From: Psychrilyobacter piezotolerans | GTDB taxonomy: Bacteria; Fusobacteriota; Fusobacteriia; Fusobacteriales; Fusobacteriaceae | NCBI RefSeq assembly: GCF_003391055.1 | Contig: NZ_QUAJ01000007.1 | Span: forward strand, 62,001 to 126,000 | Direction: 5' to 3' | DNA: 64,000 bases | Shown: piece by piece, positions 1-64,000 of the stretch | Layout: every line of letters starts with the position of its first letter | How positions within the stretch are numbered: position 1 is the first letter of the stretch | The notes under the pieces: model-generated | Seen by the model: only the letters and a program-made list of their open reading frames with translations | What the model was told of the DNA's origin: nothing | Databases searched by the model: none | Translations under genes and position numbers: made by a program

Positions 1-372
1 ATCTATTACCAGGGGGCAGGTGGAATTATCTAAAATATATTTTAAAATATCTAATGTTTTTTCCTGACCCATTCCCGGGCCAAAGGCTATTACTGCAGCA
101 TTTTTTAATAATTTATTTATTTTAGTTTTGTTTGAAAAAACACAGCTCATGGCCTCCAAAAGATTTGGTATTACCATATTTTCTATATTATCTTCTATGC
201 AAAGAGTTACAAGACCTGCTCCTGACCTCACTGCTGAATTAGCTGTAATTACAGGTGCTCCTGTAAATCCCCGGCTTCCCCCTATTACTATCACATGCCC
301 ATAATCCCCTTTATATCCCTGAAGATCTCGTTTTTTTAAGACTATATCTTTTTTTTCTAATTTTTTTTCCAT
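1..372 (-). CDS. nnrD: NAD(P)H-hydrate dehydratase, partial (3' end outside window)
   Basis: The first 124 codons are visible, reading leftward off the window edge. The family dehydrates hydrated NAD(P)H, using ATP or ADP, as part of nicotinamide-cofactor repair in the cytoplasm. The visible part shows the ribokinase-like fold signature HVIVIGGSRGFTGAP, then the NSAVRSGAGLVTL segment and the FGPGMGQ turn near residue 100, all typical of the YjeF C-terminal domain. The start at 372 follows a strong GGAGGAGG ribosome site. A fused epimerase domain is absent at the N-terminus, so this is the stand-alone dehydratase or the last part of a split pair. It lies directly downstream of the small selenoprotein-like gene and may be co-transcribed with it. 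Confidence 0.85.
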   Translation of the reverse strand, partial: MEKKLEKKDIVLKKRDLQGYKGDYGHVIVIGGSRGFTGAPVITANSAVRSGAGLVTLCIEDNIENMVIPNLLEAMSCVFSNKTKINKLLKNAAVIAFGPGMGQEKTLDILKYILDNSTCPLVID

Positions 373-450
373 AATTCCTCCTCCCGTGGTGAACCGGATA
401 ATAAAAAAATAAAGAAACTCAAAGGCTCCCTTATTTTAAGAAACTATTTT

Positions 451-750
451 TTAATCTTTTATCCTTATCCCTGTAGCACTGAGTACAGTTCCTATTACAG
501 GTATTGAATATACATATTTAATCTCCACTTCATCTGTCAATTCCAGTCCATCAGAGACATATACATCCAGACCATCTGCATCATATTTTGTAAATCCATT
601 TTCATCTTCCATCTCTTTTATTGCTTCAACCTGAAGTATCTGCTTTCCAGCACATCAGCCGCCTTTAACAACTTCAATAGAGATTTTTATAACATTAAGA
701 TTTTTTTTAGCCATATGTTTTTTTAACTTTTCATGGATTAATATCATCAT
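451..750 (-). CDS. HesB/IscA-like (CC/Se motif) selenoprotein, TGA read as Sec32
   Basis: Read through one in-frame TGA (655-657), this frame gives a complete 99-residue protein; otherwise it stops after 31 codons. The context around the TGA is KGG-U-CAGKQ, which matches the GG-C/U-C core of small HesB-like CC/Se-motif proteins, where a selenocysteine or cysteine precedes a cysteine. After the TGA the frame stays open for 67 codons with normal lysine/glutamate-rich composition, including DGLDVYV, typical of that fold. Two tandem ATGs at 750 and 747 follow a GGAGG site, and the second has the better spacing. The function of the family is not established; a redox or metal/sulfur role is inferred from the motif. 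The selenocysteine genes (selA, selB, selC, selD) are not in this window. Confidence 0.75.
624..657 (-). promoter_or_regulatory. Putative bacterial SECIS hairpin with UGA codon
   Basis: On the minus strand the UGA at 655-657 is followed, after 18 bases, by a perfect 5-bp stem, CTTCA/TGAAG, closing a GGT loop (bases 636-624). Bacterial SECIS elements sit immediately 3' of the UGA, and their apical loop carries a conserved G roughly 16-37 bases away; the loop G here lies about 24 bases away. A second, weaker pairing of TGCT with AGCA could extend the lower stem. Folding was judged by eye only. Confidence 0.55.
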
Positions 751-904
751 CCAACCTCCATATATTTTAATAAATTATTTATAATTTTGTTTTAAAAAAA
801 TTATTATATTCAATTGTTATCGGACTTTAATTCTGTTTGATTATAGATCGTATTAATCAAAGATAAAAATCTAAAATTTATACGATCTATATTAAGGAAT
901 AATT

Positions 905-3274
905 TTAAAATACTACTTTTAAAACATCTTCAAAATAATCAGCATAATGTACTGTGATTCCTTCTTTTATATAATTAGGCAGTCTTTCAAAATCAGTTTT
1001 ATTATCTTTTGGAAATAATAGTGTATCTACTCCTACCCGTCTTGCAGCTATTGTTTTTTCCCTTACTCCTCCAATAGGTAATATTTTTCCAGTCAGAGTG
1101 ATCTCCCCAGTCATAGCTAAATTATTTTTAATTGGTTTATTTTTAGCCAGTGAATATAGAGCCAGTGCCATAGTTACTCCAGCAGAAGGTCCATCTTTTG
1201 GAGTAGCACCTTCAGGTACATGAAGATGGATACTATGTTTATCAAAGAAATCTTTTTTATCCTTATCACAGTCTTCTTTGCACATCAGAGATTTAACGTA
1301 TGAATAGGCAATGATTGAAGACTCCTTCATTACTTCTCCCAATTGACCTGTTTGCTTAAACCCGCCTTGATGGCCTATAACTCGTGCCTCTATGTATAGA
1401 GTAACTCCTCCCATAGATGTCCAGGCCAGTCCCAGTGTAACTCCAGGTATATTTTTATTATACAGTTCTTCAGTAGTAAAAATTGGCTTACCTAAAAACT
1501 CTTCCATATTTTTCTTAGTCACATTTATCTTTTTATGTTCCCCCTCGGCAATCTTCAGAGTAGCTTTTCTCATAATCTTTTTAATATTTTTTTCTAATCC
1601 CCTTACCCCTGCTTCTCTGGCATATTTATCGATAATTTCCCTGAGAGTTGTATCTGATATTGATATTTCTTTTTTCGATAATCCATGATCTTCCATTTGA
1701 TGCGGGATCAGATATTTCTTTGCTATCTCTTCTTTTTCTTCCAATATATATCCCGGCAGTTGAATTAATTCCATCCTGTCTAAGAGCGGTCTGGGGATAG
1801 TATCTAACTGATTGGCTGTAGTTATAAATAAAATTTTAGATAGATCAAATCTTACATCCAGATAGTGATCTAAAAATTCTACATTCTGCTCTGGATCCAA
1901 TACCTCTAAGAGAGCTGATGCTGGATCCCCCTGGTAACTGTTTCCAATTTTATCTATCTCATCTAACATTATTATTGGATTTGCTGTCCCGACTTTTTTT
2001 ATAGCCTGCAGTATCTTCCCTGGCATGGCACCGATATAGGTTCTTCTATGACCTTTTATCTCTGCTTCATCCTTCATCCCCCCTACAGAAAACCTGAAAA
2101 ATTCCCGGTTTAATGCATTTGCAATTGATTTTCCAATGGAAGTTTTCCCCACTCCCGGAGGTCCTACTAAACAAAGGATAGCTCCACTTACATTTCCAGT
2201 TTTCATAATGGTACTAATAAATTCTAATATATTACTTTTAACATCCTGTAATCCATAGTGATCTTCATCCAGTTTTTTTCTCGATTTTTGTATATCTAAA
2301 CTATCTTCTGAATAAACTCCCCACGGCAGCTCAGCTATGGCTAAAAGATAGGATCTCACTACATTGTGTTCCGGTGAATGGCTGTCCAATAATTTCAATT
2401 TTTCTATTTGTTCCTCCACAGTTTTTAACGCTTCTTCGCTTAGAGTTTTTCCTTCTAACATCTGTAATATTTTTTCGACTTCAGTCTCTTGATCATCTTT
2501 TTCCATTCCTAATTCTTTTTTTATCAACTTTAATTGTTCCCTTAAAAAATATTCTTTTTGCTGTTTACTTACTTTTTCCTCAATTTGTTTTTGGAGTTTT
2601 TGTTGGAGGTGCGATATCTCTAGTTCTTTTTTCAGCATAGTTAATATCAGTCTGCTCCTCTTAGCTAGTTCCCACTCCTCCAAAACTTCTTGTAAGTTTT
2701 TATTTTCAGTTTTTAACATGGAAGTAATCAGATCCATAAGTACACCTGGTTGTTCATAATTTACCTGGGTCATGAGTAACTTTAGTTCTTCCTGCAAGAT
2801 TGGATTGACCTTAAAAATTTCTTTTAAAGATGACATAATTGCTAACATATATGCACGTATTTCATCATTTGGAGGTCCCTCCTCTCCTTCGTCATATTTT
2901 ACATTCCAAACGAGATTAGGTTCTTTTCTTATCACTTTTACTAGTTCAAACCTATTCAATCCCTGAACTATTATCTGGATTGTATTGGCTGAAAGAGGTG
3001 TTATCTTATGAATTTTTACTACTGTTCCAATTTCATATAGCTCTGATTTAAAAATATCAAATTGATTTAATTCCTTTACAAAAACTAAACCTAATAATCT
3101 ATTTTCTGTCTCCTCTACCTGCTTGATAGTTTTTAAAAAAACTTCCCCTGAAAAAGTTATAGGAATCATAATATTTGGAAATATTGGTCTTGTTAGCATT
3201 GGCAAAATTGTTAAGTTTTCTGGCAAGATATGTTCTACGTGAATTAATTGACTATTATTTTCTTGTGCATACAT
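905..3274 (-). CDS. lon: ATP-dependent protease La (Lon)
   Basis: A soluble hexameric AAA+ serine protease that degrades misfolded and regulatory proteins in the cytoplasm. At 789 residues it has the usual full length. The N-terminal substrate-binding domain starts with LPMLTRPIFPNIMIPI, a coiled-coil region spans about 200-300, the Walker A GPPGVGKT lies near 371-378, Walker B IIMLDEID follows, and the protease motif PKDGPSAG near 693-700 carries the catalytic serine. The ATG at 3274 is chosen over the in-frame TTG six bases upstream because AAGGGGGG sits at ideal distance from it. The gene is divergent from the acyl-ACP synthetase fusion. A perfect palindrome at 3373-3395 lies about 100 bases upstream and may be an operator. 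Confidence 0.97.
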   Translation of the reverse strand: MYAQENNSQLIHVEHILPENLTILPMLTRPIFPNIMIPITFSGEVFLKTIKQVEETENRLLGLVFVKELNQFDIFKSELYEIGTVVKIHKITPLSANTIQIIVQGLNRFELVKVIRKEPNLVWNVKYDEGEEGPPNDEIRAYMLAIMSSLKEIFKVNPILQEELKLLMTQVNYEQPGVLMDLITSMLKTENKNLQEVLEEWELAKRSRLILTMLKKELEISHLQQKLQKQIEEKVSKQQKEYFLREQLKLIKKELGMEKDDQETEVEKILQMLEGKTLSEEALKTVEEQIEKLKLLDSHSPEHNVVRSYLLAIAELPWGVYSEDSLDIQKSRKKLDEDHYGLQDVKSNILEFISTIMKTGNVSGAILCLVGPPGVGKTSIGKSIANALNREFFRFSVGGMKDEAEIKGHRRTYIGAMPGKILQAIKKVGTANPIIMLDEIDKIGNSYQGDPASALLEVLDPEQNVEFLDHYLDVRFDLSKILFITTANQLDTIPRPLLDRMELIQLPGYILEEKEEIAKKYLIPHQMEDHGLSKKEISISDTTLREIIDKYAREAGVRGLEKNIKKIMRKATLKIAEGEHKKINVTKKNMEEFLGKPIFTTEELYNKNIPGVTLGLAWTSMGGVTLYIEARVIGHQGGFKQTGQLGEVMKESSIIAYSYVKSLMCKEDCDKDKKDFFDKHSIHLHVPEGATPKDGPSAGVTMALALYSLAKNKPIKNNLAMTGEITLTGKILPIGGVREKTIAARRVGVDTLLFPKDNKTDFERLPNYIKEGITVHYADYFEDVLKVVF

Positions 3275-3372
3275 GGTCAACCCCCCTTATGAAATATTTT
3301 ATTTTGAATAATAATTTATACCTTCTTTCCTCATATTTTCCTATTAAATTAATTAAAAAAATTTTTATTTAA

Positions 3373-3395
3373 TCTGCCTTAGAATCTAAGGCAGA
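3373..3395. promoter_or_regulatory. Perfect 11-bp palindrome between divergent genes
   Basis: TCTGCCTTAGA, one base, then TCTAAGGCAGA. It lies about 100 bases from both the lon start and the start of the acyl-ACP synthetase fusion, just upstream of the latter's promoter. It has no adjoining T-run on the plus strand, so an operator is more likely than a terminator. It does not match the CIRCE heat-shock operator. Confidence 0.5.
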
Positions 3396-3434
3396 CGAAC
3401 TAATTCATTTATTCTTATTTTTCCTGGAGTATGT

Positions 3435-3463
3435 TTGTTTTACATCAATAAATATAGTATAAT
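3435..3463 (+). promoter_or_regulatory. Sigma-70-type promoter for the acyl-ACP synthetase fusion
   Basis: TTGTTT (3435-3440), a 17-base spacer, then a perfect TATAAT (3458-3463), about 38 bases before the start codon. Confidence 0.6.
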
Positions 3464-3500
3464 AGGTTAAAATATTCATTAAAAATTTAGGAGGAATATG

Positions 3501-5969
3501 ATGAAATTTATTATTTCAAGAAACAAACCAGCCCTAATATATAAGGGAACTGAAATTTCATATAAAGAATTAGTAAGAAGAATTTTATATTATTCAGATC
3601 TGTTAACATTAGAAAATCCAGAGGACAAGGTGTTGGTATTTTTAGAAAATCGGCCTGAGATCGCATATGCTGTATTTTCTATTTGGGAAAAAAAAGGAAT
3701 TTCCATCAATGTAGATGCTGGAAGTAGTGCTTCTGAGATCGCATATTTTTTAACCGACTCAGAACCAAAATATTTATATACCAGCAATAAAAACTTGGAA
3801 GTCGCTGTAGAAGCACTAAAAATATCCGGACTGAATATCCCCATCATCAACTTAGATGAAGTTAAAGTCCCGGAAAAATATACAGGTAAAAAAGATTATA
3901 TTGAAGCTCCAATAGGAGATCAAACTGTCTTACTCCTCTATACCTCTGGTACTACTGGAAACCCTAAGGGAGTTATGCTTACTATGGAAAACCTCCTTTC
4001 TAATATCGACAATATAGCTAAAGTTGGCTTATACCGTGAAATTGACCGAGTTTTAGCCCTTTTACCAATGCACCATATCCTGCCCCTTATGGGAAATCTG
4101 ATTCTTCCTATAAAGGTTGGGTGTACCGTTGTTATCTTAGATGATCTTTCTTCTGCTGCTATTAAAGATGCATTACAGACATATAAGATCACATTGTTTG
4201 TAGGAGTTCCCAGGTTATGGGAGATGTTTCATAAGGGAATCATGGAAAAAATAAATGCAGGTTTTATCCCCAGAATACTATTTAAAATAGTTGCTAAAAC
4301 AAATAATATAGAGTTAGGCAGGAAGGTATTTAAAAAAGTACAAGACGGGTTTGGCGGAGAGATGCATATTATGGTTTCCGGAGGAGCTAAGATAGAACCA
4401 CAGATAGTCAAAGATTTTAACACTCTGGGATTTAGAATGCTGGAGGGCTATGGTCTTACTGAAACATCTCCAATCCTTACCTTTAACAGATATGACGACA
4501 TAAGGCCCGGTTCCTGTGGTGGAGCCCTACCAGGAATTGAATTAAAAATAGCCCATGACGGGGAGATCATTGCCCGTGGAAAAAACGTCATGAAGGGTTA
4601 TTACAAAAAACCAGAGGCTACAGCAGAAGTCATAGATAAAGATGGCTGGTTTCATACTGGAGATTTAGGAGAGATAAAAGATGGTTACCTTTATATTATC
4701 GGCAGAAAAAAAGAGATGATAGTCCTTCCAAATGGTAAAAATATCAACCCGCAGGATATAGAAAATAATATTATGAAAAGAACTAATTTAATTTCTGAAT
4801 TAGCTGTTACTGAACATAAAAGCCATCTAGTTGCAATTGTATACCCTAATTTTGCAGCGATTGAACAAGGGGGTATAAAAAACATAAGTGAAGCTATAAA
4901 ATGGAATATTATAGATCCATATAATATCGAAGCTCCTAATTATAGAAAAATATTGGATATCAAGATCGTACAGGAGGAGTTGCCTAAAACAAGGCTTGGA
5001 AAACTTAGAAGATTTAAGTTGAAAGACCTGTTAGAAGAGAAAAAAAGAGTCGTAGAGAAAGTTACAGAACCAACCATAAAAGAATATCTAGTATTGAAAA
5101 AATTTATAGAGAAATTAAAAGGAGTATCTCCTACCCCAAAAGATCATTTTGAATTGGATCTAGGAATGGATTCTTTGGATTTTGTAGAATTACTGTCATT
5201 TGTAGGGAATACATTTAACATTACCATTATGGAGGAGGAGCTTTCTCACTACCCAACTCTATATGACCTGTCTAAGTTTTTACATGACAAGGGTGTAGAG
5301 ATCACAGAGAAAGAAAATGACTGGTCTAAAATATTAGATAAAGACATTGATGTTTTTATCCCTAAATCCAGTGCAACTTTAAAATTTTCAAAATGTGTCC
5401 TGACTCCTTTTTTTAAGGGATATATGAAAATAAATAAAAATGGTTTGGAAAACATAACTAATCAGCCCTCAATCTTCATCGGAAATCATCAAAGTTTCTT
5501 AGATAGTTTTATACTCAATACAGCTCTGAACAAGAAAGTTTTAGAAAATACTTATTATCTGGCTGTCAATAAACATTTTAATGGTTCGTTTAAAAAATGG
5601 GTTGCTAACCATGGAAATGTAATACTTTTAGATTTAGACAATAACTTAAGTGAAACTTTGCAGGCTGCTGCTATGGTTCTCCGTCAGGGAAAAAACCTGG
5701 TTATATTTCCAGAAGGGGCTAGAAGCAGAGATGGAGAGATGGCACAATTTAAAAAAGCTTTTGCTATATTAAGTAAAACTTTAAATATACCAATTCAACC
5801 ATTTGTCATCGATGGAGCTTATAAATCCATGCCTGTTGGAAGTAAATTTCCTAAATCTACAAATATCGATCTAACATTCCTCCCACCTCTATATCCTAAA
5901 GATTTAGAGATCGATGAAATTGTAAGAAAGAGTGAAAACTCAGTTAAGAAACTCCTAGAAAAGAGTTAA
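3501..5969 (+). CDS. Fused acyl-ACP/CoA synthetase, acyl carrier protein and PlsC-type acyltransferase
   Basis: A three-part lipid enzyme of about 822 residues. Residues 1-540 are an AMP-forming ANL ligase: the P-loop-like YTSGTTGNPKG sits near 147, GYGLTETSP further on, and the adenylate-binding GWFHTGDLGE. Residues 540-610 form an acyl-carrier domain with Ser558 in GMDSLDF, the expected phosphopantetheine attachment site. The C-terminal part is a PlsC/LPLAT acyltransferase with the GNHQSFLDSF (HX4D) and FPEGARSRDG motifs. The likely role is activation of free fatty acids, loading onto the internal carrier and transfer to lysophospholipid, as in Aas-type recycling, but with its own carrier. 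The second of two adjacent ATGs is preferred from AGGAGG spacing. No transmembrane LplT-like partner is adjacent. Confidence 0.88.
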   Translation: MKFIISRNKPALIYKGTEISYKELVRRILYYSDLLTLENPEDKVLVFLENRPEIAYAVFSIWEKKGISINVDAGSSASEIAYFLTDSEPKYLYTSNKNLEVAVEALKISGLNIPIINLDEVKVPEKYTGKKDYIEAPIGDQTVLLLYTSGTTGNPKGVMLTMENLLSNIDNIAKVGLYREIDRVLALLPMHHILPLMGNLILPIKVGCTVVILDDLSSAAIKDALQTYKITLFVGVPRLWEMFHKGIMEKINAGFIPRILFKIVAKTNNIELGRKVFKKVQDGFGGEMHIMVSGGAKIEPQIVKDFNTLGFRMLEGYGLTETSPILTFNRYDDIRPGSCGGALPGIELKIAHDGEIIARGKNVMKGYYKKPEATAEVIDKDGWFHTGDLGEIKDGYLYIIGRKKEMIVLPNGKNINPQDIENNIMKRTNLISELAVTEHKSHLVAIVYPNFAAIEQGGIKNISEAIKWNIIDPYNIEAPNYRKILDIKIVQEELPKTRLGKLRRFKLKDLLEEKKRVVEKVTEPTIKEYLVLKKFIEKLKGVSPTPKDHFELDLGMDSLDFVELLSFVGNTFNITIMEEELSHYPTLYDLSKFLHDKGVEITEKENDWSKILDKDIDVFIPKSSATLKFSKCVLTPFFKGYMKINKNGLENITNQPSIFIGNHQSFLDSFILNTALNKKVLENTYYLAVNKHFNGSFKKWVANHGNVILLDLDNNLSETLQAAAMVLRQGKNLVIFPEGARSRDGEMAQFKKAFAILSKTLNIPIQPFVIDGAYKSMPVGSKFPKSTNIDLTFLPPLYPKDLEIDEIVRKSENSVKKLLEKS

Positions 5970-6179
5970 ACTTTAATTTTTTTAACATAATTAAAAAAAA
6001 ATAATATTTCAACAAACTTGTTATTTATTTCACTTTATAGGTTGAGTGAAGTTCTAACTTCATGTTAAAAGTATCAATTATTTTGATCTATAGGTGTAAA
6101 AATTTGAACATTTAGAATATATATACATTCTATGTGAAAATAATATATGAGCACCAAATGATGTATAAATATTTGAATA

Positions 6180-6212
6180 AAAAATCCCTACTTATAAGTA
6201 GGGATTTTTTAT
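6180..6212. terminator. Rho-independent terminator, bidirectional
   Basis: ATCCCTACTT and AAGTAGGGAT form a 10-bp stem with A-run before and T-run after. It ends the transcript of the acyl-ACP synthetase fusion. The rest of the 5970-6476 gap holds a weak palindrome, TAGAAT-n-ATTCTA near 6114-6133, and the next gene's promoter; no gene was seen. Confidence 0.85.
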
Positions 6213-6359
6213 TTTCACTATAACTCTACCGTTATTTTTTATAACGAAAAAATAACTTCAGTATTGAAAACATATAAACATCAAGATAAAAATTTCACTA
6301 AATAACGAACGAACATCAAAACTGTGTCCTAAAAATAAATAAAATGTTTCTTTTTAGGT

Positions 6360-6388
6360 TTGACTTCTCATTTATAGGGTGCTATCCT
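6360..6388 (+). promoter_or_regulatory. Promoter of the amino acid:Na+ symporter
   Basis: TTGACT (6360-6365), 17 bases, TATCCT (6383-6388). An upstream CCTAAAAA/TTTTTAGG stem (6328-6358) abuts the -35 box. A glycine riboswitch was looked for because such symporters often carry one; none of its conserved core was found. Confidence 0.5.
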
Positions 6389-6476
6389 TTAATTGTTACC
6401 AATGATAAAGACTGTTGTTCCAATTATTCAGATCGAATTTCAATTGTTTTATATTGTATTTAAACGGAGGTATTTA

Positions 6477-8003
6477 ATGGAAAGTTTTATTAATCAGTTA
6501 AATGGTATTATTTGGTCACCACTGCTTGTCTATCTTTGTCTGGGAGCAGGACTATTCTTCACTCTAAAGATTGGAGGAGCACAATTTACAATGATAAAAG
6601 AGATGATAAGGTTATTAATGGGAAAAGATGTTAAACCAGGAGAAAGATCTAAAGACTCAATAAGTGGATTTGAGGCAATGTGTATGTCAGTTTCTGGAAG
6701 AGTAGGAACAGGAAATATTGCAGGAGTCGCTACAGCCATTGCTTTAGGAGGGCCGGGATCGATATTTTGGTTATGGGTTATCTCACTTCTAGGTGCAGCT
6801 TCATCATATGTTGAATCTACACTGGGACAACTATATAAGGAAAAAATTGAAGGTGGATACAGAGGAGGACCAGCTTATTATTTTAAGAAAGGTCTATTAG
6901 GTGGAAAAGCCTGGTATGGTAACTTATTTGCCATTGTAACTGTAGCCGGAATGACATTCTTCATGCCTTCTGTGCAAGCTAATGTAATTGCAGGATCTAT
7001 GCAGACAGCTACCGGTATCCCTACATGGGCAACCGGAGTAGTAATAGTTACATTGTTAGGAATAATTATATTTGGTGGTGCTAAAAGGATAGCTAAATTT
7101 GCTGGTATAGTAGTTCCATTTATGGCTATAGCTTATATTCTGGTAGCTCTTATTGTACTAGCTTTAAATGTTGGAGATATTGTTCCATCATTATCATTAA
7201 TAATTAGATCCGCATTTGGGCAACATGAAGCCTTTGCTGGTATCGTAGGTAGTGCTGTTATGTGGGGAGTTAAAAGAGGAATCTATTCCAATGAAGCCGG
7301 ACAGGGGACTGGTCCTGCATCTGCCGCTGCCGCTGATACTTCACATCCTGCTAAACAGGGATTAATCCAAGCTTTCTCTATCTACATTGATTCTGTATTC
7401 GTATGTACAGCAACTGCACTGATGATCATCATCACTGGTGCATACAAAGTTTTCGCTCCCACTGGAAAAGAGATCTACTCAGGAGCTATAGCTTCTACTG
7501 AGATGACAATGTCTACTATTGGACCTCTTAATACAACTGCAGCATTGGATGCTGGTATTGGTTATGGAGCTTATATCGTAGCTATAGCTATCATGTTCTT
7601 TGCATTTACAACAATCCTAGCTTATTTCTGGAATGGGGACACAGCTTCAGTCTACCTGTTCGGAGACGAAACTTCAGGTAAGAAAATCAGAAAAATATTA
7701 AGTATATTATTTTTAGGATTCGTATTCCTAGGTTCAATTATGTCTGGTGGTCTGGCTTGGACATTGGGAGACATCGGTGTGGGAATGATGGCATGGGTAA
7801 ATATAGTGGGTATCTTAATCATGTACAAACCAACTATATTATGTTTAAAAGACTATAAGGCTAGAATGAAAAACGGAACTCAAGATGACTGGAATTTTAA
7901 CCCCAATGAAATTGGGATTGAAGGAAGTTTTAAACTTTGGGATGATATAAGAATAGAAGGTAGAGATCTAGAACCAACAGAGGTAGAATTAGAAATTTCA
8001 TAA
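6477..8003 (+). CDS. Alanine/glycine:cation symporter (AGCS family)
   Basis: An inner-membrane Na+-coupled carrier for alanine or glycine, 508 residues with about 10-12 hydrophobic segments. Family landmarks are the N-terminal LGAGLFFTLKIGGAQF, the CMSVSGRVGTGNIAGVATAI segment and the central GVKRGIYSNEAGQGTGP signature. A start at 6477 is preferred over the in-frame upstream ATG at 6393 because CGGAGG sits six bases before it and the family's N-terminus fits. The gene is monocistronic, between a terminator on each side. The C-terminal acidic tail is ordinary for the family. The exact amino-acid substrate cannot be decided from sequence. Confidence 0.93.
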   Translation: MESFINQLNGIIWSPLLVYLCLGAGLFFTLKIGGAQFTMIKEMIRLLMGKDVKPGERSKDSISGFEAMCMSVSGRVGTGNIAGVATAIALGGPGSIFWLWVISLLGAASSYVESTLGQLYKEKIEGGYRGGPAYYFKKGLLGGKAWYGNLFAIVTVAGMTFFMPSVQANVIAGSMQTATGIPTWATGVVIVTLLGIIIFGGAKRIAKFAGIVVPFMAIAYILVALIVLALNVGDIVPSLSLIIRSAFGQHEAFAGIVGSAVMWGVKRGIYSNEAGQGTGPASAAAADTSHPAKQGLIQAFSIYIDSVFVCTATALMIIITGAYKVFAPTGKEIYSGAIASTEMTMSTIGPLNTTAALDAGIGYGAYIVAIAIMFFAFTTILAYFWNGDTASVYLFGDETSGKKIRKILSILFLGFVFLGSIMSGGLAWTLGDIGVGMMAWVNIVGILIMYKPTILCLKDYKARMKNGTQDDWNFNPNEIGIEGSFKLWDDIRIEGRDLEPTEVELEIS

Positions 8004-8011
8004 TATAAATC

Positions 8012-8050
8012 TAAAGCCATGAACAAAATTATTTGTTTATGGCTTTTTTA
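8012..8050 (+). terminator. Rho-independent terminator after the symporter gene
   Basis: AAAGCCAT and ATGGCTTT pair, with further A/T pairing toward an ATT loop, followed by T6. The following TATAAT at 8054-8059 probably serves as the -10 box of the next cluster. Confidence 0.85.
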
Positions 8051-8090
8051 TTGTATAATTATACTAGAAAAAATAATTAGGAGGATAAAT

Positions 8091-8678
8091 ATGAGTAACT
8101 TTAATGAACGTGCAAAAGATTGGGATACAGAATCAAAAATAGAACGTGGCAAGGCCATTGCCAGAGCAATAAAAAACAATATAAAATTAAATAAAAATAT
8201 GAATATCCTGGATTTTGGATGTGGTACCGGACTGCTAATTTTCCCATTAATAGAAGAAGTTGGAGCAGTCCACGGGATAGATCTTTCTCCTAATATGTTA
8301 GACATTTTAAAAGAAAAAGGCAGAGACTATAAAAATTTAACCACTGAACCCAAGGGAATATTTGAAATCACCTCAACCTTCGACCTGATTATGAGTTCTA
8401 TGGTTATGCACCATATCGAAGATATAACAAATTTAGCAAAAAAACTATATGATTCTTTAAACCCTAACGGGATGATAGCCATTGCAGATCTAATGGAAGA
8501 AGATGGTTCATTTCATGATTCAATGGATGGAATCTACTCCTTGGGATTCTCAAATGAATTTTTAGAGAAAATTTTTAAAGGTGCAGGATTTAAAGAGGTA
8601 AAAGTAATTGAAAATATTTTTATTATCGAAAAAAACAATAAAAAATATCCGTTATTCTTAGTCATAGGAACAAAATGA
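8091..8678 (+). CDS. Class I SAM-dependent methyltransferase
   Basis: A soluble 195-residue Rossmann-fold methyltransferase. Motif I is NILDFGCGTGLL near residues 42-53, followed by the acidic GIDLSPNML strand and the MSSMVMHHIED post-motif typical of Methyltransf_11 and UbiE/COQ5-like enzymes. The substrate is not identifiable. The start at 8091 is set by AGGAGG seven bases upstream; the frame is open further upstream but overlaps the terminator. It is the first gene of a tight cluster: its stop overlaps the start of the next gene (ATGA), implying translational coupling. Confidence 0.88.
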   Translation: MSNFNERAKDWDTESKIERGKAIARAIKNNIKLNKNMNILDFGCGTGLLIFPLIEEVGAVHGIDLSPNMLDILKEKGRDYKNLTTEPKGIFEITSTFDLIMSSMVMHHIEDITNLAKKLYDSLNPNGMIAIADLMEEDGSFHDSMDGIYSLGFSNEFLEKIFKGAGFKEVKVIENIFIIEKNNKKYPLFLVIGTK

Positions 8679-9364
8679 TAAAAAAATATAAGGTACTAAT
8701 TGGAAATAAAGAACGAGAACTCAGTATCATCAAAAAGAAAAAGAAAAATATCTCCCTCCAGGTAAAACCATCTATGGAAATTATTTTAAGTATCCCTATG
8801 AGGATCTCCTACTCCTACGGGTTAAAATTGGTAGAGGATAAATATGCCTGGATAGAGAATAAACTGAAAAAATATTCCTCTGCAGCTGATAATTCAGGGG
8901 TTTATTATCTGGGGAAACTCTATCCTTTAAAGACAGAAAAATCCGAGGTTTCCATAAGGATAGGGGAAGAAAATATAATTTTCAACAGCTCTGAGAATTT
9001 TGATCTGGTATTAAATCAGTGGTATGAGCAAAAAATAAAAAGGATTTTAGAGGGTTATCTAGAAAAACATACTAAACTTATGGAGCTTTACCCTAAGAAA
9101 ATAAAGATTAAACCATTAAAATCTGCCTGGGGAATCTGCTATTCCAGCGGAACTATTACTTTCAACCTCAACCTTATAAAAGTTCCCCTGGATGTAATTG
9201 AGTATTTGGTGATGCATGAACTAGGACACCTAAAATACCCTAACCATTCTAAGGAATATTGGGAATATATAGGAAAATATATAGAAGATCCAAAATCTTA
9301 CCGTAGATGGCTGAGAAAGAATGGATATAAATTTATAGGGGGGGAAACCTTATGGGATAGATGA
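8675..9364 (+). CDS. YgjP/DUF45-type metallopeptidase-fold protein
   Basis: A 229-residue protein of the YgjP-like (DUF45, WLM/SprT-related) group. The zinc motif HELGH with the third ligand in PNHSKEYW lies near residues 179-194, preceded by the family's PLKSAWGICYSSGTITFN strand. E. coli YgjP has been linked to UTP pyrophosphatase activity; whether that applies here is unknown. The start overlaps the methyltransferase stop. Near its 3' end is a run of seven G (9338-9344). Losing one base there would move ribosomes into the downstream HNH frame, which has no start codon of its own. Confidence 0.85.
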   Translation: MIKKYKVLIGNKERELSIIKKKKKNISLQVKPSMEIILSIPMRISYSYGLKLVEDKYAWIENKLKKYSSAADNSGVYYLGKLYPLKTEKSEVSIRIGEENIIFNSSENFDLVLNQWYEQKIKRILEGYLEKHTKLMELYPKKIKIKPLKSAWGICYSSGTITFNLNLIKVPLDVIEYLVMHELGHLKYPNHSKEYWEYIGKYIEDPKSYRRWLRKNGYKFIGGETLWDR

Positions 9365-10073
9365 ACTTATAAAAAAAAAAGAACAGGTTGCATATAGAAT
9401 AATCAAAGGGGATTTTAAAAGTAAGATCCCCTTTAATGTTACCGAAAAAAGAATTAATAAAATATTTAAAGTTAAGGGAAAACGGTATGAAAGACATAAA
9501 GTTATAGATTCGAACTTTACCTATGCTGACAGCCAGTGGATAAAACATCTATTTGAACACCGCTGTTTTAATTGCGGGAGTAAAAAAAATCTGCAAGTTG
9601 ATCATCATATGCCCCTTTCTCTAGGCTATGGACTAAAAACCGATGATAAATATAACGCAGTTCTCCTCTGTAAAAGATGTAATAACCAAAAGAGCAGCCT
9701 CCTGCCTACAAAATTCTATACACCATCTCAGCTTAAAATTTTAGAAACTGCTTATGATATTTGTACTCATAAAGATAAATATATAGAGGGTTATAAAAAT
9801 ATAGATATTGAAAATATCATAGATCTCTATGAAAAATCCCTAAAAGATAAGGCTTTGCTGTATTTAGATTATCTGGATTATCTATGGAATCAGAAAAAAA
9901 TATCTAAATATAGGTTGAAAAAAGGAAGTTTTTATAAGATCTACTACATTAAAGATAGGAAACTGCAAATAATCTACGGTAAAATAAAATATAATTTTTT
10001 TTTAGGAAGGGTAGATATAGATAATCTAAAACTAAGGTTGAGAGACATTAAAGGGGTGATCTTATGGGGATGA
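9339..10073 (+). CDS. HNH endonuclease-type protein lacking a canonical start codon
   Basis: The open frame runs from just after a stop at 9336-9338 to 10073. It encodes a classic HNH core: CFNC, then LQVDHHMPLSLGYG, then NAVLLCKRCNNQKS, which give two zinc cysteine pairs and the catalytic histidines. The first ATG (9609) falls inside the core, after the first cysteine pair and the VDHH, so it cannot be the real start. No ATG, GTG or TTG occurs earlier in frame. Upstream lies the G7 tract of the YgjP-like gene, and the frame also contains an A10 run (9371-9380). Possible readings are a YgjP-HNH fusion made by slippage, a frameshifted pseudogene, a sequencing error, or a rare start. Its 3' end overlaps the next gene. 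Confidence 0.6.
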   Translation, partial: GGKPYGIDELIKKKEQVAYRIIKGDFKSKIPFNVTEKRINKIFKVKGKRYERHKVIDSNFTYADSQWIKHLFEHRCFNCGSKKNLQVDHHMPLSLGYGLKTDDKYNAVLLCKRCNNQKSSLLPTKFYTPSQLKILETAYDICTHKDKYIEGYKNIDIENIIDLYEKSLKDKALLYLDYLDYLWNQKKISKYRLKKGSFYKIYYIKDRKLQIIYGKIKYNFFLGRVDIDNLKLRLRDIKGVILWG

Positions 10074-11677
10074 CATTAGAGATATTATTTAATACCATCG
10101 GTGGATTAAGTATCTTCCTCTATGGGATGTTTCGAATGTCTGACAGTATACAAAAGTTAGCAGGACAGAAACTAAGAAATATTATAAATACCATGACTTC
10201 TAACAGGATCATGGGACTAGGTGTAGGAGCTACCATCACAGCCATCATCCAATCTTCATCTATAACGACGGTTATGGTGGTAGGTTTTGTAAACGCAAAC
10301 CTTATGACTTTAAGGCAGGCCATAGGTATAATTTTAGGTGCGGATATAGGGACTACTATTACAGGGTGGCTTTTAGTTTTAAAAATTGGTAAATACGGCT
10401 TACCCATAGCAGGAATAGGTATCTTTATTTTTCTTTTTTATCCATCATCCAAATGGAAGCAGAGGGGAAATTTGATCTTAGGAATTGGGATGATCTTCTT
10501 TGGATTAGAGCTGATGAAACTTGGAATTAGACCTCTTAAAGATCTTCCTGGATTTATAGAGTTATTTAGTAAATTTGAAGCATCTGATTTTCAGGGTGTT
10601 GTTTTGTCTGCTCTTATGGGAGCATTTATTACTGCTATTTTACAGTCATCTTCTGCAACTATAGGAATAACCATGGCTATGGCAAGTCAGGGTCTTCTAA
10701 GCCCCAATAGTGCAGTGGCTCTGGTCCTGGGAGAAAATATAGGAACTACCATCACAGCTTTCCTGGCGTCTCTCACTGGATCTTCCAGTGCTAGAAAGGC
10801 GGCTTATGCCCATATAAGTATAAAGATAATAGGAGTTTCAATCATTATTCCATTATTTTTTTTCTATGTAAAGTTTATCGGTTTTATAGCTAGCCCAGAA
10901 GAAGATATAATTAAATATATTGCAATTTCCCATACCTTATTTAATATTTTTATTGCTATATTATTTTTACCATTTACAACTAAATTAGAAAAATTACTCA
11001 ATTATATTATCCCGGATAGTAAACAAAATTTAAATTTAGAAGTTGATGACGACAATCTAGCTAAGGTCCCGTTTATTGTACTGGAAAAATCTAAACTTTT
11101 AATCTCTAAGATGAACGATATATATTCTTGTGCTTTCCATGATTTTGTAACACTTATCTCCGAGGATTCTAAAAAGTGTGATAGGTGTGTAGATAGATTA
11201 TTTGAAGCCGAACGTCAATTGGACGAGATTCAGATCATCATAATCGATTCATTGACCTCTGTTCTCAGACACAGTGATTCCAATAAATCCGTCTTAGAAG
11301 TAAGATATCATTTAGAGTTGGCAGATTCTTATGAATCTTTAGGAGATTATGAGGCCAGTTTGGCCAAACAATACCTGCAATTAAAGAGAGATAACCTTCA
11401 TTTCCACCCCCACAGAAAAAAAGCTATTTTAAAAATTTGTTCTTTGATCGGTAAAATGAATTCTGAATTTTCTGATTTATTGAAATATCCAGATAATACT
11501 AAGATAAAGGATCTAATAAAAAGATCTGAACATATTAACCAAATCCTACAATTCAATAAAAAAATGGAAAATACCATGGAAATTCATATTTATTTTAGAA
11601 TAATGGAAAAATTGAGGAGAATAAACAGACACCTTTTATTTATAATGAGATCTGTTGAAAAATATAACAACCTTTAA
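10064..11677 (+). CDS. Na/Pi cotransporter family protein with PhoU-like C-terminus
   Basis: A 537-residue inner-membrane protein of the NptA/YjbB family, which moves phosphate with sodium. The two inverted repeats each carry the family QSSS motif: QSSSITTVMVVGF near residue 65 and QSSSATIGITMAM near 200. After about eight hydrophobic segments, the last 200 residues are helical and soluble, like PhoU, which suggests phosphate-dependent regulation. The start overlaps the end of the HNH frame by ten bases, with GGGGTG as ribosome site, so it is translated with the cluster. Direction of transport in the cell is not evident from sequence. Confidence 0.9.
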   Translation: MGMTLEILFNTIGGLSIFLYGMFRMSDSIQKLAGQKLRNIINTMTSNRIMGLGVGATITAIIQSSSITTVMVVGFVNANLMTLRQAIGIILGADIGTTITGWLLVLKIGKYGLPIAGIGIFIFLFYPSSKWKQRGNLILGIGMIFFGLELMKLGIRPLKDLPGFIELFSKFEASDFQGVVLSALMGAFITAILQSSSATIGITMAMASQGLLSPNSAVALVLGENIGTTITAFLASLTGSSSARKAAYAHISIKIIGVSIIIPLFFFYVKFIGFIASPEEDIIKYIAISHTLFNIFIAILFLPFTTKLEKLLNYIIPDSKQNLNLEVDDDNLAKVPFIVLEKSKLLISKMNDIYSCAFHDFVTLISEDSKKCDRCVDRLFEAERQLDEIQIIIIDSLTSVLRHSDSNKSVLEVRYHLELADSYESLGDYEASLAKQYLQLKRDNLHFHPHRKKAILKICSLIGKMNSEFSDLLKYPDNTKIKDLIKRSEHINQILQFNKKMENTMEIHIYFRIMEKLRRINRHLLFIMRSVEKYNNL

Positions 11678-11747
11678 AATTGAAAGTAGTTAGTCATGAC
11701 TAAAATTAATTTTGGAATTATCAGTTTAATTTTAGCAATAGCTCCGT

Positions 11748-11775
11748 TTGAAACAACATAAAAATGAAGTATACT
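11748..11775 (+). promoter_or_regulatory. Promoter of the first permease-EIIA gene
   Basis: TTGAAA (11748-11753), 16 bases, TATACT (11770-11775). Nearly the same promoter, with surrounding bases, precedes the paralogue at 14027-14055, so the duplication included the promoter. Here the start codon is 125 bases downstream because a repeat element lies in the leader. Confidence 0.65.
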
Positions 11776-11786
11776 CGGATTATAAA

Positions 11787-11877
11787 ATAAAAAAGCAACG
11801 TCACGTTGCATCCAGATAGGCACAATCTAGGATTTTATAATTTTTTATTTATTTCATGATTTTTATAATTTCCTAGA
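11787..11877 (+). repeat. Dispersed palindromic leader element, copy 1
   Basis: It begins with the palindrome GCAACGTCACGTTGC (11795-11809), continues ATCCAGATAGGCACAATC and ends with imperfect inverted arms CTAGGA-n-TTATAA / TTATAA-n-TCCTAG (11827-11876). The same order of segments recurs on the minus strand at 22417-22565. The paralogous permease leader lacks it, so it looks inserted. In both full copies it sits in the 5' leader of a downstream transporter gene in the same orientation. Confidence 0.7.
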
Positions 11878-11900
11878 GAATAAAAAAATGAGGTGATATT

Positions 11901-13820
11901 GTGGAACTAAAAAAAGAACTTGGATACATGGATGTATTTAGTATTTCATCTGGAGCGATGATAAGTTCAGGAATATTTATATTGCCTGGAATAGCCTTTA
12001 GTAAGGCGGGACCAATGGTGATTTTAGGTTATATATTAGGCGGATTAATTGCTTTTACAGGAATATTATCTATTATTGAACTTACCACTGCCATGCCAAA
12101 GGCTGGTGGAGATTACTTTTTTATCGTGAGAACCCTGGGCCCTCTCATAGGGACCATCTCTGGAGTCCTCAGCTGGTTTGCAATCTGCTTGAAAACTGCT
12201 TTTGCAATCTTTGGTATAGCAGGAGTTATCGGTGGAATCATCTATGGAAGTAACCTGGATCACCAAACCTTGGTCATTATCTCCTCCATTGTCACAACTA
12301 TATTTTTAATATTAAATATAATCGGTGTTAAAATTGCCGGTACCTTTGAAGTTATCCTTGTTATAGGCTTACTTTCATTAATGGGAATCTTTATAGCTGT
12401 TGGTATGTTTCATATCAATATTGATTTTTTTACCCCCTTTATTCAAATTTATGATGTTGTAAACAATAGATTAGAATTAGTAAGTTCCGGTTCGCCTTTT
12501 ACTGCTTTAGGAGCAGGAGTTATAGTTTCTACAGCAGCCTTTATCTTTGTGTCCTTTGGAGGACTTTTAAAAGTTGCTTCTATCTCGGAAGAGGTAAAAA
12601 ATCCTAAAGTTAATATTCCTAAAGGAATGATCTCATCAATTGCAGTTATCACTGTAGTTTATGCAGTTACACTATTTGTTACTGTAGGAGTCTTACCAGG
12701 AGACCAGTTAGCCAATTCACTGACTCCTATTGCTGATGCTGCAAGGGTATTAGCAGGAAAACCTGGATACATAGTCCTTACTATAGCTTCCCTCTTAGCT
12801 TTTCTCTCCACGGCCAATGCCGGGATCATGGCAGCGTCCAGATACCCCCTGGCACTGAGCCGGGATAAATTATTTCCTAGTTTTGTAGGTCGAGTAAATA
12901 AAAAATTTAAAACTCCTACAGTGGCTATTATATCTACAGGGCTGCTCATAGTCGGATCTTTATTATTACCATTAGAGACACTGGTTAAAACAGCATCTGC
13001 CGTTATATTGATGACATATGTCCTCACCAATCTATCGGTGATCATCATCAGAGAAAGTAATCTGTCAAATTACAGACCTTCCTTTATAACACCCCTGTAT
13101 CCATGGATCCAGATATTTACTATATTTGTATTTACATATTTTATAGCCCAATTGGGAGTAGCTGCTATCGAATCCAGTATCGGTCTTATTTTTATAAGTC
13201 TGGCTATCTATTTCATCTATGGAAAGAAAAATTCCAGTAAGGAATATGCACTTTTACACCTTTTAATAAGAATTACTGACAGTCTTAAATTAGGGCATAA
13301 CTTAGAGAGTGAACTCCGGGATATTATTCATCAAAGGGATGATGTTGAACTGACAGAATTTGATAAAATAGTGATGGAGGCTCCCATTATAGACCTAAAA
13401 AGTTTCACTAGTTTAGAAGAGCTGATTACGTTACAAGCTGAAAAATTTTCTGCCATCTTAGGGAAAAACCATTTGGAATTGGAGAATCTCTTCTTTGAAA
13501 GGGAAAATGAGATAACCACTGCTATCTCCGGATTTACAGCTATTCCACATATTGTTTTAGATGATATAGATACATTCCATATGGCTGTATTCAGGTGCAG
13601 AGACGGGATTAAATTCAGTGAAAAACACCCACAGATAAAAGCTGTATTTTTATTTGTCAGCAGCCCGAAATTAAATAAATTACACCTGCAGACTCTGGCA
13701 TCTATAGCAACATTAATTAAAGATGAGAATTTTCAAAAAAAATGGTTAGAGGCCAAAGATGAGAATTATTTAAGGGATCTGATCTTGCTTCGAAAAAGAA
13801 AAAACAGAAAAAATAAGTAA
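11901..13820 (+). CDS. APC-family amino acid permease fused to a PTS EIIA-2-like domain (paralogue 1)
   Basis: Residues 1-450 are an amino acid/polyamine permease of about 12 membrane helices, beginning with the SSGAMISSGIFILPG motif of the family. After a linker, residues 480-635 resemble the fructose/nitrogen-type PTS EIIA fold: TAIPH places His550 where the phosphorylated histidine lies, and KLNKLHLQTLASIATLI matches the C-terminal helix region. The domain would let the phosphotransferase chain modulate uptake, an inference from the fusion. The start is GTG at 11901 with GAGGTG upstream. The protein is closely related along its whole length to the gene at 14088. The amino-acid substrate is unknown. 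Confidence 0.85.
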   Translation: MELKKELGYMDVFSISSGAMISSGIFILPGIAFSKAGPMVILGYILGGLIAFTGILSIIELTTAMPKAGGDYFFIVRTLGPLIGTISGVLSWFAICLKTAFAIFGIAGVIGGIIYGSNLDHQTLVIISSIVTTIFLILNIIGVKIAGTFEVILVIGLLSLMGIFIAVGMFHINIDFFTPFIQIYDVVNNRLELVSSGSPFTALGAGVIVSTAAFIFVSFGGLLKVASISEEVKNPKVNIPKGMISSIAVITVVYAVTLFVTVGVLPGDQLANSLTPIADAARVLAGKPGYIVLTIASLLAFLSTANAGIMAASRYPLALSRDKLFPSFVGRVNKKFKTPTVAIISTGLLIVGSLLLPLETLVKTASAVILMTYVLTNLSVIIIRESNLSNYRPSFITPLYPWIQIFTIFVFTYFIAQLGVAAIESSIGLIFISLAIYFIYGKKNSSKEYALLHLLIRITDSLKLGHNLESELRDIIHQRDDVELTEFDKIVMEAPIIDLKSFTSLEELITLQAEKFSAILGKNHLELENLFFERENEITTAISGFTAIPHIVLDDIDTFHMAVFRCRDGIKFSEKHPQIKAVFLFVSSPKLNKLHLQTLASIATLIKDENFQKKWLEAKDENYLRDLILLRKRKNRKNK

Positions 13821-13830
13821 ATGTTTTCAG

Positions 13831-13865
13831 AAAAAAACATCACAGGAAATCCAGTGATGTTTTTT
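13831..13865 (+). terminator. Rho-independent terminator
   Basis: AAAAAACATCAC and GTGATGTTTTTT form a 12-bp stem around a ten-base loop. It closes the first permease transcription unit. The remaining gap to 14026 shows no gene. Confidence 0.85.
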
Positions 13866-14026
13866 AAATTTAATTCCAATTTTTTTATATCGATCTTTGG
13901 ATTTCAATGTACTATTAGATATTAAAGGATTTTTTTTAGAAAATAATAATCTTTTAAATTGACTCCATCGAACTTTATCTGAGAACAACTTTATAATTAT
14001 TAATTTTATCTTAACGAATGATTAGT

Positions 14027-14055
14027 TTGAAATAACGTAAAAATAGAGTATACTC
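14027..14055 (+). promoter_or_regulatory. Promoter of the second permease-EIIA gene
   Basis: TTGAAA (14027-14032), 17 bases, TATACT (14050-14055), 33 bases before the ATG. It is homologous to the promoter at 11748-11775 but lacks the inserted repeat in the leader. Confidence 0.65.
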
Positions 14056-14087
14056 AGATTATTAAAATATATTAATGGGGTGATATT

Positions 14088-15992
14088 ATGGAACTAAAAA
14101 AGGAACTTGGATTTATGGATGTGTTTAGCATTGCATCTGGAGCGATGATAAGTTCAGGAATATTTATATTACCTGGAATAGCCTTTAGTAAGGCAGGTCC
14201 AATTATGATTTTAGGTTATATTTTAGGCGGGTTAATTGTACTTGTGGGCACACTGTCGGTTATTGAACTGATCACCGCAATGCCAAAAGCCGGTGGAGAT
14301 TATTTTTTTATAATGAGAACCCTGGGCCCTCTTATAGGAACTATCTCTGGAGTCCTCAGCTGGTTTGCAATCTGTTTGAAAACTGCTTTTGCAATCTTTG
14401 GTATAGCTGGTGTTGTTGGTAGAATTTTATACGGGGATGCTATGGATCACCATACCTTAATAATCATTTCCTCTTTAGTCACTGCGGTATTTTTGATTTT
14501 AAATATTGTTGGAGTTGAAGCAGCCAGTAAATTTGAAACTATTATAGTGGCAGGTTTATTACTGTTAATGGGAATTTTTATAGCTGTTGGAATGTTCAAT
14601 GTCAATCTCGAGTTTTTTAATCCCTTTGTTCAAATTTATGATGTTGTAAACAATAGATTAGAATTAGTAAGTTCCGGTTCACCTTTTACTGCTTTAGGTG
14701 CAGGTCTTATAGTTTCTAGTGCTGCTCTTATCTTTGTATCCTTTGGTGGATTATTAACTGTAGCATGTGTCGCCGAAGAAGTAAAAAATCCTAAGAAAAA
14801 TATTCCTAAAGGATTAATTTCTTCCATAATTGTTATCATATTAGTGTATGGTGCTACACTATTTGTTACTGTAGGAGTATTGCCAGGAGACCAGTTAGCT
14901 AATTCACTGACTCCAATTGCTGATGCTGCAAAGGTCTTAGCAGGAAATCCAGGATATATCATTATTACAGTAGCTTCCCTATTAGCCTTTATCTCCACAG
15001 CAAATGCCGGGGTCATGGCAGCGTCCAGATACCCACTGGCACTAAGCCGGGATAAATTATTTCCTAGTCTTATAGGTCACGTAAATAAAAAATTTAAAAC
15101 TCCTACAGTAGCTATTATTTCTACAGGATTACTTATGGTAGGATCATTATTATTACCATTGGAAACACTAGCAAAAACAGCATCAGCAGTAATACTAACG
15201 ACATATGTCCTTACCAATTTATCGGTGATTATTATCAGAGAAAGTAATCTGTCAAATTACAGACCGTCTTTTGTTGCCCCACTATACCCATGGATTCAGA
15301 TATTTACTATATTTGTATTCACATCTTTTATAGCCCAATTGGGTATAGCTGCTATAGAATCCAGTATCGGTCTTATTTTTATAAGTTTGGCTATCTATTT
15401 TACCTATGGAAAGAAAAATTCCAGCAGGGAATATGCATTATTACACCTTTTAATAAAAATTACTGATAATCTTAAATTAGGCCATAGCTTAGAGAGTGAA
15501 CTCCGGGATATTATTCATCAAAGGGATGAGGTTGAACTTACAGAATTTGATAAGATAGTTATGGAAGCTCCCATTGTAGACCTAAAAAGTTTTACTAGTT
15601 TAAAAGAGTTAATTGAGGTAGAAGCTGAAAAATTCTCTACCATCTTAGGAAAAAACAATTTGGAATTAGAGAATCTTTTCTTTGAAAGGGAAAATGAAAT
15701 AACCACTGCTATTTCTGGATTTACAGCTATTCCGCATATTGTTATAGAGGATATAGATACATTCCATATGGCTGTATTCAGGTGCAGAGACGGGATTAAG
15801 TTTAGTGAAAAGCACCCACAGATAAAAGCAGTATTTTTATTTGTCAGCAGTCCTAAATTAAATAAATTACACCTCCAGACTCTGGCATCTATAGCAACAT
15901 TAATTAAAGATGATAATTTTGAAAAAAAATGGTTGGAAGCTAAAAATGAAAATTATTTAAGGGATTTAATTTTACTTAGAACGAGAAAATAA
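14088..15992 (+). CDS. APC-family amino acid permease fused to a PTS EIIA-2-like domain (paralogue 2)
   Basis: A 634-residue paralogue of the preceding gene, with the same layout: permease with SGAMISSGIFILPG near the N-terminus, then an EIIA-2-like domain with His550 in TAIPH at the same residue number. Most differences lie in the membrane part (residues 40-200), which would be expected if the two carriers have diverged in substrate while keeping the same control domain. ATG start with GGGGTG upstream. The gene is followed by a palindrome and a strong terminator. The tandem pair probably arose by duplication that included the promoter. Confidence 0.85.
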   Translation: MELKKELGFMDVFSIASGAMISSGIFILPGIAFSKAGPIMILGYILGGLIVLVGTLSVIELITAMPKAGGDYFFIMRTLGPLIGTISGVLSWFAICLKTAFAIFGIAGVVGRILYGDAMDHHTLIIISSLVTAVFLILNIVGVEAASKFETIIVAGLLLLMGIFIAVGMFNVNLEFFNPFVQIYDVVNNRLELVSSGSPFTALGAGLIVSSAALIFVSFGGLLTVACVAEEVKNPKKNIPKGLISSIIVIILVYGATLFVTVGVLPGDQLANSLTPIADAAKVLAGNPGYIIITVASLLAFISTANAGVMAASRYPLALSRDKLFPSLIGHVNKKFKTPTVAIISTGLLMVGSLLLPLETLAKTASAVILTTYVLTNLSVIIIRESNLSNYRPSFVAPLYPWIQIFTIFVFTSFIAQLGIAAIESSIGLIFISLAIYFTYGKKNSSREYALLHLLIKITDNLKLGHSLESELRDIIHQRDEVELTEFDKIVMEAPIVDLKSFTSLKELIEVEAEKFSTILGKNNLELENLFFERENEITTAISGFTAIPHIVIEDIDTFHMAVFRCRDGIKFSEKHPQIKAVFLFVSSPKLNKLHLQTLASIATLIKDDNFEKKWLEAKNENYLRDLILLRTRK

Positions 15993-16027
15993 AAAAACAG
16001 AAAAAAATAAGCAAAGATTTATAATAA

Positions 16028-16082
16028 AAACGTCACGTGACGTTTCAGACTGTAAACAATCGAGTTTACAGTCTTTTTTTTT
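16028..16082 (+). terminator. Palindrome plus rho-independent terminator
   Basis: AAACGTCACGTGACGTTT (16028-16045) is a perfect palindrome sharing AACGTCACGT with the dispersed leader element. It is followed at once by GACTGTAAAC-AATCGA-GTTTACAGTC and T9, a textbook terminator. The palindrome may be a remnant or relative of the dispersed element. Confidence 0.85.
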
Positions 16083-16180
16083 GATTTTAAATTTTTTATC
16101 TGATTGTTAAAATTAACTGCTTGAACTATTTGATCTCTAGATACAGTATCTGCAGGACTAAATTTCATCAAAGATACAGC

Positions 16181-16206
16181 AAAAAAAAAATCCTTAAAAA
16201 AGGATC
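16181..16206 (-). terminator. Terminator of the transposase-like gene
   Basis: On the minus strand ATCCTT-TTTT-AAGGAT followed by ten T, directly after the stop codon. Confidence 0.75.
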
Positions 16207-17286
16207 TTAAATCAGTGCATCGGTCAGATATACAGAAAATAAATATTTATCGTTTTGATAGATCTTTAAAACATTCAGATCAAAGAGATTGTATCTCAAA
16301 GTGACTATTTCCCCTATATATCCTTTCAATACTTCATCGCTATATAAATTATTTTTAAAACGTATCCCATAATTTTGTACCTTTCTATCTGCACTTTCAA
16401 GCAAAAAATCTAATTTATTACAATCAAATAATTTATTGCCCTCTGGAATATTTTTTAAAACGCTGTTACATATATATTTTTCAAGATTATAGTTTAAATA
16501 ATTAATAGTGAGGGGTTCTCCTTTGAAAATATTTATAATATCTTTTTCTAAGAACCTGACAAATTTAGTTATCTCCTTATTTTTATCTAAATTTCCATTA
16601 ATATTTATATCTAATTCCTTTAAAATTGTAAAAAATTTTTCTTTATTTCCCATCTTAAAGTCATCTATAAATATATTTTTGGGCTTTACCAGATAATCTC
16701 CTATTTTATTTTTTATAATAGTTTCCCTTATGAGTATGAGATAATGCTCTTCCTTAACTTCTCCAGTATATATCTTATAGTTTAATATACTGTCATCATA
16801 AACGTCATATATTATAACTATGGTAGCGATCCCTTGATTAATATTTAAGTTTTTAATATGTAATTTCTCAGTGGATATCCTGTATATATCATTTGGTTTC
16901 TTTATATTAGTTAAGTTTTTATTTACATATTTCTGGCTGAACGGGTCTAAATTAGTAGCCATTCTATATATAGTATTGTAACTTAATTTAGTGATATTTT
17001 TATTTTTAAAGGCAGTTAAGTAATTCTTATAAAGGGTTGTTATATTTATATTTGGATTTTTTTTATGTTCCTTTAATATATATTCCATAGTTTCATCATC
17101 AGCTTTTCTAAAACTATCCTTATCACTCCTAATTTTTTTAGAGAGACCCTTGGTACCGAATTCTTTATATGCCTTTATCCACCTCTTAAGGGTGCTATAT
17201 GGAATATCGTGTTCACTGCTGAGTTCTTTTAATTTTTTTTCCTTTTTTAAAAAAGGTTCTATTATACTATACTTATCTTTTTTCAT
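16207..17286 (-). CDS. Transposase-like protein with HTH and degenerate rve (DDE) core
   Basis: A 359-residue protein. The N-terminal 90 residues are a Mu/IS481-type helix-turn-helix: LKELSSEHDIPYSTLKRWIKAY. Residues 140-270 resemble an integrase core: IYDVYDDS (first Asp), FIDDF about 60 residues on (second Asp), and KEITKFVRFLEKDI for the Glu region, though the usual DNG context is lost. The ATG at 17286 has TTAGGAG upstream; an earlier in-frame start lacks one. No inverted repeats or partner ATPase were found around it, so it is a solitary, possibly immobile or domesticated copy. An alternative is a transposase-derived regulator. Confidence 0.6.
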   Translation of the reverse strand: MKKDKYSIIEPFLKKEKKLKELSSEHDIPYSTLKRWIKAYKEFGTKGLSKKIRSDKDSFRKADDETMEYILKEHKKNPNINITTLYKNYLTAFKNKNITKLSYNTIYRMATNLDPFSQKYVNKNLTNIKKPNDIYRISTEKLHIKNLNINQGIATIVIIYDVYDDSILNYKIYTGEVKEEHYLILIRETIIKNKIGDYLVKPKNIFIDDFKMGNKEKFFTILKELDININGNLDKNKEITKFVRFLEKDIINIFKGEPLTINYLNYNLEKYICNSVLKNIPEGNKLFDCNKLDFLLESADRKVQNYGIRFKNNLYSDEVLKGYIGEIVTLRYNLFDLNVLKIYQNDKYLFSVYLTDALI

Positions 17287-17511
17287 AACTACTCCTAATC
17301 TCACCCCCCTAATCTTAATTCGCACAAAACATTTGATAACAATTCATTTTTACCTTGATTTTATGATAAAAAAAATAAAAAGTCAAATTTTTATAAAAAA
17401 AAGGCTCAAATAAAAAATTATTTTTTTTTAATAAAAGATAATCTAACCCAATAAAATTAAAGAATCAAATTCAGAATTATGAAAAAAGGCTCATTTTTTT
17501 TCAAAAAAATG

Positions 17512-17540
17512 TTGACTTTTTTATGAAAAAGTTTTATTCT
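17512..17540 (+). promoter_or_regulatory. Promoter of the PTS gene
   Basis: TTGACT (17512-17517), 17 bases, TATTCT (17535-17540). The roughly 190-base leader that follows contains ACATTTTAACATCAAAAATG-type A/T inverted repeats (17610-17640) that could be an operator or antiterminator site. The gap 17287-17511 holds no gene; the motif AAAAAAGGCTCA occurs twice in it. Confidence 0.55.
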
Positions 17541-17728
17541 AAAGCATGAAACAAAAAAGACTTGAAAGTTCCCAATTAGAACAACTAGATAAAAAATAAA
17601 TCAAATAGATACATTTTAACATCAAAAATGTAACATTTTTAAAGTATTTTTACTCTCTAAGAAGGAAAACAAGTTTAAATTTGTACATAAATATTATCAC
17701 TAAAATATATAATTTAGGAGGAATGAAG

Positions 17729-19207
17729 ATGAAAATGTTTGCACAATTATCAAGAGTTGGAAAAGCACTGATGACACCTATCGCAATATTACCAGCTGCT
17801 GGTATATTCTTAGCAGTAGGAGCACATGCGGATATACCATTAATGAAGAATGCAGGTGACGTTATATTTGGAAATCTGCCATTACTGTTTGCAGTAGGAG
17901 CAGCTATAGGTTTAGCAGGTGGAGATGGAGTTGCTGGATTAGCAGGTATTGTTGCTATGTTAATTATGAATGTTACTATGGGAAGTTTAACTGATGCAGC
18001 CGCAGGGTTAGAAGCTGGAGATAAAGCATTTGCTTTAGTTCTTGGTACACCTACACTTCAAACAGGTGTATTTGGTGGTCTTATTGCAGGTATTATTGGT
18101 GCTACTATGTACAATAAATTCCATAAAACAGAATTACCGCCATTCTTAGGATTCTTTGCAGGTAAAAGATTAGTTCCTATCATGGCAGCTGTAGTAGGAT
18201 TTATTGTTGGTATGGTTATGCCTTATATCTGGCAGCCAATTCAAGCAGGGTTAGCTTCATTATCAATGATCGCAAATGATCCTAATAATTCAAACTTATC
18301 GACATTTGTATTTGGTTTAATAGAAAGAGCATTAATTCCATTCGGATTACATCATATTTTCTATTCTCCATTCTGGTTCCAATTCGGTGAATATACAAAT
18401 GCCGCTGGACAATTAGTTCAAGGAGATAATAGAATTTGGTTTGCAATGTTTAATGATGGAGTTAGAGATTTCTCATCTTCAACTTATCAAGGCGCAGGTA
18501 AATTTATGACTGGTAAATTCCCATTCATGATGTTTGGATTACCGGCTGCTGCACTGGCTATGTATCATGAGGCAAAACCTGAAAAAAGAAAATTAGCTGG
18601 AGGTATCTTATTCTCAGCAGCATTAACATCATTTTTAACAGGTATTACAGAACCAATTGAATTTGCTTTCTTATTCGTAGCACCAGTTTTATACGGTATT
18701 CACTGTGTAATTGCTGCAACATCATTTATGCTGATGAATATGTTAAAAGTTAGAATTGGTATGACTTTCTCAGGTGGAGTTATCGACTATGTTTTATTCG
18801 GAGCCTTACCAGGAATGAGTGGAAAATTTGACAATAACTGGTATATGGTAATAGTTGTAGGATTAGTATTAGCTGTTATTTATTACTTCTTATTTAGAAC
18901 TGTTATTAGAAAGTTTGATCTTAAAACTCCAGGTAGAGAAGATGAAGAGTTAGAGGAAGAAGTAAAGGTAAGTGGAAGTGAATTATCTATCTTAGTTATG
19001 GCTGCCTTAGGTGGTAAGGATAACTTAGTTACAATCGATGCTTGTATTACAAGACTTAGATTAGAAGTTAAAGATGTAAATAAAGTAAATGACAAAGAGT
19101 TAAAGAGATTAGGAGCTTCAGGAGTACTAAAAGTTGGTACAAACGGTGTTCAAGCAATCTTTGGAGCTAAAGCTCAATTTATAGCACAAGATTTAAAAGG
19201 AATGTAA
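17729..19207 (+). CDS. PTS EIICB, glucose/N-acetylglucosamine family
   Basis: An inner-membrane sugar permease that phosphorylates its substrate during uptake. Residues 1-380 are the EIIC channel, starting [22 protein letters not shown], with [12 protein letters not shown] as the conserved sugar-binding GITEP motif. Residues 415-490 are EIIB, with the phosphorylated cysteine in [11 protein letters not shown]. No EIIA is attached or adjacent, so phosphate must come from an EIIA encoded elsewhere. The start at 17729 follows AGGAGG by seven bases; an ATG two codons earlier is too close. Domain order and motifs place it in the glucose/GlcNAc/maltose group, but the sugar is undecided. Confidence 0.9.
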
Positions 19208-19220
19208 ATTCTAAAACATA

Positions 19221-19252
19221 AAGGAGGGCAACCCAAAAGGGTTGTCCTCTTT
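19221..19252 (+). terminator. Terminator after the PTS gene
   Basis: GAGGGCAACCC-AAAA-GGGTTGTCCTC (one G-T pair) followed by a short T-rich stretch. The GGAGGG within it should not be mistaken for a ribosome site. Confidence 0.75.
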
Positions 19253-19309
19253 GCTCCAATGATAGCAATAAAAAATGATTTTTAAAAGTGTAATTTGGGA
19301 GATGGTTTT

Positions 19310-19525
19310 ATGATTAATAGATTAAATGAAATCAAAAAATTAAGAAAAACAAAGAAATTGGTAGCTGAAGAAGAATTAAAGAGATTAGAAAAAAATGATG
19401 AATTTAAAAATAAAAGTGAAAAAATAGACCAAAGAATGGAAAATATTAAAAAGAAAATAAACCAATTAGAAAAAGATTTAGAAAATTTGACTATTCTCGA
19501 AAATAAATTCAAACAAAAATCGTAA
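19310..19525 (+). CDS. Small coiled-coil protein
   Basis: A 71-residue, lysine- and glutamate-rich protein with near-continuous heptads (for example EKIDQRMENIKKKINQLEKD) and no cysteine, signal peptide or membrane segment. It is not recognised as a family member. ATG at 19310 with GGGAGA upstream; an in-frame TTG at 19295 is the alternative. It stands alone between two terminators, so it is its own unit or a readthrough product of the PTS transcript. It could be a structural or regulatory peptide. Confidence 0.55.
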   Translation: MINRLNEIKKLRKTKKLVAEEELKRLEKNDEFKNKSEKIDQRMENIKKKINQLEKDLENLTILENKFKQKS

Positions 19526-19549
19526 GTAATTTTTTAAAAGACACCAGAT

Positions 19550-19579
19550 AAAAAGGACACTTAATTTAGTGTCCTTTTA
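19550..19579 (+). terminator. Rho-independent terminator
   Basis: AAAAGGACACT-taattt-AGTGTCCTTTT, an 11-bp stem, closing the small coiled-coil gene. Confidence 0.85.
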
Positions 19580-20373
19580 GCTTTAATTTCATTGAGTTCA
19601 TTTTTAGACAATTTAAAAAAGTGACTACAACAAAAATGTTACACTACCTATTGAAGTGAACGCCTCAAATCCGCTCCTGTAGCGGTTTCATCCTTTAGTG
19701 CACCCTTATCATTACAACCTTGTTTAAAATGGATCTACAATTGAATAAAATGGTTGCTAATGACTGCCATTAGCAACTGGAGTATAATTTCTTTACTTCT
19801 ACAACAACGATTGTGACCTACTCCACTAAGACAAGATGGTTATAGCTTAGGTTTCTCTCTTTTTCCATGTAGACCCTCTTTCCCTTGGCATCGTAAAAAT
19901 CATATTTACTAAATCTAATTTTTATACTTGGGAATAGTAATTAAAAAAAGATTAAAATCTAAGGGTATCATCCTTAACGGACTCTATTTCTTTTGATGTG
20001 TCACATTTAAATTTTTTTATTAAATATAAATAAATTTAATATTCGTGAATCGAAATAGAGGAAAGAAAAACTCAAATTTTGAAAATAGCTTTTTAGTAGA
20101 GGTAGAATAACCACGAGCTCCCAAGCTATAGTCCTCACTACGTTGCGTACCCGAAAAGGGCATCACCAAGATTTCTAAAGATTATTACATAATTCAAGAA
20201 CCTTGAGAGGACTTAATTTGTATATCGCTCTTAGTAGGATAATCATTGTAAAAGCAGCATCACCTTCAAAATTAAAAGCTGAAGAGAAAAGCGAGTAAAG
20301 CTTAGTTCTGAGCTTTTATTCCGAAGTTTATAGTCGTCTCACTTCTCAGATCGATTAAGACTAGATTTAGTAA
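19580..20373. other. Gene-free stretch with hairpins and possible TnpB-element relics
   Basis: No convincing gene lies in these 790 bases. Two hairpins stand out: CCGCT-CCTGT-AGCGG (about 19671-19685) and GTTGCTAATG-ACTGC-CATTAGCAAC (about 19753-19777). Just before the first, one frame reads TLPIEVNASNPLL then stop, which resembles the short C-terminal tail of IS605-family TnpB proteins, whose 3' end and flank form a structured guide RNA. The segment near 20150-20175 shares CCC-n-GGGCATCACCAA with the element at 22417-22565. The best reading is eroded mobile-element debris; a functional RNA is not excluded. Confidence 0.4.
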
Positions 20374-20416
20374 TCAAAAAAGAGGATTGACCCTTTTGGA
20401 TCAATCCTCTTTTTTA
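20374..20416 (-). terminator. Terminator of the dipeptide transport operon
   Basis: A long stem, AAAAGAGGATTGA with TCAATCCTCTTTT around CCCTTTTGGA, with T-runs on both strands. It lies just after the stop of the last operon gene. Confidence 0.9.
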
Positions 20417-20425
20417 TTTTTAATT

Positions 20426-21394
20426 CTATTTATTTTGAACTAAGTTATCTACAAGATGACATGCAACAAAATGTCCATCTGAAATTTCATTTAATGCAGG
20501 ATCTCCATGACTACATTCAGGCCTGACATACGCACATCTCTTTGCAAATCTACACCCTTCCTCTGGATTGATTGGAGAAGTTATCTCTCCACGTAATTCA
20601 ATCCTGTCCATCTTATGCTTTAAGCTTGCTACTGGAATAGCAGAAAGTAAAGCTTTTGTATATGGATGTCTTGGATTTTTAAACAGTACAGCAGATGGAG
20701 CTTTTTCCACTAACTGACCCAAATACATTACTGCAATATCATCTGAAAAATGTTTAACTACAGACAGGTCATGGGTAATAAACATAAAAGTTAATCCCAA
20801 TTTTTGTTGTAGATCCTGCATAAGGTTTAAAACTTGAGCTTGGATAGATACATCTAAGGCTGATACAGGTTCATCACATACAATAAATTTTGGATTTAAT
20901 GACAGTGCACGGGCTATACCAATCCTTTGTCTTCTTCCACCATCTAATTCATGGGGATATGTATTTAATAATCTCTGACTTAATCCTACTAAATCCATCA
21001 ATTCCTTTACTTTTTCACTTAATTCCTTCTTGTTGCTGACTAATTTATGGATAATTAACGGTTCTCCTATGATCTCACTTACAGTCATTCTAGGATTTAA
21101 AGAAGCAAATGGATCCTGGAAAATTATCTGCATATCTTCCCTTAATTTTCTCATTTGATTTTTATCAAATTCCCTTATATTCTGACCTTCGAAAAATATA
21201 TCCCCATCTGTAGCTTCTAATAATCTGAGAATTACCCTTCCAGTTGTAGATTTACCACACCCAGACTCTCCTACTATTCCCAGAGTTTTCCCTTTTTCTA
21301 TAGAAAAATTTACTCCATCTACTGCATGCAGCATCCCTTTAGGAGTTTTAAAATGTTTTTTTAAATTTCTTACTTCTAATATTTTATCTGCCAT
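20426..21394 (-). CDS. dppF: Peptide ABC transporter ATP-binding protein (DppF/OppF type)
   Basis: A 322-residue ATPase that powers peptide uptake with DppD. Walker [10 protein letters not shown] is near residues 39-47; the ABC signature is LDGGRRQR, a common variant of LSGGQ in this subfamily; Walker [13 protein letters not shown] follows. The C-terminal oligopeptide extension carries the clustered cysteines CRFAKRC and C of PECSHGD and VACHL, a 4Fe-4S-type signature known from OppF-like proteins. It is the last gene of the operon, 12 bases after dppD, and is followed by a strong terminator. Confidence 0.92.
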
Positions 21395-21406
21395 CTTTAT
21401 TCCTCC

Positions 21407-22390
21407 CTATATCCATTTTTGTTTGATGTCTTCTTCAAACATCAAACACTTAATTCTGTGTCCGTCAATATTTGTATGTCTGGGTACTCTGTCTGAACAA
21501 ATATTTTTTGCACTGTCACATCTAGGATGAAATGGACATCCAGAAGGTAGATTTGTTGGATCCGGCATAGTTCCTTTGATTGGACTGAGTCTAGTAGCAT
21601 CACTGTCTAAATTTGGTATAGAACCAAATAACCCCTTTGTATATGGATGTTTTGTAGATTCAAATATATCCTCTATCTTTCCATATTCTATGATTTCTCC
21701 CCCATACATTATAGCTACCTTATCACAAACTTGGGCTACTACACCCAGATCATGTGTGATCATAAGCATAGCTGTTTTAAATTTCTCCTTCAGGTTATTC
21801 ATAAGATCTAAAACTTGGGCTTGGATCGTAACATCTAAAGCTGTTGTAGGTTCATCCGCTATGAGTAATTTTGGATTACATGCAAGAGCTATGGCAATTA
21901 CCACCCTTTGTTTCATCCCACCAGAAAATTGATGGGGATAATCATTATATCTTGCTCCTGGGATACCTACTAATTCTAACATCTCTTTAGCTCTATCAAT
22001 TGCTGTTTCCATATTTATATCCTGATGAATTAAGATTACTTCTGAGATCTGCTCCCCGACACTTAACACTGGATTTAACGAAGTCATTGGATCTTGGAAT
22101 ATCATAGAGATCTTATTTCCTCTGATTCCTCTCATGTCATCTTCAGAAAGTGACAATAGATCCCTTCCTTCAAATTCAATAGTTCCGCCCATAATTTTTC
22201 CTGGAGGATTTGGGATCAATCTCATCATCCCTAAAGCTGTGGTAGTTTTCCCTGCTCCAGTTTCTCCTACCAGACCTAACGTTTCCCCCTCTTTTAAATC
22301 TAAATTGATGCCATTTACTGCTTTTACTACTCCGTCTTCAGTTGTATATTGAATAGTAAGATCTTTTATATTTAACAATTTATCACTCAT
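21407..22390 (-). CDS. dppD: Peptide ABC transporter ATP-binding protein (DppD/OppD type)
   Basis: A 327-residue partner ATPase. Walker [10 protein letters not shown] near residues 41-49, signature FSGGMKQRV, Walker [13 protein letters not shown], and a C-terminal oligopeptide extension with CPFHPRC. It is separated from dppC by 178 bases that hold the second copy of the dispersed leader element plus hairpins, unusual for an operon whose other genes are nearly abutting. This may set a separate expression level for the two ATPases. Confidence 0.92.
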
Positions 22391-22416
22391 AAGACTTGTC
22401 TCCTTTTTTTATAGTA

Positions 22417-22565
22417 TAGGAAATTATACCCCTAAGGGGCATCACCAAAATACTGGTGATTCACTCCATAAATATAGACTTTCGCACTAAAATTTTGGAA
22501 CGAATAAAAAATTATAACAACCTAAATTGTGCCTTTCTGGATGCAACGTCACGTTGCTTTTTATT
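22417..22565 (-). repeat. Dispersed palindromic leader element, copy 2 (extended)
   Basis: Read on the minus strand: palindrome GCAACGTCACGTTGC (22557-22543), then ATCCAGAAAGGCACAATTTAG, TTATAATTTTTTATT, then extra sequence containing the hairpins ATCACCAGTATTTTGGTGAT and CCCCTTAGGGG, and finally TATAATTTCCTA. It matches copy 1 in order and orientation, but with an added central module. It fills the gap between dppC and dppD and precedes dppD, as copy 1 precedes a permease gene. Confidence 0.7.
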
Positions 22566-22568
22566 TAA

Positions 22569-23480
22569 TTATGATTTTAATCTTGGATCTAATGCATCTC
22601 TAAGTCCGTCTCCAACCAAGTTTAAAGCTAAGATAGTGATTACTATTGCTATACCTGGAATAGTCGTTACATGAGGTGCATATCTAAGGTATTGTCTACC
22701 ACCAGAAAGCATTGCTCCCCACTCTGGTGCAGGCGGTTGAATACCTAAACCTATAAAACTAAGTCCGGCTGTCGAAAGTATTGCTCCTGCTACTCCCAAT
22801 GTTCCTTGAACAATTACCGGGGCAAGTGAATTTGGTATGATGTGTTTAAATATAATTCTAAAATCATCGGCTCCAATTGCTTTGGCAGCTTCTACAAACT
22901 CCTGGTCTCTTATTGAGATTACAGATGCTCTTACAATTCTTGCGTATCCAGGAACTGAAGATATACTGATGGCAAGCATAAGGTTAAATAAGTTTGGTCC
23001 CAATGCTGAAACTATTGCGATAGCCAATAAGATACTAGGTACTGCAAGGAAAACATCCATTATTCTCATGACAACGTTATCCAACTTACCTCCATAATAA
23101 CCGGCTATAGCTCCCAACGTTCCACCAATAACTATAGAAATTCCAACAGCTAAGATTCCAACCTGCAGTGATACACGGGCACCATGAACAAGTCTGGCAA
23201 ACATGTCTCTACCATATTCATCTGTCCCAAAAATATGTGCTCCACTTGGACTTTGTAATCTATCCTTTAAGTTTTGCTTGATTGCTACACTGTCATATGG
23301 AGCTATCACATCTGCAAAAATAGCTAAAAGTATTATTACTCCTAAAATTGCCAGGCCTGCCATAGCCATATTATTTTTCTTCAGTCTTCTCCATACTTCA
23401 GCTAACTGACTTCTTTTTTTATTTACAGTTTCAACAGAAGAATTTTTCTTTATATTTTCACTGCTTAGTACTTCTGACAT
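22569..23480 (-). CDS. dppC: Peptide ABC transporter permease (DppC/OppC type)
   Basis: A 303-residue inner-membrane permease with six predicted helices. The N-terminal half carries the OppC domain region with FGTDEYGRDMFARLVHGAR, and the EAAKAIGADDFRIIFKHI segment is the cytoplasmic EAA loop that docks onto the ATPases. GLGIQPPAPEWGAML is typical of the C-type subunit. The gene lies 15 bases after dppB, so the two permeases are made together. Confidence 0.93.
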   Translation of the reverse strand: MSEVLSSENIKKNSSVETVNKKRSQLAEVWRRLKKNNMAMAGLAILGVIILLAIFADVIAPYDSVAIKQNLKDRLQSPSGAHIFGTDEYGRDMFARLVHGARVSLQVGILAVGISIVIGGTLGAIAGYYGGKLDNVVMRIMDVFLAVPSILLAIAIVSALGPNLFNLMLAISISSVPGYARIVRASVISIRDQEFVEAAKAIGADDFRIIFKHIIPNSLAPVIVQGTLGVAGAILSTAGLSFIGLGIQPPAPEWGAMLSGGRQYLRYAPHVTTIPGIAIVITILALNLVGDGLRDALDPRLKS

Positions 23481-23495
23481 AATTAAATCCTCCTT

Positions 23496-24422
23496 TTATT
23501 TATATTGAGATTTTACCCTAGGATCTACAAATCCATATAATATATCTACAAATAGATTTACTACTGAAAATGTTGTTGCAAGGAATAAAACAGCCGCTAA
23601 TACAATCGGTGTATCCTTACTTCTAATAGCTTCTACCATCATTCTTCCCACTCCCGGCCAAGAATAAACAGTTTCTGTAAGTACAGCCCCACCTAATAGG
23701 TATCCAAATTGTAATCCTACAACTGTGATTACTGGAATTAATGCATTTTTAAGAGCATGTTTGTTGATAACTTTTTTCTCAGCAACCCCCTTGGCTCTAG
23801 CCGTTCTGATATAATCCTGCCTGATTACTTCCAGCATAGATGATCTGGTCATACGGGTAATTATTGCTGCTGCTCCTGTCCCCAGTGTAATAGATGGAAG
23901 GATCAAACTTTTCCAGTCTCCAAACCCACCTGATGGCAGCCATCCCAATCCTACTGAGAAAAATAAAATTAACATAAGTCCTAACCAGAAGTTTGGCATT
24001 GCTACACCTAAAAGAGCCGCTATCATACTTGTACTATCCAAAATTGAATATTGTTTTGTAGCTGATATAATCCCTACCGGTATACCAATTAATATAGCTA
24101 TTATTACACCAATTACTGCCAATATCAATGTATTTGGAAATCTTTGGAATATCTCTCCAAATACCTCTCTTCCACTTGTATACGATCTTCCAAAATCTCC
24201 CTGCACTGCATTTAGAACAAATCTTCCATACTGCATTAAGAATGGATCATTTAATCCCATCTCTTCTCTGAGCGCTAACACTTGTGCTTTAGGAGCACTC
24301 TCTCCTAAGATAAGTTGTGCCGGATCTCCAGGTGTAAATGACATTATTGAAAATACTAAAAATGATACACCTAATAAAACAGGTATCAGTAACAACAATC
24401 TTTTAAATATATACTTATGCAT
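23496..24422 (-). CDS. dppB: Peptide ABC transporter permease (DppB/OppB type)
   Basis: A 308-residue inner-membrane permease. Typical features are the N-terminal KRLLLLIPVLLGVSFLVF helix, FTPGDPA, LMQYGRFV, and the EAA-like loop YIRTARAKGVAEKKVINKHALKNALIPV. It pairs with DppC to form the translocation pore. It is separated from dppA by a hairpin with a T-tract on the minus strand, which probably lowers expression of dppB-F relative to the binding protein. Confidence 0.93.
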   Translation of the reverse strand: MHKYIFKRLLLLIPVLLGVSFLVFSIMSFTPGDPAQLILGESAPKAQVLALREEMGLNDPFLMQYGRFVLNAVQGDFGRSYTSGREVFGEIFQRFPNTLILAVIGVIIAILIGIPVGIISATKQYSILDSTSMIAALLGVAMPNFWLGLMLILFFSVGLGWLPSGGFGDWKSLILPSITLGTGAAAIITRMTRSSMLEVIRQDYIRTARAKGVAEKKVINKHALKNALIPVITVVGLQFGYLLGGAVLTETVYSWPGVGRMMVEAIRSKDTPIVLAAVLFLATTFSVVNLFVDILYGFVDPRVKSQYK

Positions 24423-24462
24423 GTTTCCTCCCTGATTTTTATATTTATTTCTTAAAAAAATT

Positions 24463-24491
24463 ACCCTCTAAAAATTAATCATTTAGAGGGC
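24463..24491 (-). terminator. Intercistronic hairpin, partial terminator
   Basis: CCCTCTAAA and TTTAGAGGG form a 9-bp stem, followed on the minus strand by TAATTTTTTT. Placed right after the binding-protein gene, it would attenuate transcription into the permease genes or protect the dppA transcript's 3' end. Confidence 0.7.
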
Positions 24492-24499
24492 AATCAAGA

Positions 24500-26023
24500 T
24501 TATTTTTGTTGATCAAAATACACTCCATAGATCTTATGATGCCCTGCAGGATTTAATTTAAACCCTTCTACATCTTTATTGATACCAGCATTCATCGTCT
24601 TGTAAAATAATGGATCTACTGGTAAGTCTTCCATTAATTGATCCTGAATTTTTGCATATATTTCAATTCTTTTTTGTGGATCTATAGATGATTTAGCCTC
24701 ATCTAACCACTTGTCTACATCTTTGTTTGAATAGAAAGATCTGTTTCCAGCTCCACCAATGTTTGCAGTGTTGAATAAAGCGTTTAATCCATAGTCAGCA
24801 TCTGCTGTGTTAGTTCCCCAACCTAAGATAAACATCTCATGATCTCCTCTTGCAGTTCCATCTAAATAAGCTCCCCATTCTACTGGTTCTACTGCCATTT
24901 CTATTCCTACTTGCTTTAATTGATCTTGTACAATAGTTGCAATTTGTAATCTTACCGGATTATCATTTGTCCAGATTGTAGTTTTGAAACCATTTGGATA
25001 TCCTGCTTCAGCCAATAATTTTTTAGATAACTCTGGATCATATTCATATGATTTTGCATCTTTACTGTAACCAAATACTTTTGGCCCGATAGGTGAATTT
25101 GCTTTAGTCCCAGCACCGTCTAATACTACATCGATAAGAATATCTACGTCGATTGCATGCCCGATAGCTTGTCTAACTAATTTATTATTAAATGGTGCTT
25201 TCTTAAAGTTAAATCCGATATAATCCATAGATAGTGATTCTTGTTCAATTAATTCTAATTTTTCATTGTCTTTAACTTGATTTTTGTCAATAGGTTCGAT
25301 ATCATATGCGATATCTACTTCACCAGTTTCTAAACTGATAGTTCTATTTGTTCCTTCAGTTATATTTCTAAAGATTACATTTTTAACCTTAGGAGCTCCT
25401 AAGAAATAATCTTCATTTGCAGCTAATACGATCTTATCTCCAGAATCCCACTTTACAAATGAATATGGCCCTGTTCCTACTGGATGTTGTCCATAGTCGT
25501 CTCCAGCTTCAGTAACAGCTTTTTCATTTAAGATAGCTGATGCTGTATGTGCTAAATGGTGTAATAATGGCCCAAATGGTTCCTTTGTAATGATCTTAAC
25601 TGTATGATCATCTACAACTTCAACTTTGTCCACAGCTTCTATAATATGGTGAGTTTGAGGAGAAGCTAACATCCCTTCAATTGTAAATTTAACGTCTGAT
25701 GCTTTTAATTCTTCTCCATTATGGAATTTTACTCCCTTTCTTAAGTGGAAGATAGTTGTTGTAGAATCTGGCTGGTCCCATGATTCAGCAAGTGCAGGTA
25801 CTATATTCATATCTCCATCAGTTGATACTAAACCATCGTAAATTTGTGATGATACTCTAGATGATGGTTGGTCATTTGAAGCATGTGGATCCAGTGATTT
25901 AGCATCGGCCCCTTGGGCAACGACTAAGGTATCTTTTATCTTAGTTTCTTTTTCCCCGCCACCACAAGCTGTTAATGTTAATAAGACAACCAATGATGAA
26001 ATTAATAATAAAACTTTTTTCAT
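24500..26023 (-). CDS. dppA: Peptide-binding lipoprotein, extracellular solute-binding family 5
   Basis: A 507-residue substrate receptor. The lipobox LTAC gives lipidation at Cys20 after a hydrophobic signal peptide. The mature part has the family 5 layout: SLDPHASNDQPSS, then HLRKGVKFHNGEELKASDVKF, the signature of SBP_bac_5. It delivers di- or oligopeptides, or glutathione-like ligands, to DppBCDF; the ligand is not evident. It is the first gene of the operon, with its own promoter at 26073-26101. Confidence 0.93.
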   Translation of the reverse strand: MKKVLLLISSLVVLLTLTACGGGEKETKIKDTLVVAQGADAKSLDPHASNDQPSSRVSSQIYDGLVSTDGDMNIVPALAESWDQPDSTTTIFHLRKGVKFHNGEELKASDVKFTIEGMLASPQTHHIIEAVDKVEVVDDHTVKIITKEPFGPLLHHLAHTASAILNEKAVTEAGDDYGQHPVGTGPYSFVKWDSGDKIVLAANEDYFLGAPKVKNVIFRNITEGTNRTISLETGEVDIAYDIEPIDKNQVKDNEKLELIEQESLSMDYIGFNFKKAPFNNKLVRQAIGHAIDVDILIDVVLDGAGTKANSPIGPKVFGYSKDAKSYEYDPELSKKLLAEAGYPNGFKTTIWTNDNPVRLQIATIVQDQLKQVGIEMAVEPVEWGAYLDGTARGDHEMFILGWGTNTADADYGLNALFNTANIGGAGNRSFYSNKDVDKWLDEAKSSIDPQKRIEIYAKIQDQLMEDLPVDPLFYKTMNAGINKDVEGFKLNPAGHHKIYGVYFDQQK

Positions 26024-26072
26024 TTTGTTCCTCCCTATTTTTTTCTTAATTTGTTAAGCATCTTCTAAGATA

Positions 26073-26101
26073 ATGTTACCCCAATTTTCACAACTTGTCA
26101 A
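26073..26101 (-). promoter_or_regulatory. Promoter of the dpp operon
   Basis: On the minus strand TTGACA (26101-26096), 17 bases, TAACAT (26078-26073), 50 bases before the dppA start. The rest of the gap up to the terminator near 26400 is A/T-rich and shows nothing else. Confidence 0.65.
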
Positions 26102-26399
26102 CAAAAAATCAATAATTATTGTTTTATTTTCTTGTTTTTTGTATTATTACCGTATTTTTAAAACTAAATTCAAAAACTATACCAAAAAAACAGTACTATG
26201 ATCCACTTTCAAATAGAGTTAAAAATTTTATTGCGTAAAGGAAATTTTAATGAAGTTGTCATTTTTTCAGACAAAAAAACTTTTATAATACAGTTTACCC
26301 TTTTAAAAAATAAAAACCAAAATTTATTTTAATTTTTTATTCTAATCCTTAAAAAAATCTGAGAAAACATAAACAGAAGTAATTGTTTATGAATATTTT

Positions 26400-26436
26400 T
26401 ACAAAAAAAAATAGGAGGCTTCTCCTCCCATTTTCA
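26400..26436 (-). terminator. Terminator of the EF-G-like gene
   Basis: On the minus strand GGGAGGAGAAGCCTCC followed by a run of nine T, 28 bases after the stop codon. Confidence 0.8.
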
Positions 26437-26463
26437 CCCTATTTATTGCTACCTAATACTGCC

Positions 26464-28521
26464 TTATTCTTTATTCTCTAAAATTATTTTTTCACTGATT
26501 TTTTCAGGCAGTTCCTCAAAGTTTTTAAACTCCAATGTAAATTCCCCCCTTGCCTGAGTAAGAGCTCTAAGGTCGGTAGTATACTTTAACATCTCCCTCT
26601 GAGGAGCATCTACACTTATCTTCTGCTGGTCTCCAAATGGTACTATCCCCAAAATTTTACCCCTTCTTTTATTTAAATCACCTATTACATCTCCCAAATA
26701 ATCATCGGGAACCAAAACCTCTACCTTCATTATGGGCTCTAAAATTACAGGTTTAGCTTTAGGGACTCCCAGTCTATAGGCAAGCATTGCTGCCATTTTA
26801 AAAGAAAGTTCATTTGAGTCTACAGAATGGTAAGATCCGTCCAAAAGGGTAGCTTTAAAATTAATCAGTGGATATCCTGCTAAAATCCCATTCTGGCTTG
26901 CTTCAACTATGCCTTTTTCCACCGCTGGTATATACTGCTTTGGAACCGTTCCCCCCTTGACTTTATCCACAAATTCAAACTTTTCATTACTGGGCTCGAA
27001 TCTTATGTGTACATCTCCATATTGACCCGATCCGCCAGTCTGTTTTTTATGCTTCCCCTGAACCTCTATGGTACCTTTTATAGTCTCCCTGTAACTTATC
27101 TTGGGCTCAGATATGACACTGTTGACTCCAAATTTATTTTGCAGCTTGTGGATTATAACCTTCAGATGCTTCTCTCCCTGACCTCCTATTAACAGCTGTT
27201 TAGTCTCATAGTTTCTCTGGACTTGAAAAGTCGGATCTTCATCAGTCAATTTTTGCAGAAGGATACTTATCTTTTCATCATCGCTTTTGTTGAGTGGCTC
27301 TACTGCCAGGTATAGGCAGGGTTCAGGAAAATCAATAGCCGGATAAAGTATCGGATCTTTTAGATCACAGAGAGTATCCCCTGTTTGAGTATGCTGCAGT
27401 TTAGTAGTCCCGCCAATATCTCCAGCCCTTATCTCATCACTATCTATTTGAGTTATCCCCCTGAGATAGAATAAATGAGATATTTTTTCTTTCTTATTCT
27501 TATTTGCATTAAAAATTTCTGTGTCTTTTTTTAAAACTCCGGAGTTTACCTTAAATAACGATATCCTTCCTACAAAGGGGTCTACAATTGTCTTGAATAC
27601 AATGGCGGAAAAAGTCTCTTCAGCATCCACTTTTTTAATTTTAACTTCAGACGTCTTGGGATCTTCTCCTATTCTCTCGCCGTCCTGCATCTCATTTGGA
27701 GTTGGCATATAGTTTAAAAATGTATCAAATAAAGTATGGATCCCGATGGAGTTGACAGCTGATCCTACCAACACCGGTATTATATCTCCGTTTACAATTC
27801 CAGTGTGAAGACCGGTATGGATCTCTTCATGGGTAAATTCCTCCCCATTAAAGAATTTTTCCATTAATTCTTCGTTGGATTCAGCTACAGCTTCTAACAG
27901 CATATCCCTGATGGAAGAAATCTGCATCCCTTCAGGAATTTCTGAATCTACACAGGTTTTCCCATCGAACCTTCTGCCCTTTAGATCCACTACATTTATA
28001 AATCCTTCAAATCTCTCCTTCTCACCTATAGGAACACAAAATGGTGCTATTTTCTTTCCAAAAGTGTCCTTTAACTCCTCCAATATTTTAGTATATTGAA
28101 TAAATCCCTTATCCATCTTGTTTATAAAGATAACCCTTGGAATTTTTTTCTCTTCCAATATTTTATTAGCTTTTTCGGTTCCCACTTCAATGCCAGAAGT
28201 AGCATCCACCACAAGAACCGCTCCACCGGCTACCCTAAGTGCAGCACTGACCTCTCCTTTAAAATCAAAGTGACCAGGCGTATCCAAGATATTGTATTTA
28301 TTCCCACGGTATTCTATGGGGATAACAGAAGTATTTATGGAGAACCCCCTGTGGATCTCCTCCTTTTCAAAATCCGAAACAGTGTTCCCCTCCTCAATAT
28401 TTCCCATCCTATTGGTGATCCCGGCTACATTTAAAAGAGCTTCTACAATACTGGTTTTACCACTACCACTATGCCCTAAAAATATAATATTTCTTATCTT
28501 ATCAATATCATAATTTTTCAT
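26464..28521 (-). CDS. Elongation factor G-like translational GTPase
   Basis: A 685-residue GTPase with the five-domain layout of EF-G. The P-loop is GHSGSGKTS near residues 16-24, followed by DTPGHFDF (G3) and NKMDKG (G4). The P-loop differs from canonical EF-G (AHIDAGKTT), and the protein belongs to the divergent fusA2/EF-G-like set. Domain IV carries KKQTGGSGQYGDVHI. Members of this set often lack full translocase activity, and some act in ribosome recycling or stress; which applies here is unknown. It is a single-gene unit with its own terminator. Confidence 0.88.
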   Translation of the reverse strand: MKNYDIDKIRNIIFLGHSGSGKTSIVEALLNVAGITNRMGNIEEGNTVSDFEKEEIHRGFSINTSVIPIEYRGNKYNILDTPGHFDFKGEVSAALRVAGGAVLVVDATSGIEVGTEKANKILEEKKIPRVIFINKMDKGFIQYTKILEELKDTFGKKIAPFCVPIGEKERFEGFINVVDLKGRRFDGKTCVDSEIPEGMQISSIRDMLLEAVAESNEELMEKFFNGEEFTHEEIHTGLHTGIVNGDIIPVLVGSAVNSIGIHTLFDTFLNYMPTPNEMQDGERIGEDPKTSEVKIKKVDAEETFSAIVFKTIVDPFVGRISLFKVNSGVLKKDTEIFNANKNKKEKISHLFYLRGITQIDSDEIRAGDIGGTTKLQHTQTGDTLCDLKDPILYPAIDFPEPCLYLAVEPLNKSDDEKISILLQKLTDEDPTFQVQRNYETKQLLIGGQGEKHLKVIIHKLQNKFGVNSVISEPKISYRETIKGTIEVQGKHKKQTGGSGQYGDVHIRFEPSNEKFEFVDKVKGGTVPKQYIPAVEKGIVEASQNGILAGYPLINFKATLLDGSYHSVDSNELSFKMAAMLAYRLGVPKAKPVILEPIMKVEVLVPDDYLGDVIGDLNKRRGKILGIVPFGDQQKISVDAPQREMLKYTTDLRALTQARGEFTLEFKNFEELPEKISEKIILENKE

Positions 28522-28584
28522 CTTACCCCCTCCAGATCTTAATAATTACCGATATTTACTGGCATTAATTTTAAAATTGAATCT

Positions 28585-29904
28585 TTAAAATACAATAACC
28601 GCTACATTTCCCTTGGGAAGCCTCCACCACTTCCCTTCATATTTTGGGTCATACCCTACAAAATCATGGTATAGAAAACTTTCGTGTTCCTCCGGGCTTC
28701 TGACACATTTATGAGACCTTTTATATGTTCCCAATGTAATTATTGCTCTTTCCTTTCTTTCTTTTACGGCTTTTTCATTTCCTAAAACCTTCACCGTATC
28801 ATCACTTAACGGGATTCCATGAATATACCCGCCTCCACTAAATCTTATTCCATAATTGGCTCTAGAATATTTTTTCACTATCTCATAATGATCCTTATTA
28901 TATTCTTTAACAATTCCTTTTTCTGTGATACTTTCAACAACTTCGCCATTTAGATCCTGTTTTTTTACTTTTTTTTCATAGGAAAAAATAACCTGCCTCA
29001 CCGTATTCCCAACCAAAAAATAACCTTTTGGAGTTTCGTAGGAATCACGGTTGTTGTTTTTACCACTGGTAATCAATGAATAGGAAATCAGCTGCCATAC
29101 ATCATCTTTTTTCAAAAATATACCCTGATTCTGATTATCCAGATCAATTACTATAATTTTGTTTATCCCATCCTTTAGATCAATTTTTTGAGTTTTACCG
29201 CTTTCTATCTTATATGTCCTCATTGAATCTGGAATCGTTACAAGTGCTTCCCCCGGACCTCTTTCTTTTACCGAAACTATCCTTCCATCCGAAAGATATC
29301 TCAAAGAACTTTTACCAGCTGGATTTGTATAAATCCCTATAATACTCTGCTCTCCCCTATTTCCATACATATCTACAGGAGCACCCTCAGCTTCACTGGA
29401 ACCGGGATTGTACTGGATGACCCTTTCAATACTCCGGTTATTTACCTTGGATTCCATAATAAAAAGGTCCAAATTCCTTGCTCTCTTTGCCATCTCCTCG
29501 AATCTAAATTCTCTTTTTACTATTACAGAGGAATGGAGATATCCTGTGTAGTTTTTATATCTGACCTTATACCACAACCTATTATTTTGAATCCTTTCTC
29601 CTCTTACCGTGCCCAAGACCTCTATTTTTTCGTGGATCTTTGTCCTACCCAGGATCTTTCCATTTGTCGATGGTTTGCCTCTTATATTAACTGTAGTATC
29701 GGTAAATAAATAATCTACCAGTGGCAGCTCACCGGTATATTCAATATTTTTCTCGTATAAGGGCACTGCTTTTAAATTTACAGGTACGCTGCTCACTGCC
29801 TCTCTATTTTCTATTATTTTTAATTTTACCGGAATCGCCGTCTCTCTGGCGGTACAACCATAGAGATATGCTGTTATAATTAATAATATGTATATCTTTT
29901 TCAT
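28585..29904 (-). CDS. Lipoprotein with SH3 domain and L,D-transpeptidase (YkuD)-like domain
   Basis: A 439-residue envelope protein. The signal peptide ends in a lipobox with Cys17 (AYLYGC). Residues 65-125 form a bacterial SH3 domain (VNIRGKPSTNGKILGRT ... WYKVRYKNYTGYLHSS). The C-terminal 190 residues resemble a YkuD catalytic domain: ETPKGYFLVG, then YIHGIPL and SHKCVR. The usual active-site motif is SHGCVR; here the glycine is lysine, while His and Cys remain, so activity is uncertain. The expected role is cross-linking or anchoring to peptidoglycan from the outer or inner membrane. It is a single gene just upstream of tRNA-Arg in the opposite orientation. Confidence 0.75.
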   Translation of the reverse strand: MKKIYILLIITAYLYGCTARETAIPVKLKIIENREAVSSVPVNLKAVPLYEKNIEYTGELPLVDYLFTDTTVNIRGKPSTNGKILGRTKIHEKIEVLGTVRGERIQNNRLWYKVRYKNYTGYLHSSVIVKREFRFEEMAKRARNLDLFIMESKVNNRSIERVIQYNPGSSEAEGAPVDMYGNRGEQSIIGIYTNPAGKSSLRYLSDGRIVSVKERGPGEALVTIPDSMRTYKIESGKTQKIDLKDGINKIIVIDLDNQNQGIFLKKDDVWQLISYSLITSGKNNNRDSYETPKGYFLVGNTVRQVIFSYEKKVKKQDLNGEVVESITEKGIVKEYNKDHYEIVKKYSRANYGIRFSGGGYIHGIPLSDDTVKVLGNEKAVKERKERAIITLGTYKRSHKCVRSPEEHESFLYHDFVGYDPKYEGKWWRLPKGNVAVIVF

Positions 29905-29942
29905 ATTTTCCCTCCAATCTTAAATTTCATTGATAATTCTGG

Positions 29943-29971
29943 TTGACATAAGGCTGTAATTAAGGTAAACT
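29943..29971 (+). promoter_or_regulatory. Promoter of tRNA-Arg
   Basis: Consensus TTGACA (29943-29948), 17 bases, TAAACT (29966-29971), 15 bases before the mature tRNA. Confidence 0.75.
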
Positions 29972-29986
29972 ACTCTTACTTGGTTT

Positions 29987-30063
29987 GCATCTATAGCTCA
30001 ATTGGATAGAGCATCTGACTTCGGATCAGAGGGTTATGGGTTCGATTCCTATTAGGTGCGCCA
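29987..30063 (+). tRNA. tRNA-Arg (anticodon TCG)
   Basis: A full cloverleaf of 77 bases. The acceptor stem is GCATCTA/TAGGTGC with one T-G pair; the D-arm contains AGCTCAATTGGATAGAGC; the anticodon stem TCTGA/TCAGA holds the loop CTTCGGA, so the anticodon is TCG (reads CGA); the T-arm contains GGTTCGATTCC. Discriminator G and an encoded CCA follow. Its 3' end is the integration site of the adjacent element, whose integrase gene lies 67 bases away. Confidence 0.95.
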
Positions 30064-30124
30064 TTTTTGATTTTAAGAACTGATTTTATTGACTTCATAA
30101 ATTTGTGGAGACAATTTGGGGACA
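30037..30124. other. Probable attachment site (attL) with arm-type repeats
   Basis: The 3' end of tRNA-Arg is followed by two imperfect tandem repeats, ATTTGTGGAGACA (30101-30113) and ATTTGGGGACA (30114-30124), then the integrase gene. A related ATTGGGGACA lies on the minus strand at 31415-31424 upstream of the excisionase-like gene. This matches a tyrosine integrase that recombines in a tRNA 3' end, with short arm-binding repeats nearby. The second attachment site was not found in the window. Confidence 0.6.
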
Positions 30125-30129
30125 AAAGT

Positions 30130-31206
30130 TTAAATATCGTTTAATTTATTTAAAACTTCTAACACCTTATTTTCATCAGTATCTACTAAATGTGAATATG
30201 TATCTAAGGTCATCTTTATGCTTTCATGACCTAATCTTTTTGAAATTTTAACAATGTTTACTCCGCTTTGAAAAAGTATTGAAGCGTGACTATGCCTAAA
30301 ATCATGTAGGCTGAATTGTTTTAGTTTCAATTTTTTTATTGTTAGATTTTTACGTCTATGTAAGTTCGTTCTACTAACTTGAAAAATTCTTTTTACTTCC
30401 TTATCATATAGAGTATCTATATACCACTTTAAATCATCCATCAAAAAATCTGGAACTTTTATAACTCTAATCGATGATTTAGTTTTTGGTGTTGTGATAT
30501 ATCCTTTTTTATCAATTTTAGAATAAGTTTTATTTATATTTATACTACCATCATCAAAGTTTAGATCTTTTGTATTTAGAGCTAATACTTCTCCTATTCG
30601 ACAACCAGAATAATACAGTAAAGAAAATATAAGTGAAATTTCACTATTGTCAAATGTTTTAATCTCCCTTATAAACCTTTTATATATTTCAGGAGTAATT
30701 ATATTAATATCTTTCTTATCTCTTAATAAAGGCGATTCTTGAACTCCTCCAGTTACTTTGACAGGGTTTTCTTTCACTCCATAAAATTTAACTGCATAAT
30801 TAAATATTGCACTCAATTCTTTTTGTAAAGTTTTAAAGTAACTTTTTGTATATTCATTTTTTAATTCATGGTTTTGCCATTTTTTTATAGCTGTCGGTGT
30901 AATATCTTGAATTAATTTATCTTTGAAATATGGTACAAGCTTTCCGCTAAATACTCTTTTTTTCCTTGCAAATGTACTAGCTTTTACCCTTACTTGTATA
31001 TCTTCTAAATAAATTTCTGCTAGTTGTCTAAAATCTAACATTGAGCTGGTTTCTTTTTCTTGAGAAAGAAATTTAATTTCCCACTCCTTTGCATCCTTTT
31101 TTGTTTTAAAGCCTCTTTTTTTCTTTTTTTTCTGTTCGTTATTATAGCTTTTATACCTTACTTCTACATACCAACTGTTCCTTAGCTTATCTTTATATAC
31201 ACTCAT
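30130..31206 (-). CDS. int: Site-specific tyrosine recombinase (integrase)
   Basis: A 358-residue phage/ICE-type integrase. The N-terminal part has the AP2-like arm-binding region (WYVEVRYKSYNNEQKKKKKRGF) and a SAM-like core-binding domain. The catalytic domain keeps the full set: Arg203 (CRIGEVLAL), His301 and Arg304 (HDFRH), His327 (LGHES) and nucleophile Tyr337 (DTYSHL). It would integrate the element into tRNA-Arg. The gene reads toward the attachment site and starts three bases after the excisionase-like gene. Confidence 0.95.
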   Translation of the reverse strand: MSVYKDKLRNSWYVEVRYKSYNNEQKKKKKRGFKTKKDAKEWEIKFLSQEKETSSMLDFRQLAEIYLEDIQVRVKASTFARKKRVFSGKLVPYFKDKLIQDITPTAIKKWQNHELKNEYTKSYFKTLQKELSAIFNYAVKFYGVKENPVKVTGGVQESPLLRDKKDINIITPEIYKRFIREIKTFDNSEISLIFSLLYYSGCRIGEVLALNTKDLNFDDGSININKTYSKIDKKGYITTPKTKSSIRVIKVPDFLMDDLKWYIDTLYDKEVKRIFQVSRTNLHRRKNLTIKKLKLKQFSLHDFRHSHASILFQSGVNIVKISKRLGHESIKMTLDTYSHLVDTDENKVLEVLNKLNDI

Positions 31207-31209
31207 ATC

Positions 31210-31380
31210 CTAATTAATCCTATAACGTCTATCAAAGTATTTTTTATGTAACCTACCACATATAGTTTTATACCCTTGTTCTTTTAGCTCTCCATTTAAT
31301 TCTCTTATTATTTTATATGCTGTATTTTCTGATATATCTAAAATTTTCATTAAATCTCCTTTTCTATAGAAATCCTTCAT
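31210..31380 (-). CDS. Small excisionase-like DNA-binding protein
   Basis: A 56-residue basic protein, MKDFYRKGDLMKILDISENT at its start, with a compact helix-turn-helix pattern (LMKILDISENTAYKIIRELN) followed by a basic C-terminus rich in Lys, Arg and His. Size, position immediately before int and co-orientation fit a recombination directionality factor of the Tn916 Xis kind. The start is supported by GGAGGAGG six bases upstream. It could alternatively regulate int. Confidence 0.7.
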   Translation of the reverse strand: MKDFYRKGDLMKILDISENTAYKIIRELNGELKEQGYKTICGRLHKKYFDRRYRIN

Positions 31381-31527
31381 CTATACCTCCTCCTCCAGTT
31401 TTAAATTATTTTTGTGTCCCCAATCTTTTTCCTTATCCTTAACAGCCTGTTTCATATCTTTTAAGAAGATCTCTAAAACTCCTAATCCTGCTTTTAAAAA
31501 ATTTAATTCATTCTCTTTTCTTCCGCT
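31381..31527 (-). pseudogene. Short open frame without start, possible gene remnant
   Basis: Upstream of the excisionase-like gene one frame is open for 48 codons (ENELNFLKAGLGVLEIFLKD then a lysine-rich tail ending LEEEV) and stops at the base before the next ATG. It has no ATG except an internal one and no ribosome site at its left edge. It may be the tail of a truncated gene. The neighbouring 31528-31585 holds only A/T-rich sequence with loose GGGTT/AACCC complementarity. Confidence 0.3.
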
Positions 31528-31585
31528 CTAACGGTTGGGTTGATTATCTAAGTAACCTCTGCGAGAACACTGAGATAACCTAGAA

Positions 31586-32764
31586 TTAAAACAAGTAGTT
31601 TAACCCAATGTTTCCTACAAACTCTTCTAAATTATCCCCTATTCTATATTCTACCTTTGTATATATAGTTAATAAATCATCTGTTTCATAACTTCCTCCT
31701 ACTGAGATATCTCCATAGAAACTATCGTTATTATATCCATCTATCTTAACTTTGTCTGTCTTTAAAGCATTAATGGTTGAATTTAAATCTTTATATGGGT
31801 CTCCTAGTTCCACATATCCTGCTACACTTCCTTCGAGGTTAATTTTACTTCTATTTTCTAAATAGAAATCTCTTCCTAATGCTAAACCTATTCCCGTTTC
31901 TATAGATATAGAATTTACACCATCAATCTCTAAACCTTGACCTCCCGATTCTGAAATATCATTTTGCATCATATATGCAAAGTTAATCTCAAATTTAGGT
32001 TTTATATAATTTTGATCATAATAGTATTTTTTACTTAACTCATTATTTACTCCTAAGTAATAGTTATTAATATCATCTGCCATAGTTTCATTTAAATCAT
32101 CAAATATCTGGGTTCTTTCTAATGATGTGTCTGTAACTCCTCCAAAAAACATTGATACAAACTTTAATCTTTCATAATTTTCATATATATAATATAAATT
32201 CCCTTGATAGTAGTAATCTTCTCTAGACCCATCCTCAATATCTGTAAATTCTGTATCATTTTTACCGATAGTAATGATCCCACCAACACGATTATTATTA
32301 CTTAATTGTTTTTCTACACCTAAATAAACACTGTGTAGATCAGTATCATATCCTGAGGTACTACCCGAATCGCTCTCTAACCTTGTTCCATTAACTCCTG
32401 CTATTGCTATGATTTCATTGACTTCTCTATACTTCACATTATCTATAACATTATTAAATATCACTTGATTACTATCGCTCATTATTTCGAAAGTCTGCTT
32501 AGCTAATGCTGGATAGTAGGACATTCTATAATTATCTTTAGCAGCTCTATCTGATTCTTTTTCTGCTGTCATAGAATGTCTGCTATTTTTATTATAAGAA
32601 TTGAAATTTCCAAATACTAATATTTTATTTTCTTGAAATTCCTCTTGACCATTTAATAAATTATTTTGATTTACTTTAATGAATTCATTTTGATTTTCAT
32701 TTAATTGTGCATTAGCTAAGTTTGATATTGCTATTAGTGCCATAATTACTATTCTTTTTTTCAT
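31586..32764 (-). CDS. Outer-membrane beta-barrel protein (autotransporter-barrel-like)
   Basis: A protein of about 392 residues with signal peptide MKKRIVIMALIAISNLANA, then a short N-terminal region and a barrel of alternating aromatic/polar strands (for example NRVGGIITIGKNDTEF, YYYQGNLYYIYENYERLKF) ending in the aromatic LNYLF typical of outer-membrane proteins. It resembles an autotransporter barrel but lacks a long passenger. It sits at the 3' end of the transfer operon, after traF, so it may serve in mating contact, surface exclusion or adhesion; this is inferred from position only. The second ATG (32764) is preferred for its ribosome site and signal peptide. Confidence 0.7.
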   Translation of the reverse strand: MKKRIVIMALIAISNLANAQLNENQNEFIKVNQNNLLNGQEEFQENKILVFGNFNSYNKNSRHSMTAEKESDRAAKDNYRMSYYPALAKQTFEIMSDSNQVIFNNVIDNVKYREVNEIIAIAGVNGTRLESDSGSTSGYDTDLHSVYLGVEKQLSNNNRVGGIITIGKNDTEFTDIEDGSREDYYYQGNLYYIYENYERLKFVSMFFGGVTDTSLERTQIFDDLNETMADDINNYYLGVNNELSKKYYYDQNYIKPKFEINFAYMMQNDISESGGQGLEIDGVNSISIETGIGLALGRDFYLENRSKINLEGSVAGYVELGDPYKDLNSTINALKTDKVKIDGYNNDSFYGDISVGGSYETDDLLTIYTKVEYRIGDNLEEFVGNIGLNYLF

Positions 32765-32775
32765 AATCCATCCCT

Positions 32776-33252
32776 TCAATTTATTTTTTTAGCTATATAT
32801 TTAACTTGATTCTTTTTAATCTTCCCAAAATACCTAGAATCAAAAGAATTTTCTTTGATTCCCAGAGTTATGAACTCATCTTTTTTCAAAATAAAATCCT
32901 CATTATTTAAAACCGGAAGAGATCTTTTTAAAATATCATATTTTCTTATCTTAAATTTTTCTCCTGATATATGAAGCTCATTTACTTCTAGGAAAATATC
33001 ATCTTCATGAGTTCCTTTAACCTCTTTAATAAGATATTTTGTAAATTTAGGTAGATAACCTCTATCAAATATCATATCTTGCATTTCTTTATTAAGTCTA
33101 TCAATTGGTATAACTACTACATCTCCTTTTTTGATGCTCTCAGTCTTTACTGAAAGATAATAAAAACCTTTTGGCATAGAATCGCTAATGTTATACGTAA
33201 AAAATCTAGATAACAAAACTACTCCTAAGATAAATGAAATAAAAAACTTCAT
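32776..33252 (-). CDS. traF: Conjugative transfer signal peptidase TraF (S26 family)
   Basis: A 158-residue membrane-anchored serine protease. An N-terminal hydrophobic anchor is followed by the serine motif SDSMPKGFY, the lysine region KYLIKEVKG and the SFDSRYFG box of the S26 family. In RP4, TraF matures and cyclises the TrbC pilin, and a TrbC-like gene is present in this operon (44006-44347), so the same role is likely. It abuts the lipoprotein gene upstream by one base and overlaps the alternative start of the barrel protein. Confidence 0.88.
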   Translation of the reverse strand: MKFFISFILGVVLLSRFFTYNISDSMPKGFYYLSVKTESIKKGDVVVIPIDRLNKEMQDMIFDRGYLPKFTKYLIKEVKGTHEDDIFLEVNELHISGEKFKIRKYDILKRSLPVLNNEDFILKKDEFITLGIKENSFDSRYFGKIKKNQVKYIAKKIN

Positions 33253-33253
33253 T

Positions 33254-33682
33254 TTAATCTAATCCCATCTTAGATTTCCAAATACGCAGTTTTTCCTTTT
33301 CTATCCTTTCTAAATAAGCTCCTGGATCTTTTTTTGCTTCTATCAACTCTTTTTTATATTCTTCATCATTAATATCATTATATTTTCTCCTAAAATTCAC
33401 CCTTGAAATTGCCTCTCTTCTCGTTTTAACTTCTTTAGATACCTTTTTAAGGACTGATTTCCATGCAATATATTCATCACCTGCTTTTTTATTCCCTTTG
33501 CTTTCTAATAGAGACAATTCCTTGAGTATCTCATAATATTTATCCGATGCTTTTTTTCTTGTAACTTTATCTTCTGAATAACTCTTTAAAATAAGTTCTC
33601 TCTTTTCTTCTGGTGAATATGTTTTCATTCCACACCCTATTAATACTCCTATCAATCCTAATACTAACAATAGTTTTTTTAT
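33254..33682 (-). CDS. Transfer-region lipoprotein with probable ATA start codon
   Basis: A small lipoprotein with signal KKLLLVLGLIGVLIGC, lipobox cysteine at residue 17 from the ATA, then a charged helical domain with many Lys and Glu. No ATG exists at the N-terminus. An ATA at 33682-33680 stands six bases after GGGAGG and would give the expected positively charged signal start. The next in-frame option, TTG at 33670, is 18 bases from that site and deletes the KK. Position between trbL and traF resembles the TrbK/TrbH-type small lipoproteins, but homology is not shown. Confidence 0.6.
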   Translation of the reverse strand: MKKLLLVLGLIGVLIGCGMKTYSPEEKRELILKSYSEDKVTRKKASDKYYEILKELSLLESKGNKKAGDEYIAWKSVLKKVSKEVKTRREAISRVNFRRKYNDINDEEYKKELIEAKKDPGAYLERIEKEKLRIWKSKMGLD

Positions 33683-33701
33683 TTTTTTCCTCCCTTGTTA
33701 T

Positions 33702-34706
33702 TTATTTTTTACCTGCAAATTTTTTACCTAAGCTGACTCCTGCTTTTCCTAATCCCATTCCACCCTTTCCAACAAGATTAGCTCCTCTACCTGCTAAATT
33801 TGACATAGATGTTCTAGAAGAAGCATTTCCTTTTAATCCTTCTTTTAAATTCCCAACTTTTTGTACTCCCTCTCTAGTATTACTGACAATGGATTTCCCA
33901 GCAGACATTCCCATTGAAGCAGCATCATTTCCACTTAGATTAGGAGAACCAGATAATAAACTAGCAACAAGACTAGGACATTTAACCATTAAAAACATTA
34001 ACGTTCCTAAAGATGAAACTTTATAGATGCTATCTTGATGTGCATCAAGCAGTGCTGCTTCTGTAGTGAAAGGGGTTAAAAAATCAACCGATAAATTTAA
34101 AATCAGTGATAAAACCATTAATTTTATGGATAAATTTAATACTAAAGAGAACACCTTTTCTGCTAAAAATGCTGTTTTGTTTAATACTGCAAAGGGCAAG
34201 AAAATAATTCCTATTCCCACTATTGCATAAAATTCCATCCATGCTATGAATATCGAGAGAGCCATAAAAAATACAATAATTAAAATAATTACTATATAAA
34301 AATAACTGATCACTATATCTCCTAATTTTGTTATTCCCATTCCTCCAACTTTGTCTAGTATATCCCCAGTCAGATTTATTCCTATATCAATTGTTTTAGA
34401 AGGACTTCTAAAAAATTCAATACCCGATTTTCCACCTAAAGCAACTTCCCCTATTTTAATAAACGACTCAATAACAACATTTACTAAACTAGAATATTCA
34501 GTGATAAAATATGTGATCATCCCGTATTTAAAGGTTTTTTTACATAGTGTCTTTATGATATCTATATCACCTAGTTGAAAAGCTAATAACCCTAGATCTA
34601 TTGTAATTAAAGTAGCTAAAATTCCCATTGCATAAGGTTTTAAATTATCTGGAATAACTAATAACTTTCTTTCAAATAGTTCCATTAATTCTGTTAAATT
34701 CCCCAT
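33702..34706 (-). CDS. trbL: Type IV secretion inner-membrane protein TrbL/VirB6
   Basis: A 334-residue polytopic inner-membrane protein with about six hydrophobic segments between residues 20 and 250. The pattern ILATLITIDLGLLAFQLGDID near the N-terminus matches the TrbL/VirB6 family. The C-terminal 80 residues are Gly/Ser/Lys-rich and probably cytoplasmic. It forms part of the DNA channel in the mating apparatus. It starts ten bases after the upstream gene in a tightly packed operon. Confidence 0.85.
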   Translation of the reverse strand: MGNLTELMELFERKLLVIPDNLKPYAMGILATLITIDLGLLAFQLGDIDIIKTLCKKTFKYGMITYFITEYSSLVNVVIESFIKIGEVALGGKSGIEFFRSPSKTIDIGINLTGDILDKVGGMGITKLGDIVISYFYIVIILIIVFFMALSIFIAWMEFYAIVGIGIIFLPFAVLNKTAFLAEKVFSLVLNLSIKLMVLSLILNLSVDFLTPFTTEAALLDAHQDSIYKVSSLGTLMFLMVKCPSLVASLLSGSPNLSGNDAASMGMSAGKSIVSNTREGVQKVGNLKEGLKGNASSRTSMSNLAGRGANLVGKGGMGLGKAGVSLGKKFAGKK

Positions 34707-34715
34707 AATCCTCCC

Positions 34716-35468
34716 CTATTTAAATTTTCCTATCTCTAAATTTCCTGTTTCTGATTCTTTTCTATTTTTTATTAAATACTCATCCATTAATTTTTTTTTG
34801 GTTTCCTTATGGATTCTTTCTTTCTCTTGTTTACTTGCTTCTATAGTTCCTAATAACTTTATCTCCTGAGCTTGTAACTGCTTTAACTCCATTAAATGTC
34901 CTGCACTTAACCCTGCTATCTGGTTAGCGGATTGTAGAGCTTGCAAACTTCCTTCTGAATTACCAGCAGATTCTACTAAAGCATTGACTCTTTCATAATC
35001 ATTATTATATTTTTCCGGGTCTACTAAAGAAGTATTTAGTGCATCGTAAACACTATTATTTAATTCATCAGCAATTTCTTTACTTTTATTATTTAAGTCA
35101 TCTACAGACATGGAAGTATCAGGATTTTGAGGGAATAGAACTAAAAATTTATTAGTTAGATCCTCAGACCTCTTAATAACACTTTTTGTAGAATTATTTA
35201 ACCGTATTATTTGATGAAGTGAATGCTGTAAGCTTTGTAAGCTATTTACACTTAAGCTTCTATCTAGAGTTGCAAGTTGTTTAGCTTCATTTTGTAGACT
35301 CTTTATTTGATTTTGATAGCCTTTTATTTGGTTTTCTATCATATTTATTTGATTTAATTTTTGTTCAAAAGCCAATAAATAATTCATTGGATCATAAACT
35401 GGTATAGTAGCAAAGGCGATAGTACTCATAGCCATTAGCATTAGAAAAATATTTTTTAATCTATTCAC
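34716..35468 (-). CDS. trbJ: P-type conjugative transfer protein TrbJ (VirB5-like)
   Basis: A 250-residue periplasmic or surface protein with signal peptide FLMLMAMSTIAFA followed by VYDPMNYLLAFEQKLNQ, typical of TrbJ. Most of the rest is coiled coil (IENQIKGYQNQIKSLQNEAK). VirB5-like proteins sit at pilus tips and help adhesion to recipients. The first of three copies of a 19-bp palindrome (35487-35505) lies just before its ribosome site. Confidence 0.85.
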   Translation of the reverse strand: MNRLKNIFLMLMAMSTIAFATIPVYDPMNYLLAFEQKLNQINMIENQIKGYQNQIKSLQNEAKQLATLDRSLSVNSLQSLQHSLHQIIRLNNSTKSVIKRSEDLTNKFLVLFPQNPDTSMSVDDLNNKSKEIADELNNSVYDALNTSLVDPEKYNNDYERVNALVESAGNSEGSLQALQSANQIAGLSAGHLMELKQLQAQEIKLLGTIEASKQEKERIHKETKKKLMDEYLIKNRKESETGNLEIGKFK

Positions 35469-35484
35469 TCTTTTTTCCTCCTTC

Positions 35485-37944
35485 TCATTTCGGGACTTCC
35501 GAAATTCGTTTTATTACTTTTTCAACTATTTCATTTGATTTTTCAATACCTTTATACCTAAGCCATTCTATGTTAAAATTTTTATTTTCCAAATTTTCTA
35601 AAGTTTGATACTTCTTATTGTCAGCTTCACTAGAGGTTGCCAGATATGAAAGTTCTATTTGAGATAAATCTAATTCAAATAACCTATTCCCTTTTTCACT
35701 TTTATAATAATATTCTTTTTTCTGAGTTGCTTGAGACAGTATTTCCACTTCTTGATCATTAAGACCAAAGCTTTTATATAAGTCTATATTTTGTCGTGCC
35801 AATGGATCTGGAAGTAAAATCTTTGTCTTGCATGAATTTTTTATAGTATTAGATATATTTGAATTAATAATATCTGATAATTCTTGAGTTGCAAAAACAA
35901 CACTGGCGTTCTTCTTTCTAAGGACTTTCAACCATTCTCTGATCTTTTGTTCGAACTGCTCATTATCAAAGAATAACCAACATTCATCCAGGATTATAAG
36001 GGTAGGAGTCCCATCTAAAGATTGTTCTAACCTATAAAATAGATAGGAAAGTATAGGGGTAATGGCAGTTTTATTATCTGAGATCTTTTCCATTTCAAAT
36101 ACCGTATAAAAATTATTCAGATCTATATTTTCATTATTTGAATCGAAATATTTCCCCATAATTCCCTGGTTTGTATAAGGTTTTATAGCCAACCTTAATT
36201 CTTCATCTTGAAGATATGTTGCAAATGAAGAAATAGTTCTTAGTTCTACAGGAGTTTCCTTTAAATCTAATAATGCTTTATATATATGCTCCTTTTTTTC
36301 AGGAATTAATTCAATTTTCTCTTGGATAAAGATGTTTTCTAACCATTCTTGGCAAAATTCTATATCTTTATCTATATTTTTTAATGGTTGAAAGCTAATA
36401 ATATTTTCTTCATGTCCCAGATCATAAAAGATACCATCTAATGCTTTAGTAAGGACTCTAGAGCTGCCTCCCTTATCAAAAGTAAACACCTTGGATTTCT
36501 CATATTTAAACCAGTTATTAGTAATTGCATTTAATAATACTGATTTACCACTTCCTGTAGGTCCAATAATCATTGTATGTCCCACATCCCCCTGATGTAA
36601 GTTAAGATAAAATGGTGTTGATCCACTAGTACTGGTAGCTATTAACGATGTATCTTTTAGGTGTTTATTTCTTTGTTCTCCCTGCCAAACGCAGCTGAGA
36701 GGTAAAAGATGTGATAAAAATATAGAGTTTATTAGGGGTTTTCTTACGTTGTATGTAAAGTTTCCGGGTAAACTGCCTAAATATCCCTCCACACTATTTA
36801 AACTCTCTTCTACACACGTAAACCCAATACTATTTATGACTTTCTGTATTAAATTACTATCCTCTTCTAAGAGTTGAATATCTTTATTTTGAAGGATTAA
36901 TACATTGGTATAGTATCCTAAGGACGCATATTCACCTTGTATAAGTTCTTTTTCTTCCTGGACTTCTTCAGCTTTTGATAATGAATCTCTATTGATGTTG
37001 TGCTCTGTCTCTCTTCCGGTAAAAGTTTCTTGTATTAGCTGGAAAAAAGATTTTCTTCCTCCAAACCATTTCTTATATTGAGAATTCAATGTTTTAAGAG
37101 CTTCTTCTTTTTCTATAGGGATAAACCTGGTTACCCACCTATAATTTATTGGCAACCTGTTTAAGCTGTCTAGAATACAAGAATACGAAGTATCTGGAAA
37201 ACTATTTATAGAAATTACTTTTAGATATTCATCTTCTAATCTAGGTTCTAACCCTCCTATTAATTCAGTGTCATATAGATAAGAATCTATAGGTGTTTCT
37301 AAAGTTGGGACTGTCATATCTATATTTTGTTTAGATATCGTTGAGTGCAAATATGTAAGTAGTTCCTGCTGATTTAATAGTTTAGCTTCCACAAAATATG
37401 TAGAAAATTCACTGAAGAAAAAAGAAATTTTTGAGACAAAATCATCCAAATATTTCTTAGCAATAATTTCTTTCACATCATCCTTATTTTTCGTTATATA
37501 TAGATCACTTATCTTTTGGGAATTATCCTTTGGAGGGCTATAGACAATGGTAAAATAATATTCACTCTCATAGTGGTTACCGCTTTCAAAGCTTTCTTTT
37601 CTTTTAGATTCCATTAAATAGAGCGGTATTTTATTAATTTTATCTATATGACTTTCATATATTTTACTTTTCTTTCTTCTGGCTTCTATATAGAAACTAT
37701 ATTCATTACCTAACCTTTTCATTAATTCATTTATCTTATAGGATATTAAATCAACAGTATCATCCAGACTAGAATCGAGATCCTGACCCCTGTATTTAAT
37801 AATTACCTGTAAAGTTCCATCTTTATTAAGCATAAGACCTAATTGATTGTTTTTCTCATCTTCTTCAACATCTAGATTTATTAAGTATCCCCATGGGATA
37901 TAATTAAACAATTTATCTTCATTTAAATATTCTTTAAATATCAT
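35485..37944 (-). CDS. trbE: Type IV secretion ATPase TrbE/VirB4
   Basis: An 819-residue ATPase at the inner face of the secretion channel, required for pilus assembly and substrate transfer. Walker A is GPTGSGKSVLLNAI near residue 455, Walker B TLIILDECWLFFD near 650, followed by the VVFATQELSDI box, all hallmarks of VirB4. The last codons (ISEVPK) are part of the repeated 19-bp palindrome that overlaps the stop. The gene begins just after trbD. Confidence 0.93.
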   Translation of the reverse strand: MIFKEYLNEDKLFNYIPWGYLINLDVEEDEKNNQLGLMLNKDGTLQVIIKYRGQDLDSSLDDTVDLISYKINELMKRLGNEYSFYIEARRKKSKIYESHIDKINKIPLYLMESKRKESFESGNHYESEYYFTIVYSPPKDNSQKISDLYITKNKDDVKEIIAKKYLDDFVSKISFFFSEFSTYFVEAKLLNQQELLTYLHSTISKQNIDMTVPTLETPIDSYLYDTELIGGLEPRLEDEYLKVISINSFPDTSYSCILDSLNRLPINYRWVTRFIPIEKEEALKTLNSQYKKWFGGRKSFFQLIQETFTGRETEHNINRDSLSKAEEVQEEKELIQGEYASLGYYTNVLILQNKDIQLLEEDSNLIQKVINSIGFTCVEESLNSVEGYLGSLPGNFTYNVRKPLINSIFLSHLLPLSCVWQGEQRNKHLKDTSLIATSTSGSTPFYLNLHQGDVGHTMIIGPTGSGKSVLLNAITNNWFKYEKSKVFTFDKGGSSRVLTKALDGIFYDLGHEENIISFQPLKNIDKDIEFCQEWLENIFIQEKIELIPEKKEHIYKALLDLKETPVELRTISSFATYLQDEELRLAIKPYTNQGIMGKYFDSNNENIDLNNFYTVFEMEKISDNKTAITPILSYLFYRLEQSLDGTPTLIILDECWLFFDNEQFEQKIREWLKVLRKKNASVVFATQELSDIINSNISNTIKNSCKTKILLPDPLARQNIDLYKSFGLNDQEVEILSQATQKKEYYYKSEKGNRLFELDLSQIELSYLATSSEADNKKYQTLENLENKNFNIEWLRYKGIEKSNEIVEKVIKRISEVPK
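35487..35505. repeat. 19-bp palindromic site A
   Basis: ATTTCGGGACTTCCGAAAT, a near-perfect palindrome overlapping the trbE stop and lying 19 bases before the trbJ start. Same consensus as sites B and C. Confidence 0.6.
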
Positions 37945-37958
37945 TTGTTATACTCCTC

Positions 37959-38201
37959 CTATGGGTAATAATTTTTTTTAGTCTTTATGTACCTCATAAA
38001 AATTTTAAAAAAATCATTATCTTTTTTTGTAGCAACAATTATTAGAGCATGAAATACAAGAAACACCGGTATAACCACTATGTTTTGAAAACCCAAGATA
38101 AATATTGCTATTAATGTTGAGTTCAAAATAACTAATTTTCTATCTCCTCCTGCTAAAGTATGCTCTTTAGTTATCGCTTTACATACTTGGTATTCTTTCA
38201 T
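37959..38201 (-). CDS. trbD: Type IV secretion protein TrbD/VirB3
   Basis: An 80-residue inner-membrane protein with two close hydrophobic segments (LVILNSTLIAIFILGFQNIV and IPVFLVFHALIIVA) and the short cytoplasmic tail expected for VirB3. The second ATG is preferred because GGAGG lies five bases before it; an ATG four codons earlier overlaps that site. Its place between trbB and trbE matches the RP4 order. Confidence 0.8.
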   Translation of the reverse strand: MKEYQVCKAITKEHTLAGGDRKLVILNSTLIAIFILGFQNIVVIPVFLVFHALIIVATKKDNDFFKIFMRYIKTKKNYYP

Positions 38202-38214
38202 CGAATCCTCCATC

Positions 38215-39135
38215 TTAATTTATTTTTTCTAATATATATTCATTCTTTTCATATTTTTTAACTTTAACTATTTCATGTATCTTCCGTCTAAGTCCGTCTT
38301 TTTTTATATTTATAATTAAATTCACAGCTTCAGCAATCATCTTTTGTTGAGGTGTAGATGAAATCTCCTGGATATACTGTTCTAACTTATTTAATCCAGA
38401 TTTACTGTCATTGGCATGAATAGTTGAGACACCTCCTGGATGACCTGAATTCCAGGCTTTTAAAAGGTCAAGGGCTTCCCCTCCTCTTACCTCTCCAACT
38501 ATAATCCTATCTGGTCTGAATCTCATAGTTGATTTTAATAGATCTCTCATACTTGTATGTGGAGTAGTTCTCATGAATACATGATCTTCATTGTTACATT
38601 GAAGTTCCTGTGTATCTTCTAGTATTACAATTCGATCATTATAGTTTTTCATCTCATCAATAATTGCATTTGTTAGCGTTGTTTTCCCTGTAGAAGTACC
38701 TCCAACAACTAATATATTCATCCTCTCTTCAATAGCCCTTTGGATTGTTTTCATCTGTTCCAGAGTCATTATCTTATCTTTTACATATCTATCCAATGAA
38801 AAGACCATGGATGCTTTTTTCCTAATTGTAAAACTTGGATTAATAACCGAAGGTGGAATCATTCCCTGGAATCTAGATCCACATCCTGGAAGTTCAGCAC
38901 TGATAATGGTGCTAAATTTATTCATAACTTCATTACTAGTCGTTGAAACAATATTTATTATCTTTCTTGAATTTTCTGAAAGAATTATTTCTCCTGTAAA
39001 GATCCTTCCTTTTGAAAGAGTATCTATCCAAAGCTTTTTATCCGGGTTAACCATTATTTCTATTACATCTTTATCGTCTAGATAGGTTGAAATTTTATCT
39101 CCTAAAGCACTTTTTAAAAGTGATAAATTAATCAT
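38215..39135 (-). CDS. trbB: Type IV secretion ATPase TrbB/VirB11
   Basis: A 306-residue hexameric traffic ATPase of the VirB11/GspE class. Walker A GGTSTGKTTLTNAI is near residue 143, the Asp box and Walker B region include RPDRIIVGEVRGGEALDLLKAW, and the His box contains HPGGVSTIHAND. It couples ATP hydrolysis to pilus assembly and DNA transfer with TrbE and TraG. Confidence 0.94.
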   Translation of the reverse strand: MINLSLLKSALGDKISTYLDDKDVIEIMVNPDKKLWIDTLSKGRIFTGEIILSENSRKIINIVSTTSNEVMNKFSTIISAELPGCGSRFQGMIPPSVINPSFTIRKKASMVFSLDRYVKDKIMTLEQMKTIQRAIEERMNILVVGGTSTGKTTLTNAIIDEMKNYNDRIVILEDTQELQCNNEDHVFMRTTPHTSMRDLLKSTMRFRPDRIIVGEVRGGEALDLLKAWNSGHPGGVSTIHANDSKSGLNKLEQYIQEISSTPQQKMIAEAVNLIINIKKDGLRRKIHEIVKVKKYEKNEYILEKIN

Positions 39136-39151
39136 ATTTCTCTCCTCGACC

Positions 39152-39469
39152 CTAGTTTTTCTTCTCTAGATTATTCACCAGATTTTTTAAAGTATTTGTT
39201 TCAGAGATATTACTACTTTCAATAGCGTTAAAAGCATGGATGATGCCTCCGAAGATTATTTTTTTGTTCTCCTTAGATTCTGAAAATGTTTTGAATATAT
39301 CGGTGCTCTTAACAAAATTTATCAATGCCTTTTCCTGCTTAATCTCCTCTTTTTTCAATAGCTCTTTTTTTAATCTTATAATCCTATTTTTTTCAATCAG
39401 GAGTTTTTGTTCTTTAATTTCCAGTTTTTCTAGGGGAGTTAATTGTTTTTCCTGAGTTGTTTCATTCAT
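39152..39469 (-). CDS. Coiled-coil transfer-region protein, unknown function
   Basis: A 105-residue protein. Residues 10-55 are a highly charged helix (KLEIKEQKLLIEKNRIIRLK), followed by the short hydrophobic KKIIFGGIIHAFNAIE. It lies between traG and trbB, where small accessory proteins of the TraC/TraD type are found in other transfer operons; homology is not certain. A perfect 19-bp palindrome (39482-39500) lies just upstream of its GGAGGG ribosome site, so its expression may be controlled there. Confidence 0.65.
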   Translation of the reverse strand: MNETTQEKQLTPLEKLEIKEQKLLIEKNRIIRLKKELLKKEEIKQEKALINFVKSTDIFKTFSESKENKKIIFGGIIHAFNAIESSNISETNTLKNLVNNLEKKN

Positions 39470-39481
39470 ATATTTCCCTCC

Positions 39482-39500
39482 ATTTCGGAAGTTCCGAAAT
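39482..39500. repeat. 19-bp palindromic site B (perfect)
   Basis: ATTTCGGAAGTTCCGAAAT, a perfect palindrome around a central G, in the 58-base gap between traG and the next gene, immediately before the ribosome site. Confidence 0.7.
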
Positions 39501-39527
39501 TCATTTTTATTATTTATCTGTTTAAAT

Positions 39528-41426
39528 TTATAGATCTGTTGGCTGTTCCGCTGCCTCTTTTTCTTTAACTATTTTATCTAAAATTTTCTTATCTATTTTT
39601 TTTAAATACTTAGGATCTTTAAAATATCTAACCTTAGTCCCTTGAATCGGATGTTCTCCTGTTACAAGGATTAAACTTTTATCCATATCATAGGTTCCAA
39701 CTTCTCCTACAGTGAGTAAATTTCTCGATGCAATGTGTTCTGTATGGTTCCAATCGGAAAAATACTTGAATCCTTTAAAAGACTTAGTTTGATATTCTAT
39801 TGTTTCAGTTCCTAGTGCACTTGATATTATTTTTGGTGTTTCATAGTCTCCTTTACTTGGAGTAAAAAACATATTAATATGGCAATTTGATAAAATACTA
39901 TTATCCTTTGTGTATAATCTATTTATCTGGTTGATATCCTGAGTGATGATCAATGCTTTCATTCCATATCCTGCAATATACGCTAAAGCAGTCTCTATAA
40001 TAGGAATCTTTCCTAAAGCCGGAAATTCATCCAGCAGCAGTAATAATCTATGTTTAAACCCTTTATTCTCTGTTCCATTTGAAAAATCCATTTCATCTGT
40101 TAAACCATTTATTATCTGTGCTATTATCAATCTGAATACTGGTGCTGTTATCTTTATAGCCTTTGGTGGGGTTACTAAATATAGATTTAAAGGAACCTCA
40201 TCATTCATTAGATCTTTTATTGAAAAATCTGATGAAGAAGTATTTTTATCTATTATTGGATCGGCATACACTCCAAGCATAGAGATTAAAGATGACATAA
40301 TACTTTCTCTTTCTTTATCTGGCTTTGAGATTATGTCTCCTGCTTCCCTTGAAGCTTTAGGATGAGTATGTTTCATTGCTACCTCTTCAATTTCCCCCTC
40401 TTCGTTCTCCATCTTAACTTTTGTTGTATCGTTATATATGTTTTCAAAAAGTGTAGAATCATCTGTATGTTTTGTCTCTATTATCTCCTCCATCTTTTCT
40501 TGTAAATCTTTGGAAGGATCTGTTAAAAATTTAAGAACTTTACCTATTGTCGGTTCCTCTTCGATATATAGAATATGCATCAATACCCCTGAAAATATTT
40601 TTCTTGCTGATATAGTCCAATGATCTTCTTTTTCTACTGAACAAACTATCTCGGCTATGACCATACTATCCTGGTATTCATAAACTGTTCCTTTTCTGAT
40701 TTCCTTTAGAGGATTATATCTACAACTATCATAGGGATTAGTTGGATCAAACTTAAAACATTTATGCCCCAATACCTTTTCTCTATATGCAGCAGTAAGC
40801 TGAAAGTTCTCTCCTTTTATGTCATTTACCACTGTTGAATGCTTCCAAGTAAGAAGGGTAGGAATGATTACACCTACACCTTTTCCTGATCTTGTAGGAG
40901 CCATGAGAGTAATATGTGTAACACTGGTATCTAAGATCTCATTTCTTTTGTCGTCTAAGCCTAAAACTACTCCATCTCTTTTTAACTCTTCATCGGAAAG
41001 AACTTTACTGTATCTCTCCCACATTCCACTTTTTTTCAAACTATTTCTTATCTTTTTAGGATCTGGATATAGATCAGCTTTTTTTATATCTTCTTTTGTT
41101 CCCCACCTAGCAGTACCATGTGAATCTAATTGCTTTTTACTTTTATTTAGTAGAATTAGAATAATAAACCCGATTAAGGCAGATAAAAATATAGAATTTA
41201 TACTCCTATCAAAAGCTATGGGGGTATTTTTAAAGAATCCTTTTATTCCCCATATGAAAAAACTATAAAAATGATAGACAGGAATTGACCTTATAACTAA
41301 TAAGGGATTACCTAAACTCCTATGATAATTGGTGTACTTAGCATATGTTTGGGTTGCAAACTGTAAAGTAGAGATAAAAGTCATCAAGATAACAGCTATT
41401 GATAATTTCTTTTTTTTTATTGCCAC
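39528..41426 (-). CDS. traG: Type IV coupling protein TraG/VirD4
   Basis: A 632-residue inner-membrane ATPase that brings the relaxase-DNA complex to the secretion channel. Two N-terminal membrane segments (residues 8-30 and 75-95) precede Walker A MAPTRSGKGVGVIIP near residue 178, the VVNDIKGENF strand, and Walker B LLLLDEFPALGKI near 470. A GTG at 41426 with GGAGGT upstream is the start. Presence of TraG implies a DNA substrate, but no relaxase was recognised in the window. Confidence 0.93.
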   Translation of the reverse strand: MAIKKKKLSIAVILMTFISTLQFATQTYAKYTNYHRSLGNPLLVIRSIPVYHFYSFFIWGIKGFFKNTPIAFDRSINSIFLSALIGFIILILLNKSKKQLDSHGTARWGTKEDIKKADLYPDPKKIRNSLKKSGMWERYSKVLSDEELKRDGVVLGLDDKRNEILDTSVTHITLMAPTRSGKGVGVIIPTLLTWKHSTVVNDIKGENFQLTAAYREKVLGHKCFKFDPTNPYDSCRYNPLKEIRKGTVYEYQDSMVIAEIVCSVEKEDHWTISARKIFSGVLMHILYIEEEPTIGKVLKFLTDPSKDLQEKMEEIIETKHTDDSTLFENIYNDTTKVKMENEEGEIEEVAMKHTHPKASREAGDIISKPDKERESIMSSLISMLGVYADPIIDKNTSSSDFSIKDLMNDEVPLNLYLVTPPKAIKITAPVFRLIIAQIINGLTDEMDFSNGTENKGFKHRLLLLLDEFPALGKIPIIETALAYIAGYGMKALIITQDINQINRLYTKDNSILSNCHINMFFTPSKGDYETPKIISSALGTETIEYQTKSFKGFKYFSDWNHTEHIASRNLLTVGEVGTYDMDKSLILVTGEHPIQGTKVRYFKDPKYLKKIDKKILDKIVKEKEAAEQPTDL

Positions 41427-41465
41427 TCACTACCTCCAAGACATTTTTTCTAAGATCTCTATGAT

Positions 41466-42530
41466 TTAGAGCTCATACTCTGAAAGAATAATATCTTTAT
41501 TCACTAAGATATTGAACTTCATTCCATTTCGTATCTCTATTGTTGGGTCTACTGAGAGGCTTCTCTCAACAATTTTGTTCCCAACTTTGATTGTTTCAAG
41601 TGATGCTGTTTCCCCTGCAATTGATAAATAACTCCTATCGTCGTCATCGCTACCATTATCATCTGTGACAATTGAAGTTGTTGTAGCTAATACACTTGAA
41701 AATACAATACCTTGCAGTAATTTCCCATAATGATTGTTTACCTTATCTTTTAACCCTTTTTCTCCTGAAGAAGTAATACCAGCCATTCCGATTAAATTTA
41801 TAGATTTTTGATTTGGAAAAATTATTCTATCCCAATTTACCCCTATTCTTTCCTGCCCAAAGTTAATATCTGATAAATAACTCCCATAGAGTTTAGATCC
41901 TTTAGGTATTAGTAAGTAGTTTCCTGTTTTTGAATCATAAACATTTTCAGAAACTTGAGCTACTACATCTCCTGGAAGATCACTATTTATTTTAGAGATA
42001 GTCACCGACGGAATAATAGTTCCTTGTTTTACCTCTAGGTCTTTTAACGGGAGTTCTTCCCTTGCTTTCAGATAATTTGTGTTGTAAAACCCTAGGCTAG
42101 TTTCATTAACTGCATCCATTTCTTTTTTTTCTTTAATATTTTTTTTAGAATAATCTGAACCAGAATTCATAAAGCCTATTTTACTTGCTTTAGCTAATTC
42201 AATAGCAGCTAATCTCTTTTGTTCTTCCTGATCAGCATAGTATGATGGAACCTCTTGTTCATAATTATTTTGATATCCATCTTCAGGAGGTTTTTCATAA
42301 CTTTCAATTTCTTTTCCTTGGTTTTCCCATTCTTTTTGTTCCACATAGTCCCCAGGTAATCCTATATCTTCCTCTATTTTCTCAATTACTTGAGTCTCAA
42401 CTACTTTTACCACTTCTTTTTTAGATGGTTTAAGGACTAAAAGAAGGATAAATACAAGAATTACACCTAAAGCTGTCAGTACAACCATCTTTTTTGAAAT
42501 GTGAACTCCTTTAATTTCTACCTTTTCCAT
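41466..42530 (-). CDS. trbI: Type IV secretion protein TrbI/VirB10
   Basis: A 354-residue envelope-spanning protein. An inner-membrane anchor (VVLTALGVILVFILLLVL, residues 17-34) precedes a charged, Glu/Gln-rich periplasmic linker and a C-terminal barrel domain with LPLKDLEVKQGTIIPSVT and LLIPKGSKLYGSY, typical of VirB10. It links inner-membrane ATPases to the outer-membrane ring. Confidence 0.92.
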   Translation of the reverse strand: MEKVEIKGVHISKKMVVLTALGVILVFILLLVLKPSKKEVVKVVETQVIEKIEEDIGLPGDYVEQKEWENQGKEIESYEKPPEDGYQNNYEQEVPSYYADQEEQKRLAAIELAKASKIGFMNSGSDYSKKNIKEKKEMDAVNETSLGFYNTNYLKAREELPLKDLEVKQGTIIPSVTISKINSDLPGDVVAQVSENVYDSKTGNYLLIPKGSKLYGSYLSDINFGQERIGVNWDRIIFPNQKSINLIGMAGITSSGEKGLKDKVNNHYGKLLQGIVFSSVLATTTSIVTDDNGSDDDDRSYLSIAGETASLETIKVGNKIVERSLSVDPTIEIRNGMKFNILVNKDIILSEYEL

Positions 42531-42538
42531 ATAGCCTC

Positions 42539-43300
42539 CTATTTTTTCTTAATTCTCACACTTTTTTTACCCAGCTTTAATATGAACTCTTTTCCTAACC
42601 GATCTACGATATAATAGTTATTTTTCACCCTATAATTAACTAATTTTAGATCTTTACCATCTTTTAAAAATAAAGATGGTGCTTCCTGCATAATATCTTT
42701 CATAACAAAGAAAGTCTTATTCCCATCATCAAATACTTGAGTAGGTGCAATCTCTAATTTATGACTATATATTTTATATCTAAAATTAATACTTTCAGTA
42801 TTTACAGTTGTTAGCTCATTTCGATCTTTAGCTGCCTGCTCTTGCTTTATTTTTTCTTTATTTCTCTTTAATTCCAACTTTTGCTGGGGGTAATCAAACT
42901 CAACAACTGAGTTCCATTGATTAGTAGATGAATTTATTAAGATGTTATATTCCCTTTTATCTGTTTGAATTGTTATATTAGTTTTTATATCTTTATAAAA
43001 TGGTTTTATATATACCCTTGAACCATTAGGTGTTGAAACAGTCTCAAGCCCCCACCTAGAGGTATCTCCTGCTCCTATGAAGATAATCTCCTCATCTTTG
43101 TTAAGATTGATAGAAGTTAAATATCCAAGCTTCCCATAGATGTTATACGAATCGCTCTTGTTATAGACAAAAGTTGTTTTTATATTTGCCTTCGCTTGCT
43201 TTAAGCCGCTTTGTATTCTACTTTTTACCATTGTAAAATCTTCACTAAATGAAGTAATACTACTAATAGCAATCATTAAAATTAACAATTTCTTTCTCAA
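42539..43300 (-). CDS. trbG: Type IV secretion protein TrbG/VirB9
   Basis: A 253-residue periplasmic/outer-membrane core protein. Signal peptide LLILMIAISSITSFS; then the VirB9 pattern VYNKSDSYNIYGKLGYLTSINLNKDEEI is recognisable in parts (for example LTSINLNKDEEIIFIGAGD), and the C-terminal region contains FRYKIYSHKLEIAPTQVFDDG followed by KTFFVMK, typical of the TraN/VirB9 C-domain. It forms the outer ring with TrbI. Confidence 0.9.
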   Translation of the reverse strand: MRKKLLILMIAISSITSFSEDFTMVKSRIQSGLKQAKANIKTTFVYNKSDSYNIYGKLGYLTSINLNKDEEIIFIGAGDTSRWGLETVSTPNGSRVYIKPFYKDIKTNITIQTDKREYNILINSSTNQWNSVVEFDYPQQKLELKRNKEKIKQEQAAKDRNELTTVNTESINFRYKIYSHKLEIAPTQVFDDGNKTFFVMKDIMQEAPSLFLKDGKDLKLVNYRVKNNYYIVDRLGKEFILKLGKKSVRIKKK

Positions 43301-43312
43301 ATTTAATCCTCC

Positions 43313-43984
43313 TTAAAAATCTTGATTTATAGATAGATCTGTTATTGTTATCCCTAATGGGTTAATAATCAGCTCTGCTTCTGTATTGGCAGGGATAGAT
43401 TTTAAACTAAAAATCCCTTCTTGGTTTGCTCTATCTGATATTCCACCTTCCCTATAGCTTGTTTCCTTCCATCTAACTTTAAATGAATTAGTATTTGGAA
43501 CTTTTACTATGGAAGCAATTTGAATATTTCTACTCTCCTTATCTTTAAATCTTTGATTAATGTTGTCTTCCATATATATTTTCTTTAATTTTGTTTTGGC
43601 TTCTAGACTGGTATACTTAAGAGCTTCTTTATATTCAGTTGAAAATAAAACAGGATCTAATGGTATGGATCTAATCTTAATTAGGAATTGTCTTAAATAA
43701 TGTTTGTATTGAACATCTGAAATACTATATTTATTTTCAAGAGGTCTCACAATATTTGTTACTTCACCAGTTTTTTTTATTTCAACTATATAGGGTACAA
43801 ATGATGCTTTTGTTGATATACGAAGAGTCACAAATAGACTAATGCTAAACATTATTACCATGCTTAAAAATGCTAATTGCCAATTTCTTACTGATTTTGA
43901 TAATTTCATATATCTGTCATTCCAAGGACTAGATGGAGAAAGCTCCACCTTATCCTTAGTTTTTTTAATATTTGTTTTCCACAT
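43313..43984 (-). CDS. trbF: Type IV secretion protein TrbF/VirB8
   Basis: A 223-residue bitopic inner-membrane protein. The N-terminus is cytoplasmic with SPWNDRYMKLSKSVRNWQ, followed by one membrane segment (LAFLSMVIMFSISLFVTL) and a periplasmic NTF2-like domain containing VPYIVEIKKTGEV and SFKVRWKETSYREGG, standard for VirB8/TrbF. It nucleates assembly of the channel. Confidence 0.92.
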   Translation of the reverse strand: MWKTNIKKTKDKVELSPSSPWNDRYMKLSKSVRNWQLAFLSMVIMFSISLFVTLRISTKASFVPYIVEIKKTGEVTNIVRPLENKYSISDVQYKHYLRQFLIKIRSIPLDPVLFSTEYKEALKYTSLEAKTKLKKIYMEDNINQRFKDKESRNIQIASIVKVPNTNSFKVRWKETSYREGGISDRANQEGIFSLKSIPANTEAELIINPLGITITDLSINQDF

Positions 43985-44005
43985 AATAATTCTCTACCTC
44001 CCTAT

Positions 44006-44347
44006 CTAAAATCCTACTCCTCCTGAGAATCCAAAGAATGTAGGAACCCAGCTTGTTGCTGCAAATACTATGGAAATACCAAATACTATGTTTACTAATT
44101 TTTTCATCGCACCACCCATTTCTCCAAATGCCATGGCAAGACCACAAGACGCAACTGCAATAATTGCAAGTGATTTAGCTACTGGACCTGTAATAGATTC
44201 CATTATTTTATCTAATTGTCCTTCAAATGGAAGCCCTGCTCCAGAAGCCAGACTTGCTTGATTTAACACAATGAACAGGGTTAATATAGTTAAAAATCCA
44301 ATATTCTCACTGATAAATTTAATTGCTTTAATTTCCTTATTTTTCAT
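44006..44347 (-). CDS. trbC: Conjugative pilin TrbC/VirB2
   Basis: A 113-residue pilin precursor. A long signal-like segment ends around QASLASGAGLPFE, followed by two hydrophobic helices (SLAIIAVASCGLAMAFGE and LVNIVFGISIVFAATSWV) separated by a short basic loop, the VirB2 layout. Cleavage and possible cyclisation by TraF, present downstream, is likely by analogy with RP4. It is the first structural gene of the transfer operon, just after a hairpin with a T-run. Confidence 0.88.
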   Translation of the reverse strand: MKNKEIKAIKFISENIGFLTILTLFIVLNQASLASGAGLPFEGQLDKIMESITGPVAKSLAIIAVASCGLAMAFGEMGGAMKKLVNIVFGISIVFAATSWVPTFFGFSGGVGF

Positions 44348-44368
44348 TATTACCTCCTAAAAAAAACG

Positions 44369-44426
44369 ATAAAAAAAAGCCTGCTAAAAGAAAGCAATAT
44401 TTAATTGCTTTTTCTAACAGACTTTG
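44369..44426 (-). terminator. Long imperfect hairpin with T-run upstream of trbC
   Basis: On the minus strand CAAAGTCTGTTAGAAAAAGC pairs with GCTTTCTTTTAGCAGGCTTT through several mismatches, then T8. It lies between the maintenance genes and trbC, so it separates the two units or acts as an attenuator controlling entry into the transfer operon. The gap 44427-44539 shows nothing else. Confidence 0.65.
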
Positions 44427-44539
44427 AGTCATTATGCTCACTATCTATTGTTATTTAAAAATTAATCTTACTTTTATAAATAAACCTTTAGGTTAATCCC
44501 TACTAATTTATTTAGATTTAATTTTTAAGTTGTTGGTTA

Positions 44540-44737
44540 CTAGTTATTAAGTGCTTTATTTTTTAAAATTTGTTCAAGATCACTGACATTAAATTTAAAA
44601 TCATATGTTATCTTTAAGCTGCATACGGAACCCTTTAGATCTAAGTTCATCCCCTTATAATTACTACTTAATTTGATTTCATTCTTTTGAATCTTTGACA
44701 ATAGTTCTCCTAAATATTCTTGATTTCTATCGGTCAT
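44540..44737 (-). CDS. Small hypothetical protein
   Basis: A 65-residue protein (starting MTDRNQEYLGELLSKIQKNE) of mixed helix and strand, with no signal or membrane segment. A strong GGGAGGGGG ribosome site precedes the ATG, and it follows the 219-residue gene by 27 bases in the same orientation, so it is likely real and co-transcribed with the parA block. Function unknown. Confidence 0.6.
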   Translation of the reverse strand: MTDRNQEYLGELLSKIQKNEIKLSSNYKGMNLDLKGSVCSLKITYDFKFNVSDLEQILKNKALNN

Positions 44738-44764
44738 AGTCCCCCTCCCTTATGGTAATGATAA

Positions 44765-45424
44765 TTAATTATTTTTCTTATCCAATTCGTTCTCTTTATT
44801 TTTTACTATTTGATTTATCTCTTTTAAATATTTTTCAATGATATCTATCTCACTTTTTATATTTTTTAGTTCTTTTGAATTTTTAACCTTTGTCAGGTTA
44901 TTTTTCATTTTTTCAAACTTTTTTAAATTTATATGTGTTTTAGGTTTATCATTAAATTCAAGAATACCTTGATCTTTCACAGATCTCAGTAGTTGTTTAA
45001 TGGTTTGGGCTTTAGTAATGTTTTCTTTAATGATCTTTTCTCTGGTGCTGTAAGTTACATCTTTATGGGTTAAGAGTTTTACCGCCTGGTTAGAAAGAGA
45101 AGAAATAAGATCCTTTTTTTCTTTAAATTCATTAAACAAAATAAACCTTTTGTTAAATTCTGAAATGTTATCTTTATTTAAACCATTGGCCTGATACCAT
45201 TTCATAAAATCTCCGGAGTTTTTAAATTTTAAAGATACCTGATTAAGCACTGTACAAATATCATATAGAGAATTACTTATAGCCATGAAGCTTTTCCTTA
45301 GTTTTTGCTCACTACTCTTTATAAATTCAATATCTTTTTCTTCAATTTCGTAACTTCCGAAATCAAAATTAGAAACATAGATATCCTTTTTTATTACTTC
45401 TTGTAGTTCTCCAAAGATATCCAC
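44765..45424 (-). CDS. ParA-linked protein, possible partition partner
   Basis: A 219-residue, mostly helical protein. Residues 35-90 (FMAISNSLYDICTVLNQVSL, then FKNSGDFMKWYQANGL) resemble the DUF3102-like pattern found in plasmid and phage proteins. The C-terminal third is a lysine-rich coiled coil. It starts in the base where parA ends, so the two are translationally coupled, as a ParA/ParB-type pair would be, but no ParB DNA-binding domain is recognised. The third 19-bp palindrome lies inside its 5' coding region (45345-45363). Confidence 0.6.
   Translation of the reverse strand: MDIFGELQEVIKKDIYVSNFDFGSYEIEEKDIEFIKSSEQKLRKSFMAISNSLYDICTVLNQVSLKFKNSGDFMKWYQANGLNKDNISEFNKRFILFNEFKEKKDLISSLSNQAVKLLTHKDVTYSTREKIIKENITKAQTIKQLLRSVKDQGILEFNDKPKTHINLKKFEKMKNNLTKVKNSKELKNIKSEIDIIEKYLKEINQIVKNKENELDKKNN
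45345..45363. repeat. 19-bp palindromic site C
   Basis: ATTTCGTAACTTCCGAAAT, inside the start of the ParA-linked gene. It shares ATTTCG and CTTCCGAAAT with site A. Confidence 0.55.
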
Positions 45425-46137
45425 TACATCACCCCCTTTACGATCTTTACGAAGGTAGATTGTATGGTTTTGTATTGAATACTTTTAGTTTCCATGATTG
45501 TTTTCCCTTTCTCTGTTAATTTCATAATTTTTGAAGATTGAAAGATTGGATCTAGAACTTGAATTCCTCCCTTATCTAAATTATCTTTAAGCATTTTTAG
45601 ATGTTCTTTTTCCATCTTACTTCTACCAACTCGATTAGGAACCACCATAGCTATTTTTTCAATACCAATTTCTTTAATTAGATTGACCATCCCTTTAGTA
45701 GTCACATTATCCAGAAATGTGGGAATAACCACTTTATCACTGACATCTAAAAATATATCATCTAGTTTCAGTACTGGAGACCCATCAATTAAGATATAAT
45801 CATATTGTTTTTTAAAAATTTCAATTAACTTTAAAAATTTATCTTCAAATGTAGATTTAATCCTTGTAGTAGTCAGTGGGATATAGAGTAACCCTTCCCG
45901 TAACCTCATGAGCTCTCCATGACCATCCTCAATATACCCCTCTAATCCCTTACCATACCCCGTATCAATACCTGCAAGCTGCAAGATATTGTTTTGAGAA
46001 TCTGATGTAAGAATTAACACCTTATTTTTCTTTCCATGAAGGTTTTCAAGGGAAGATAAAATATGTCCGGTCCAAAATGTAAGTAACGATTTTCCTACTC
46101 CACCCTTATTATTTTTAAATAGAATTACTTTTCCCAT
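45424..46137 (-). CDS. parA: ParA/MinD-family partition ATPase
   Basis: A 237-residue ATPase with the deviant Walker A KNNKGGVGKSLLTFW at residues 8-22, the switch strand YDYILIDGSPVLKLDD, and the PNRVGRSKMEKEHLKML segment common in plasmid ParA/Soj proteins. It is expected to segregate or maintain the excised circular element. It overlaps the rep-like gene upstream by one base and the helical partner gene downstream by one base, so the three are translated as a unit. Confidence 0.88.
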   Translation of the reverse strand: MGKVILFKNNKGGVGKSLLTFWTGHILSSLENLHGKKNKVLILTSDSQNNILQLAGIDTGYGKGLEGYIEDGHGELMRLREGLLYIPLTTTRIKSTFEDKFLKLIEIFKKQYDYILIDGSPVLKLDDIFLDVSDKVVIPTFLDNVTTKGMVNLIKEIGIEKIAMVVPNRVGRSKMEKEHLKMLKDNLDKGGIQVLDPIFQSSKIMKLTEKGKTIMETKSIQYKTIQSTFVKIVKGVM

Positions 46138-47138
46138 TAGACAATCACCTTCTCACTTTTTTTTTCATATAATACCTCTTGAGTTTTTAATTTATTATAT
46201 TTTTTGCAGAGCTGGTTCCCAAGATCATCATCTACACCTTGGCACTCATACCCAATATTTTTTAAAATTGAATTTCTCATAGATCTAATTTCAGATTCCC
46301 CTAGATTTTTAACCATGAAGGTTATTTTTTCTTTCCTAGTGATTTTCTTAAGATCTATCGACTCAACTATCCGATGATCTTTATCTTTTAAAATAGCTAC
46401 TAAAATTTTAGAGTTTAGAGGTTTATTCTTTGATTTCATAAATTCAATCACTTTTTCAACTTCGCCTACAGATCCCTTGGAATAATTTTTAATATTTTTT
46501 AGGGTTTGGGAGTTATAGTTTTTAAATCCATTTCTAACTATCAACTCTTTTATGGTTTTTAAAATAATTTCATCAGAAGCAGCAGCAGGATTTCCTTTTG
46601 TGCTACTACTATCTTTTTGTGGGAGTATATTTATGGGAGTATTATCAGACGACTTTTGAGACGGCGTAGAGGCTACTTTTGAGTCGAAACCACACGACTT
46701 TTGAGTCGGGTGCGGAGTTTGTTGACCTAGAAGACCCATCTTTTTTTTCATCTCTTCTATCTCATCTTCATTATCTTCTATCTTATTGAATTCAAACAAG
46801 GTATTGAACTTTTCCTCTAGAAATATAAAGTTATATGATCCATAAACTAAATTTTTATGAAGATGTCTTTTTATCAATCCAAGAGCTTCATATTTTTTTA
46901 ACCTTCTAGATAATACATCGTTTGAGTTTATCTTTAATGCTGGAAGATAGGTTAATAACTTTTGATAGTCAACCCACATATAATTATCCCCATCTACAGA
47001 TTTTTCAAGGATGGTTTTCCAAGTTTTCATATCTTTTAAATAAGAAATAATAAAAGCATCTTTTATATCCAAACCAAACTCTATAAGTTTATGTTGCTGG
47101 ACTTCTCCAATTGTATACTTTATATTATCTCTTTTCAT
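46137..47138 (-). CDS. Replication-initiator-like protein with winged-helix N-terminus
   Basis: A 333-residue protein. Residues 1-120 form a winged-helix domain (FIISYLKDM ... SNDVLSRRLKKYEALGLIKRHL), as in plasmid and phage replication initiators. A Pro/Ser/Thr-rich linker (about 140-180) follows and is encoded by three iterons (46650-46709). A helical C-terminal domain contains ILKTIKELIVRNGFKNYNSQ. The layout, with iterons inside the gene, recalls phage lambda O-type initiators. It starts just upstream of parA. It could also be a replication-linked transcription regulator. Confidence 0.65.
   Translation of the reverse strand: MKRDNIKYTIGEVQQHKLIEFGLDIKDAFIISYLKDMKTWKTILEKSVDGDNYMWVDYQKLLTYLPALKINSNDVLSRRLKKYEALGLIKRHLHKNLVYGSYNFIFLEEKFNTLFEFNKIEDNEDEIEEMKKKMGLLGQQTPHPTQKSCGFDSKVASTPSQKSSDNTPINILPQKDSSSTKGNPAAASDEIILKTIKELIVRNGFKNYNSQTLKNIKNYSKGSVGEVEKVIEFMKSKNKPLNSKILVAILKDKDHRIVESIDLKKITRKEKITFMVKNLGESEIRSMRNSILKNIGYECQGVDDDLGNQLCKKYNKLKTQEVLYEKKSEKVIV
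46650..46709. repeat. Three iterons within the rep-like gene, candidate origin
   Basis: Fifteen-base units at 46650-46664, 46673-46687 and 46695-46709 with consensus CGACTTTTGAGTCGG. They start 23 and 22 bases apart, about two helical turns, so they present the same face of the DNA. Each unit holds the inverted pair CGACT/AGTCG. They encode the linker of the initiator-like protein. Confidence 0.65.
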
Positions 47139-47431
47139 AACTTCCCTCTCTTTATGTCTAAATTCTCTTTAATAAGTTTTTTCTCAATATTATAATTTTC
47201 TACTTTTAGCTTCTCCCTACAATTAACAGCATATTTTAAGAGCCATAGAATTAATTCTTTACTTAAAGTATCGTACTCGATCTCTAAAGCATCTATTTCT
47301 TTTCTCTTCTTAAGGTATGTATCATTAAATTTTATTATTTTTTGATCTAATTCTTTTAGAGCTTCTTTCATGGATAAAAAATCTTTTAATTCCAAAATAC
47401 CAGATCTGGTTTTACTAAATGATTTCTGCAT
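47135..47431 (-). CDS. Coiled-coil hypothetical protein
   Basis: A 98-residue charged helical protein (KEALKELDQKIIKFNDTYLK and following heptads). Its stop overlaps the rep-like start. The ATG at 47431 follows GAGG at short distance. Not recognised; probably an accessory of the replication/maintenance block. Confidence 0.55.
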   Translation of the reverse strand: MQKSFSKTRSGILELKDFLSMKEALKELDQKIIKFNDTYLKKRKEIDALEIEYDTLSKELILWLLKYAVNCREKLKVENYNIEKKLIKENLDIKRGKL

Positions 47432-47440
47432 ATCCTCATT

Positions 47441-47596
47441 TCATTTATTTAAGTTAAAACTTTTCACCCTTCTTTCACGGTCTAAATCACTTATCATTTG
47501 AGCATGTCTCAGATGTTCTTCAAAGGTTGATACTCGCACCTGCATATTCATACTTCTCTCCAGCTCTAAAGATAAAGCTGATTCTGGTCTAGCCAT
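47441..47596 (-). CDS. Small hypothetical protein (51 residues)
   Basis: MARPESALSLELERSMNMQV at the start, then a charged helix ending VKSFNLNK. GGGAGGG stands five bases before the ATG, and the gene is spaced 12 bases from the upstream small gene and 9 from the next. The tight packing with good ribosome sites supports expression. Function unknown. Confidence 0.55.
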   Translation of the reverse strand: MARPESALSLELERSMNMQVRVSTFEEHLRHAQMISDLDRERRVKSFNLNK

Positions 47597-47608
47597 AATT
47601 TCCCTCCC

Positions 47609-47749
47609 TCAAAATAATTTGTACTGCTTTTCTCCATTAGGAGTAAGATCATATGAAATTTTTTTTACTTTCTTTATAAATTCATTCTTTTTTATCTTCT
47701 TTTTATTCCTAAATACACTTTTTATAACCACAGCATTTGAAATTTCCAT
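47609..47749 (-). CDS. Small basic hypothetical protein (46 residues)
   Basis: MEISNAVVIKSVFRNKKKIK at the start, very lysine-rich, ending NGEKQYKLF. GGGGGG stands four bases before the ATG. It is the first of a row of small genes downstream of the Cro-like gene and may bind nucleic acid by its charge. Function unknown. Confidence 0.5.
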   Translation of the reverse strand: MEISNAVVIKSVFRNKKKIKKNEFIKKVKKISYDLTPNGEKQYKLF

Positions 47750-47788
47750 AGTTCCCCCCTGTTATTAAATAAAAATTTATAAATCAAT

Positions 47789-47968
47789 CTATAATTCAGA
47801 CACAAACGTGTCTGGTTGGTTTAAAATTTTTTCTGTTTTTTTTAAAAAATCGTTGTCTTTGCTTTTGATTTTTCTATACATATATTCCCTAGAAATCCCT
47901 AATTTCATAGCTAATTCAGTCATTGTAAGACCTCTGTTAATACATTTAATTTTTATTTTATCAAGCAT
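47789..47968 (-). CDS. Cro-like HTH repressor
   Basis: A 59-residue helix-turn-helix protein: MLDKIKIKCINRGLTMTELA, then MKLGISREYMYRKIK, the classic XRE/Cro helix pair. The ATG at 47968 has AGGAGGGG eight bases upstream. Divergent from the CI-like gene and read toward the maintenance genes, it is positioned as the Cro half of a bistable switch. An extra palindrome, GACACAAACGTGTC, lies near its 3' end. Confidence 0.8.
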   Translation of the reverse strand: MLDKIKIKCINRGLTMTELAMKLGISREYMYRKIKSKDNDFLKKTEKILNQPDTFVSEL

Positions 47969-47989
47969 TGTGCAATCCCCTCCTAGTTT

Positions 47990-48093
47990 GTCCACATATG
48001 TTAACACTATAAATTTAACCTAAAAAGACACAAATGTCAACACATATTTTTCAATTAGTTCACATTTGTGACTTTATTGAGTAAAATTATAAT
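47990..48093. promoter_or_regulatory. Divergent CI/Cro operator-promoter region
   Basis: Three related sites, GTCCACATATGTTAAC (47990-48005), GACACAAATGTCAAC (48027-48041) and GTTCACATTTGTGAC (48058-48072), fit GTTnACATWTGTGnC. The minus-strand Cro promoter is TTGACA (48040-48035), 17 bases, TAAATT (48017-48012), overlapped by the second site. The plus-strand CI promoter is TTGTGA (48066-48071), 16 bases, TATAAT (48088-48093), overlapped by the third. Confidence 0.75.
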
Positions 48094-48112
48094 GAGAAAA
48101 GGAGGAGTTATT

Positions 48113-48811
48113 ATGTCAGAATTTGTGGTTAGCGAAGAAGGAAGAAAAAAGTTAGCAATTTATATAAAAACTTTAAGAGAAAAAAGAGAATTTGGATTAA
48201 ACCAATTAGCTATGAAAGCTGGGATACAAAAAACTATTCTCTCAAGAATTGAAGCGGGTAAAATTTTAAAAATAAATCCATTTTTCTTAAGACAATTAGC
48301 AGTGGCTTTAAGAATTGACTATAAAGAGTTATATAAAATAGTTGGATATTTAGAAGAAGAAGATTTTAAAGAGGAAATGGAAATTAAAGATAGTCAAGCT
48401 GAATATACAGGCGTTAAGGTCGTAGAACTCCCTGTATACGGGGTAGCTTCCACTGGAAAAGGATACCTTAATTTAGAGACCATTCTTAAATATAAAAAAG
48501 TTATAAATGATGGCTTTAGCTCCGATTCTTTTCTTGTAGAGGTAAATGGAGATTCCATGGCTACACTTATCAATGATGAAGATATAGTAGTAGTAGATCC
48601 ACAGTTAAATGATTATGTTGCTGGAAAAATATATGTAATAACTTATAATGACGAAACTTATATAAAACAAGTTCAGTGTCCTAAAAAAAATATAATAGTT
48701 TTAAAGAGTTTAAATTCCAATTATGAAGATAAATACATAATTGATGAAGAGATAAAACAGGTAAAGGTAGAAGGTAGGGTTGTGAAAGTAATTACTGAAA
48801 AGAAATTGTAA
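48113..48811 (+). CDS. CI-like repressor with S24 (LexA-type) autocleavage domain
   Basis: A 232-residue regulator. The N-terminal HTH (FGLNQLAMKAGIQKTILSRI) binds the operators just upstream; the C-terminal peptidase domain has catalytic Ser148 in GDSMATL and Lys185 in TYIKQ. Such repressors hold mobile elements silent and cleave themselves on RecA activation, so DNA damage should induce transfer or excision. ATG at 48113 with GGAGGAG upstream; earlier in-frame starts lie within the promoter. Confidence 0.88.
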   Translation: MSEFVVSEEGRKKLAIYIKTLREKREFGLNQLAMKAGIQKTILSRIEAGKILKINPFFLRQLAVALRIDYKELYKIVGYLEEEDFKEEMEIKDSQAEYTGVKVVELPVYGVASTGKGYLNLETILKYKKVINDGFSSDSFLVEVNGDSMATLINDEDIVVVDPQLNDYVAGKIYVITYNDETYIKQVQCPKKNIIVLKSLNSNYEDKYIIDEEIKQVKVEGRVVKVITEKKL

Positions 48812-48816
48812 ATATC

Positions 48817-49042
48817 CAAGAGACGCAGAAATTACAATGGAAAGAGCTCAAAAACTTAATTCTAAGAAATTTGAGAAAGCTTTAAAAGAAGATATAAAAT
48901 GTAAAAAGTGTAGTGTATGTAACCAAGAGTGGTAAGAAGTACCATAGAGAGAGTTGCAGGTATAACAAGAATACTACAGCTATGAGTGTAGGAGAGGCTA
49001 GAGGAATAGGATTAGAAGCTTGTATGGTTTGTAAGCCGTATT
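48817..49042 (+). pseudogene. Decayed duplicate of the secreted CxxC protein gene
   Basis: This stretch matches most of the intact gene at 50240-50578 in DNA order: the segment for TEITMERAQKLNSKKFEKAL, then, after frameshifts, YHRESCRYNKN, MSVGEARGIGLEACMVC and a stop. Internal deletions and frameshifts break the frame, and no signal peptide is left. It shows that the cargo region has been duplicated and is decaying. Confidence 0.75.
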
Positions 49043-49280
49043 GAGTAACATAGAAAAAAACTTGAGTGGAAAAACTCTAAAAAAAGATTCTGAATTAAAA
49101 TATATTTGGGATAATGATAGATATTTATATATAAGAAATCACGGTGCAAATGTATATTATATTAAAGCTAAAACTACCATGAAACTTGAATCAGAAATTA
49201 AGCTAGAATTTCACAGAAAATACCAAGCTACTTCTATTGGAAGTGGAGCTAGATCTTTAAAAGCTGTTGATAATGATTAG
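49041..49280 (+). CDS. Hypothetical protein, start uncertain
   Basis: A 79-residue frame ending 12 bases before the DUF4268 gene. No ATG is available near the N-terminus; TTG at 49041 lacks a ribosome site and overlaps the pseudogene end, so the gene may be truncated at the 5' end. The sequence KYIWDNDRYLYIRNHGANVY looks like a folded beta-rich domain. No family recognised. Confidence 0.4.
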   Translation: MSNIEKNLSGKTLKKDSELKYIWDNDRYLYIRNHGANVYYIKAKTTMKLESEIKLEFHRKYQATSIGSGARSLKAVDND

Positions 49281-49292
49281 GAGGAGATATTC

Positions 49293-50216
49293 ATGTTAGG
49301 AAAATTAGAAAAAGTTGAATTAAGAGATGTATGGAAACATGAAGCTATTGATTTTACCAAGTGGCTCGCAAAAGAGAAAAATATAGATCTTCTATCAGAT
49401 ACAATTGGAATAGATATAGAAGTGATAGAAACAGAGGCAAGTGTAGGTTCATTTAATGTAGATATATTAGCAAGGGATAGTAGTACAGATAGTAAGATAA
49501 TTATAGAAAATCAACTAGAAAGAACGGATCATGATCATCTAGGAAAGATAATCACCTATGCCTCAGGATATGATGCAGAGACTATTATATGGTTAGTTAA
49601 AGATGCGAAGGATGAACATAAAAAGGCGATAGAATGGTTAAATAATCATTTAGATGAGAAGATTAATATGTTTTTAATAAGAATAGAAGTTTGGAAAATA
49701 GGAGATTCACAACCTGCTCCAAGGTTTAGTGTTCTAGAAAGTCCAAACAATTGGGCTAAAGTTATTAAGAGCAGCTCTAATAGTGGGAAAAGAGAATTAA
49801 CAGATACCAAAAAGCTTCAACTAGAATTTTGGACAAACTTAAAAGAATATGGAGAAGATAATTATTCAAGTCTGAAGTTTCGAACTGTAAGATCTCAGAA
49901 TTGCTATAATCTTTCTGCTGGAAGTAGTTTATATTATATACTTTTAACTGAAAATTCTAAAACGAAACAATTGGGTGTTGGAATTTATATTTATCGGGAT
50001 AAAGATTGTTATCGTAATTTTTTTGAAAAAAAGAGAGAAATAGAAAAAGAATTGGAATTTAATTTAGAGTGGCAAGAACTCATTGATAAGAAAGCAAGCA
50101 AAATAATTATATATAAAGAATTTGATATTAAAAACAAAGAAAGTTGGGTAGAAGGATATAATTGGTTGTTGGATAAAGCTCAAAAAATGAAATTAGTTTT
50201 TGGTAAAAATAAGTAA
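49293..50216 (+). CDS. DUF4268 protein, PD-(D/E)XK-like nuclease fold
   Basis: A 307-residue soluble protein. The N-terminal half has a nuclease-like core: SFNVDILA with Asp57, then KIIIENQLE with Glu72 and Gln74 (an E-x-Q variant), followed by DHLGKIITYA, typical of DUF4268 proteins often found near defence and mobile genes. The C-terminal DUF4268 domain contains KLQLEFWTNLKEYGEDNYSS. Start supported by AGGAGG. It probably acts on DNA; substrate and partner are unknown. Confidence 0.75.
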   Translation: MLGKLEKVELRDVWKHEAIDFTKWLAKEKNIDLLSDTIGIDIEVIETEASVGSFNVDILARDSSTDSKIIIENQLERTDHDHLGKIITYASGYDAETIIWLVKDAKDEHKKAIEWLNNHLDEKINMFLIRIEVWKIGDSQPAPRFSVLESPNNWAKVIKSSSNSGKRELTDTKKLQLEFWTNLKEYGEDNYSSLKFRTVRSQNCYNLSAGSSLYYILLTENSKTKQLGVGIYIYRDKDCYRNFFEKKREIEKELEFNLEWQELIDKKASKIIIYKEFDIKNKESWVEGYNWLLDKAQKMKLVFGKNK

Positions 50217-50239
50217 GACCATAATCAAGGAGATCAATT

Positions 50240-50578
50240 ATGAAAAAATTAATTTTATTTTTATTACTATCAGTTTCTATCTTTGGAAAGCTAAATTTGA
50301 AAGTTATATATTCAGATCCAACAGAGACAGGAATTACAATAGAAAGACCTCAAAATCTTAATTCTGAAGAATTTGAGAAATCTTTAAAGGAAGATATAAT
50401 AGGTGAAAAAATAACTGTAAATAAATCTAATGAAAAGATAGAACATGTAGTGTATATAACTAAAAGTGGTAAAAAGTATCATAGAGAGAGTTGTAGGTAT
50501 AACAAGAATACTAGAGCTATGAGTGTAGAAGAGGCTAGAGGTAGAGGATTAGAAGCTTGTAAGGTTTGTTGGGAGTAG
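50240..50578 (+). CDS. Secreted small protein with YHxxxCRY / CxxC metal-site motif
   Basis: A 112-residue exported protein: signal peptide MKKLILFLLLSVSIFG, a linker, then YITKSGKKYHRESCRYNKNT and LEACKVC, a compact zinc-like site (His, three Cys) commonly found fused or next to secreted nucleases. Ribosome site AGGAG. A decayed second copy lies at 48817-49042 and a nuclease relic at 51590-51774, so this may be what remains of a secreted nuclease module. Confidence 0.65.
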   Translation: MKKLILFLLLSVSIFGKLNLKVIYSDPTETGITIERPQNLNSEEFEKSLKEDIIGEKITVNKSNEKIEHVVYITKSGKKYHRESCRYNKNTRAMSVEEARGRGLEACKVCWE

Positions 50579-50592
50579 GAGGGGAGTAAATA

Positions 50593-50883
50593 ATGGCAGA
50601 TTTCGATATTAAAAGTATAAAATTAAATTATAAAAAATTTTCAAATAAAATTTCAAAGAATAAAAGTAAAGATTATGAAAATTTATTAGCTAAGGAACTT
50701 GCGATAGGAAAATTTGCAAGGCAAAATGGTATTTCAGACTTTAATGAGATTAAAATATGCAAAGTAGATACCAATACCAAAGATGAAACAACGTCTTATA
50801 AATTTACTTTAGAAGCTATAAAAAAAGAAAATAATATAACCAAAAATATAAAAAAGCAGGTAAAAATATGTTTGAAAAATTAA
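50593..50883 (+). CDS. Hypothetical protein (96 residues)
   Basis: A charged, mostly helical protein starting MADFDIKSIKLNYKKFSNKI with no signal or membrane segment. It lies 15 bases after the preceding gene, with AGGAGGGG before the ATG, and overlaps the next gene by 16 bases, so the two are probably made together. Function unknown. Confidence 0.55.
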   Translation: MADFDIKSIKLNYKKFSNKISKNKSKDYENLLAKELAIGKFARQNGISDFNEIKICKVDTNTKDETTSYKFTLEAIKKENNITKNIKKQVKICLKN

Positions 50884-51518
50884 AACTTTCTATAAAACAA
50901 AAATATAATGAATATTATTTAAGGCACATAATAGATAAAAAACAATCTCTAGGATATCAAATGATGTTAATATTTATGAATGAACATCAACTCGCTAGAA
51001 ATGAAATAAATGATTTTGGGACAACTTTAGGCGATGATAAATTAACATTTACAGCTGAAAATTTTAAAGGGATGGCTTTAAAAACTTTAAATTTCATATC
51101 GAAAAATCATAGTAAGAGAATAATGGCAAGCGCAATAGATGAAGATGATTTAATAAAAAAAATAAAAGAACTTATAATTAAAACCTTATTAGCAATCGAT
51201 TCAAATTATTGTGTTCTTAATAAAGATAACAGTGAATATGTGTTCATAATGTGTCAAGAAGGTTATAGATATCAATACAATGGATACAAAAGACCAGATT
51301 TGAAATTAATGGGAAAAGCAAATTTGTTTATTTCTTTAACATTAGTATATTATATTATAGATTTTTTATTTAAGGATTTAGAAATCAATCTTATTGAAAA
51401 ATTGGAATATATAATCCCTATGATTGTATTGTCAATATTGATTTTTTTATTCAAAAATTATCACATTATGCTAAAAATTCCAATGATAATTGCGATTATC
51501 TTTTTAGTAGTTGCATAA
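50868..51518 (+). CDS. Hypothetical protein with C-terminal membrane anchor
   Basis: A 216-residue protein. Residues 1-150 are soluble; three hydrophobic segments follow (LFISLTLVYYIIDFLF, YIIPMIVLSILIFLF and LKIPMIIAIIFLVVA). Overlap with the upstream 96-residue gene suggests a two-gene unit. No family recognised. A small soluble protein coupled to a membrane-anchored one is a layout seen in some abortive-infection effectors, but nothing specific supports that here. Confidence 0.55.
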   Translation: MFEKLKLSIKQKYNEYYLRHIIDKKQSLGYQMMLIFMNEHQLARNEINDFGTTLGDDKLTFTAENFKGMALKTLNFISKNHSKRIMASAIDEDDLIKKIKELIIKTLLAIDSNYCVLNKDNSEYVFIMCQEGYRYQYNGYKRPDLKLMGKANLFISLTLVYYIIDFLFKDLEINLIEKLEYIIPMIVLSILIFLFKNYHIMLKIPMIIAIIFLVVA

Positions 51519-51589
51519 AAAAAGCGAAACTTTATAGCTACAGTAAAGTTAAAGGAGAAATATTTAAATAAATCAATTTTTTTACCAAA

Positions 51590-51774
51590 TGAGATGGAAC
51601 AAATAAAGCTAGTCTTGATATAAATAATGAAACAATAGATATGCATGGTGTTATAAGAATTATGCTAAAACAGACAAGGATCTAGAGAGTGCAGAGAAGT
51701 ATACTAGATCAAATAAATTGGGATTATGGAAGTCATCTAATCCAATAGCTCCATGGGATTATATGAGGAAATAA
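51590..51774 (+). pseudogene. Remnant of a staphylococcal-nuclease-type (SNase) gene
   Basis: One frame reads YAKTDKDLESAEKYTRSNKL, GLWKSSNPIAPWDY and stop, which is the conserved C-terminal end of thermonuclease-like proteins (AE..AR...GLW....PW.YR). The upstream part (near 51640, HGVIRI) is frameshifted and the active-site half is missing. It is too short to be functional. The rest of 51519-51822 holds only A/T-rich sequence. Confidence 0.7.
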
Positions 51775-51822
51775 AAACGGCCATAAATAATATATTTTGG
51801 GAAAATGAATTAAAGGAATATT

Positions 51823-52239
51823 ATGGATAATTTGACACCCGAGCAAAGAACAAAGAATATGAAAGCCATAAAATCGAAGGATACAAAGGCTGAAGTCATG
51901 CTGAGAAAAGCTCTTTGGAAAAAAGGATATAGATATTTTAAAAATTATAAAAAATTACCAGGAAAACCTGATATTGTTTTTTCAAAAAAGAAAACAGTTA
52001 TTTTTGTTGACGGAGAATTCTGGCACGGATTTGACTGGGAGAATAGAAAGCAAGATATTAAGAGCAATCGTGAATACTGGATTCCGAAGATAGAAAGAAA
52101 TATGCAGAGGGATAAGGAAATTCAAGGAAAATTAGAGGATGCAGGGTGGATTGTATTGAGGTTTTGGAGTAAAAATGTACTGAAAAACTTGGATGAGTGT
52201 GTAAAAAAAGTGGAGAAAATGCTGAATAAAAAGCTATAA
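51823..52239 (+). CDS. vsr: Very short patch repair endonuclease (Vsr)
   Basis: A 138-residue nuclease that nicks T:G mismatches produced when 5-methylcytosine deaminates. Signature TPEQRTKNMKAIKSKDTKAE at the N-terminus, GKPDIVF with metal-binding Asp50, then VIFVDGEFWHG and the C-terminal GWIVLRFW. It is the expected companion of the C5 cytosine methyltransferase at 54225, although here two genes separate them. Ribosome site AAGGA. Confidence 0.93.
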   Translation: MDNLTPEQRTKNMKAIKSKDTKAEVMLRKALWKKGYRYFKNYKKLPGKPDIVFSKKKTVIFVDGEFWHGFDWENRKQDIKSNREYWIPKIERNMQRDKEIQGKLEDAGWIVLRFWSKNVLKNLDECVKKVEKMLNKKL

Positions 52240-52398
52240 TTAAGCTTTTTCCTTGGACCTAAAAATAGAAAAGGAAATATTAAATTATATTTTAAAATTT
52301 AATATGCTGTCTAGCTATTCCCTATATTTTTAAGGGTTATAGTAATCCAAATACAATTTAAATTAACAGAAACAATATTAGCACTAGGAGGAGTTATT

Positions 52399-53709
52399 AT
52401 GGCGGATATTATTTGGAATAAATTTTTAAAGGAAGAAAAAGAAGAATATATTCAGTATTTGGAAATATTCGGGGCTTTAAGTGGTTTATTTAAAGATAAT
52501 AAAGAAGGGGCGAATGCCAGAAAGCCGTATTTATATTACAGAAATCATGAACAACTTTTTACTAGAATTTTTAGTGTAGATGATTTAGCTAGAAAAAATA
52601 GTGCTTTTGATGCACTTGGAACCTGGAAAAATGATAGAGTGGGAATTGGTCTTAAAACATGGATGCATACAAGAGACCATACATATCAAAAGGTAGCTGA
52701 GTTTAATAAATTAGCTCCAGACTTTATAGCACCACTAATAGAGAAGGGTACACCAGAGCAAGTTATAAAGAAGGTTTCAGAATTTAGAAATGAACGTATA
52801 ATGCTTGATAAACGTTTATATAAAACAGATAGAGATGTATATCATTACATCACTCGTGATGATGATATTATGAATATTGTAGAAGCACCGTATGATTTAA
52901 TAGATATTGACAGCCTTGAGCTTATTGACACTAATGGAAAAACCTATAATTTCAAAGATAAAAAAAATGAATATAAATTTTATAGAAGTAAGAGTGTATT
53001 ACAGAAAAAATTTGATGCTTCAAAAGGGGAAATAATAGCACAGATTAAAATCGAACAATTTGATGATCCTTTTGAGCTTATAAGAATGATTGAACTTCCT
53101 AAAAAAAATAAAGAAACTATATTTGAAGAAATATACCTTCCTCTTTATCAAGATAAAAAAGATGGAGGAATCGTCTCAGATTGCTCCGGTGTAAATATTC
53201 GACATGCAAAATCTAAGAATAAAGGAAGTAATACACCGCGTCCAGAGTATGAAATAGAAATTAGAATCAGCACTTGGATACATAGAGTTTTCCCAAAGTT
53301 TTTTGGTATAGATGCTTTTGATAGTGAGGCTGTTAAATTAAGTGACTTTGATTTGATTTTACCTGATGGAAGAGTATTGAGAGGAAGAATAAAGCAGCAA
53401 AACGGGAAAAGTTTACAAACCAATCCTCAAGGTGCACTTGGAGAATGGATACTTAATGATGTATTAGGTCTTAAAAATAGAGAAGTTGCAACTATGGAAC
53501 TACTAAATGAGCTCGGGATTGACAGTTTAAAGATAACTAAACTAGACAATGAACATTTTAAAATTACAGTTGCTGAAACAGGAGCTTATGAGAAGTTTAA
53601 ATTAGATAATATTGATAATATAGATAAAGCTGGACTTAAAGGCAATCAGAGACCTTATATAAGAGAAGACTTAGTGCAAGAGCTATTATCAGAAGATATT
53701 GAAGAATAA
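52399..53709 (+). CDS. Putative type II restriction endonuclease with B3-like DNA-binding C-domain
   Basis: A 436-residue protein. The C-terminal half (about 235-425) resembles the recognition domain of NgoFVII-like restriction enzymes: IYLPLYQDKKDGGIVSDCSG, RPEYEIEIRIS, then KQQNGKSLQTNPQGALGEWI. The N-terminal half contains SAFDALGTW followed by VGIGLKTW, which could be a PD-(D/E)XK core with an atypical acidic position. It sits with vsr, a small regulator-like gene and a C5 methyltransferase, the standard setting for a type II system. The DNA target is unknown. The 52240-52398 gap upstream shows only an AGGAGGAG ribosome site. Confidence 0.6.
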   Translation: MADIIWNKFLKEEKEEYIQYLEIFGALSGLFKDNKEGANARKPYLYYRNHEQLFTRIFSVDDLARKNSAFDALGTWKNDRVGIGLKTWMHTRDHTYQKVAEFNKLAPDFIAPLIEKGTPEQVIKKVSEFRNERIMLDKRLYKTDRDVYHYITRDDDIMNIVEAPYDLIDIDSLELIDTNGKTYNFKDKKNEYKFYRSKSVLQKKFDASKGEIIAQIKIEQFDDPFELIRMIELPKKNKETIFEEIYLPLYQDKKDGGIVSDCSGVNIRHAKSKNKGSNTPRPEYEIEIRISTWIHRVFPKFFGIDAFDSEAVKLSDFDLILPDGRVLRGRIKQQNGKSLQTNPQGALGEWILNDVLGLKNREVATMELLNELGIDSLKITKLDNEHFKITVAETGAYEKFKLDNIDNIDKAGLKGNQRPYIREDLVQELLSEDIEE

Positions 53710-53902
53710 TTACTATAAAAGAACTTTTTTTAGTTTTTTATGGTTATATAAAACTGGACCTTCAGTTTATATAAAATGTATGCATGAAGTTGGATATTTG
53801 GAAAAGTATCTCCTTCATATTTTTTATGACTTCCGATAAAATATTTAGTAATATATAGAGAAACTCAATAGTTTACTCCATACTACTTTTTATTTATTTA
53901 TT

Positions 53903-53931
53903 TTGATATTTATTTAATTTTATAATATAAT
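53903..53931 (+). promoter_or_regulatory. Promoter of the small regulator-like gene
   Basis: TTGATA (53903-53908), 17 bases, TATAAT (53926-53931), 48 bases before the ATG. The rest of the 53710-53979 gap is A/T-rich with a loose inverted repeat around 53740-53775; no gene seen. Confidence 0.55.
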
Positions 53932-53979
53932 ATAGATTATTTTCAAGAATTAAATCTATTATACCAAGATTGGAGGATT

Positions 53980-54171
53980 ATGAAAGGCGGAGCTAGAGAT
54001 GGTGCCGGAAGGCCTAAGAAATCTGATGAAGAAAAAGCAGAATATACTATAAAAAGTATAAAATTTAAGAAATGCGAAAAATATATTTTAGAATATATAG
54101 AGAGTTGTGAAGGAAAGAACTTTAGTGATAAATTGAAAAAAATAATATTAGAAAAAATTGAAAAAAAGTAA
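53980..54171 (+). CDS. Small basic protein, candidate R-M controller
   Basis: A 63-residue protein starting MKGGARDGAGRPKKSDEEKA. The GARxGAGRPK N-terminus is a known basic arm in small phage and plasmid DNA-binding proteins; the remainder (EYTIKSIKFKKCEKYILEYI) could form a ribbon-helix-helix. GGAGG stands six bases upstream. It lies 53 bases before the methyltransferase gene, with an inverted repeat around that gene's promoter, so it may act like a controller protein of restriction systems. This role is inferred from position. Confidence 0.6.
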   Translation: MKGGARDGAGRPKKSDEEKAEYTIKSIKFKKCEKYILEYIESCEGKNFSDKLKKIILEKIEKK

Positions 54172-54214
54172 TACCTTTTTTCGGTTAATATGATATAATA
54201 AAAGAATAAAGGTA
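54172..54214. promoter_or_regulatory. Methyltransferase promoter flanked by an inverted repeat
   Basis: TACCTTT (54172-54178) and AAAGGTA (54208-54214), extended to TACCTTTwTTC, flank an extended -10 box TGATATAAT (54191-54199). A protein bound to both arms would cover the promoter. Confidence 0.5.
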
Positions 54215-54224
54215 CGGTGATATT

Positions 54225-55748
54225 ATGAAATATAAAGTAGGAAGTTTGTTTGCGGGAGTTGGAGGAGTTTGTCTTGGTTTTAAAAGGGCCAGCGAACATT
54301 TTGAATTAACCTTTGCAAATGAAATGGATAAAGATGCATGTAAAACTTATAAAGCAAATTTCAATCATAGTTTGATAGAGGGAGATATTGAAAAAATACT
54401 CAATCCAGAGATTGTAAGGAAGGAAAGAGAATTTTTATTAGAGAGATCTGAAGAGCTTAAAAAAATTGGTGCAACTGAACTTGAGTTTGATATAAAAATA
54501 GTAAAAGATGCTGTGAAAAAGCTGGATAGCCCTTTCTTTGTTGCTAAAGCTATGAAAGGTGGATTTGAGCTGACAGACAGCATTCAAAAAAAAATAGTAA
54601 AAAATAATTATTCAGAAGAAAAATTTAAAGATTGTGTAGAATTACAATTAATCCTTAATAATTTAGTTAATTATACAGAAGATAAAACTGAGATAAAATA
54701 TCAAGAATTTAAAAAGAAAAATATAGAAATTACAAAAGAAAAAATAGATATTCTTACTGGTGGATTTCCATGCCAAGCTTTTTCTATAGCAGGAGATAGA
54801 AAAGGATTTTCTGACCATAGAGGAGAATTGTTTTACAGTGTAATTAATCTTGTAAACCAACTGGAAACAAAGGGACATGGCAAGCCGAGAGTTTTATTTC
54901 TTGAAAATGTAAAAAATCTTGTAAGCCATGAAAAAGGCCAGACTTTTAAAATTATCCAAGAAGAAATAGAAAAATTAGGTTATACAATAAAATATAAAGT
55001 TTTAAATACTTATAAATATACCGATCTTCCTCAAAACAGGGAAAGAATCTTTGTAATTTGTTTTTTAAATAAAGCTGATTCGGAAGCTTTCGGGTCATTT
55101 GAAGATATTCAAGTATCAGATAAAAGCAGGGAAGAATTAAAAGAAATAATGAGTAAAACATTGGATTATAGTATAACAAAAGAGAGTAATCCAGAATTTT
55201 ACTATACTAAAGAAAAATATCCAAATTATTTTATGACTCAAGAAGAATTTGAAAATAGTGACAGGAAAGAAAAAATTAATTTAAATGAAGATATGCAGGA
55301 TTTATATGAAATTTATCAAATTAGAAGAGGTATGTATGTCAGAAAAAATCAATCTGGAGTATGCCCAACATTAACAGCTAATATGGGAACAGGCGGGCAT
55401 AATGTACCTTTGATTAAAGTTTATGACGGCATAAGAAAGTTATCTCCTAAGGATTGTTTTAATCTCCAAGGATTTAGAATAGGTGAAAGTTATATATTAC
55501 CGAAAGAAGTAAAAAATGCATCTCTTTACAAGCAGTCTGGGAATGCTGTTTCAGTCGATGTAATAGAACTGATAGCTAAAAAAATAGAGCAGACTTTCAT
55601 TAAAAATAAGACTAAAGAGTCTATAGCAATGACTTTTTTAAAAGAAAAAGAAAAAGAAATAAACAAAATTATAAATAATAAAAAAACTGAAGAAGAAATT
55701 AAAAAATTTATTAAAAAATTAGCAAAAGAATGTTTTGACGTTTTATAA
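54225..55748 (+). CDS. DNA (cytosine-5) methyltransferase
   Basis: A 507-residue C5 methyltransferase. Motif I is GSLFAGVGGVCLGFKRA, the catalytic motif IV is GGFPCQAFS with Cys183, motif VI is FLENVKNL, motif VIII LPQNRERIFVICF, and motif X QSGNAVSV. An insertion of about 80 residues between motifs I and IV (residues 60-165) is longer than usual. It methylates a cytosine in an unknown target, protecting host DNA from the restriction enzyme at 52399 and perhaps licensing the MORC-Z1-nuclease-AIPR operon downstream. Confidence 0.95.
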   Translation: MKYKVGSLFAGVGGVCLGFKRASEHFELTFANEMDKDACKTYKANFNHSLIEGDIEKILNPEIVRKEREFLLERSEELKKIGATELEFDIKIVKDAVKKLDSPFFVAKAMKGGFELTDSIQKKIVKNNYSEEKFKDCVELQLILNNLVNYTEDKTEIKYQEFKKKNIEITKEKIDILTGGFPCQAFSIAGDRKGFSDHRGELFYSVINLVNQLETKGHGKPRVLFLENVKNLVSHEKGQTFKIIQEEIEKLGYTIKYKVLNTYKYTDLPQNRERIFVICFLNKADSEAFGSFEDIQVSDKSREELKEIMSKTLDYSITKESNPEFYYTKEKYPNYFMTQEEFENSDRKEKINLNEDMQDLYEIYQIRRGMYVRKNQSGVCPTLTANMGTGGHNVPLIKVYDGIRKLSPKDCFNLQGFRIGESYILPKEVKNASLYKQSGNAVSVDVIELIAKKIEQTFIKNKTKESIAMTFLKEKEKEINKIINNKKTEEEIKKFIKKLAKECFDVL

Positions 55749-55774
55749 TTAAAAGTTATAAAAATACCACAGAT

Positions 55775-55830
55775 AAAAAAAGATCTAGTAGAATAGCCGT
55801 ATATGGCTATTCTACTAGATCTTTTTTTAT
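55775..55830 (+). terminator. Very strong terminator, 18-bp perfect stem
   Basis: AGATCTAGTAGAATAGCC (55781-55798), six-base loop, exact complement (55805-55822), then T7, with an A-run in front. It insulates the methyltransferase from the next operon. Confidence 0.92.
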
Positions 55831-56064
55831 CTCTAGATTTGCCCGGAAAAGAGGGCGTCCAAAAAGCCTGCAAATAGAAAAACAGTTCCTATGATGATTT
55901 TAATACAATAAAAATTTATGTGTTTTTATTAATTTAAGTATAGGTTTATTAATAAATTTAATTTAAATGTAGTAATAAATGGAAATATAATGAGTTTTGT
56001 TGTATTATTTTATTAAATATAATCATTAAACGATAAAAGGTTTAAACCGAGGAGATAATAATTG
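55831..56064 (+). other. Leader/promoter region of the MORC-Z1 operon
   Basis: A/T-rich intergenic sequence with no gene. It must hold the operon's promoter; a candidate -10 is among several TATAAT-like strings near 55930-56030, but none has a clear -35. GAGGAG at 56049-56054 serves the first gene. Confidence 0.4.
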
Positions 56065-57480
56065 ATGAGAGAAGAAGTTGTAAAACCAAATCTAAGTAAT
56101 TTTATAAAATCTCTTAGAGATGTTGGATATAATTTTAATATTGCAATAGCTGATATATTAGATAATAGTATTGATGCTAATGCTAAAAATATAAAGATAA
56201 ATATAGAGTTAAAACCACAACCTAAAATTTTAATATTGGATAATGGTTTTGGAATGAATGAGGAAGAATTAGTAGAGGCTATGAGATTAGCTTCTAAAGA
56301 TCCAAATAAAAATAGGGGTGGAAAGGCCTTAGGTAAGTTTGGACTAGGATTAAAAACAGCCTCGTTTTCTCAAGGGAAAAAGCTAACAGTTATAAGTAAG
56401 AAAGGTAATAAAATAAATGCAAGGGTATGGGATTTAAATCATATAGAAGAAACAAATGAATGGTATTTATTAACCCCTCAATTAGATTATGATTCTACAG
56501 AATTTTATAATGAATTAACCTTACAAGAATCAGGAACTTTAGTAATTATAGAAGAGATTGATAGGTATGAAGAGGATGAATACGAAAATTTAATTTACTC
56601 TTTAAGAAATCACTTATCTATGACATTCCATAGATTCTTAGATAATAAAAATTCTAGAAGGAAAGTAAATATCTCTTTAAATAATAATCCTTTAGAATCT
56701 TTTGACCCATTTAATTCAGAAAACTTTGCAACACAAGATCTAGGAGAGGAAAAATTAAAAGTTTATGACGAAGATATAAAGATAAAACCATATATACTTC
56801 CTCATCATAGCAAAATTAGTCAGCAAGATTACGACAAATATGGAACTGAAGAGGGATATACTAAAACTCAAGGTTTTTATGTATATAGAGCTAACAGACT
56901 TTTAATCCATGGAACATGGTTAGGCTTACATAAAATATCTGATTCACATAAATTAGTTAGAATAATGATTGATATTCCTAATAATCAAGATAGTTATTGG
57001 GGAATTGATATAAAAAAATCTACTGCCAAACCCGTAAAAGCAATATCTAAAGAGTTAAAGAGAATAATTAAAAATGTCACAGCAAAGGGATCAAGGCCTT
57101 ATACTGGAAGAGGAAAAAGAATTACGGATAAAAATATAGAAAAATTTTGGGATTTAATACCAGATGGAGACAATATAAAGTTTGGATTGAAAAAAAAACA
57201 CCCTATATATTCAGAATTATTAAATACCTTTGATGAAAAACAAAAAAACTTATTTAATCTTTTTGTTAATGGTATTGAGTCTTATTTACCTTTACCACTT
57301 ATACAAGCTCATCTAAATGATAACCCACACAAGATAAAGCAGAAAAATAATGAAGAAATATCTGAAGCTATACAAAAATTAATAGATATGGGAGTATCCC
57401 CTGAATTGATTGAAGCTATTAAAAAGACAGAACTTAAAGGAGAAATGACTGATGTCCGCGAAAAAAATTCTGAAAAATAA
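56065..57480 (+). CDS. MORC-like GHKL ATPase
   Basis: A 471-residue protein whose first 200 residues form a GHKL (HSP90/MutL/histidine-kinase) ATP-binding fold: N box IADILDNSIDA near 29-39, G1 DNGFGMN near 59-65, and G2 GKFGLGLKTAS near 90-100. Bacterial members with this layout were proposed as ancestors of eukaryotic MORC ATPases and occur in restriction-type operons. ATP-driven dimerisation and DNA clamping is the likely role. The start is ATG 56065 (or TTG 56062). It overlaps the Z1 gene by 29 bases, implying tight coupling. Confidence 0.88.
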   Translation: MREEVVKPNLSNFIKSLRDVGYNFNIAIADILDNSIDANAKNIKINIELKPQPKILILDNGFGMNEEELVEAMRLASKDPNKNRGGKALGKFGLGLKTASFSQGKKLTVISKKGNKINARVWDLNHIEETNEWYLLTPQLDYDSTEFYNELTLQESGTLVIIEEIDRYEEDEYENLIYSLRNHLSMTFHRFLDNKNSRRKVNISLNNNPLESFDPFNSENFATQDLGEEKLKVYDEDIKIKPYILPHHSKISQQDYDKYGTEEGYTKTQGFYVYRANRLLIHGTWLGLHKISDSHKLVRIMIDIPNNQDSYWGIDIKKSTAKPVKAISKELKRIIKNVTAKGSRPYTGRGKRITDKNIEKFWDLIPDGDNIKFGLKKKHPIYSELLNTFDEKQKNLFNLFVNGIESYLPLPLIQAHLNDNPHKIKQKNNEEISEAIQKLIDMGVSPELIEAIKKTELKGEMTDVREKNSEK

Positions 57481-60118
57481 AATTGATAGTTTTTTAAAAG
57501 AAATCAAAGAAGAACTAACTGAGGAAATAATTGAAAACAAAGTAAATGAGGTTAAAGCTCAATTTACTAACCCAGTAATATTTCAAGCATTTCAAGCAAT
57601 GTCCACTGAATTAAAAAGAATAACTTTAGAAGATGTCTTAAAAGTTGATTTTAAAGAGATTCAAAACGAATTAGAGACAATCTATAGTGTTGTTGTAACA
57701 AATGGATTTAGCTTAGTTGAAGAAGATCCAAATAGAGATTCAACTTGGTGGACAGGGGCTGAAAAGCAAAAAAATGAATTGTTTTATTGGGAAAGATATA
57801 AAAGAAATTTAGAAAGAAAATTACCAATAAAAGTTGTTAGAAATTTAGATGAAGATACAGATATAGTTATGAATCATATAGAGAACCCTGAAGTTGATGG
57901 TTTCAATAGATTAGGGATGGTTATTGGACATGTACAATCTGGAAAAACTGGAAACTTTACAGGATTATTATGTAAAGCAGCAGATGCTGGATATAAATTT
58001 ATTATAGTTATTGCTGGTGGAATGAATAACTTAAGAAATCAAACCCAAGAAAGAATAGAAGAGGGGTTTATTGGATTAACTGGTTGTACTAAAGTTGGTG
58101 TTGGTTTAGATATAGAAAATAATACTAAAGATAAAAGACCTGTAGCTTTAACAAAAGAAAATGATGACTTTAATAGTAGAGATGCTAAAAAAGCAATATC
58201 TCTACATGATACTCATAAACCAATGGTTATGGTTATAAAGAAAAATAATAGTATCCTAAAAAATGTTATTAAATGGTTAAATGATGAATTCCCAAATGAA
58301 ATAACATATCCTTTATTAGTTATTGATGATGAGTCTGATTATGCATCAATAAATACAAACAAAGAAGATCAAGATCCAACTGCAATAAATAAGTCTATTA
58401 GAAAAATTCTTGGTAAATTTAAAAAGAGTAGTTATGTTGCCTATACTGCTACTCCATATGCAAATATTTTTATAGACCATAATATAGAAGGCGATTTATT
58501 TCCTAAAGATTTTATTTATTGTTTAGAAGCTCCTAGTAATTATTTTGGAGCCTCTAAAATTTTTAAAATAACTGAGGAAACTCAAGATAGGAAGCATATC
58601 ATAGAAATTGATGACAATGAAGTTGAGCTTCCTTTAAAACATAAAATAGACCATATAATTACTGAGTTACCAAGCTCATTAAAGCAAGCAGTTAGAAATT
58701 TTCTTTTAAACATTGGAATAAGGTGCTTAAGAGGAGACGAAACAGAACATAATAGTATGTTAGTTCATACAACAAGATTCACTAGAATTCATGAAGATAT
58801 TAGTAATCTTATAGAAGATTATTTAGAAAAAGGAAAAAAATCAATAAAATCATTTGGTGCAATGTCCAACAAATTAGAGCAAAGTAACTTTATAAGAGAT
58901 ATGAAAAAAACTTATGATGAAGTTTTCCCTGATATAGAGGAAAACTTTGATAACATATTAGAAGTTTTAACAAAAAAAGTTCAAGAAATAATGGTAAGAC
59001 AGGCACATCAAAAGGCTAAAATTCCTTTAGAATATAGAAATGATAGACCAACATATGCCATTGTAGTAGGGGGATTGAGTTTAGCTAGAGGATTTACTTT
59101 AGAAGGATTAAGTATCAGCTATTTTTTAAGAACCACTATGTTTTATGATACTTTAATGCAAATGGGAAGATGGTTTGGATATAGGATAGGTTATGAAGAC
59201 CTTTGTAAAATCTATATGACAGGAGAAATGGCTGATAATTTTGAATATATTATCAATGCTACAGAAGAATTAGTTGATACTCTCTCGGACATGAATGATA
59301 AGAAAAAAACACCAAAAGAGTTTGGTTTGGCAGTTAGAACCCATCCTGAAAGTGCTTTACAAGTAACTTCTTTAAATAAGCAAAGAAATGCTCAAGACTA
59401 TTATATTGACATGAGTTTTAACAATACCTTAAAGCAAACAACTCATTTAGTGAAAAATGAAAATGAGATAGATCATAATTATAAAGCTGTAGGAGAGATT
59501 TTAAATAAACTTCCTAATATAAGTGAAAATATTAAGAAAAAAAATAATTATGTCTTTAGAAACATTGACAAGAAGATTATTTATGATTTTATAGATGATT
59601 TTAAAGTTTTTAACTATAAAAATGACTATATTTTAAGTTTAAAAACTCATCTACCTGTTGCTTTCATGCTAAAAGATATTAAAGAAAATGATTTGAATTT
59701 TGATGTCGCTTTTATTTCTGGAGAAGGGGAACCAATTATTTCTACAGAGTTATCAAAATTAGAAAACCTTACTTATGCAAGAAGAAAACTGATGGAAACT
59801 GATGAAAATTCTTATAGAATAAAAATGTTATCAAATATTTCTACAGAAAAAATTGGATTAACAGATGAAGCCCTAACAATTATGAAGGAAAATAAAATTC
59901 CTAACAATTCTAGAAGAGAGATAAGAAAATTCTTAGAAAGACCATTATTATTTATTTATATAGTAGAGACTACAGAAAATTCCGACATTAGATTTCCAGC
60001 ATATGGAGTTGTATATCCAAATTCTAGTGAAAAAATAGAAAAATTTGTTAGATTAAAAATAAATAGTGTCTATTTAAAAGAATTATTAGAGGAAGAGGAG
60101 CTTCAAGATGAAGATTAA
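57452..60118 (+). CDS. Z1-domain superfamily II helicase-like protein
   Basis: An 888-residue protein. Walker A is the variant GHVQSGKTGNF near residues 159-169; Walker B-like LVIDDESDYASIN near 290; YTATPYANIF follows as motif III; VVGGLSLARGFTLEG and MGRWFGYR (near 571) form the second RecA domain motifs. The Z1 (PF10593-type) region links them. It should be a DNA translocase or remodeller driving the complex along invading DNA. It overlaps its neighbours on both sides (29 and 11 bases), so all four proteins are probably made in fixed ratio. Confidence 0.9.
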   Translation: MSAKKILKNKIDSFLKEIKEELTEEIIENKVNEVKAQFTNPVIFQAFQAMSTELKRITLEDVLKVDFKEIQNELETIYSVVVTNGFSLVEEDPNRDSTWWTGAEKQKNELFYWERYKRNLERKLPIKVVRNLDEDTDIVMNHIENPEVDGFNRLGMVIGHVQSGKTGNFTGLLCKAADAGYKFIIVIAGGMNNLRNQTQERIEEGFIGLTGCTKVGVGLDIENNTKDKRPVALTKENDDFNSRDAKKAISLHDTHKPMVMVIKKNNSILKNVIKWLNDEFPNEITYPLLVIDDESDYASINTNKEDQDPTAINKSIRKILGKFKKSSYVAYTATPYANIFIDHNIEGDLFPKDFIYCLEAPSNYFGASKIFKITEETQDRKHIIEIDDNEVELPLKHKIDHIITELPSSLKQAVRNFLLNIGIRCLRGDETEHNSMLVHTTRFTRIHEDISNLIEDYLEKGKKSIKSFGAMSNKLEQSNFIRDMKKTYDEVFPDIEENFDNILEVLTKKVQEIMVRQAHQKAKIPLEYRNDRPTYAIVVGGLSLARGFTLEGLSISYFLRTTMFYDTLMQMGRWFGYRIGYEDLCKIYMTGEMADNFEYIINATEELVDTLSDMNDKKKTPKEFGLAVRTHPESALQVTSLNKQRNAQDYYIDMSFNNTLKQTTHLVKNENEIDHNYKAVGEILNKLPNISENIKKKNNYVFRNIDKKIIYDFIDDFKVFNYKNDYILSLKTHLPVAFMLKDIKENDLNFDVAFISGEGEPIISTELSKLENLTYARRKLMETDENSYRIKMLSNISTEKIGLTDEALTIMKENKIPNNSRREIRKFLERPLLFIYIVETTENSDIRFPAYGVVYPNSSEKIEKFVRLKINSVYLKELLEEEELQDED

Positions 60119-61034
60119 TTTTTGGTGGGATAACCTTGAGAAAGACAGAAAAATCAGAATTCCGAGTAAAGTTGATGCCTTTGCATATATTACTAGAGAC
60201 GGATATATCTCTTTTCAATTAAAACTAGAAAAAAACATAGAAAAAAAAACTTATGACAACCTTAGATTTCAAAATATAGAAATAATTTCTTGTGGAAAAG
60301 AGTTATATTTTGTATTGAAAACAAGTGAATTTAAAGATGTTTTCTATTATTTATGTTTAGATTTATTGAAAAACTTAGAAGGTCAACCATTTAATAAGTA
60401 TACTAATATTATTTATAAAGTTTTTGATTATTGGAAAAAGCTTTTTAAAAAGAAGCAAAACAATATTTCAGAGATAATTCAAATGGGATTGTTTGCTGAG
60501 CTAAATTTTTTATGTAATGATAAATTAAAAAATCTATCTTTAAGTGAAAATATAAGTTCTTGGAGAGGTTTTAGTGGAGACATTCAAGATTTTCTTTATG
60601 AAAATACAAGTGTAGAAGTAAAATCAAAATTGAGCTCTAAAGCTAATGAAGTTACTATTTCTTCAGTAAATCAGCTTGAGCACATAAAAGAAAATTTATT
60701 TTTAGTTTGTTATTCTTTAGATAAAAATGAAAATGGAAAAACTATAGAAACATTAGTTGAAGAGATTTTAAGTTTAATAAGAAAAGAAAGCTTAGGGTTA
60801 GAGACTGCTTTCATAAAGGGATTATTAGAGTATGGTTATAATTGTTTTGATGATTACGATAACCTTGTCTCTTATCTTGTAGATGGGATAGAAACTTTTG
60901 AAGTTTTAGAAGGGTTTCCAAGAATTACCAACAAAGACATTCCTACAGGTGTTGTTAAAGTAGAGTATAAAATTAATTTAAATGTTTTAATTCCCTATGA
61001 AGAATGTAAATTAAAAGGAGTTAAGGAAATATGA
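60108..61034 (+). CDS. PD-(D/E)XK motif nuclease (DUF4420-type)
   Basis: A 308-residue protein. The nuclease core is around residues 150-185: SGDIQDFLYENTSVEVKSKL, with an Asp in GDIQDF and Glu170/Lys172 in the EVK, followed by SSVNQLEH. The N-terminal part (INFWWDNL ... PSKVDAFAYITRDG) matches the family's usual start. It is the probable DNA-cutting subunit of the operon. It overlaps the Z1 gene by 11 bases and the AIPR gene by 4 (ATGA). Confidence 0.85.
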   Translation: MKINFWWDNLEKDRKIRIPSKVDAFAYITRDGYISFQLKLEKNIEKKTYDNLRFQNIEIISCGKELYFVLKTSEFKDVFYYLCLDLLKNLEGQPFNKYTNIIYKVFDYWKKLFKKKQNNISEIIQMGLFAELNFLCNDKLKNLSLSENISSWRGFSGDIQDFLYENTSVEVKSKLSSKANEVTISSVNQLEHIKENLFLVCYSLDKNENGKTIETLVEEILSLIRKESLGLETAFIKGLLEYGYNCFDDYDNLVSYLVDGIETFEVLEGFPRITNKDIPTGVVKVEYKINLNVLIPYEECKLKGVKEI

Positions 61035-63097
61035 GTATAAAAATAGAAGATTTCCATGAAAATTTTGTACAACTTTATTTAAGAGATGCTGAAGCAAGAG
61101 GGTTATTAATTTCAGAAGCATTCTTCGATAAAATTTGTAATAACTTAGCTGAGGATGGAGAGTTAAATGATAATTTTCTTTTCGGACCATTTTTCAAAAT
61201 AGGAATAGAAATTAGTGGTTATTCTTATGATGAAGAAAAAGAAACTTTAATCCTGATTAATCAAGAAATCTATCAAAATGAAGAAAAAATTGAAACTTTG
61301 ACCAAGCAAAATCTTGAAGCAAAGTTTAGGAGAACTGAAACTTATTTTAAAAAATCTTTAGTAGGTTTTTCTAACTATTTAGAACAAACATCTGATAGTT
61401 ATAAAGTTGCTTATGAAATTGAAACTTTACTAAAGCAAAATAAAGTAACAAAGGTAAAAATTTATCTTTTAACAGATGGACTATTAACAAATACCATAAA
61501 GGATATTCCAAATAAAAATATTGAAGGATTTGATTTTGAATATAGAATCATAGATATAAATTATCTATTTAATATTGAAATGGTTAACTATCAAGATGAG
61601 AGTTTTAATGTTGATGTTGATCTACCTTGTTTAGAAGCTTCAACAATAGATAGTGAATATGAGTCATATTTAGCAGTATTTCCAGGTCAAGAAATTGCAA
61701 GGATATATGATGATTTTGGAAGCCGTTTGTTAGAACAAAATGTTAGAACTTTTTTACAATTTAGAGGAAAAGTTAATAAAGGTTTGAGAACTACAATTTC
61801 TAAAGCCCCGGAAAAATTTTTTGCATATAATAATGGAATTACAACAACGGCTAGTAGAGTAGAATTTAATAATAAGGGTAATATTTCAAAAATTTATGAT
61901 TTCCAAATTGTAAATGGAGGACAAACTACATCTTCAATTTATTCAGCTTGGAAAAAGGATAAATTAGATTTAAGTAAAGTCTTTGTACAAATGAAGCTGT
62001 CTGTTGTTGCAAATATATCTCAACATAGTGAGTTTGTATCTAATGTTGCAAGATATGCTAATACACAAAATAAAGTAAACAACTCTGATTTTTTCTCCAA
62101 TAGTCCATTCCATAAAGAGATGAAGAACCATTCAAAATTGATAGCAGCTCCAGTTTTAAATGGAGGACAAAAGAAAACATATTGGTTCTATGAAAGAGTT
62201 CGTGGAGAATATTTAAACGAACAGGCTTATTTAACAGCTTCTAAAAAGAGCAGTTTTCAACAAAGACACCCTAAAACTCAATTAATAGATAAAACTCTTT
62301 TAGGAAAAGGTGAGATGGCATGGAAACAAAAACCATATATTGTTTCAAAGGGAGCTCAATATTGCTTTTTAAATTTTGCCGATACAATCACTAATCAATT
62401 AGAGAAAGATTCAATGAGTATAACAGAAAATTATTTTAAAGAAGCTATTGCTAAGATTATTATCTTTAGACATTTAGAGAAAAGAATTAGTAAAGCTCCT
62501 TGGTATAACGGTGGATATAGAGCTCAAATTGTAGCTTATACCCTTGCTTATCTATCAAAAGATGTAGAAGAAAAGAGAAAATTTTTTAATTTTAATGAAA
62601 TTTGGAAAGCTCAAGGAGTCTATGATGATTTTGACAATTTATTAATGAAAATTGCAAAAAAATTATATCCAGTTTTATTAGCTGGAGCCTCAGGAAATGC
62701 TAATATTGGATCTTGGTCTAAAAAGGAAGATTGTTGGAGAAAATTAAAAAAAGTAGAAATAGATTTGGTTTACCCAGAAGAGTTATTAAAAAATAAAGAT
62801 ACAGTTAAGCAAGAAAAAAGAAAGCAAAAAGTAGAAAAGAAATTAATGAGCGGTATCGAAGCTCAAATATTTGTTGTAGAATATACTAAATGGAATGAAA
62901 TATTAGAATATTTACTTAAATATCAAGGTGATTTTAAAGTAACGGAAAAACAGATGAGTATTTTAAAAAGAGTTAGTAAAGGTGAATTCCCTTCAGCAGC
63001 TCAAAGTAAATTACTTTATGAAGTTTATAATATGTCAGTAGAAGAAGGTATTGTAGATAAGGAAGAAGACCTTATCCTTAAAGGAAAAACAAATTAA
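61031..63097 (+). CDS. AIPR family (abortive infection) protein
   Basis: A 688-residue protein. The AIPR region (about 220-540) includes KAPEKFFAYNNGITTTASR, the central VNGGQTTSSIY near 293-303, and YANTQNKVNNSDFFSN, all typical of phage-resistance AIPR proteins. The molecular activity of the family is not settled; its name comes from an abortive-infection protein. It is the last gene of the four-gene operon. No clear terminator follows; the next 40 bases run into an IS-end-like sequence. Confidence 0.88.
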   Translation: MSIKIEDFHENFVQLYLRDAEARGLLISEAFFDKICNNLAEDGELNDNFLFGPFFKIGIEISGYSYDEEKETLILINQEIYQNEEKIETLTKQNLEAKFRRTETYFKKSLVGFSNYLEQTSDSYKVAYEIETLLKQNKVTKVKIYLLTDGLLTNTIKDIPNKNIEGFDFEYRIIDINYLFNIEMVNYQDESFNVDVDLPCLEASTIDSEYESYLAVFPGQEIARIYDDFGSRLLEQNVRTFLQFRGKVNKGLRTTISKAPEKFFAYNNGITTTASRVEFNNKGNISKIYDFQIVNGGQTTSSIYSAWKKDKLDLSKVFVQMKLSVVANISQHSEFVSNVARYANTQNKVNNSDFFSNSPFHKEMKNHSKLIAAPVLNGGQKKTYWFYERVRGEYLNEQAYLTASKKSSFQQRHPKTQLIDKTLLGKGEMAWKQKPYIVSKGAQYCFLNFADTITNQLEKDSMSITENYFKEAIAKIIIFRHLEKRISKAPWYNGGYRAQIVAYTLAYLSKDVEEKRKFFNFNEIWKAQGVYDDFDNLLMKIAKKLYPVLLAGASGNANIGSWSKKEDCWRKLKKVEIDLVYPEELLKNKDTVKQEKRKQKVEKKLMSGIEAQIFVVEYTKWNEILEYLLKYQGDFKVTEKQMSILKRVSKGEFPSAAQSKLLYEVYNMSVEEGIVDKEEDLILKGKTN

Positions 63098-63373
63098 GTG
63101 GCACTATCCTAAATTTAGTAGAATAAAAGTGGCTAGGGGCGGGGCTGTTGCAAGTTTTGTGTAAACTCTAAAAATTAATGTAAAACTTTTATAAAATGAG
63201 GAGTAATAATTCTTTAATTATTGCTTCTCGTTTTTAATATATTAGGACTTTCTTTTTTGTATGTCAATAACAGAGCCTGAAATTATTCTCTTTCAGAGGG
63301 ACTATTTTAGATTGTACCTTATTTTAGTCTTTTTTCGAAATTACCAAGTTCAAAAAGTATGATTTTTTCAATA
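63098..63373. other. Gene-free stretch with an IS-end-like sequence
   Basis: Nothing coding is seen. At 63141-63165 the sequence GGGGCTGTTGCAAGTTTTGT, then GTAAA, resembles the outer end of IS6- or IS256-type insertion sequences. No transposase or second end is present nearby, so it is at most a relic or the scar of a past event. Confidence 0.4.
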
Positions 63374-63625
63374 TTAGTTTTTCATATTTTTTTGGAGTGT
63401 CCTATTTTCTAACTCTTCTATTAAATCTATTACCTCATCCTCAGTTTCTTCTGAAATTATAAATTGAGAATAATTAGTGTATAGGTTTATTTCAGTAAAT
63501 TCAAGACCTTTAATGTTATCCTCTAAATCATCTACTATTATTTCATATTTTTTATCTTTATACTCCTTATGTTCTAAGATATCTTTAACTTTATTCCAAT
63601 CCACTTTTGTTATTTTAAACATCAT
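63374..63625 (-). CDS. Hypothetical acidic protein (83 residues)
   Basis: Starts MMFKITKVDWNKVKDILEHK and is rich in Asp and Glu (VDDLEDNIKGLEFTEINLY). GAGAGG stands upstream of the ATG pair. It lies in opposite orientation to the defence operon. Small acidic proteins in mobile elements can be anti-restriction or toxin-neutralising factors, but no motif supports a specific function. Confidence 0.5.
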   Translation of the reverse strand: MMFKITKVDWNKVKDILEHKEYKDKKYEIIVDDLEDNIKGLEFTEINLYTNYSQFIISEETEDEVIDLIEELENRTLQKNMKN

Positions 63626-63696
63626 ATCTATTACCTCTCATTTACTTATTTTTTTTTAATTTATAACCCCTTCTTAGTATGTCTTAAATAATGAAA

Positions 63697-63717
63697 AAAG
63701 AGCTATTGAATAGCTCT
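63697..63717 (-). terminator. Terminator of the last small gene
   Basis: On the minus strand GAGCTA-TTCAA-TAGCTC followed by T6, directly after the stop codon. Confidence 0.8.
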
Positions 63718-63720
63718 CTA

Positions 63721-63933
63721 CTACTTTAATTTATATTTTCTTAATTCTTTTTCAATTTCATCTTTATATTTCACTAAATAACTAGATGCATCGGATCCAA
63801 TATCATTTAATACTCCGCTATTATAATCGTCATCAGTTATCCACATTCGAGCTACTCCTTTAGGTGTTTCAAGTACAACTCTATATATTCCATTTTTTTC
63901 ATCTTCGATTTTTATTATTTTAATATCATTCAA
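63721..63933 (-). CDS. Hypothetical protein (70 residues)
   Basis: Starts MNDIKIIKIEDEKNGIYRVV, with a beta-rich first half and a charged C-terminal helix (YLVKYKDEIEKELRKYKLK). GGGAGGGG stands upstream of the ATG, and a terminator follows, so it is probably expressed. No family recognised. Beyond it, 63934-64000 shows nothing. Confidence 0.55.
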   Translation of the reverse strand: MNDIKIIKIEDEKNGIYRVVLETPKGVARMWITDDDYNSGVLNDIGSDASSYLVKYKDEIEKELRKYKLK

Positions 63934-64000
63934 AATAAACCCCTCCCTTTTGAATATACTTTTTACTTAATTATTATGTCATTTTATCTATCTAAATTTT

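Follow-up and report, generated by a model that had tools for sequence, protein, structure and literature searches.

A four-gene MZA-type module with a linked C5-cytosine methyltransferase in Psychrilyobacter piezotolerans

The window analysed here, a stretch of 64,000 nucleotides from Psychrilyobacter piezotolerans (contig NZ_QUAJ01000007.1, positions 62,001 to 126,000), contains four overlapping genes, preceded by a restriction cassette and an inverted repeat:

51823–52239, + strand: Vsr mismatch endonuclease, 138 aa (TIGR00632, above cut-off)
52399–53709, + strand: NgoFVII-family Type II restriction endonuclease (REase) with a B3-like C-terminal DNA-binding domain, 436 aa (PADLOC REase_II, 414 bits; Pfam RE_NgoFVII_C)
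54225–55748, + strand: C5-cytosine DNA methyltransferase, 507 aa (Pfam DNA_methylase; nearest relatives in NgoFVII-type cassettes)
55778–55825, no strand assigned: 20-bp perfect inverted repeat with T-tracts on both strands (terminator scan and sequence)
56062 (TTG) or 56065 (ATG)–57480, + strand: MzaB-like prokaryotic MORC (GHKL-S5) ATPase, 471–472 aa (Pfam HATPase_c_3, PADLOC MzaB, PDB MORC3/4, MORC-specific motif)
57452–60118, + strand: MzaC-like Z1 SF2 ATPase/translocase, 888 aa (Pfam Z1, PADLOC MzaC and Helicase_II, motifs)
60108–61034, + strand: MzaD-like DUF4420 PD-(D/E)XK nuclease, 308 aa (Pfam DUF4420, invariant site)
61031–63097, + strand: MzaE-like AIPR protein, 688 aa (Pfam AIPR and AIPR_N, models, structural matches, conservation)

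The assignment of the four genes to the MORC, Z1, PD-(D/E)XK and AIPR families in a preliminary description is upheld by Pfam and PADLOC matches, and the Pfam E-values are far beyond chance (HATPase_c_3 9.7e-38, Z1 6.2e-73, DUF4420 1.7e-55, AIPR 2.4e-97 and AIPR_N 1.2e-33). The open reading frame coordinates likewise bear out the overlaps of 29, 11 and 4 bases between these + strand genes. An RBS-like AGGAGA at about 56049 precedes the MORC start at ATG 56065. The gene order is kept in relatives, and overlaps recur among complete modules between MORC and Z1 (79/93), Z1 and DUF4420 (89/93), and DUF4420 and AIPR (66/93).

The same description regarded the catalytic motifs of all four proteins as intact, which holds for the D/E/K residues of the nuclease, the Z1 motifs and the MORC asparagine, but not for the MORC catalytic glutamate, whose usual place is taken by an aspartate. 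In MutL and MORC3, the catalytic Glu lies four residues ahead of the motif-I Asn. The residue at this position is Asp31 here (TTG numbering) and Asp in 70/70 readable relatives, and the motif-I Asn itself (N34 counted from the ATG) is invariant in relatives. The best PDB matches of the protein are human MORC3 and MORC4, with MORC3 at the top, and residues 271–281 (GFYVYRANRLL) correspond to the S5-domain motif GhXhhpXXRhl (Iyer 2008), the G, Y, Y, R and R of which are invariant in 71 sequences. The motifs of the Z1 protein are nearly invariant (Walker A GHVQSGKT at 159–166, IDDE at 291–294 and QMGRWFGYR at 570–578), and PADLOC scores it at 412 bits for MzaC and 146 bits for Helicase_II; a sequence search against PDB chains gave no match. 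The DUF4420 protein presents the conserved D...ExK of PD-(D/E)XK nucleases, with D161, E170, K172 and Q189 invariant in 65 sequences; an invariant nuclease site is seen in no other module protein.

The C5 methyltransferase noted earlier beside the operon is present at 54225–55748, although that account missed the Vsr/REase/methyltransferase cassette to which it belongs (51823–55748) and the hairpin that separates it from the module. This hairpin (55778–55825) is likely a bidirectional terminator dividing methyltransferase from MORC transcription, judging from its sequence. A mobile repeat at this place was considered and rejected, as the interval holds nothing but the inverted repeat, which has no second genomic copy. 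The whole region apparently lies on an integrative conjugative element, with the module as cargo; no repeated tRNA end that would mark its right attachment site was found on this contig. The REase shows 32–35% identity to annotated PLD/NgoFVII REases, and the PLD active site annotated in its homologues is not recognised here by Pfam. No match to it was found among PDB chains by sequence search, and no relatives in viral contigs. Its nearest relatives sit in cassettes with a methyltransferase (and Vsr), and the stretch read around them contains no Z1 gene. The nearest relatives of the methyltransferase, the only C5 enzyme that a search of its own genome found, occur in cassettes of the NgoFVII type that mostly lack MORC, so by descent it is the partner of the adjacent REase. 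Being accounted for by its own REase, it therefore need not serve the four-gene module here.

A tie between the module and cytosine methylation is nevertheless real. We surveyed about 90 relatives with 93 intact modules, 56 of which were testable, being flanked by 5 kb or more of sequence to either side, and a C5 methyltransferase was found within 6 kb in every one of these 56, a regularity that is new here. One locus (L067) considered as methyltransferase-free was ruled out as such, being intact. No adenine or N4 methyltransferase was seen near the 93 modules in a crude motif scan, and Vsr lies within 6 kb in 56/93 relatives. The side and orientation of the methyltransferase relative to the module vary widely. 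Recognised REases beside the modules are few, although linked REases may perhaps be too divergent for recognition, and a homologue of the REase at 52399 was present only at L018 among the surveyed relatives. There was also no widely recurring extra gene family beside the module, only small clusters that are partly recombinases; DUF4420 is therefore the only evident nuclease in most relatives.

The four module proteins co-evolve as one unit while the C5 methyltransferase is repeatedly swapped, a relationship that is new here. Distance correlations among the module proteins reach r 0.83–0.91, whereas those between methyltransferase and module proteins are r 0.28–0.37 (0.44 in a larger set). On the Z1 tree, the methyltransferase type changes 19 times, against a minimum of 11 and 28.6 in shuffled data. 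No module segment tracks the methyltransferase (sliding-window partial correlation at most 0.25), and the methyltransferases share no common docking insertion, as their insertions lie at differing places. The preliminary description proposed that a MORC-type clamp and an SF2 motor would sense unmodified or incoming DNA and activate the nuclease; exchange without a co-varying module segment speaks against a simple form of this with matched sequence specificity, rather than for it. However, one target site common to the different methyltransferase families could make the exchange uninformative. The survey turns a loose remark on a methylase neighbour into a testable rule of a constant but swappable C5 methyltransferase and four proteins locked together.

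For the AIPR protein, whose role had been left unassigned, the models suggest a ParB/Srx-fold domain. The predicted models (pLDDT 89.8 and 84.3) divide it into a restriction-nuclease-like fold (1–189), a ParB/Srx-like domain (about 203–355) and a helical C-terminus. A HEPN domain was earlier suggested for the N-terminus (PMC3506569). An all-helical HEPN domain is not what the model shows, as residues 1–189 are alpha/beta with restriction-nuclease-like structural matches (Z up to 9.7), among others to the modification-dependent AspBHI and MspJI; no (D/E)xK site was found in this part. All 15 listed entries with Z of at least 2 for the second domain are ParB, PadC, Noc, KorB, Srx or Osa, the best at Z 6.6 (below 8) with an rmsd of 3.2 over 97 aligned residues. 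This fold call comes from a VIA second look that re-ranks Foldseek's own list; Foldseek itself returned nothing significant for the full-length protein and weak ParB matches only for the domain model (E 0.07 at best). No PDB chain was matched by sequence. The conserved motifs EQNVR, NGGQTT and ANxQN only suggest a putative NTP site. As modelled, AIPR would thus combine a degenerate nuclease-like domain with a ParB/Srx-fold domain, instead of HEPN, which is a new proposal here.

The operon is of a known kind, which others have predicted and in part tested: in Iyer 2008 it is MORC operon type three, and in Miller 2022 the putative 'type II' system. The preliminary description had cited Iyer, Abhiman and Aravind 2008 (PMC2292703) correctly. 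Their third type shares the MORC GhXhhpXXRhl motif, an SF2 helicase with a DThhQXuRhFG-type motif, an RE-fold protein, Dcm and Vsr, with AIPR also noted, and no clear difference in gene content was found; the looping model put forward there is still a proposal. The label of a little-described system has to be withdrawn, since PADLOC and NCBIfam name the families MzaB–E and Miller 2022 (PMC9523054) describes the same gene set. The five-gene mzaABCDE system (MZA, for MutL/MORC-Z1-DUF-AIPR), called validated in that study, includes a sigma factor and has no methyltransferase among its genes. MzaB, C, D and E homologues occur here in the same order and with the same overlap (PADLOC 247, 412, 57 and 224 bits, respectively), but no sigma-like open reading frame for MzaA was called in the operon, and the NCBIfam scores of 88–504 bits stay far below the equivalog cut-offs of 420–1500 (MzaB 288/850, MzaC 504/1500, MzaD 88/420, MzaE 287/1050). 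L008, L009 and L106, the relatives that carry a sigma factor and have a placed Z1, group apart in a strongly supported clade of their own. The putative 'type II' system of the same authors has a core of Z1, DUF4420 (printed DUF4220) and a C5 methyltransferase, with AIPR and MORC; it resembles the present locus in gene set, methyltransferase type and the mostly absent mzaA, as judged by gene set, and differs in that the methyltransferase here comes from a complete NgoFVII-type cassette with REase and Vsr. In the CglI and NgoAVII systems (PMC4267653), a C5 methyltransferase is combined with a PLD-B3 R-protein and a DEAD-Z1 N-protein, and the activity of the Z1-bearing ATPase needs an unmethylated site. 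A C5 methyltransferase, a Z1-bearing SF2 ATPase and an REase with a B3-like domain are likewise found at our locus, but those systems lack MORC, DUF4420 and AIPR, and a dependence of the present REase on Z1 is doubtful. In the anti-phage GHKL-Shedu protein VcSduA (PMC12137116), too, a PD-(D/E)XK nuclease is believed to be under the control of a GHKL ATPase, and either E27A in the GHKL domain or K557A in the nuclease abolishes activity; it is, however, a single fusion with a DUF4263 nuclease and has no Z1 or AIPR.

We favour, with a confidence slightly above even, a multi-subunit, NTP-driven restriction module of the MZA type for which the linked 5-methylcytosine is the self mark. The methyltransferase would mark host DNA with 5-methylcytosine, MORC would act as an ATP-driven clamp dimerising on DNA, and the Z1 motor would translocate in the way suggested for the Z1-containing N-proteins in CglI and NgoAVII (PMC4267653). 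DUF4420 would probably do the cutting, and AIPR, with its ParB/Srx-type domain, may serve in DNA binding or licensing under nucleotide gating; the NgoFVII-type C5 restriction-modification cassette next door would be self-sufficient. In favour of this reading count the conserved order and overlap of the four genes, the C5 methyltransferase at all testable loci with no adenine or N4 enzyme seen, the single C5 methyltransferase found in this genome, DUF4420 as the only evident nuclease in most relatives, the distance correlations and methyltransferase changes on the Z1 tree, and the precedent of a C5 methyltransferase coupled to a Z1-bearing ATPase. The MORC Asp at the place of the catalytic Glu, the lack of a specificity segment, a methyltransferase explained by its own REase, a target site that different methyltransferase families could share and linked REases that may have escaped recognition count against it.

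A lesser but serious possibility is a methylation-independent sensor or abortive module. Here MORC, Z1 and AIPR would respond to structures of phage replication or to DNA ends, among them those made by restriction, and DNA degradation or cell death would then be brought about by DUF4420 or AIPR. The C5 methyltransferase and Vsr would be there because modules of this kind become established in C5 restriction-modification islands or serve as backup for an REase. The repeated exchange of methyltransferases, their varying placement, the terminator-like hairpin and complete cassette here, and the validation of mzaABCDE without a methyltransferase among its five genes all argue for it. On the other hand, the C5 enzyme at all testable loci, with no adenine methyltransferase seen and REases mostly missing, argues against it, as a general backup role predicts mixed methyltransferase types with REases present. 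We think it very unlikely that Z1 is the N-protein of the adjacent REase, in a CglI/NgoAVII-like trio with the methyltransferase to which MORC, DUF4420 and AIPR are accessory; the composition of those systems, the B3-like C-terminus of the REase and the Helicase_II match of Z1 fit such a trio, but the nearest relatives of the REase, lacking Z1 in the stretch read, appear to work without it, and only L018 among the module relatives has a homologous REase. At least as improbable is a Type IV-like module against phage DNA with modified (e.g., hydroxymethylated or glucosylated) cytosine that tolerates host 5mC, to which the AspBHI- and MspJI-like fold of AIPR and, in the portion of the literature consulted, the pairing of ParB/Srx-type domains with restriction nucleases in GmrSD-like modification-dependent systems would point, but no modification-reader domain was recognised, a constant host C5 methyltransferase would be superfluous, and a ligand is not deducible from fold similarity.

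Returning to the 5-methylcytosine-guided restriction module, since methyltransferases of different families are swapped without any module segment following them, in our view it reads 5mC or its lack generically, or via the methyltransferase protein, and does not depend on a matched recognition domain of its own. A bolder, distinctly tentative extension, to which we give a minority weight of perhaps one in four, is a universal restriction engine without its own recognition sequence. It would plug into any C5 methyltransferase and adopt that enzyme's self/non-self rule, by generic 5mC reading or by letting the methyltransferase act as its recognition subunit, and AIPR would be a nucleotide-switched DNA clamp of the ParB type beside the MORC clamp. 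The open literature that was searched gave no mechanism for this widespread, named family. For AIPR proteins, so far annotated only as abortive infection proteins, there is now a specific hypothesis about their structure. If specificity is borrowed from the methylase, the module would represent restriction of a modular type and provide a precedent in prokaryotes for MORC proteins that act together with cytosine methylation.

The four genes of the module, described preliminarily as overlapping, are confirmed as open reading frames sharing 29, 11 and 4 bases, and the C5 methyltransferase (MTase) expected next to them is present as part of a restriction cassette.

Restriction cassette and module (window coordinates)
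51823-52239, same strand as module, upstream: Vsr endonuclease
52399-53709, same strand as module, upstream: type II restriction endonuclease (REase) with NgoFVII-type B3-like C-terminus
54225-55748, same strand as module, upstream: C5 MTase
56062/56065-57480: MORC ATPase gene (MzaB-like), HATPase_c_3 (Pfam, PADLOC)
57452-60118: Z1 gene (MzaC-like) (Pfam, PADLOC)
60108-61034: DUF4420 gene (MzaD-like) (Pfam, PADLOC)
61031-63097: AIPR gene (MzaE-like), AIPR_N+AIPR (Pfam, PADLOC)

The Pfam matches of the module proteins (HATPase_c_3, Z1, DUF4420, AIPR_N+AIPR) have E-values of 1e-33 to 1e-97. PADLOC labels the proteins MzaB, MzaC, MzaD and MzaE, and NCBIfam does the same with all four scores far under the equivalog cut-off. 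The MORC protein has the MORC-specific S5 motif of Iyer et al. (GFYVYRANRLL). The earlier claim of intact catalytic motifs holds for D161, E170 and K172 of DUF4420, invariant in 65 sequences, but needs a correction at the position four residues ahead of the MORC motif-I Asn, which is Asp, not Glu, throughout the family. The best PDB matches of the MORC protein are human MORC3/4.

Relatives were collected by Z1 alignment (80 genome and 21 viral-contig loci, with plasmid loci added), and partner genes were placed by iterated profiles built from the window genes. A C5 MTase lies within 6 kb of the module in 87 of 93 complete modules, and Vsr accompanies 56 of the 93. Of the 56 modules flanked by 5 kb or more on each side, all have the MTase: 55 in the count itself, and locus L067, where an over-long call of the MORC ORF had hidden an intact MTase. 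The other five modules outside the 87 sit close to a contig end, no more than ~2 kb away on one side or both. The MTase may stand upstream or downstream, co-directional or opposed. No adenine or N4 MTase turned up near the modules in a crude motif scan, and no additional gene family is common to many of the neighbourhoods. Recognised REases are few (the window locus, L008, L009 (methyl-directed type), L018, L022 and a few weak matches), a count that may miss some as REases diverge fast; DUF4420 is thus the only evident nuclease in most relatives. Reduced or doubled arrangements also occur. On a Helicobacter plasmid (L006), Z1 is the only module gene and adjoins a HaeIII-family REase and a C5 MTase; on a Priestia plasmid (L011), Z1 and DUF4420 adjoin an AlwI-family REase and a C5 MTase; both sets lack MORC and AIPR. 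Bacillus (L023) has a tandem pair of MORC-Z1-DUF4420-AIPR modules enclosing a C5 MTase.

From one module protein to another, pairwise distances show correlations of 0.83-0.91, while those of the MTase correlate with the module at 0.28-0.37 (45 loci) and with Z1 at 0.44 (71 loci), and those of Vsr at about 0.3. With MTases sorted into 12 clusters (>40% identity), type changes on the Z1 tree number 19; the minimum is 11, and shuffled labels give 28.6. Judged from sequence, the MTase is inherited with the module for stretches and exchanged repeatedly, with the caveat that distinct MTase families may share one target sequence. With relatedness removed, no 60-column stretch of the module tracked the MTase (maximum partial r 0.25), and no common extra domain was seen among the linked MTases. 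In the window MTase, ~115 aa are inserted between motifs I and IV; large insertions lie elsewhere in other linked MTases, between VI and VIII at L007.

Homologues of the window REase (32-35% identity over about 90%), annotated as NgoFVII/PLD-family REases, are found on plasmids of Finegoldia, Lactobacillus, Priestia and Caldicellulosiruptor; each adjoins a C5 MTase and two also Vsr, and the stretch read carries no annotated Z1 or MORC. Among all collected loci, the nearest relatives of the window MTase, at 43-47% identity, are four of the plasmid-cassette MTases and the MTase of L018, a locus that has a homologous REase as well; the L071 MTase, without such an REase, follows at 41%, and the next at 33% or less. 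Because these nearest relatives sit mostly with homologous REases, the window MTase, the one C5 MTase found in the genome, is by descent mainly part of a restriction cassette that is self-sufficient. Between this MTase and MORC lies a 20-bp perfect inverted repeat with T-tracts.

The closest biochemistry is that of CglI/NgoAVII, in which a Z1-bearing SF2 ATPase with an adjoining C5 MTase hydrolyses ATP only with the R-protein on unmethylated sites (PMC4267653). Given this precedent and the constant C5 MTase, the most likely function of the module, on balance, would be NTP-driven restriction with 5mC as the self mark. MORC might then act as clamp, Z1 as motor, DUF4420 as cutter and AIPR as nucleotide switch. 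The main rival, a methylation-independent sensor that simply resides in C5 restriction islands, is less likely: linked REases are scarce and the survey found no adenine MTases, both of which speak against it.

The full-length AIPR model (pLDDT 89.8) resembles restriction-type nucleases over residues 1-189 (AF1548, Z 9.7; AspBHI, 9.4; FokI, 9.0; MspJI, 8.6) and argues against the HEPN domain suggested earlier for the N-terminus (PMC3506569). This region has no (D/E)xK motif; even at the common D62 and D79 the window protein has S and E. Modelled by itself (pLDDT 84.3), the central domain has only ParB, PadC, Noc, KorB, Srx and Osa entries among its listed matches; as the best Z of 6.6 is modest and Foldseek gave no significant match, a ParB/Srx fold is likely, not proven. 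The strictest motifs of this domain, EQNVR (235-239), NGGQTT (295-300) and ANxQN (about 343-347), stand in an order that, we presume, recalls the conserved boxes of ParB. CTP, ATP and GTP binders, a DndB-like protein among them, are reported in a 2025 survey of the ParB-CTPase fold, whose main text makes no mention of AIPR.

The Z1 gene is single in the genome. Out of 61 genomes from the family just 2, this one included, have a Z1 match, as expected of a mobile system.

Features framing or within the region (L003, stretch downstream of the window)
window 29987-31206 and 33702-47138: tRNA-Arg with directly adjoining integrase-like ORF, then VirB/TrbC-type transfer genes and ParA
window 48068-48811: HTH + Peptidase S24 (LexA/CI-like) repressor
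window 49293-50216: DUF4268 protein, upstream of the Vsr-REase-MTase cassette
L003 959-3463: MobA/MobL relaxase
L003 4151-5113: ArdC anti-restriction protein (ArdcN + zincin domain)

Framed by the tRNA-Arg/integrase-like ORF, transfer genes, ParA, S24-type repressor, relaxase and ArdC, the region is apparently cargo of an integrative conjugative element, whose right end was sought on the contig and not found. The repressor lies where the strand changes between the transfer genes and the defence cargo and could couple element transfer to DNA damage; the DUF4268 protein is possibly another nuclease-like cargo gene. With ArdC a few kb from the cassette and the MZA-like module, restriction and anti-restriction occur on one element.

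The operon type, including Dcm, Vsr and AIPR, was described in 2008 by Iyer, Abhiman and Aravind (PMC2292703), the work cited in the preliminary description. Miller 2022 (PMC9523054) lists Z1, DUF4420, C5 MTase, AIPR and MORC as a putative system resembling the validated mzaABCDE at about 20% identity, and the gene set can therefore not be called little-described. Unlike MZA, the window locus belongs to a lineage without the sigma factor MzaA; it is joined with an NgoFVII cassette. On the Z1 tree, those relatives that have a sigma factor and a placed Z1 (L008, L009, L106) group in a single, well supported clade that does not include the window locus; a further sigma profile match (L036) is probably unrelated. 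The kind is already known and the window locus adds a member, together with quantitative evidence of a constant but exchanged MTase beside a locked quartet and structural models of AIPR.
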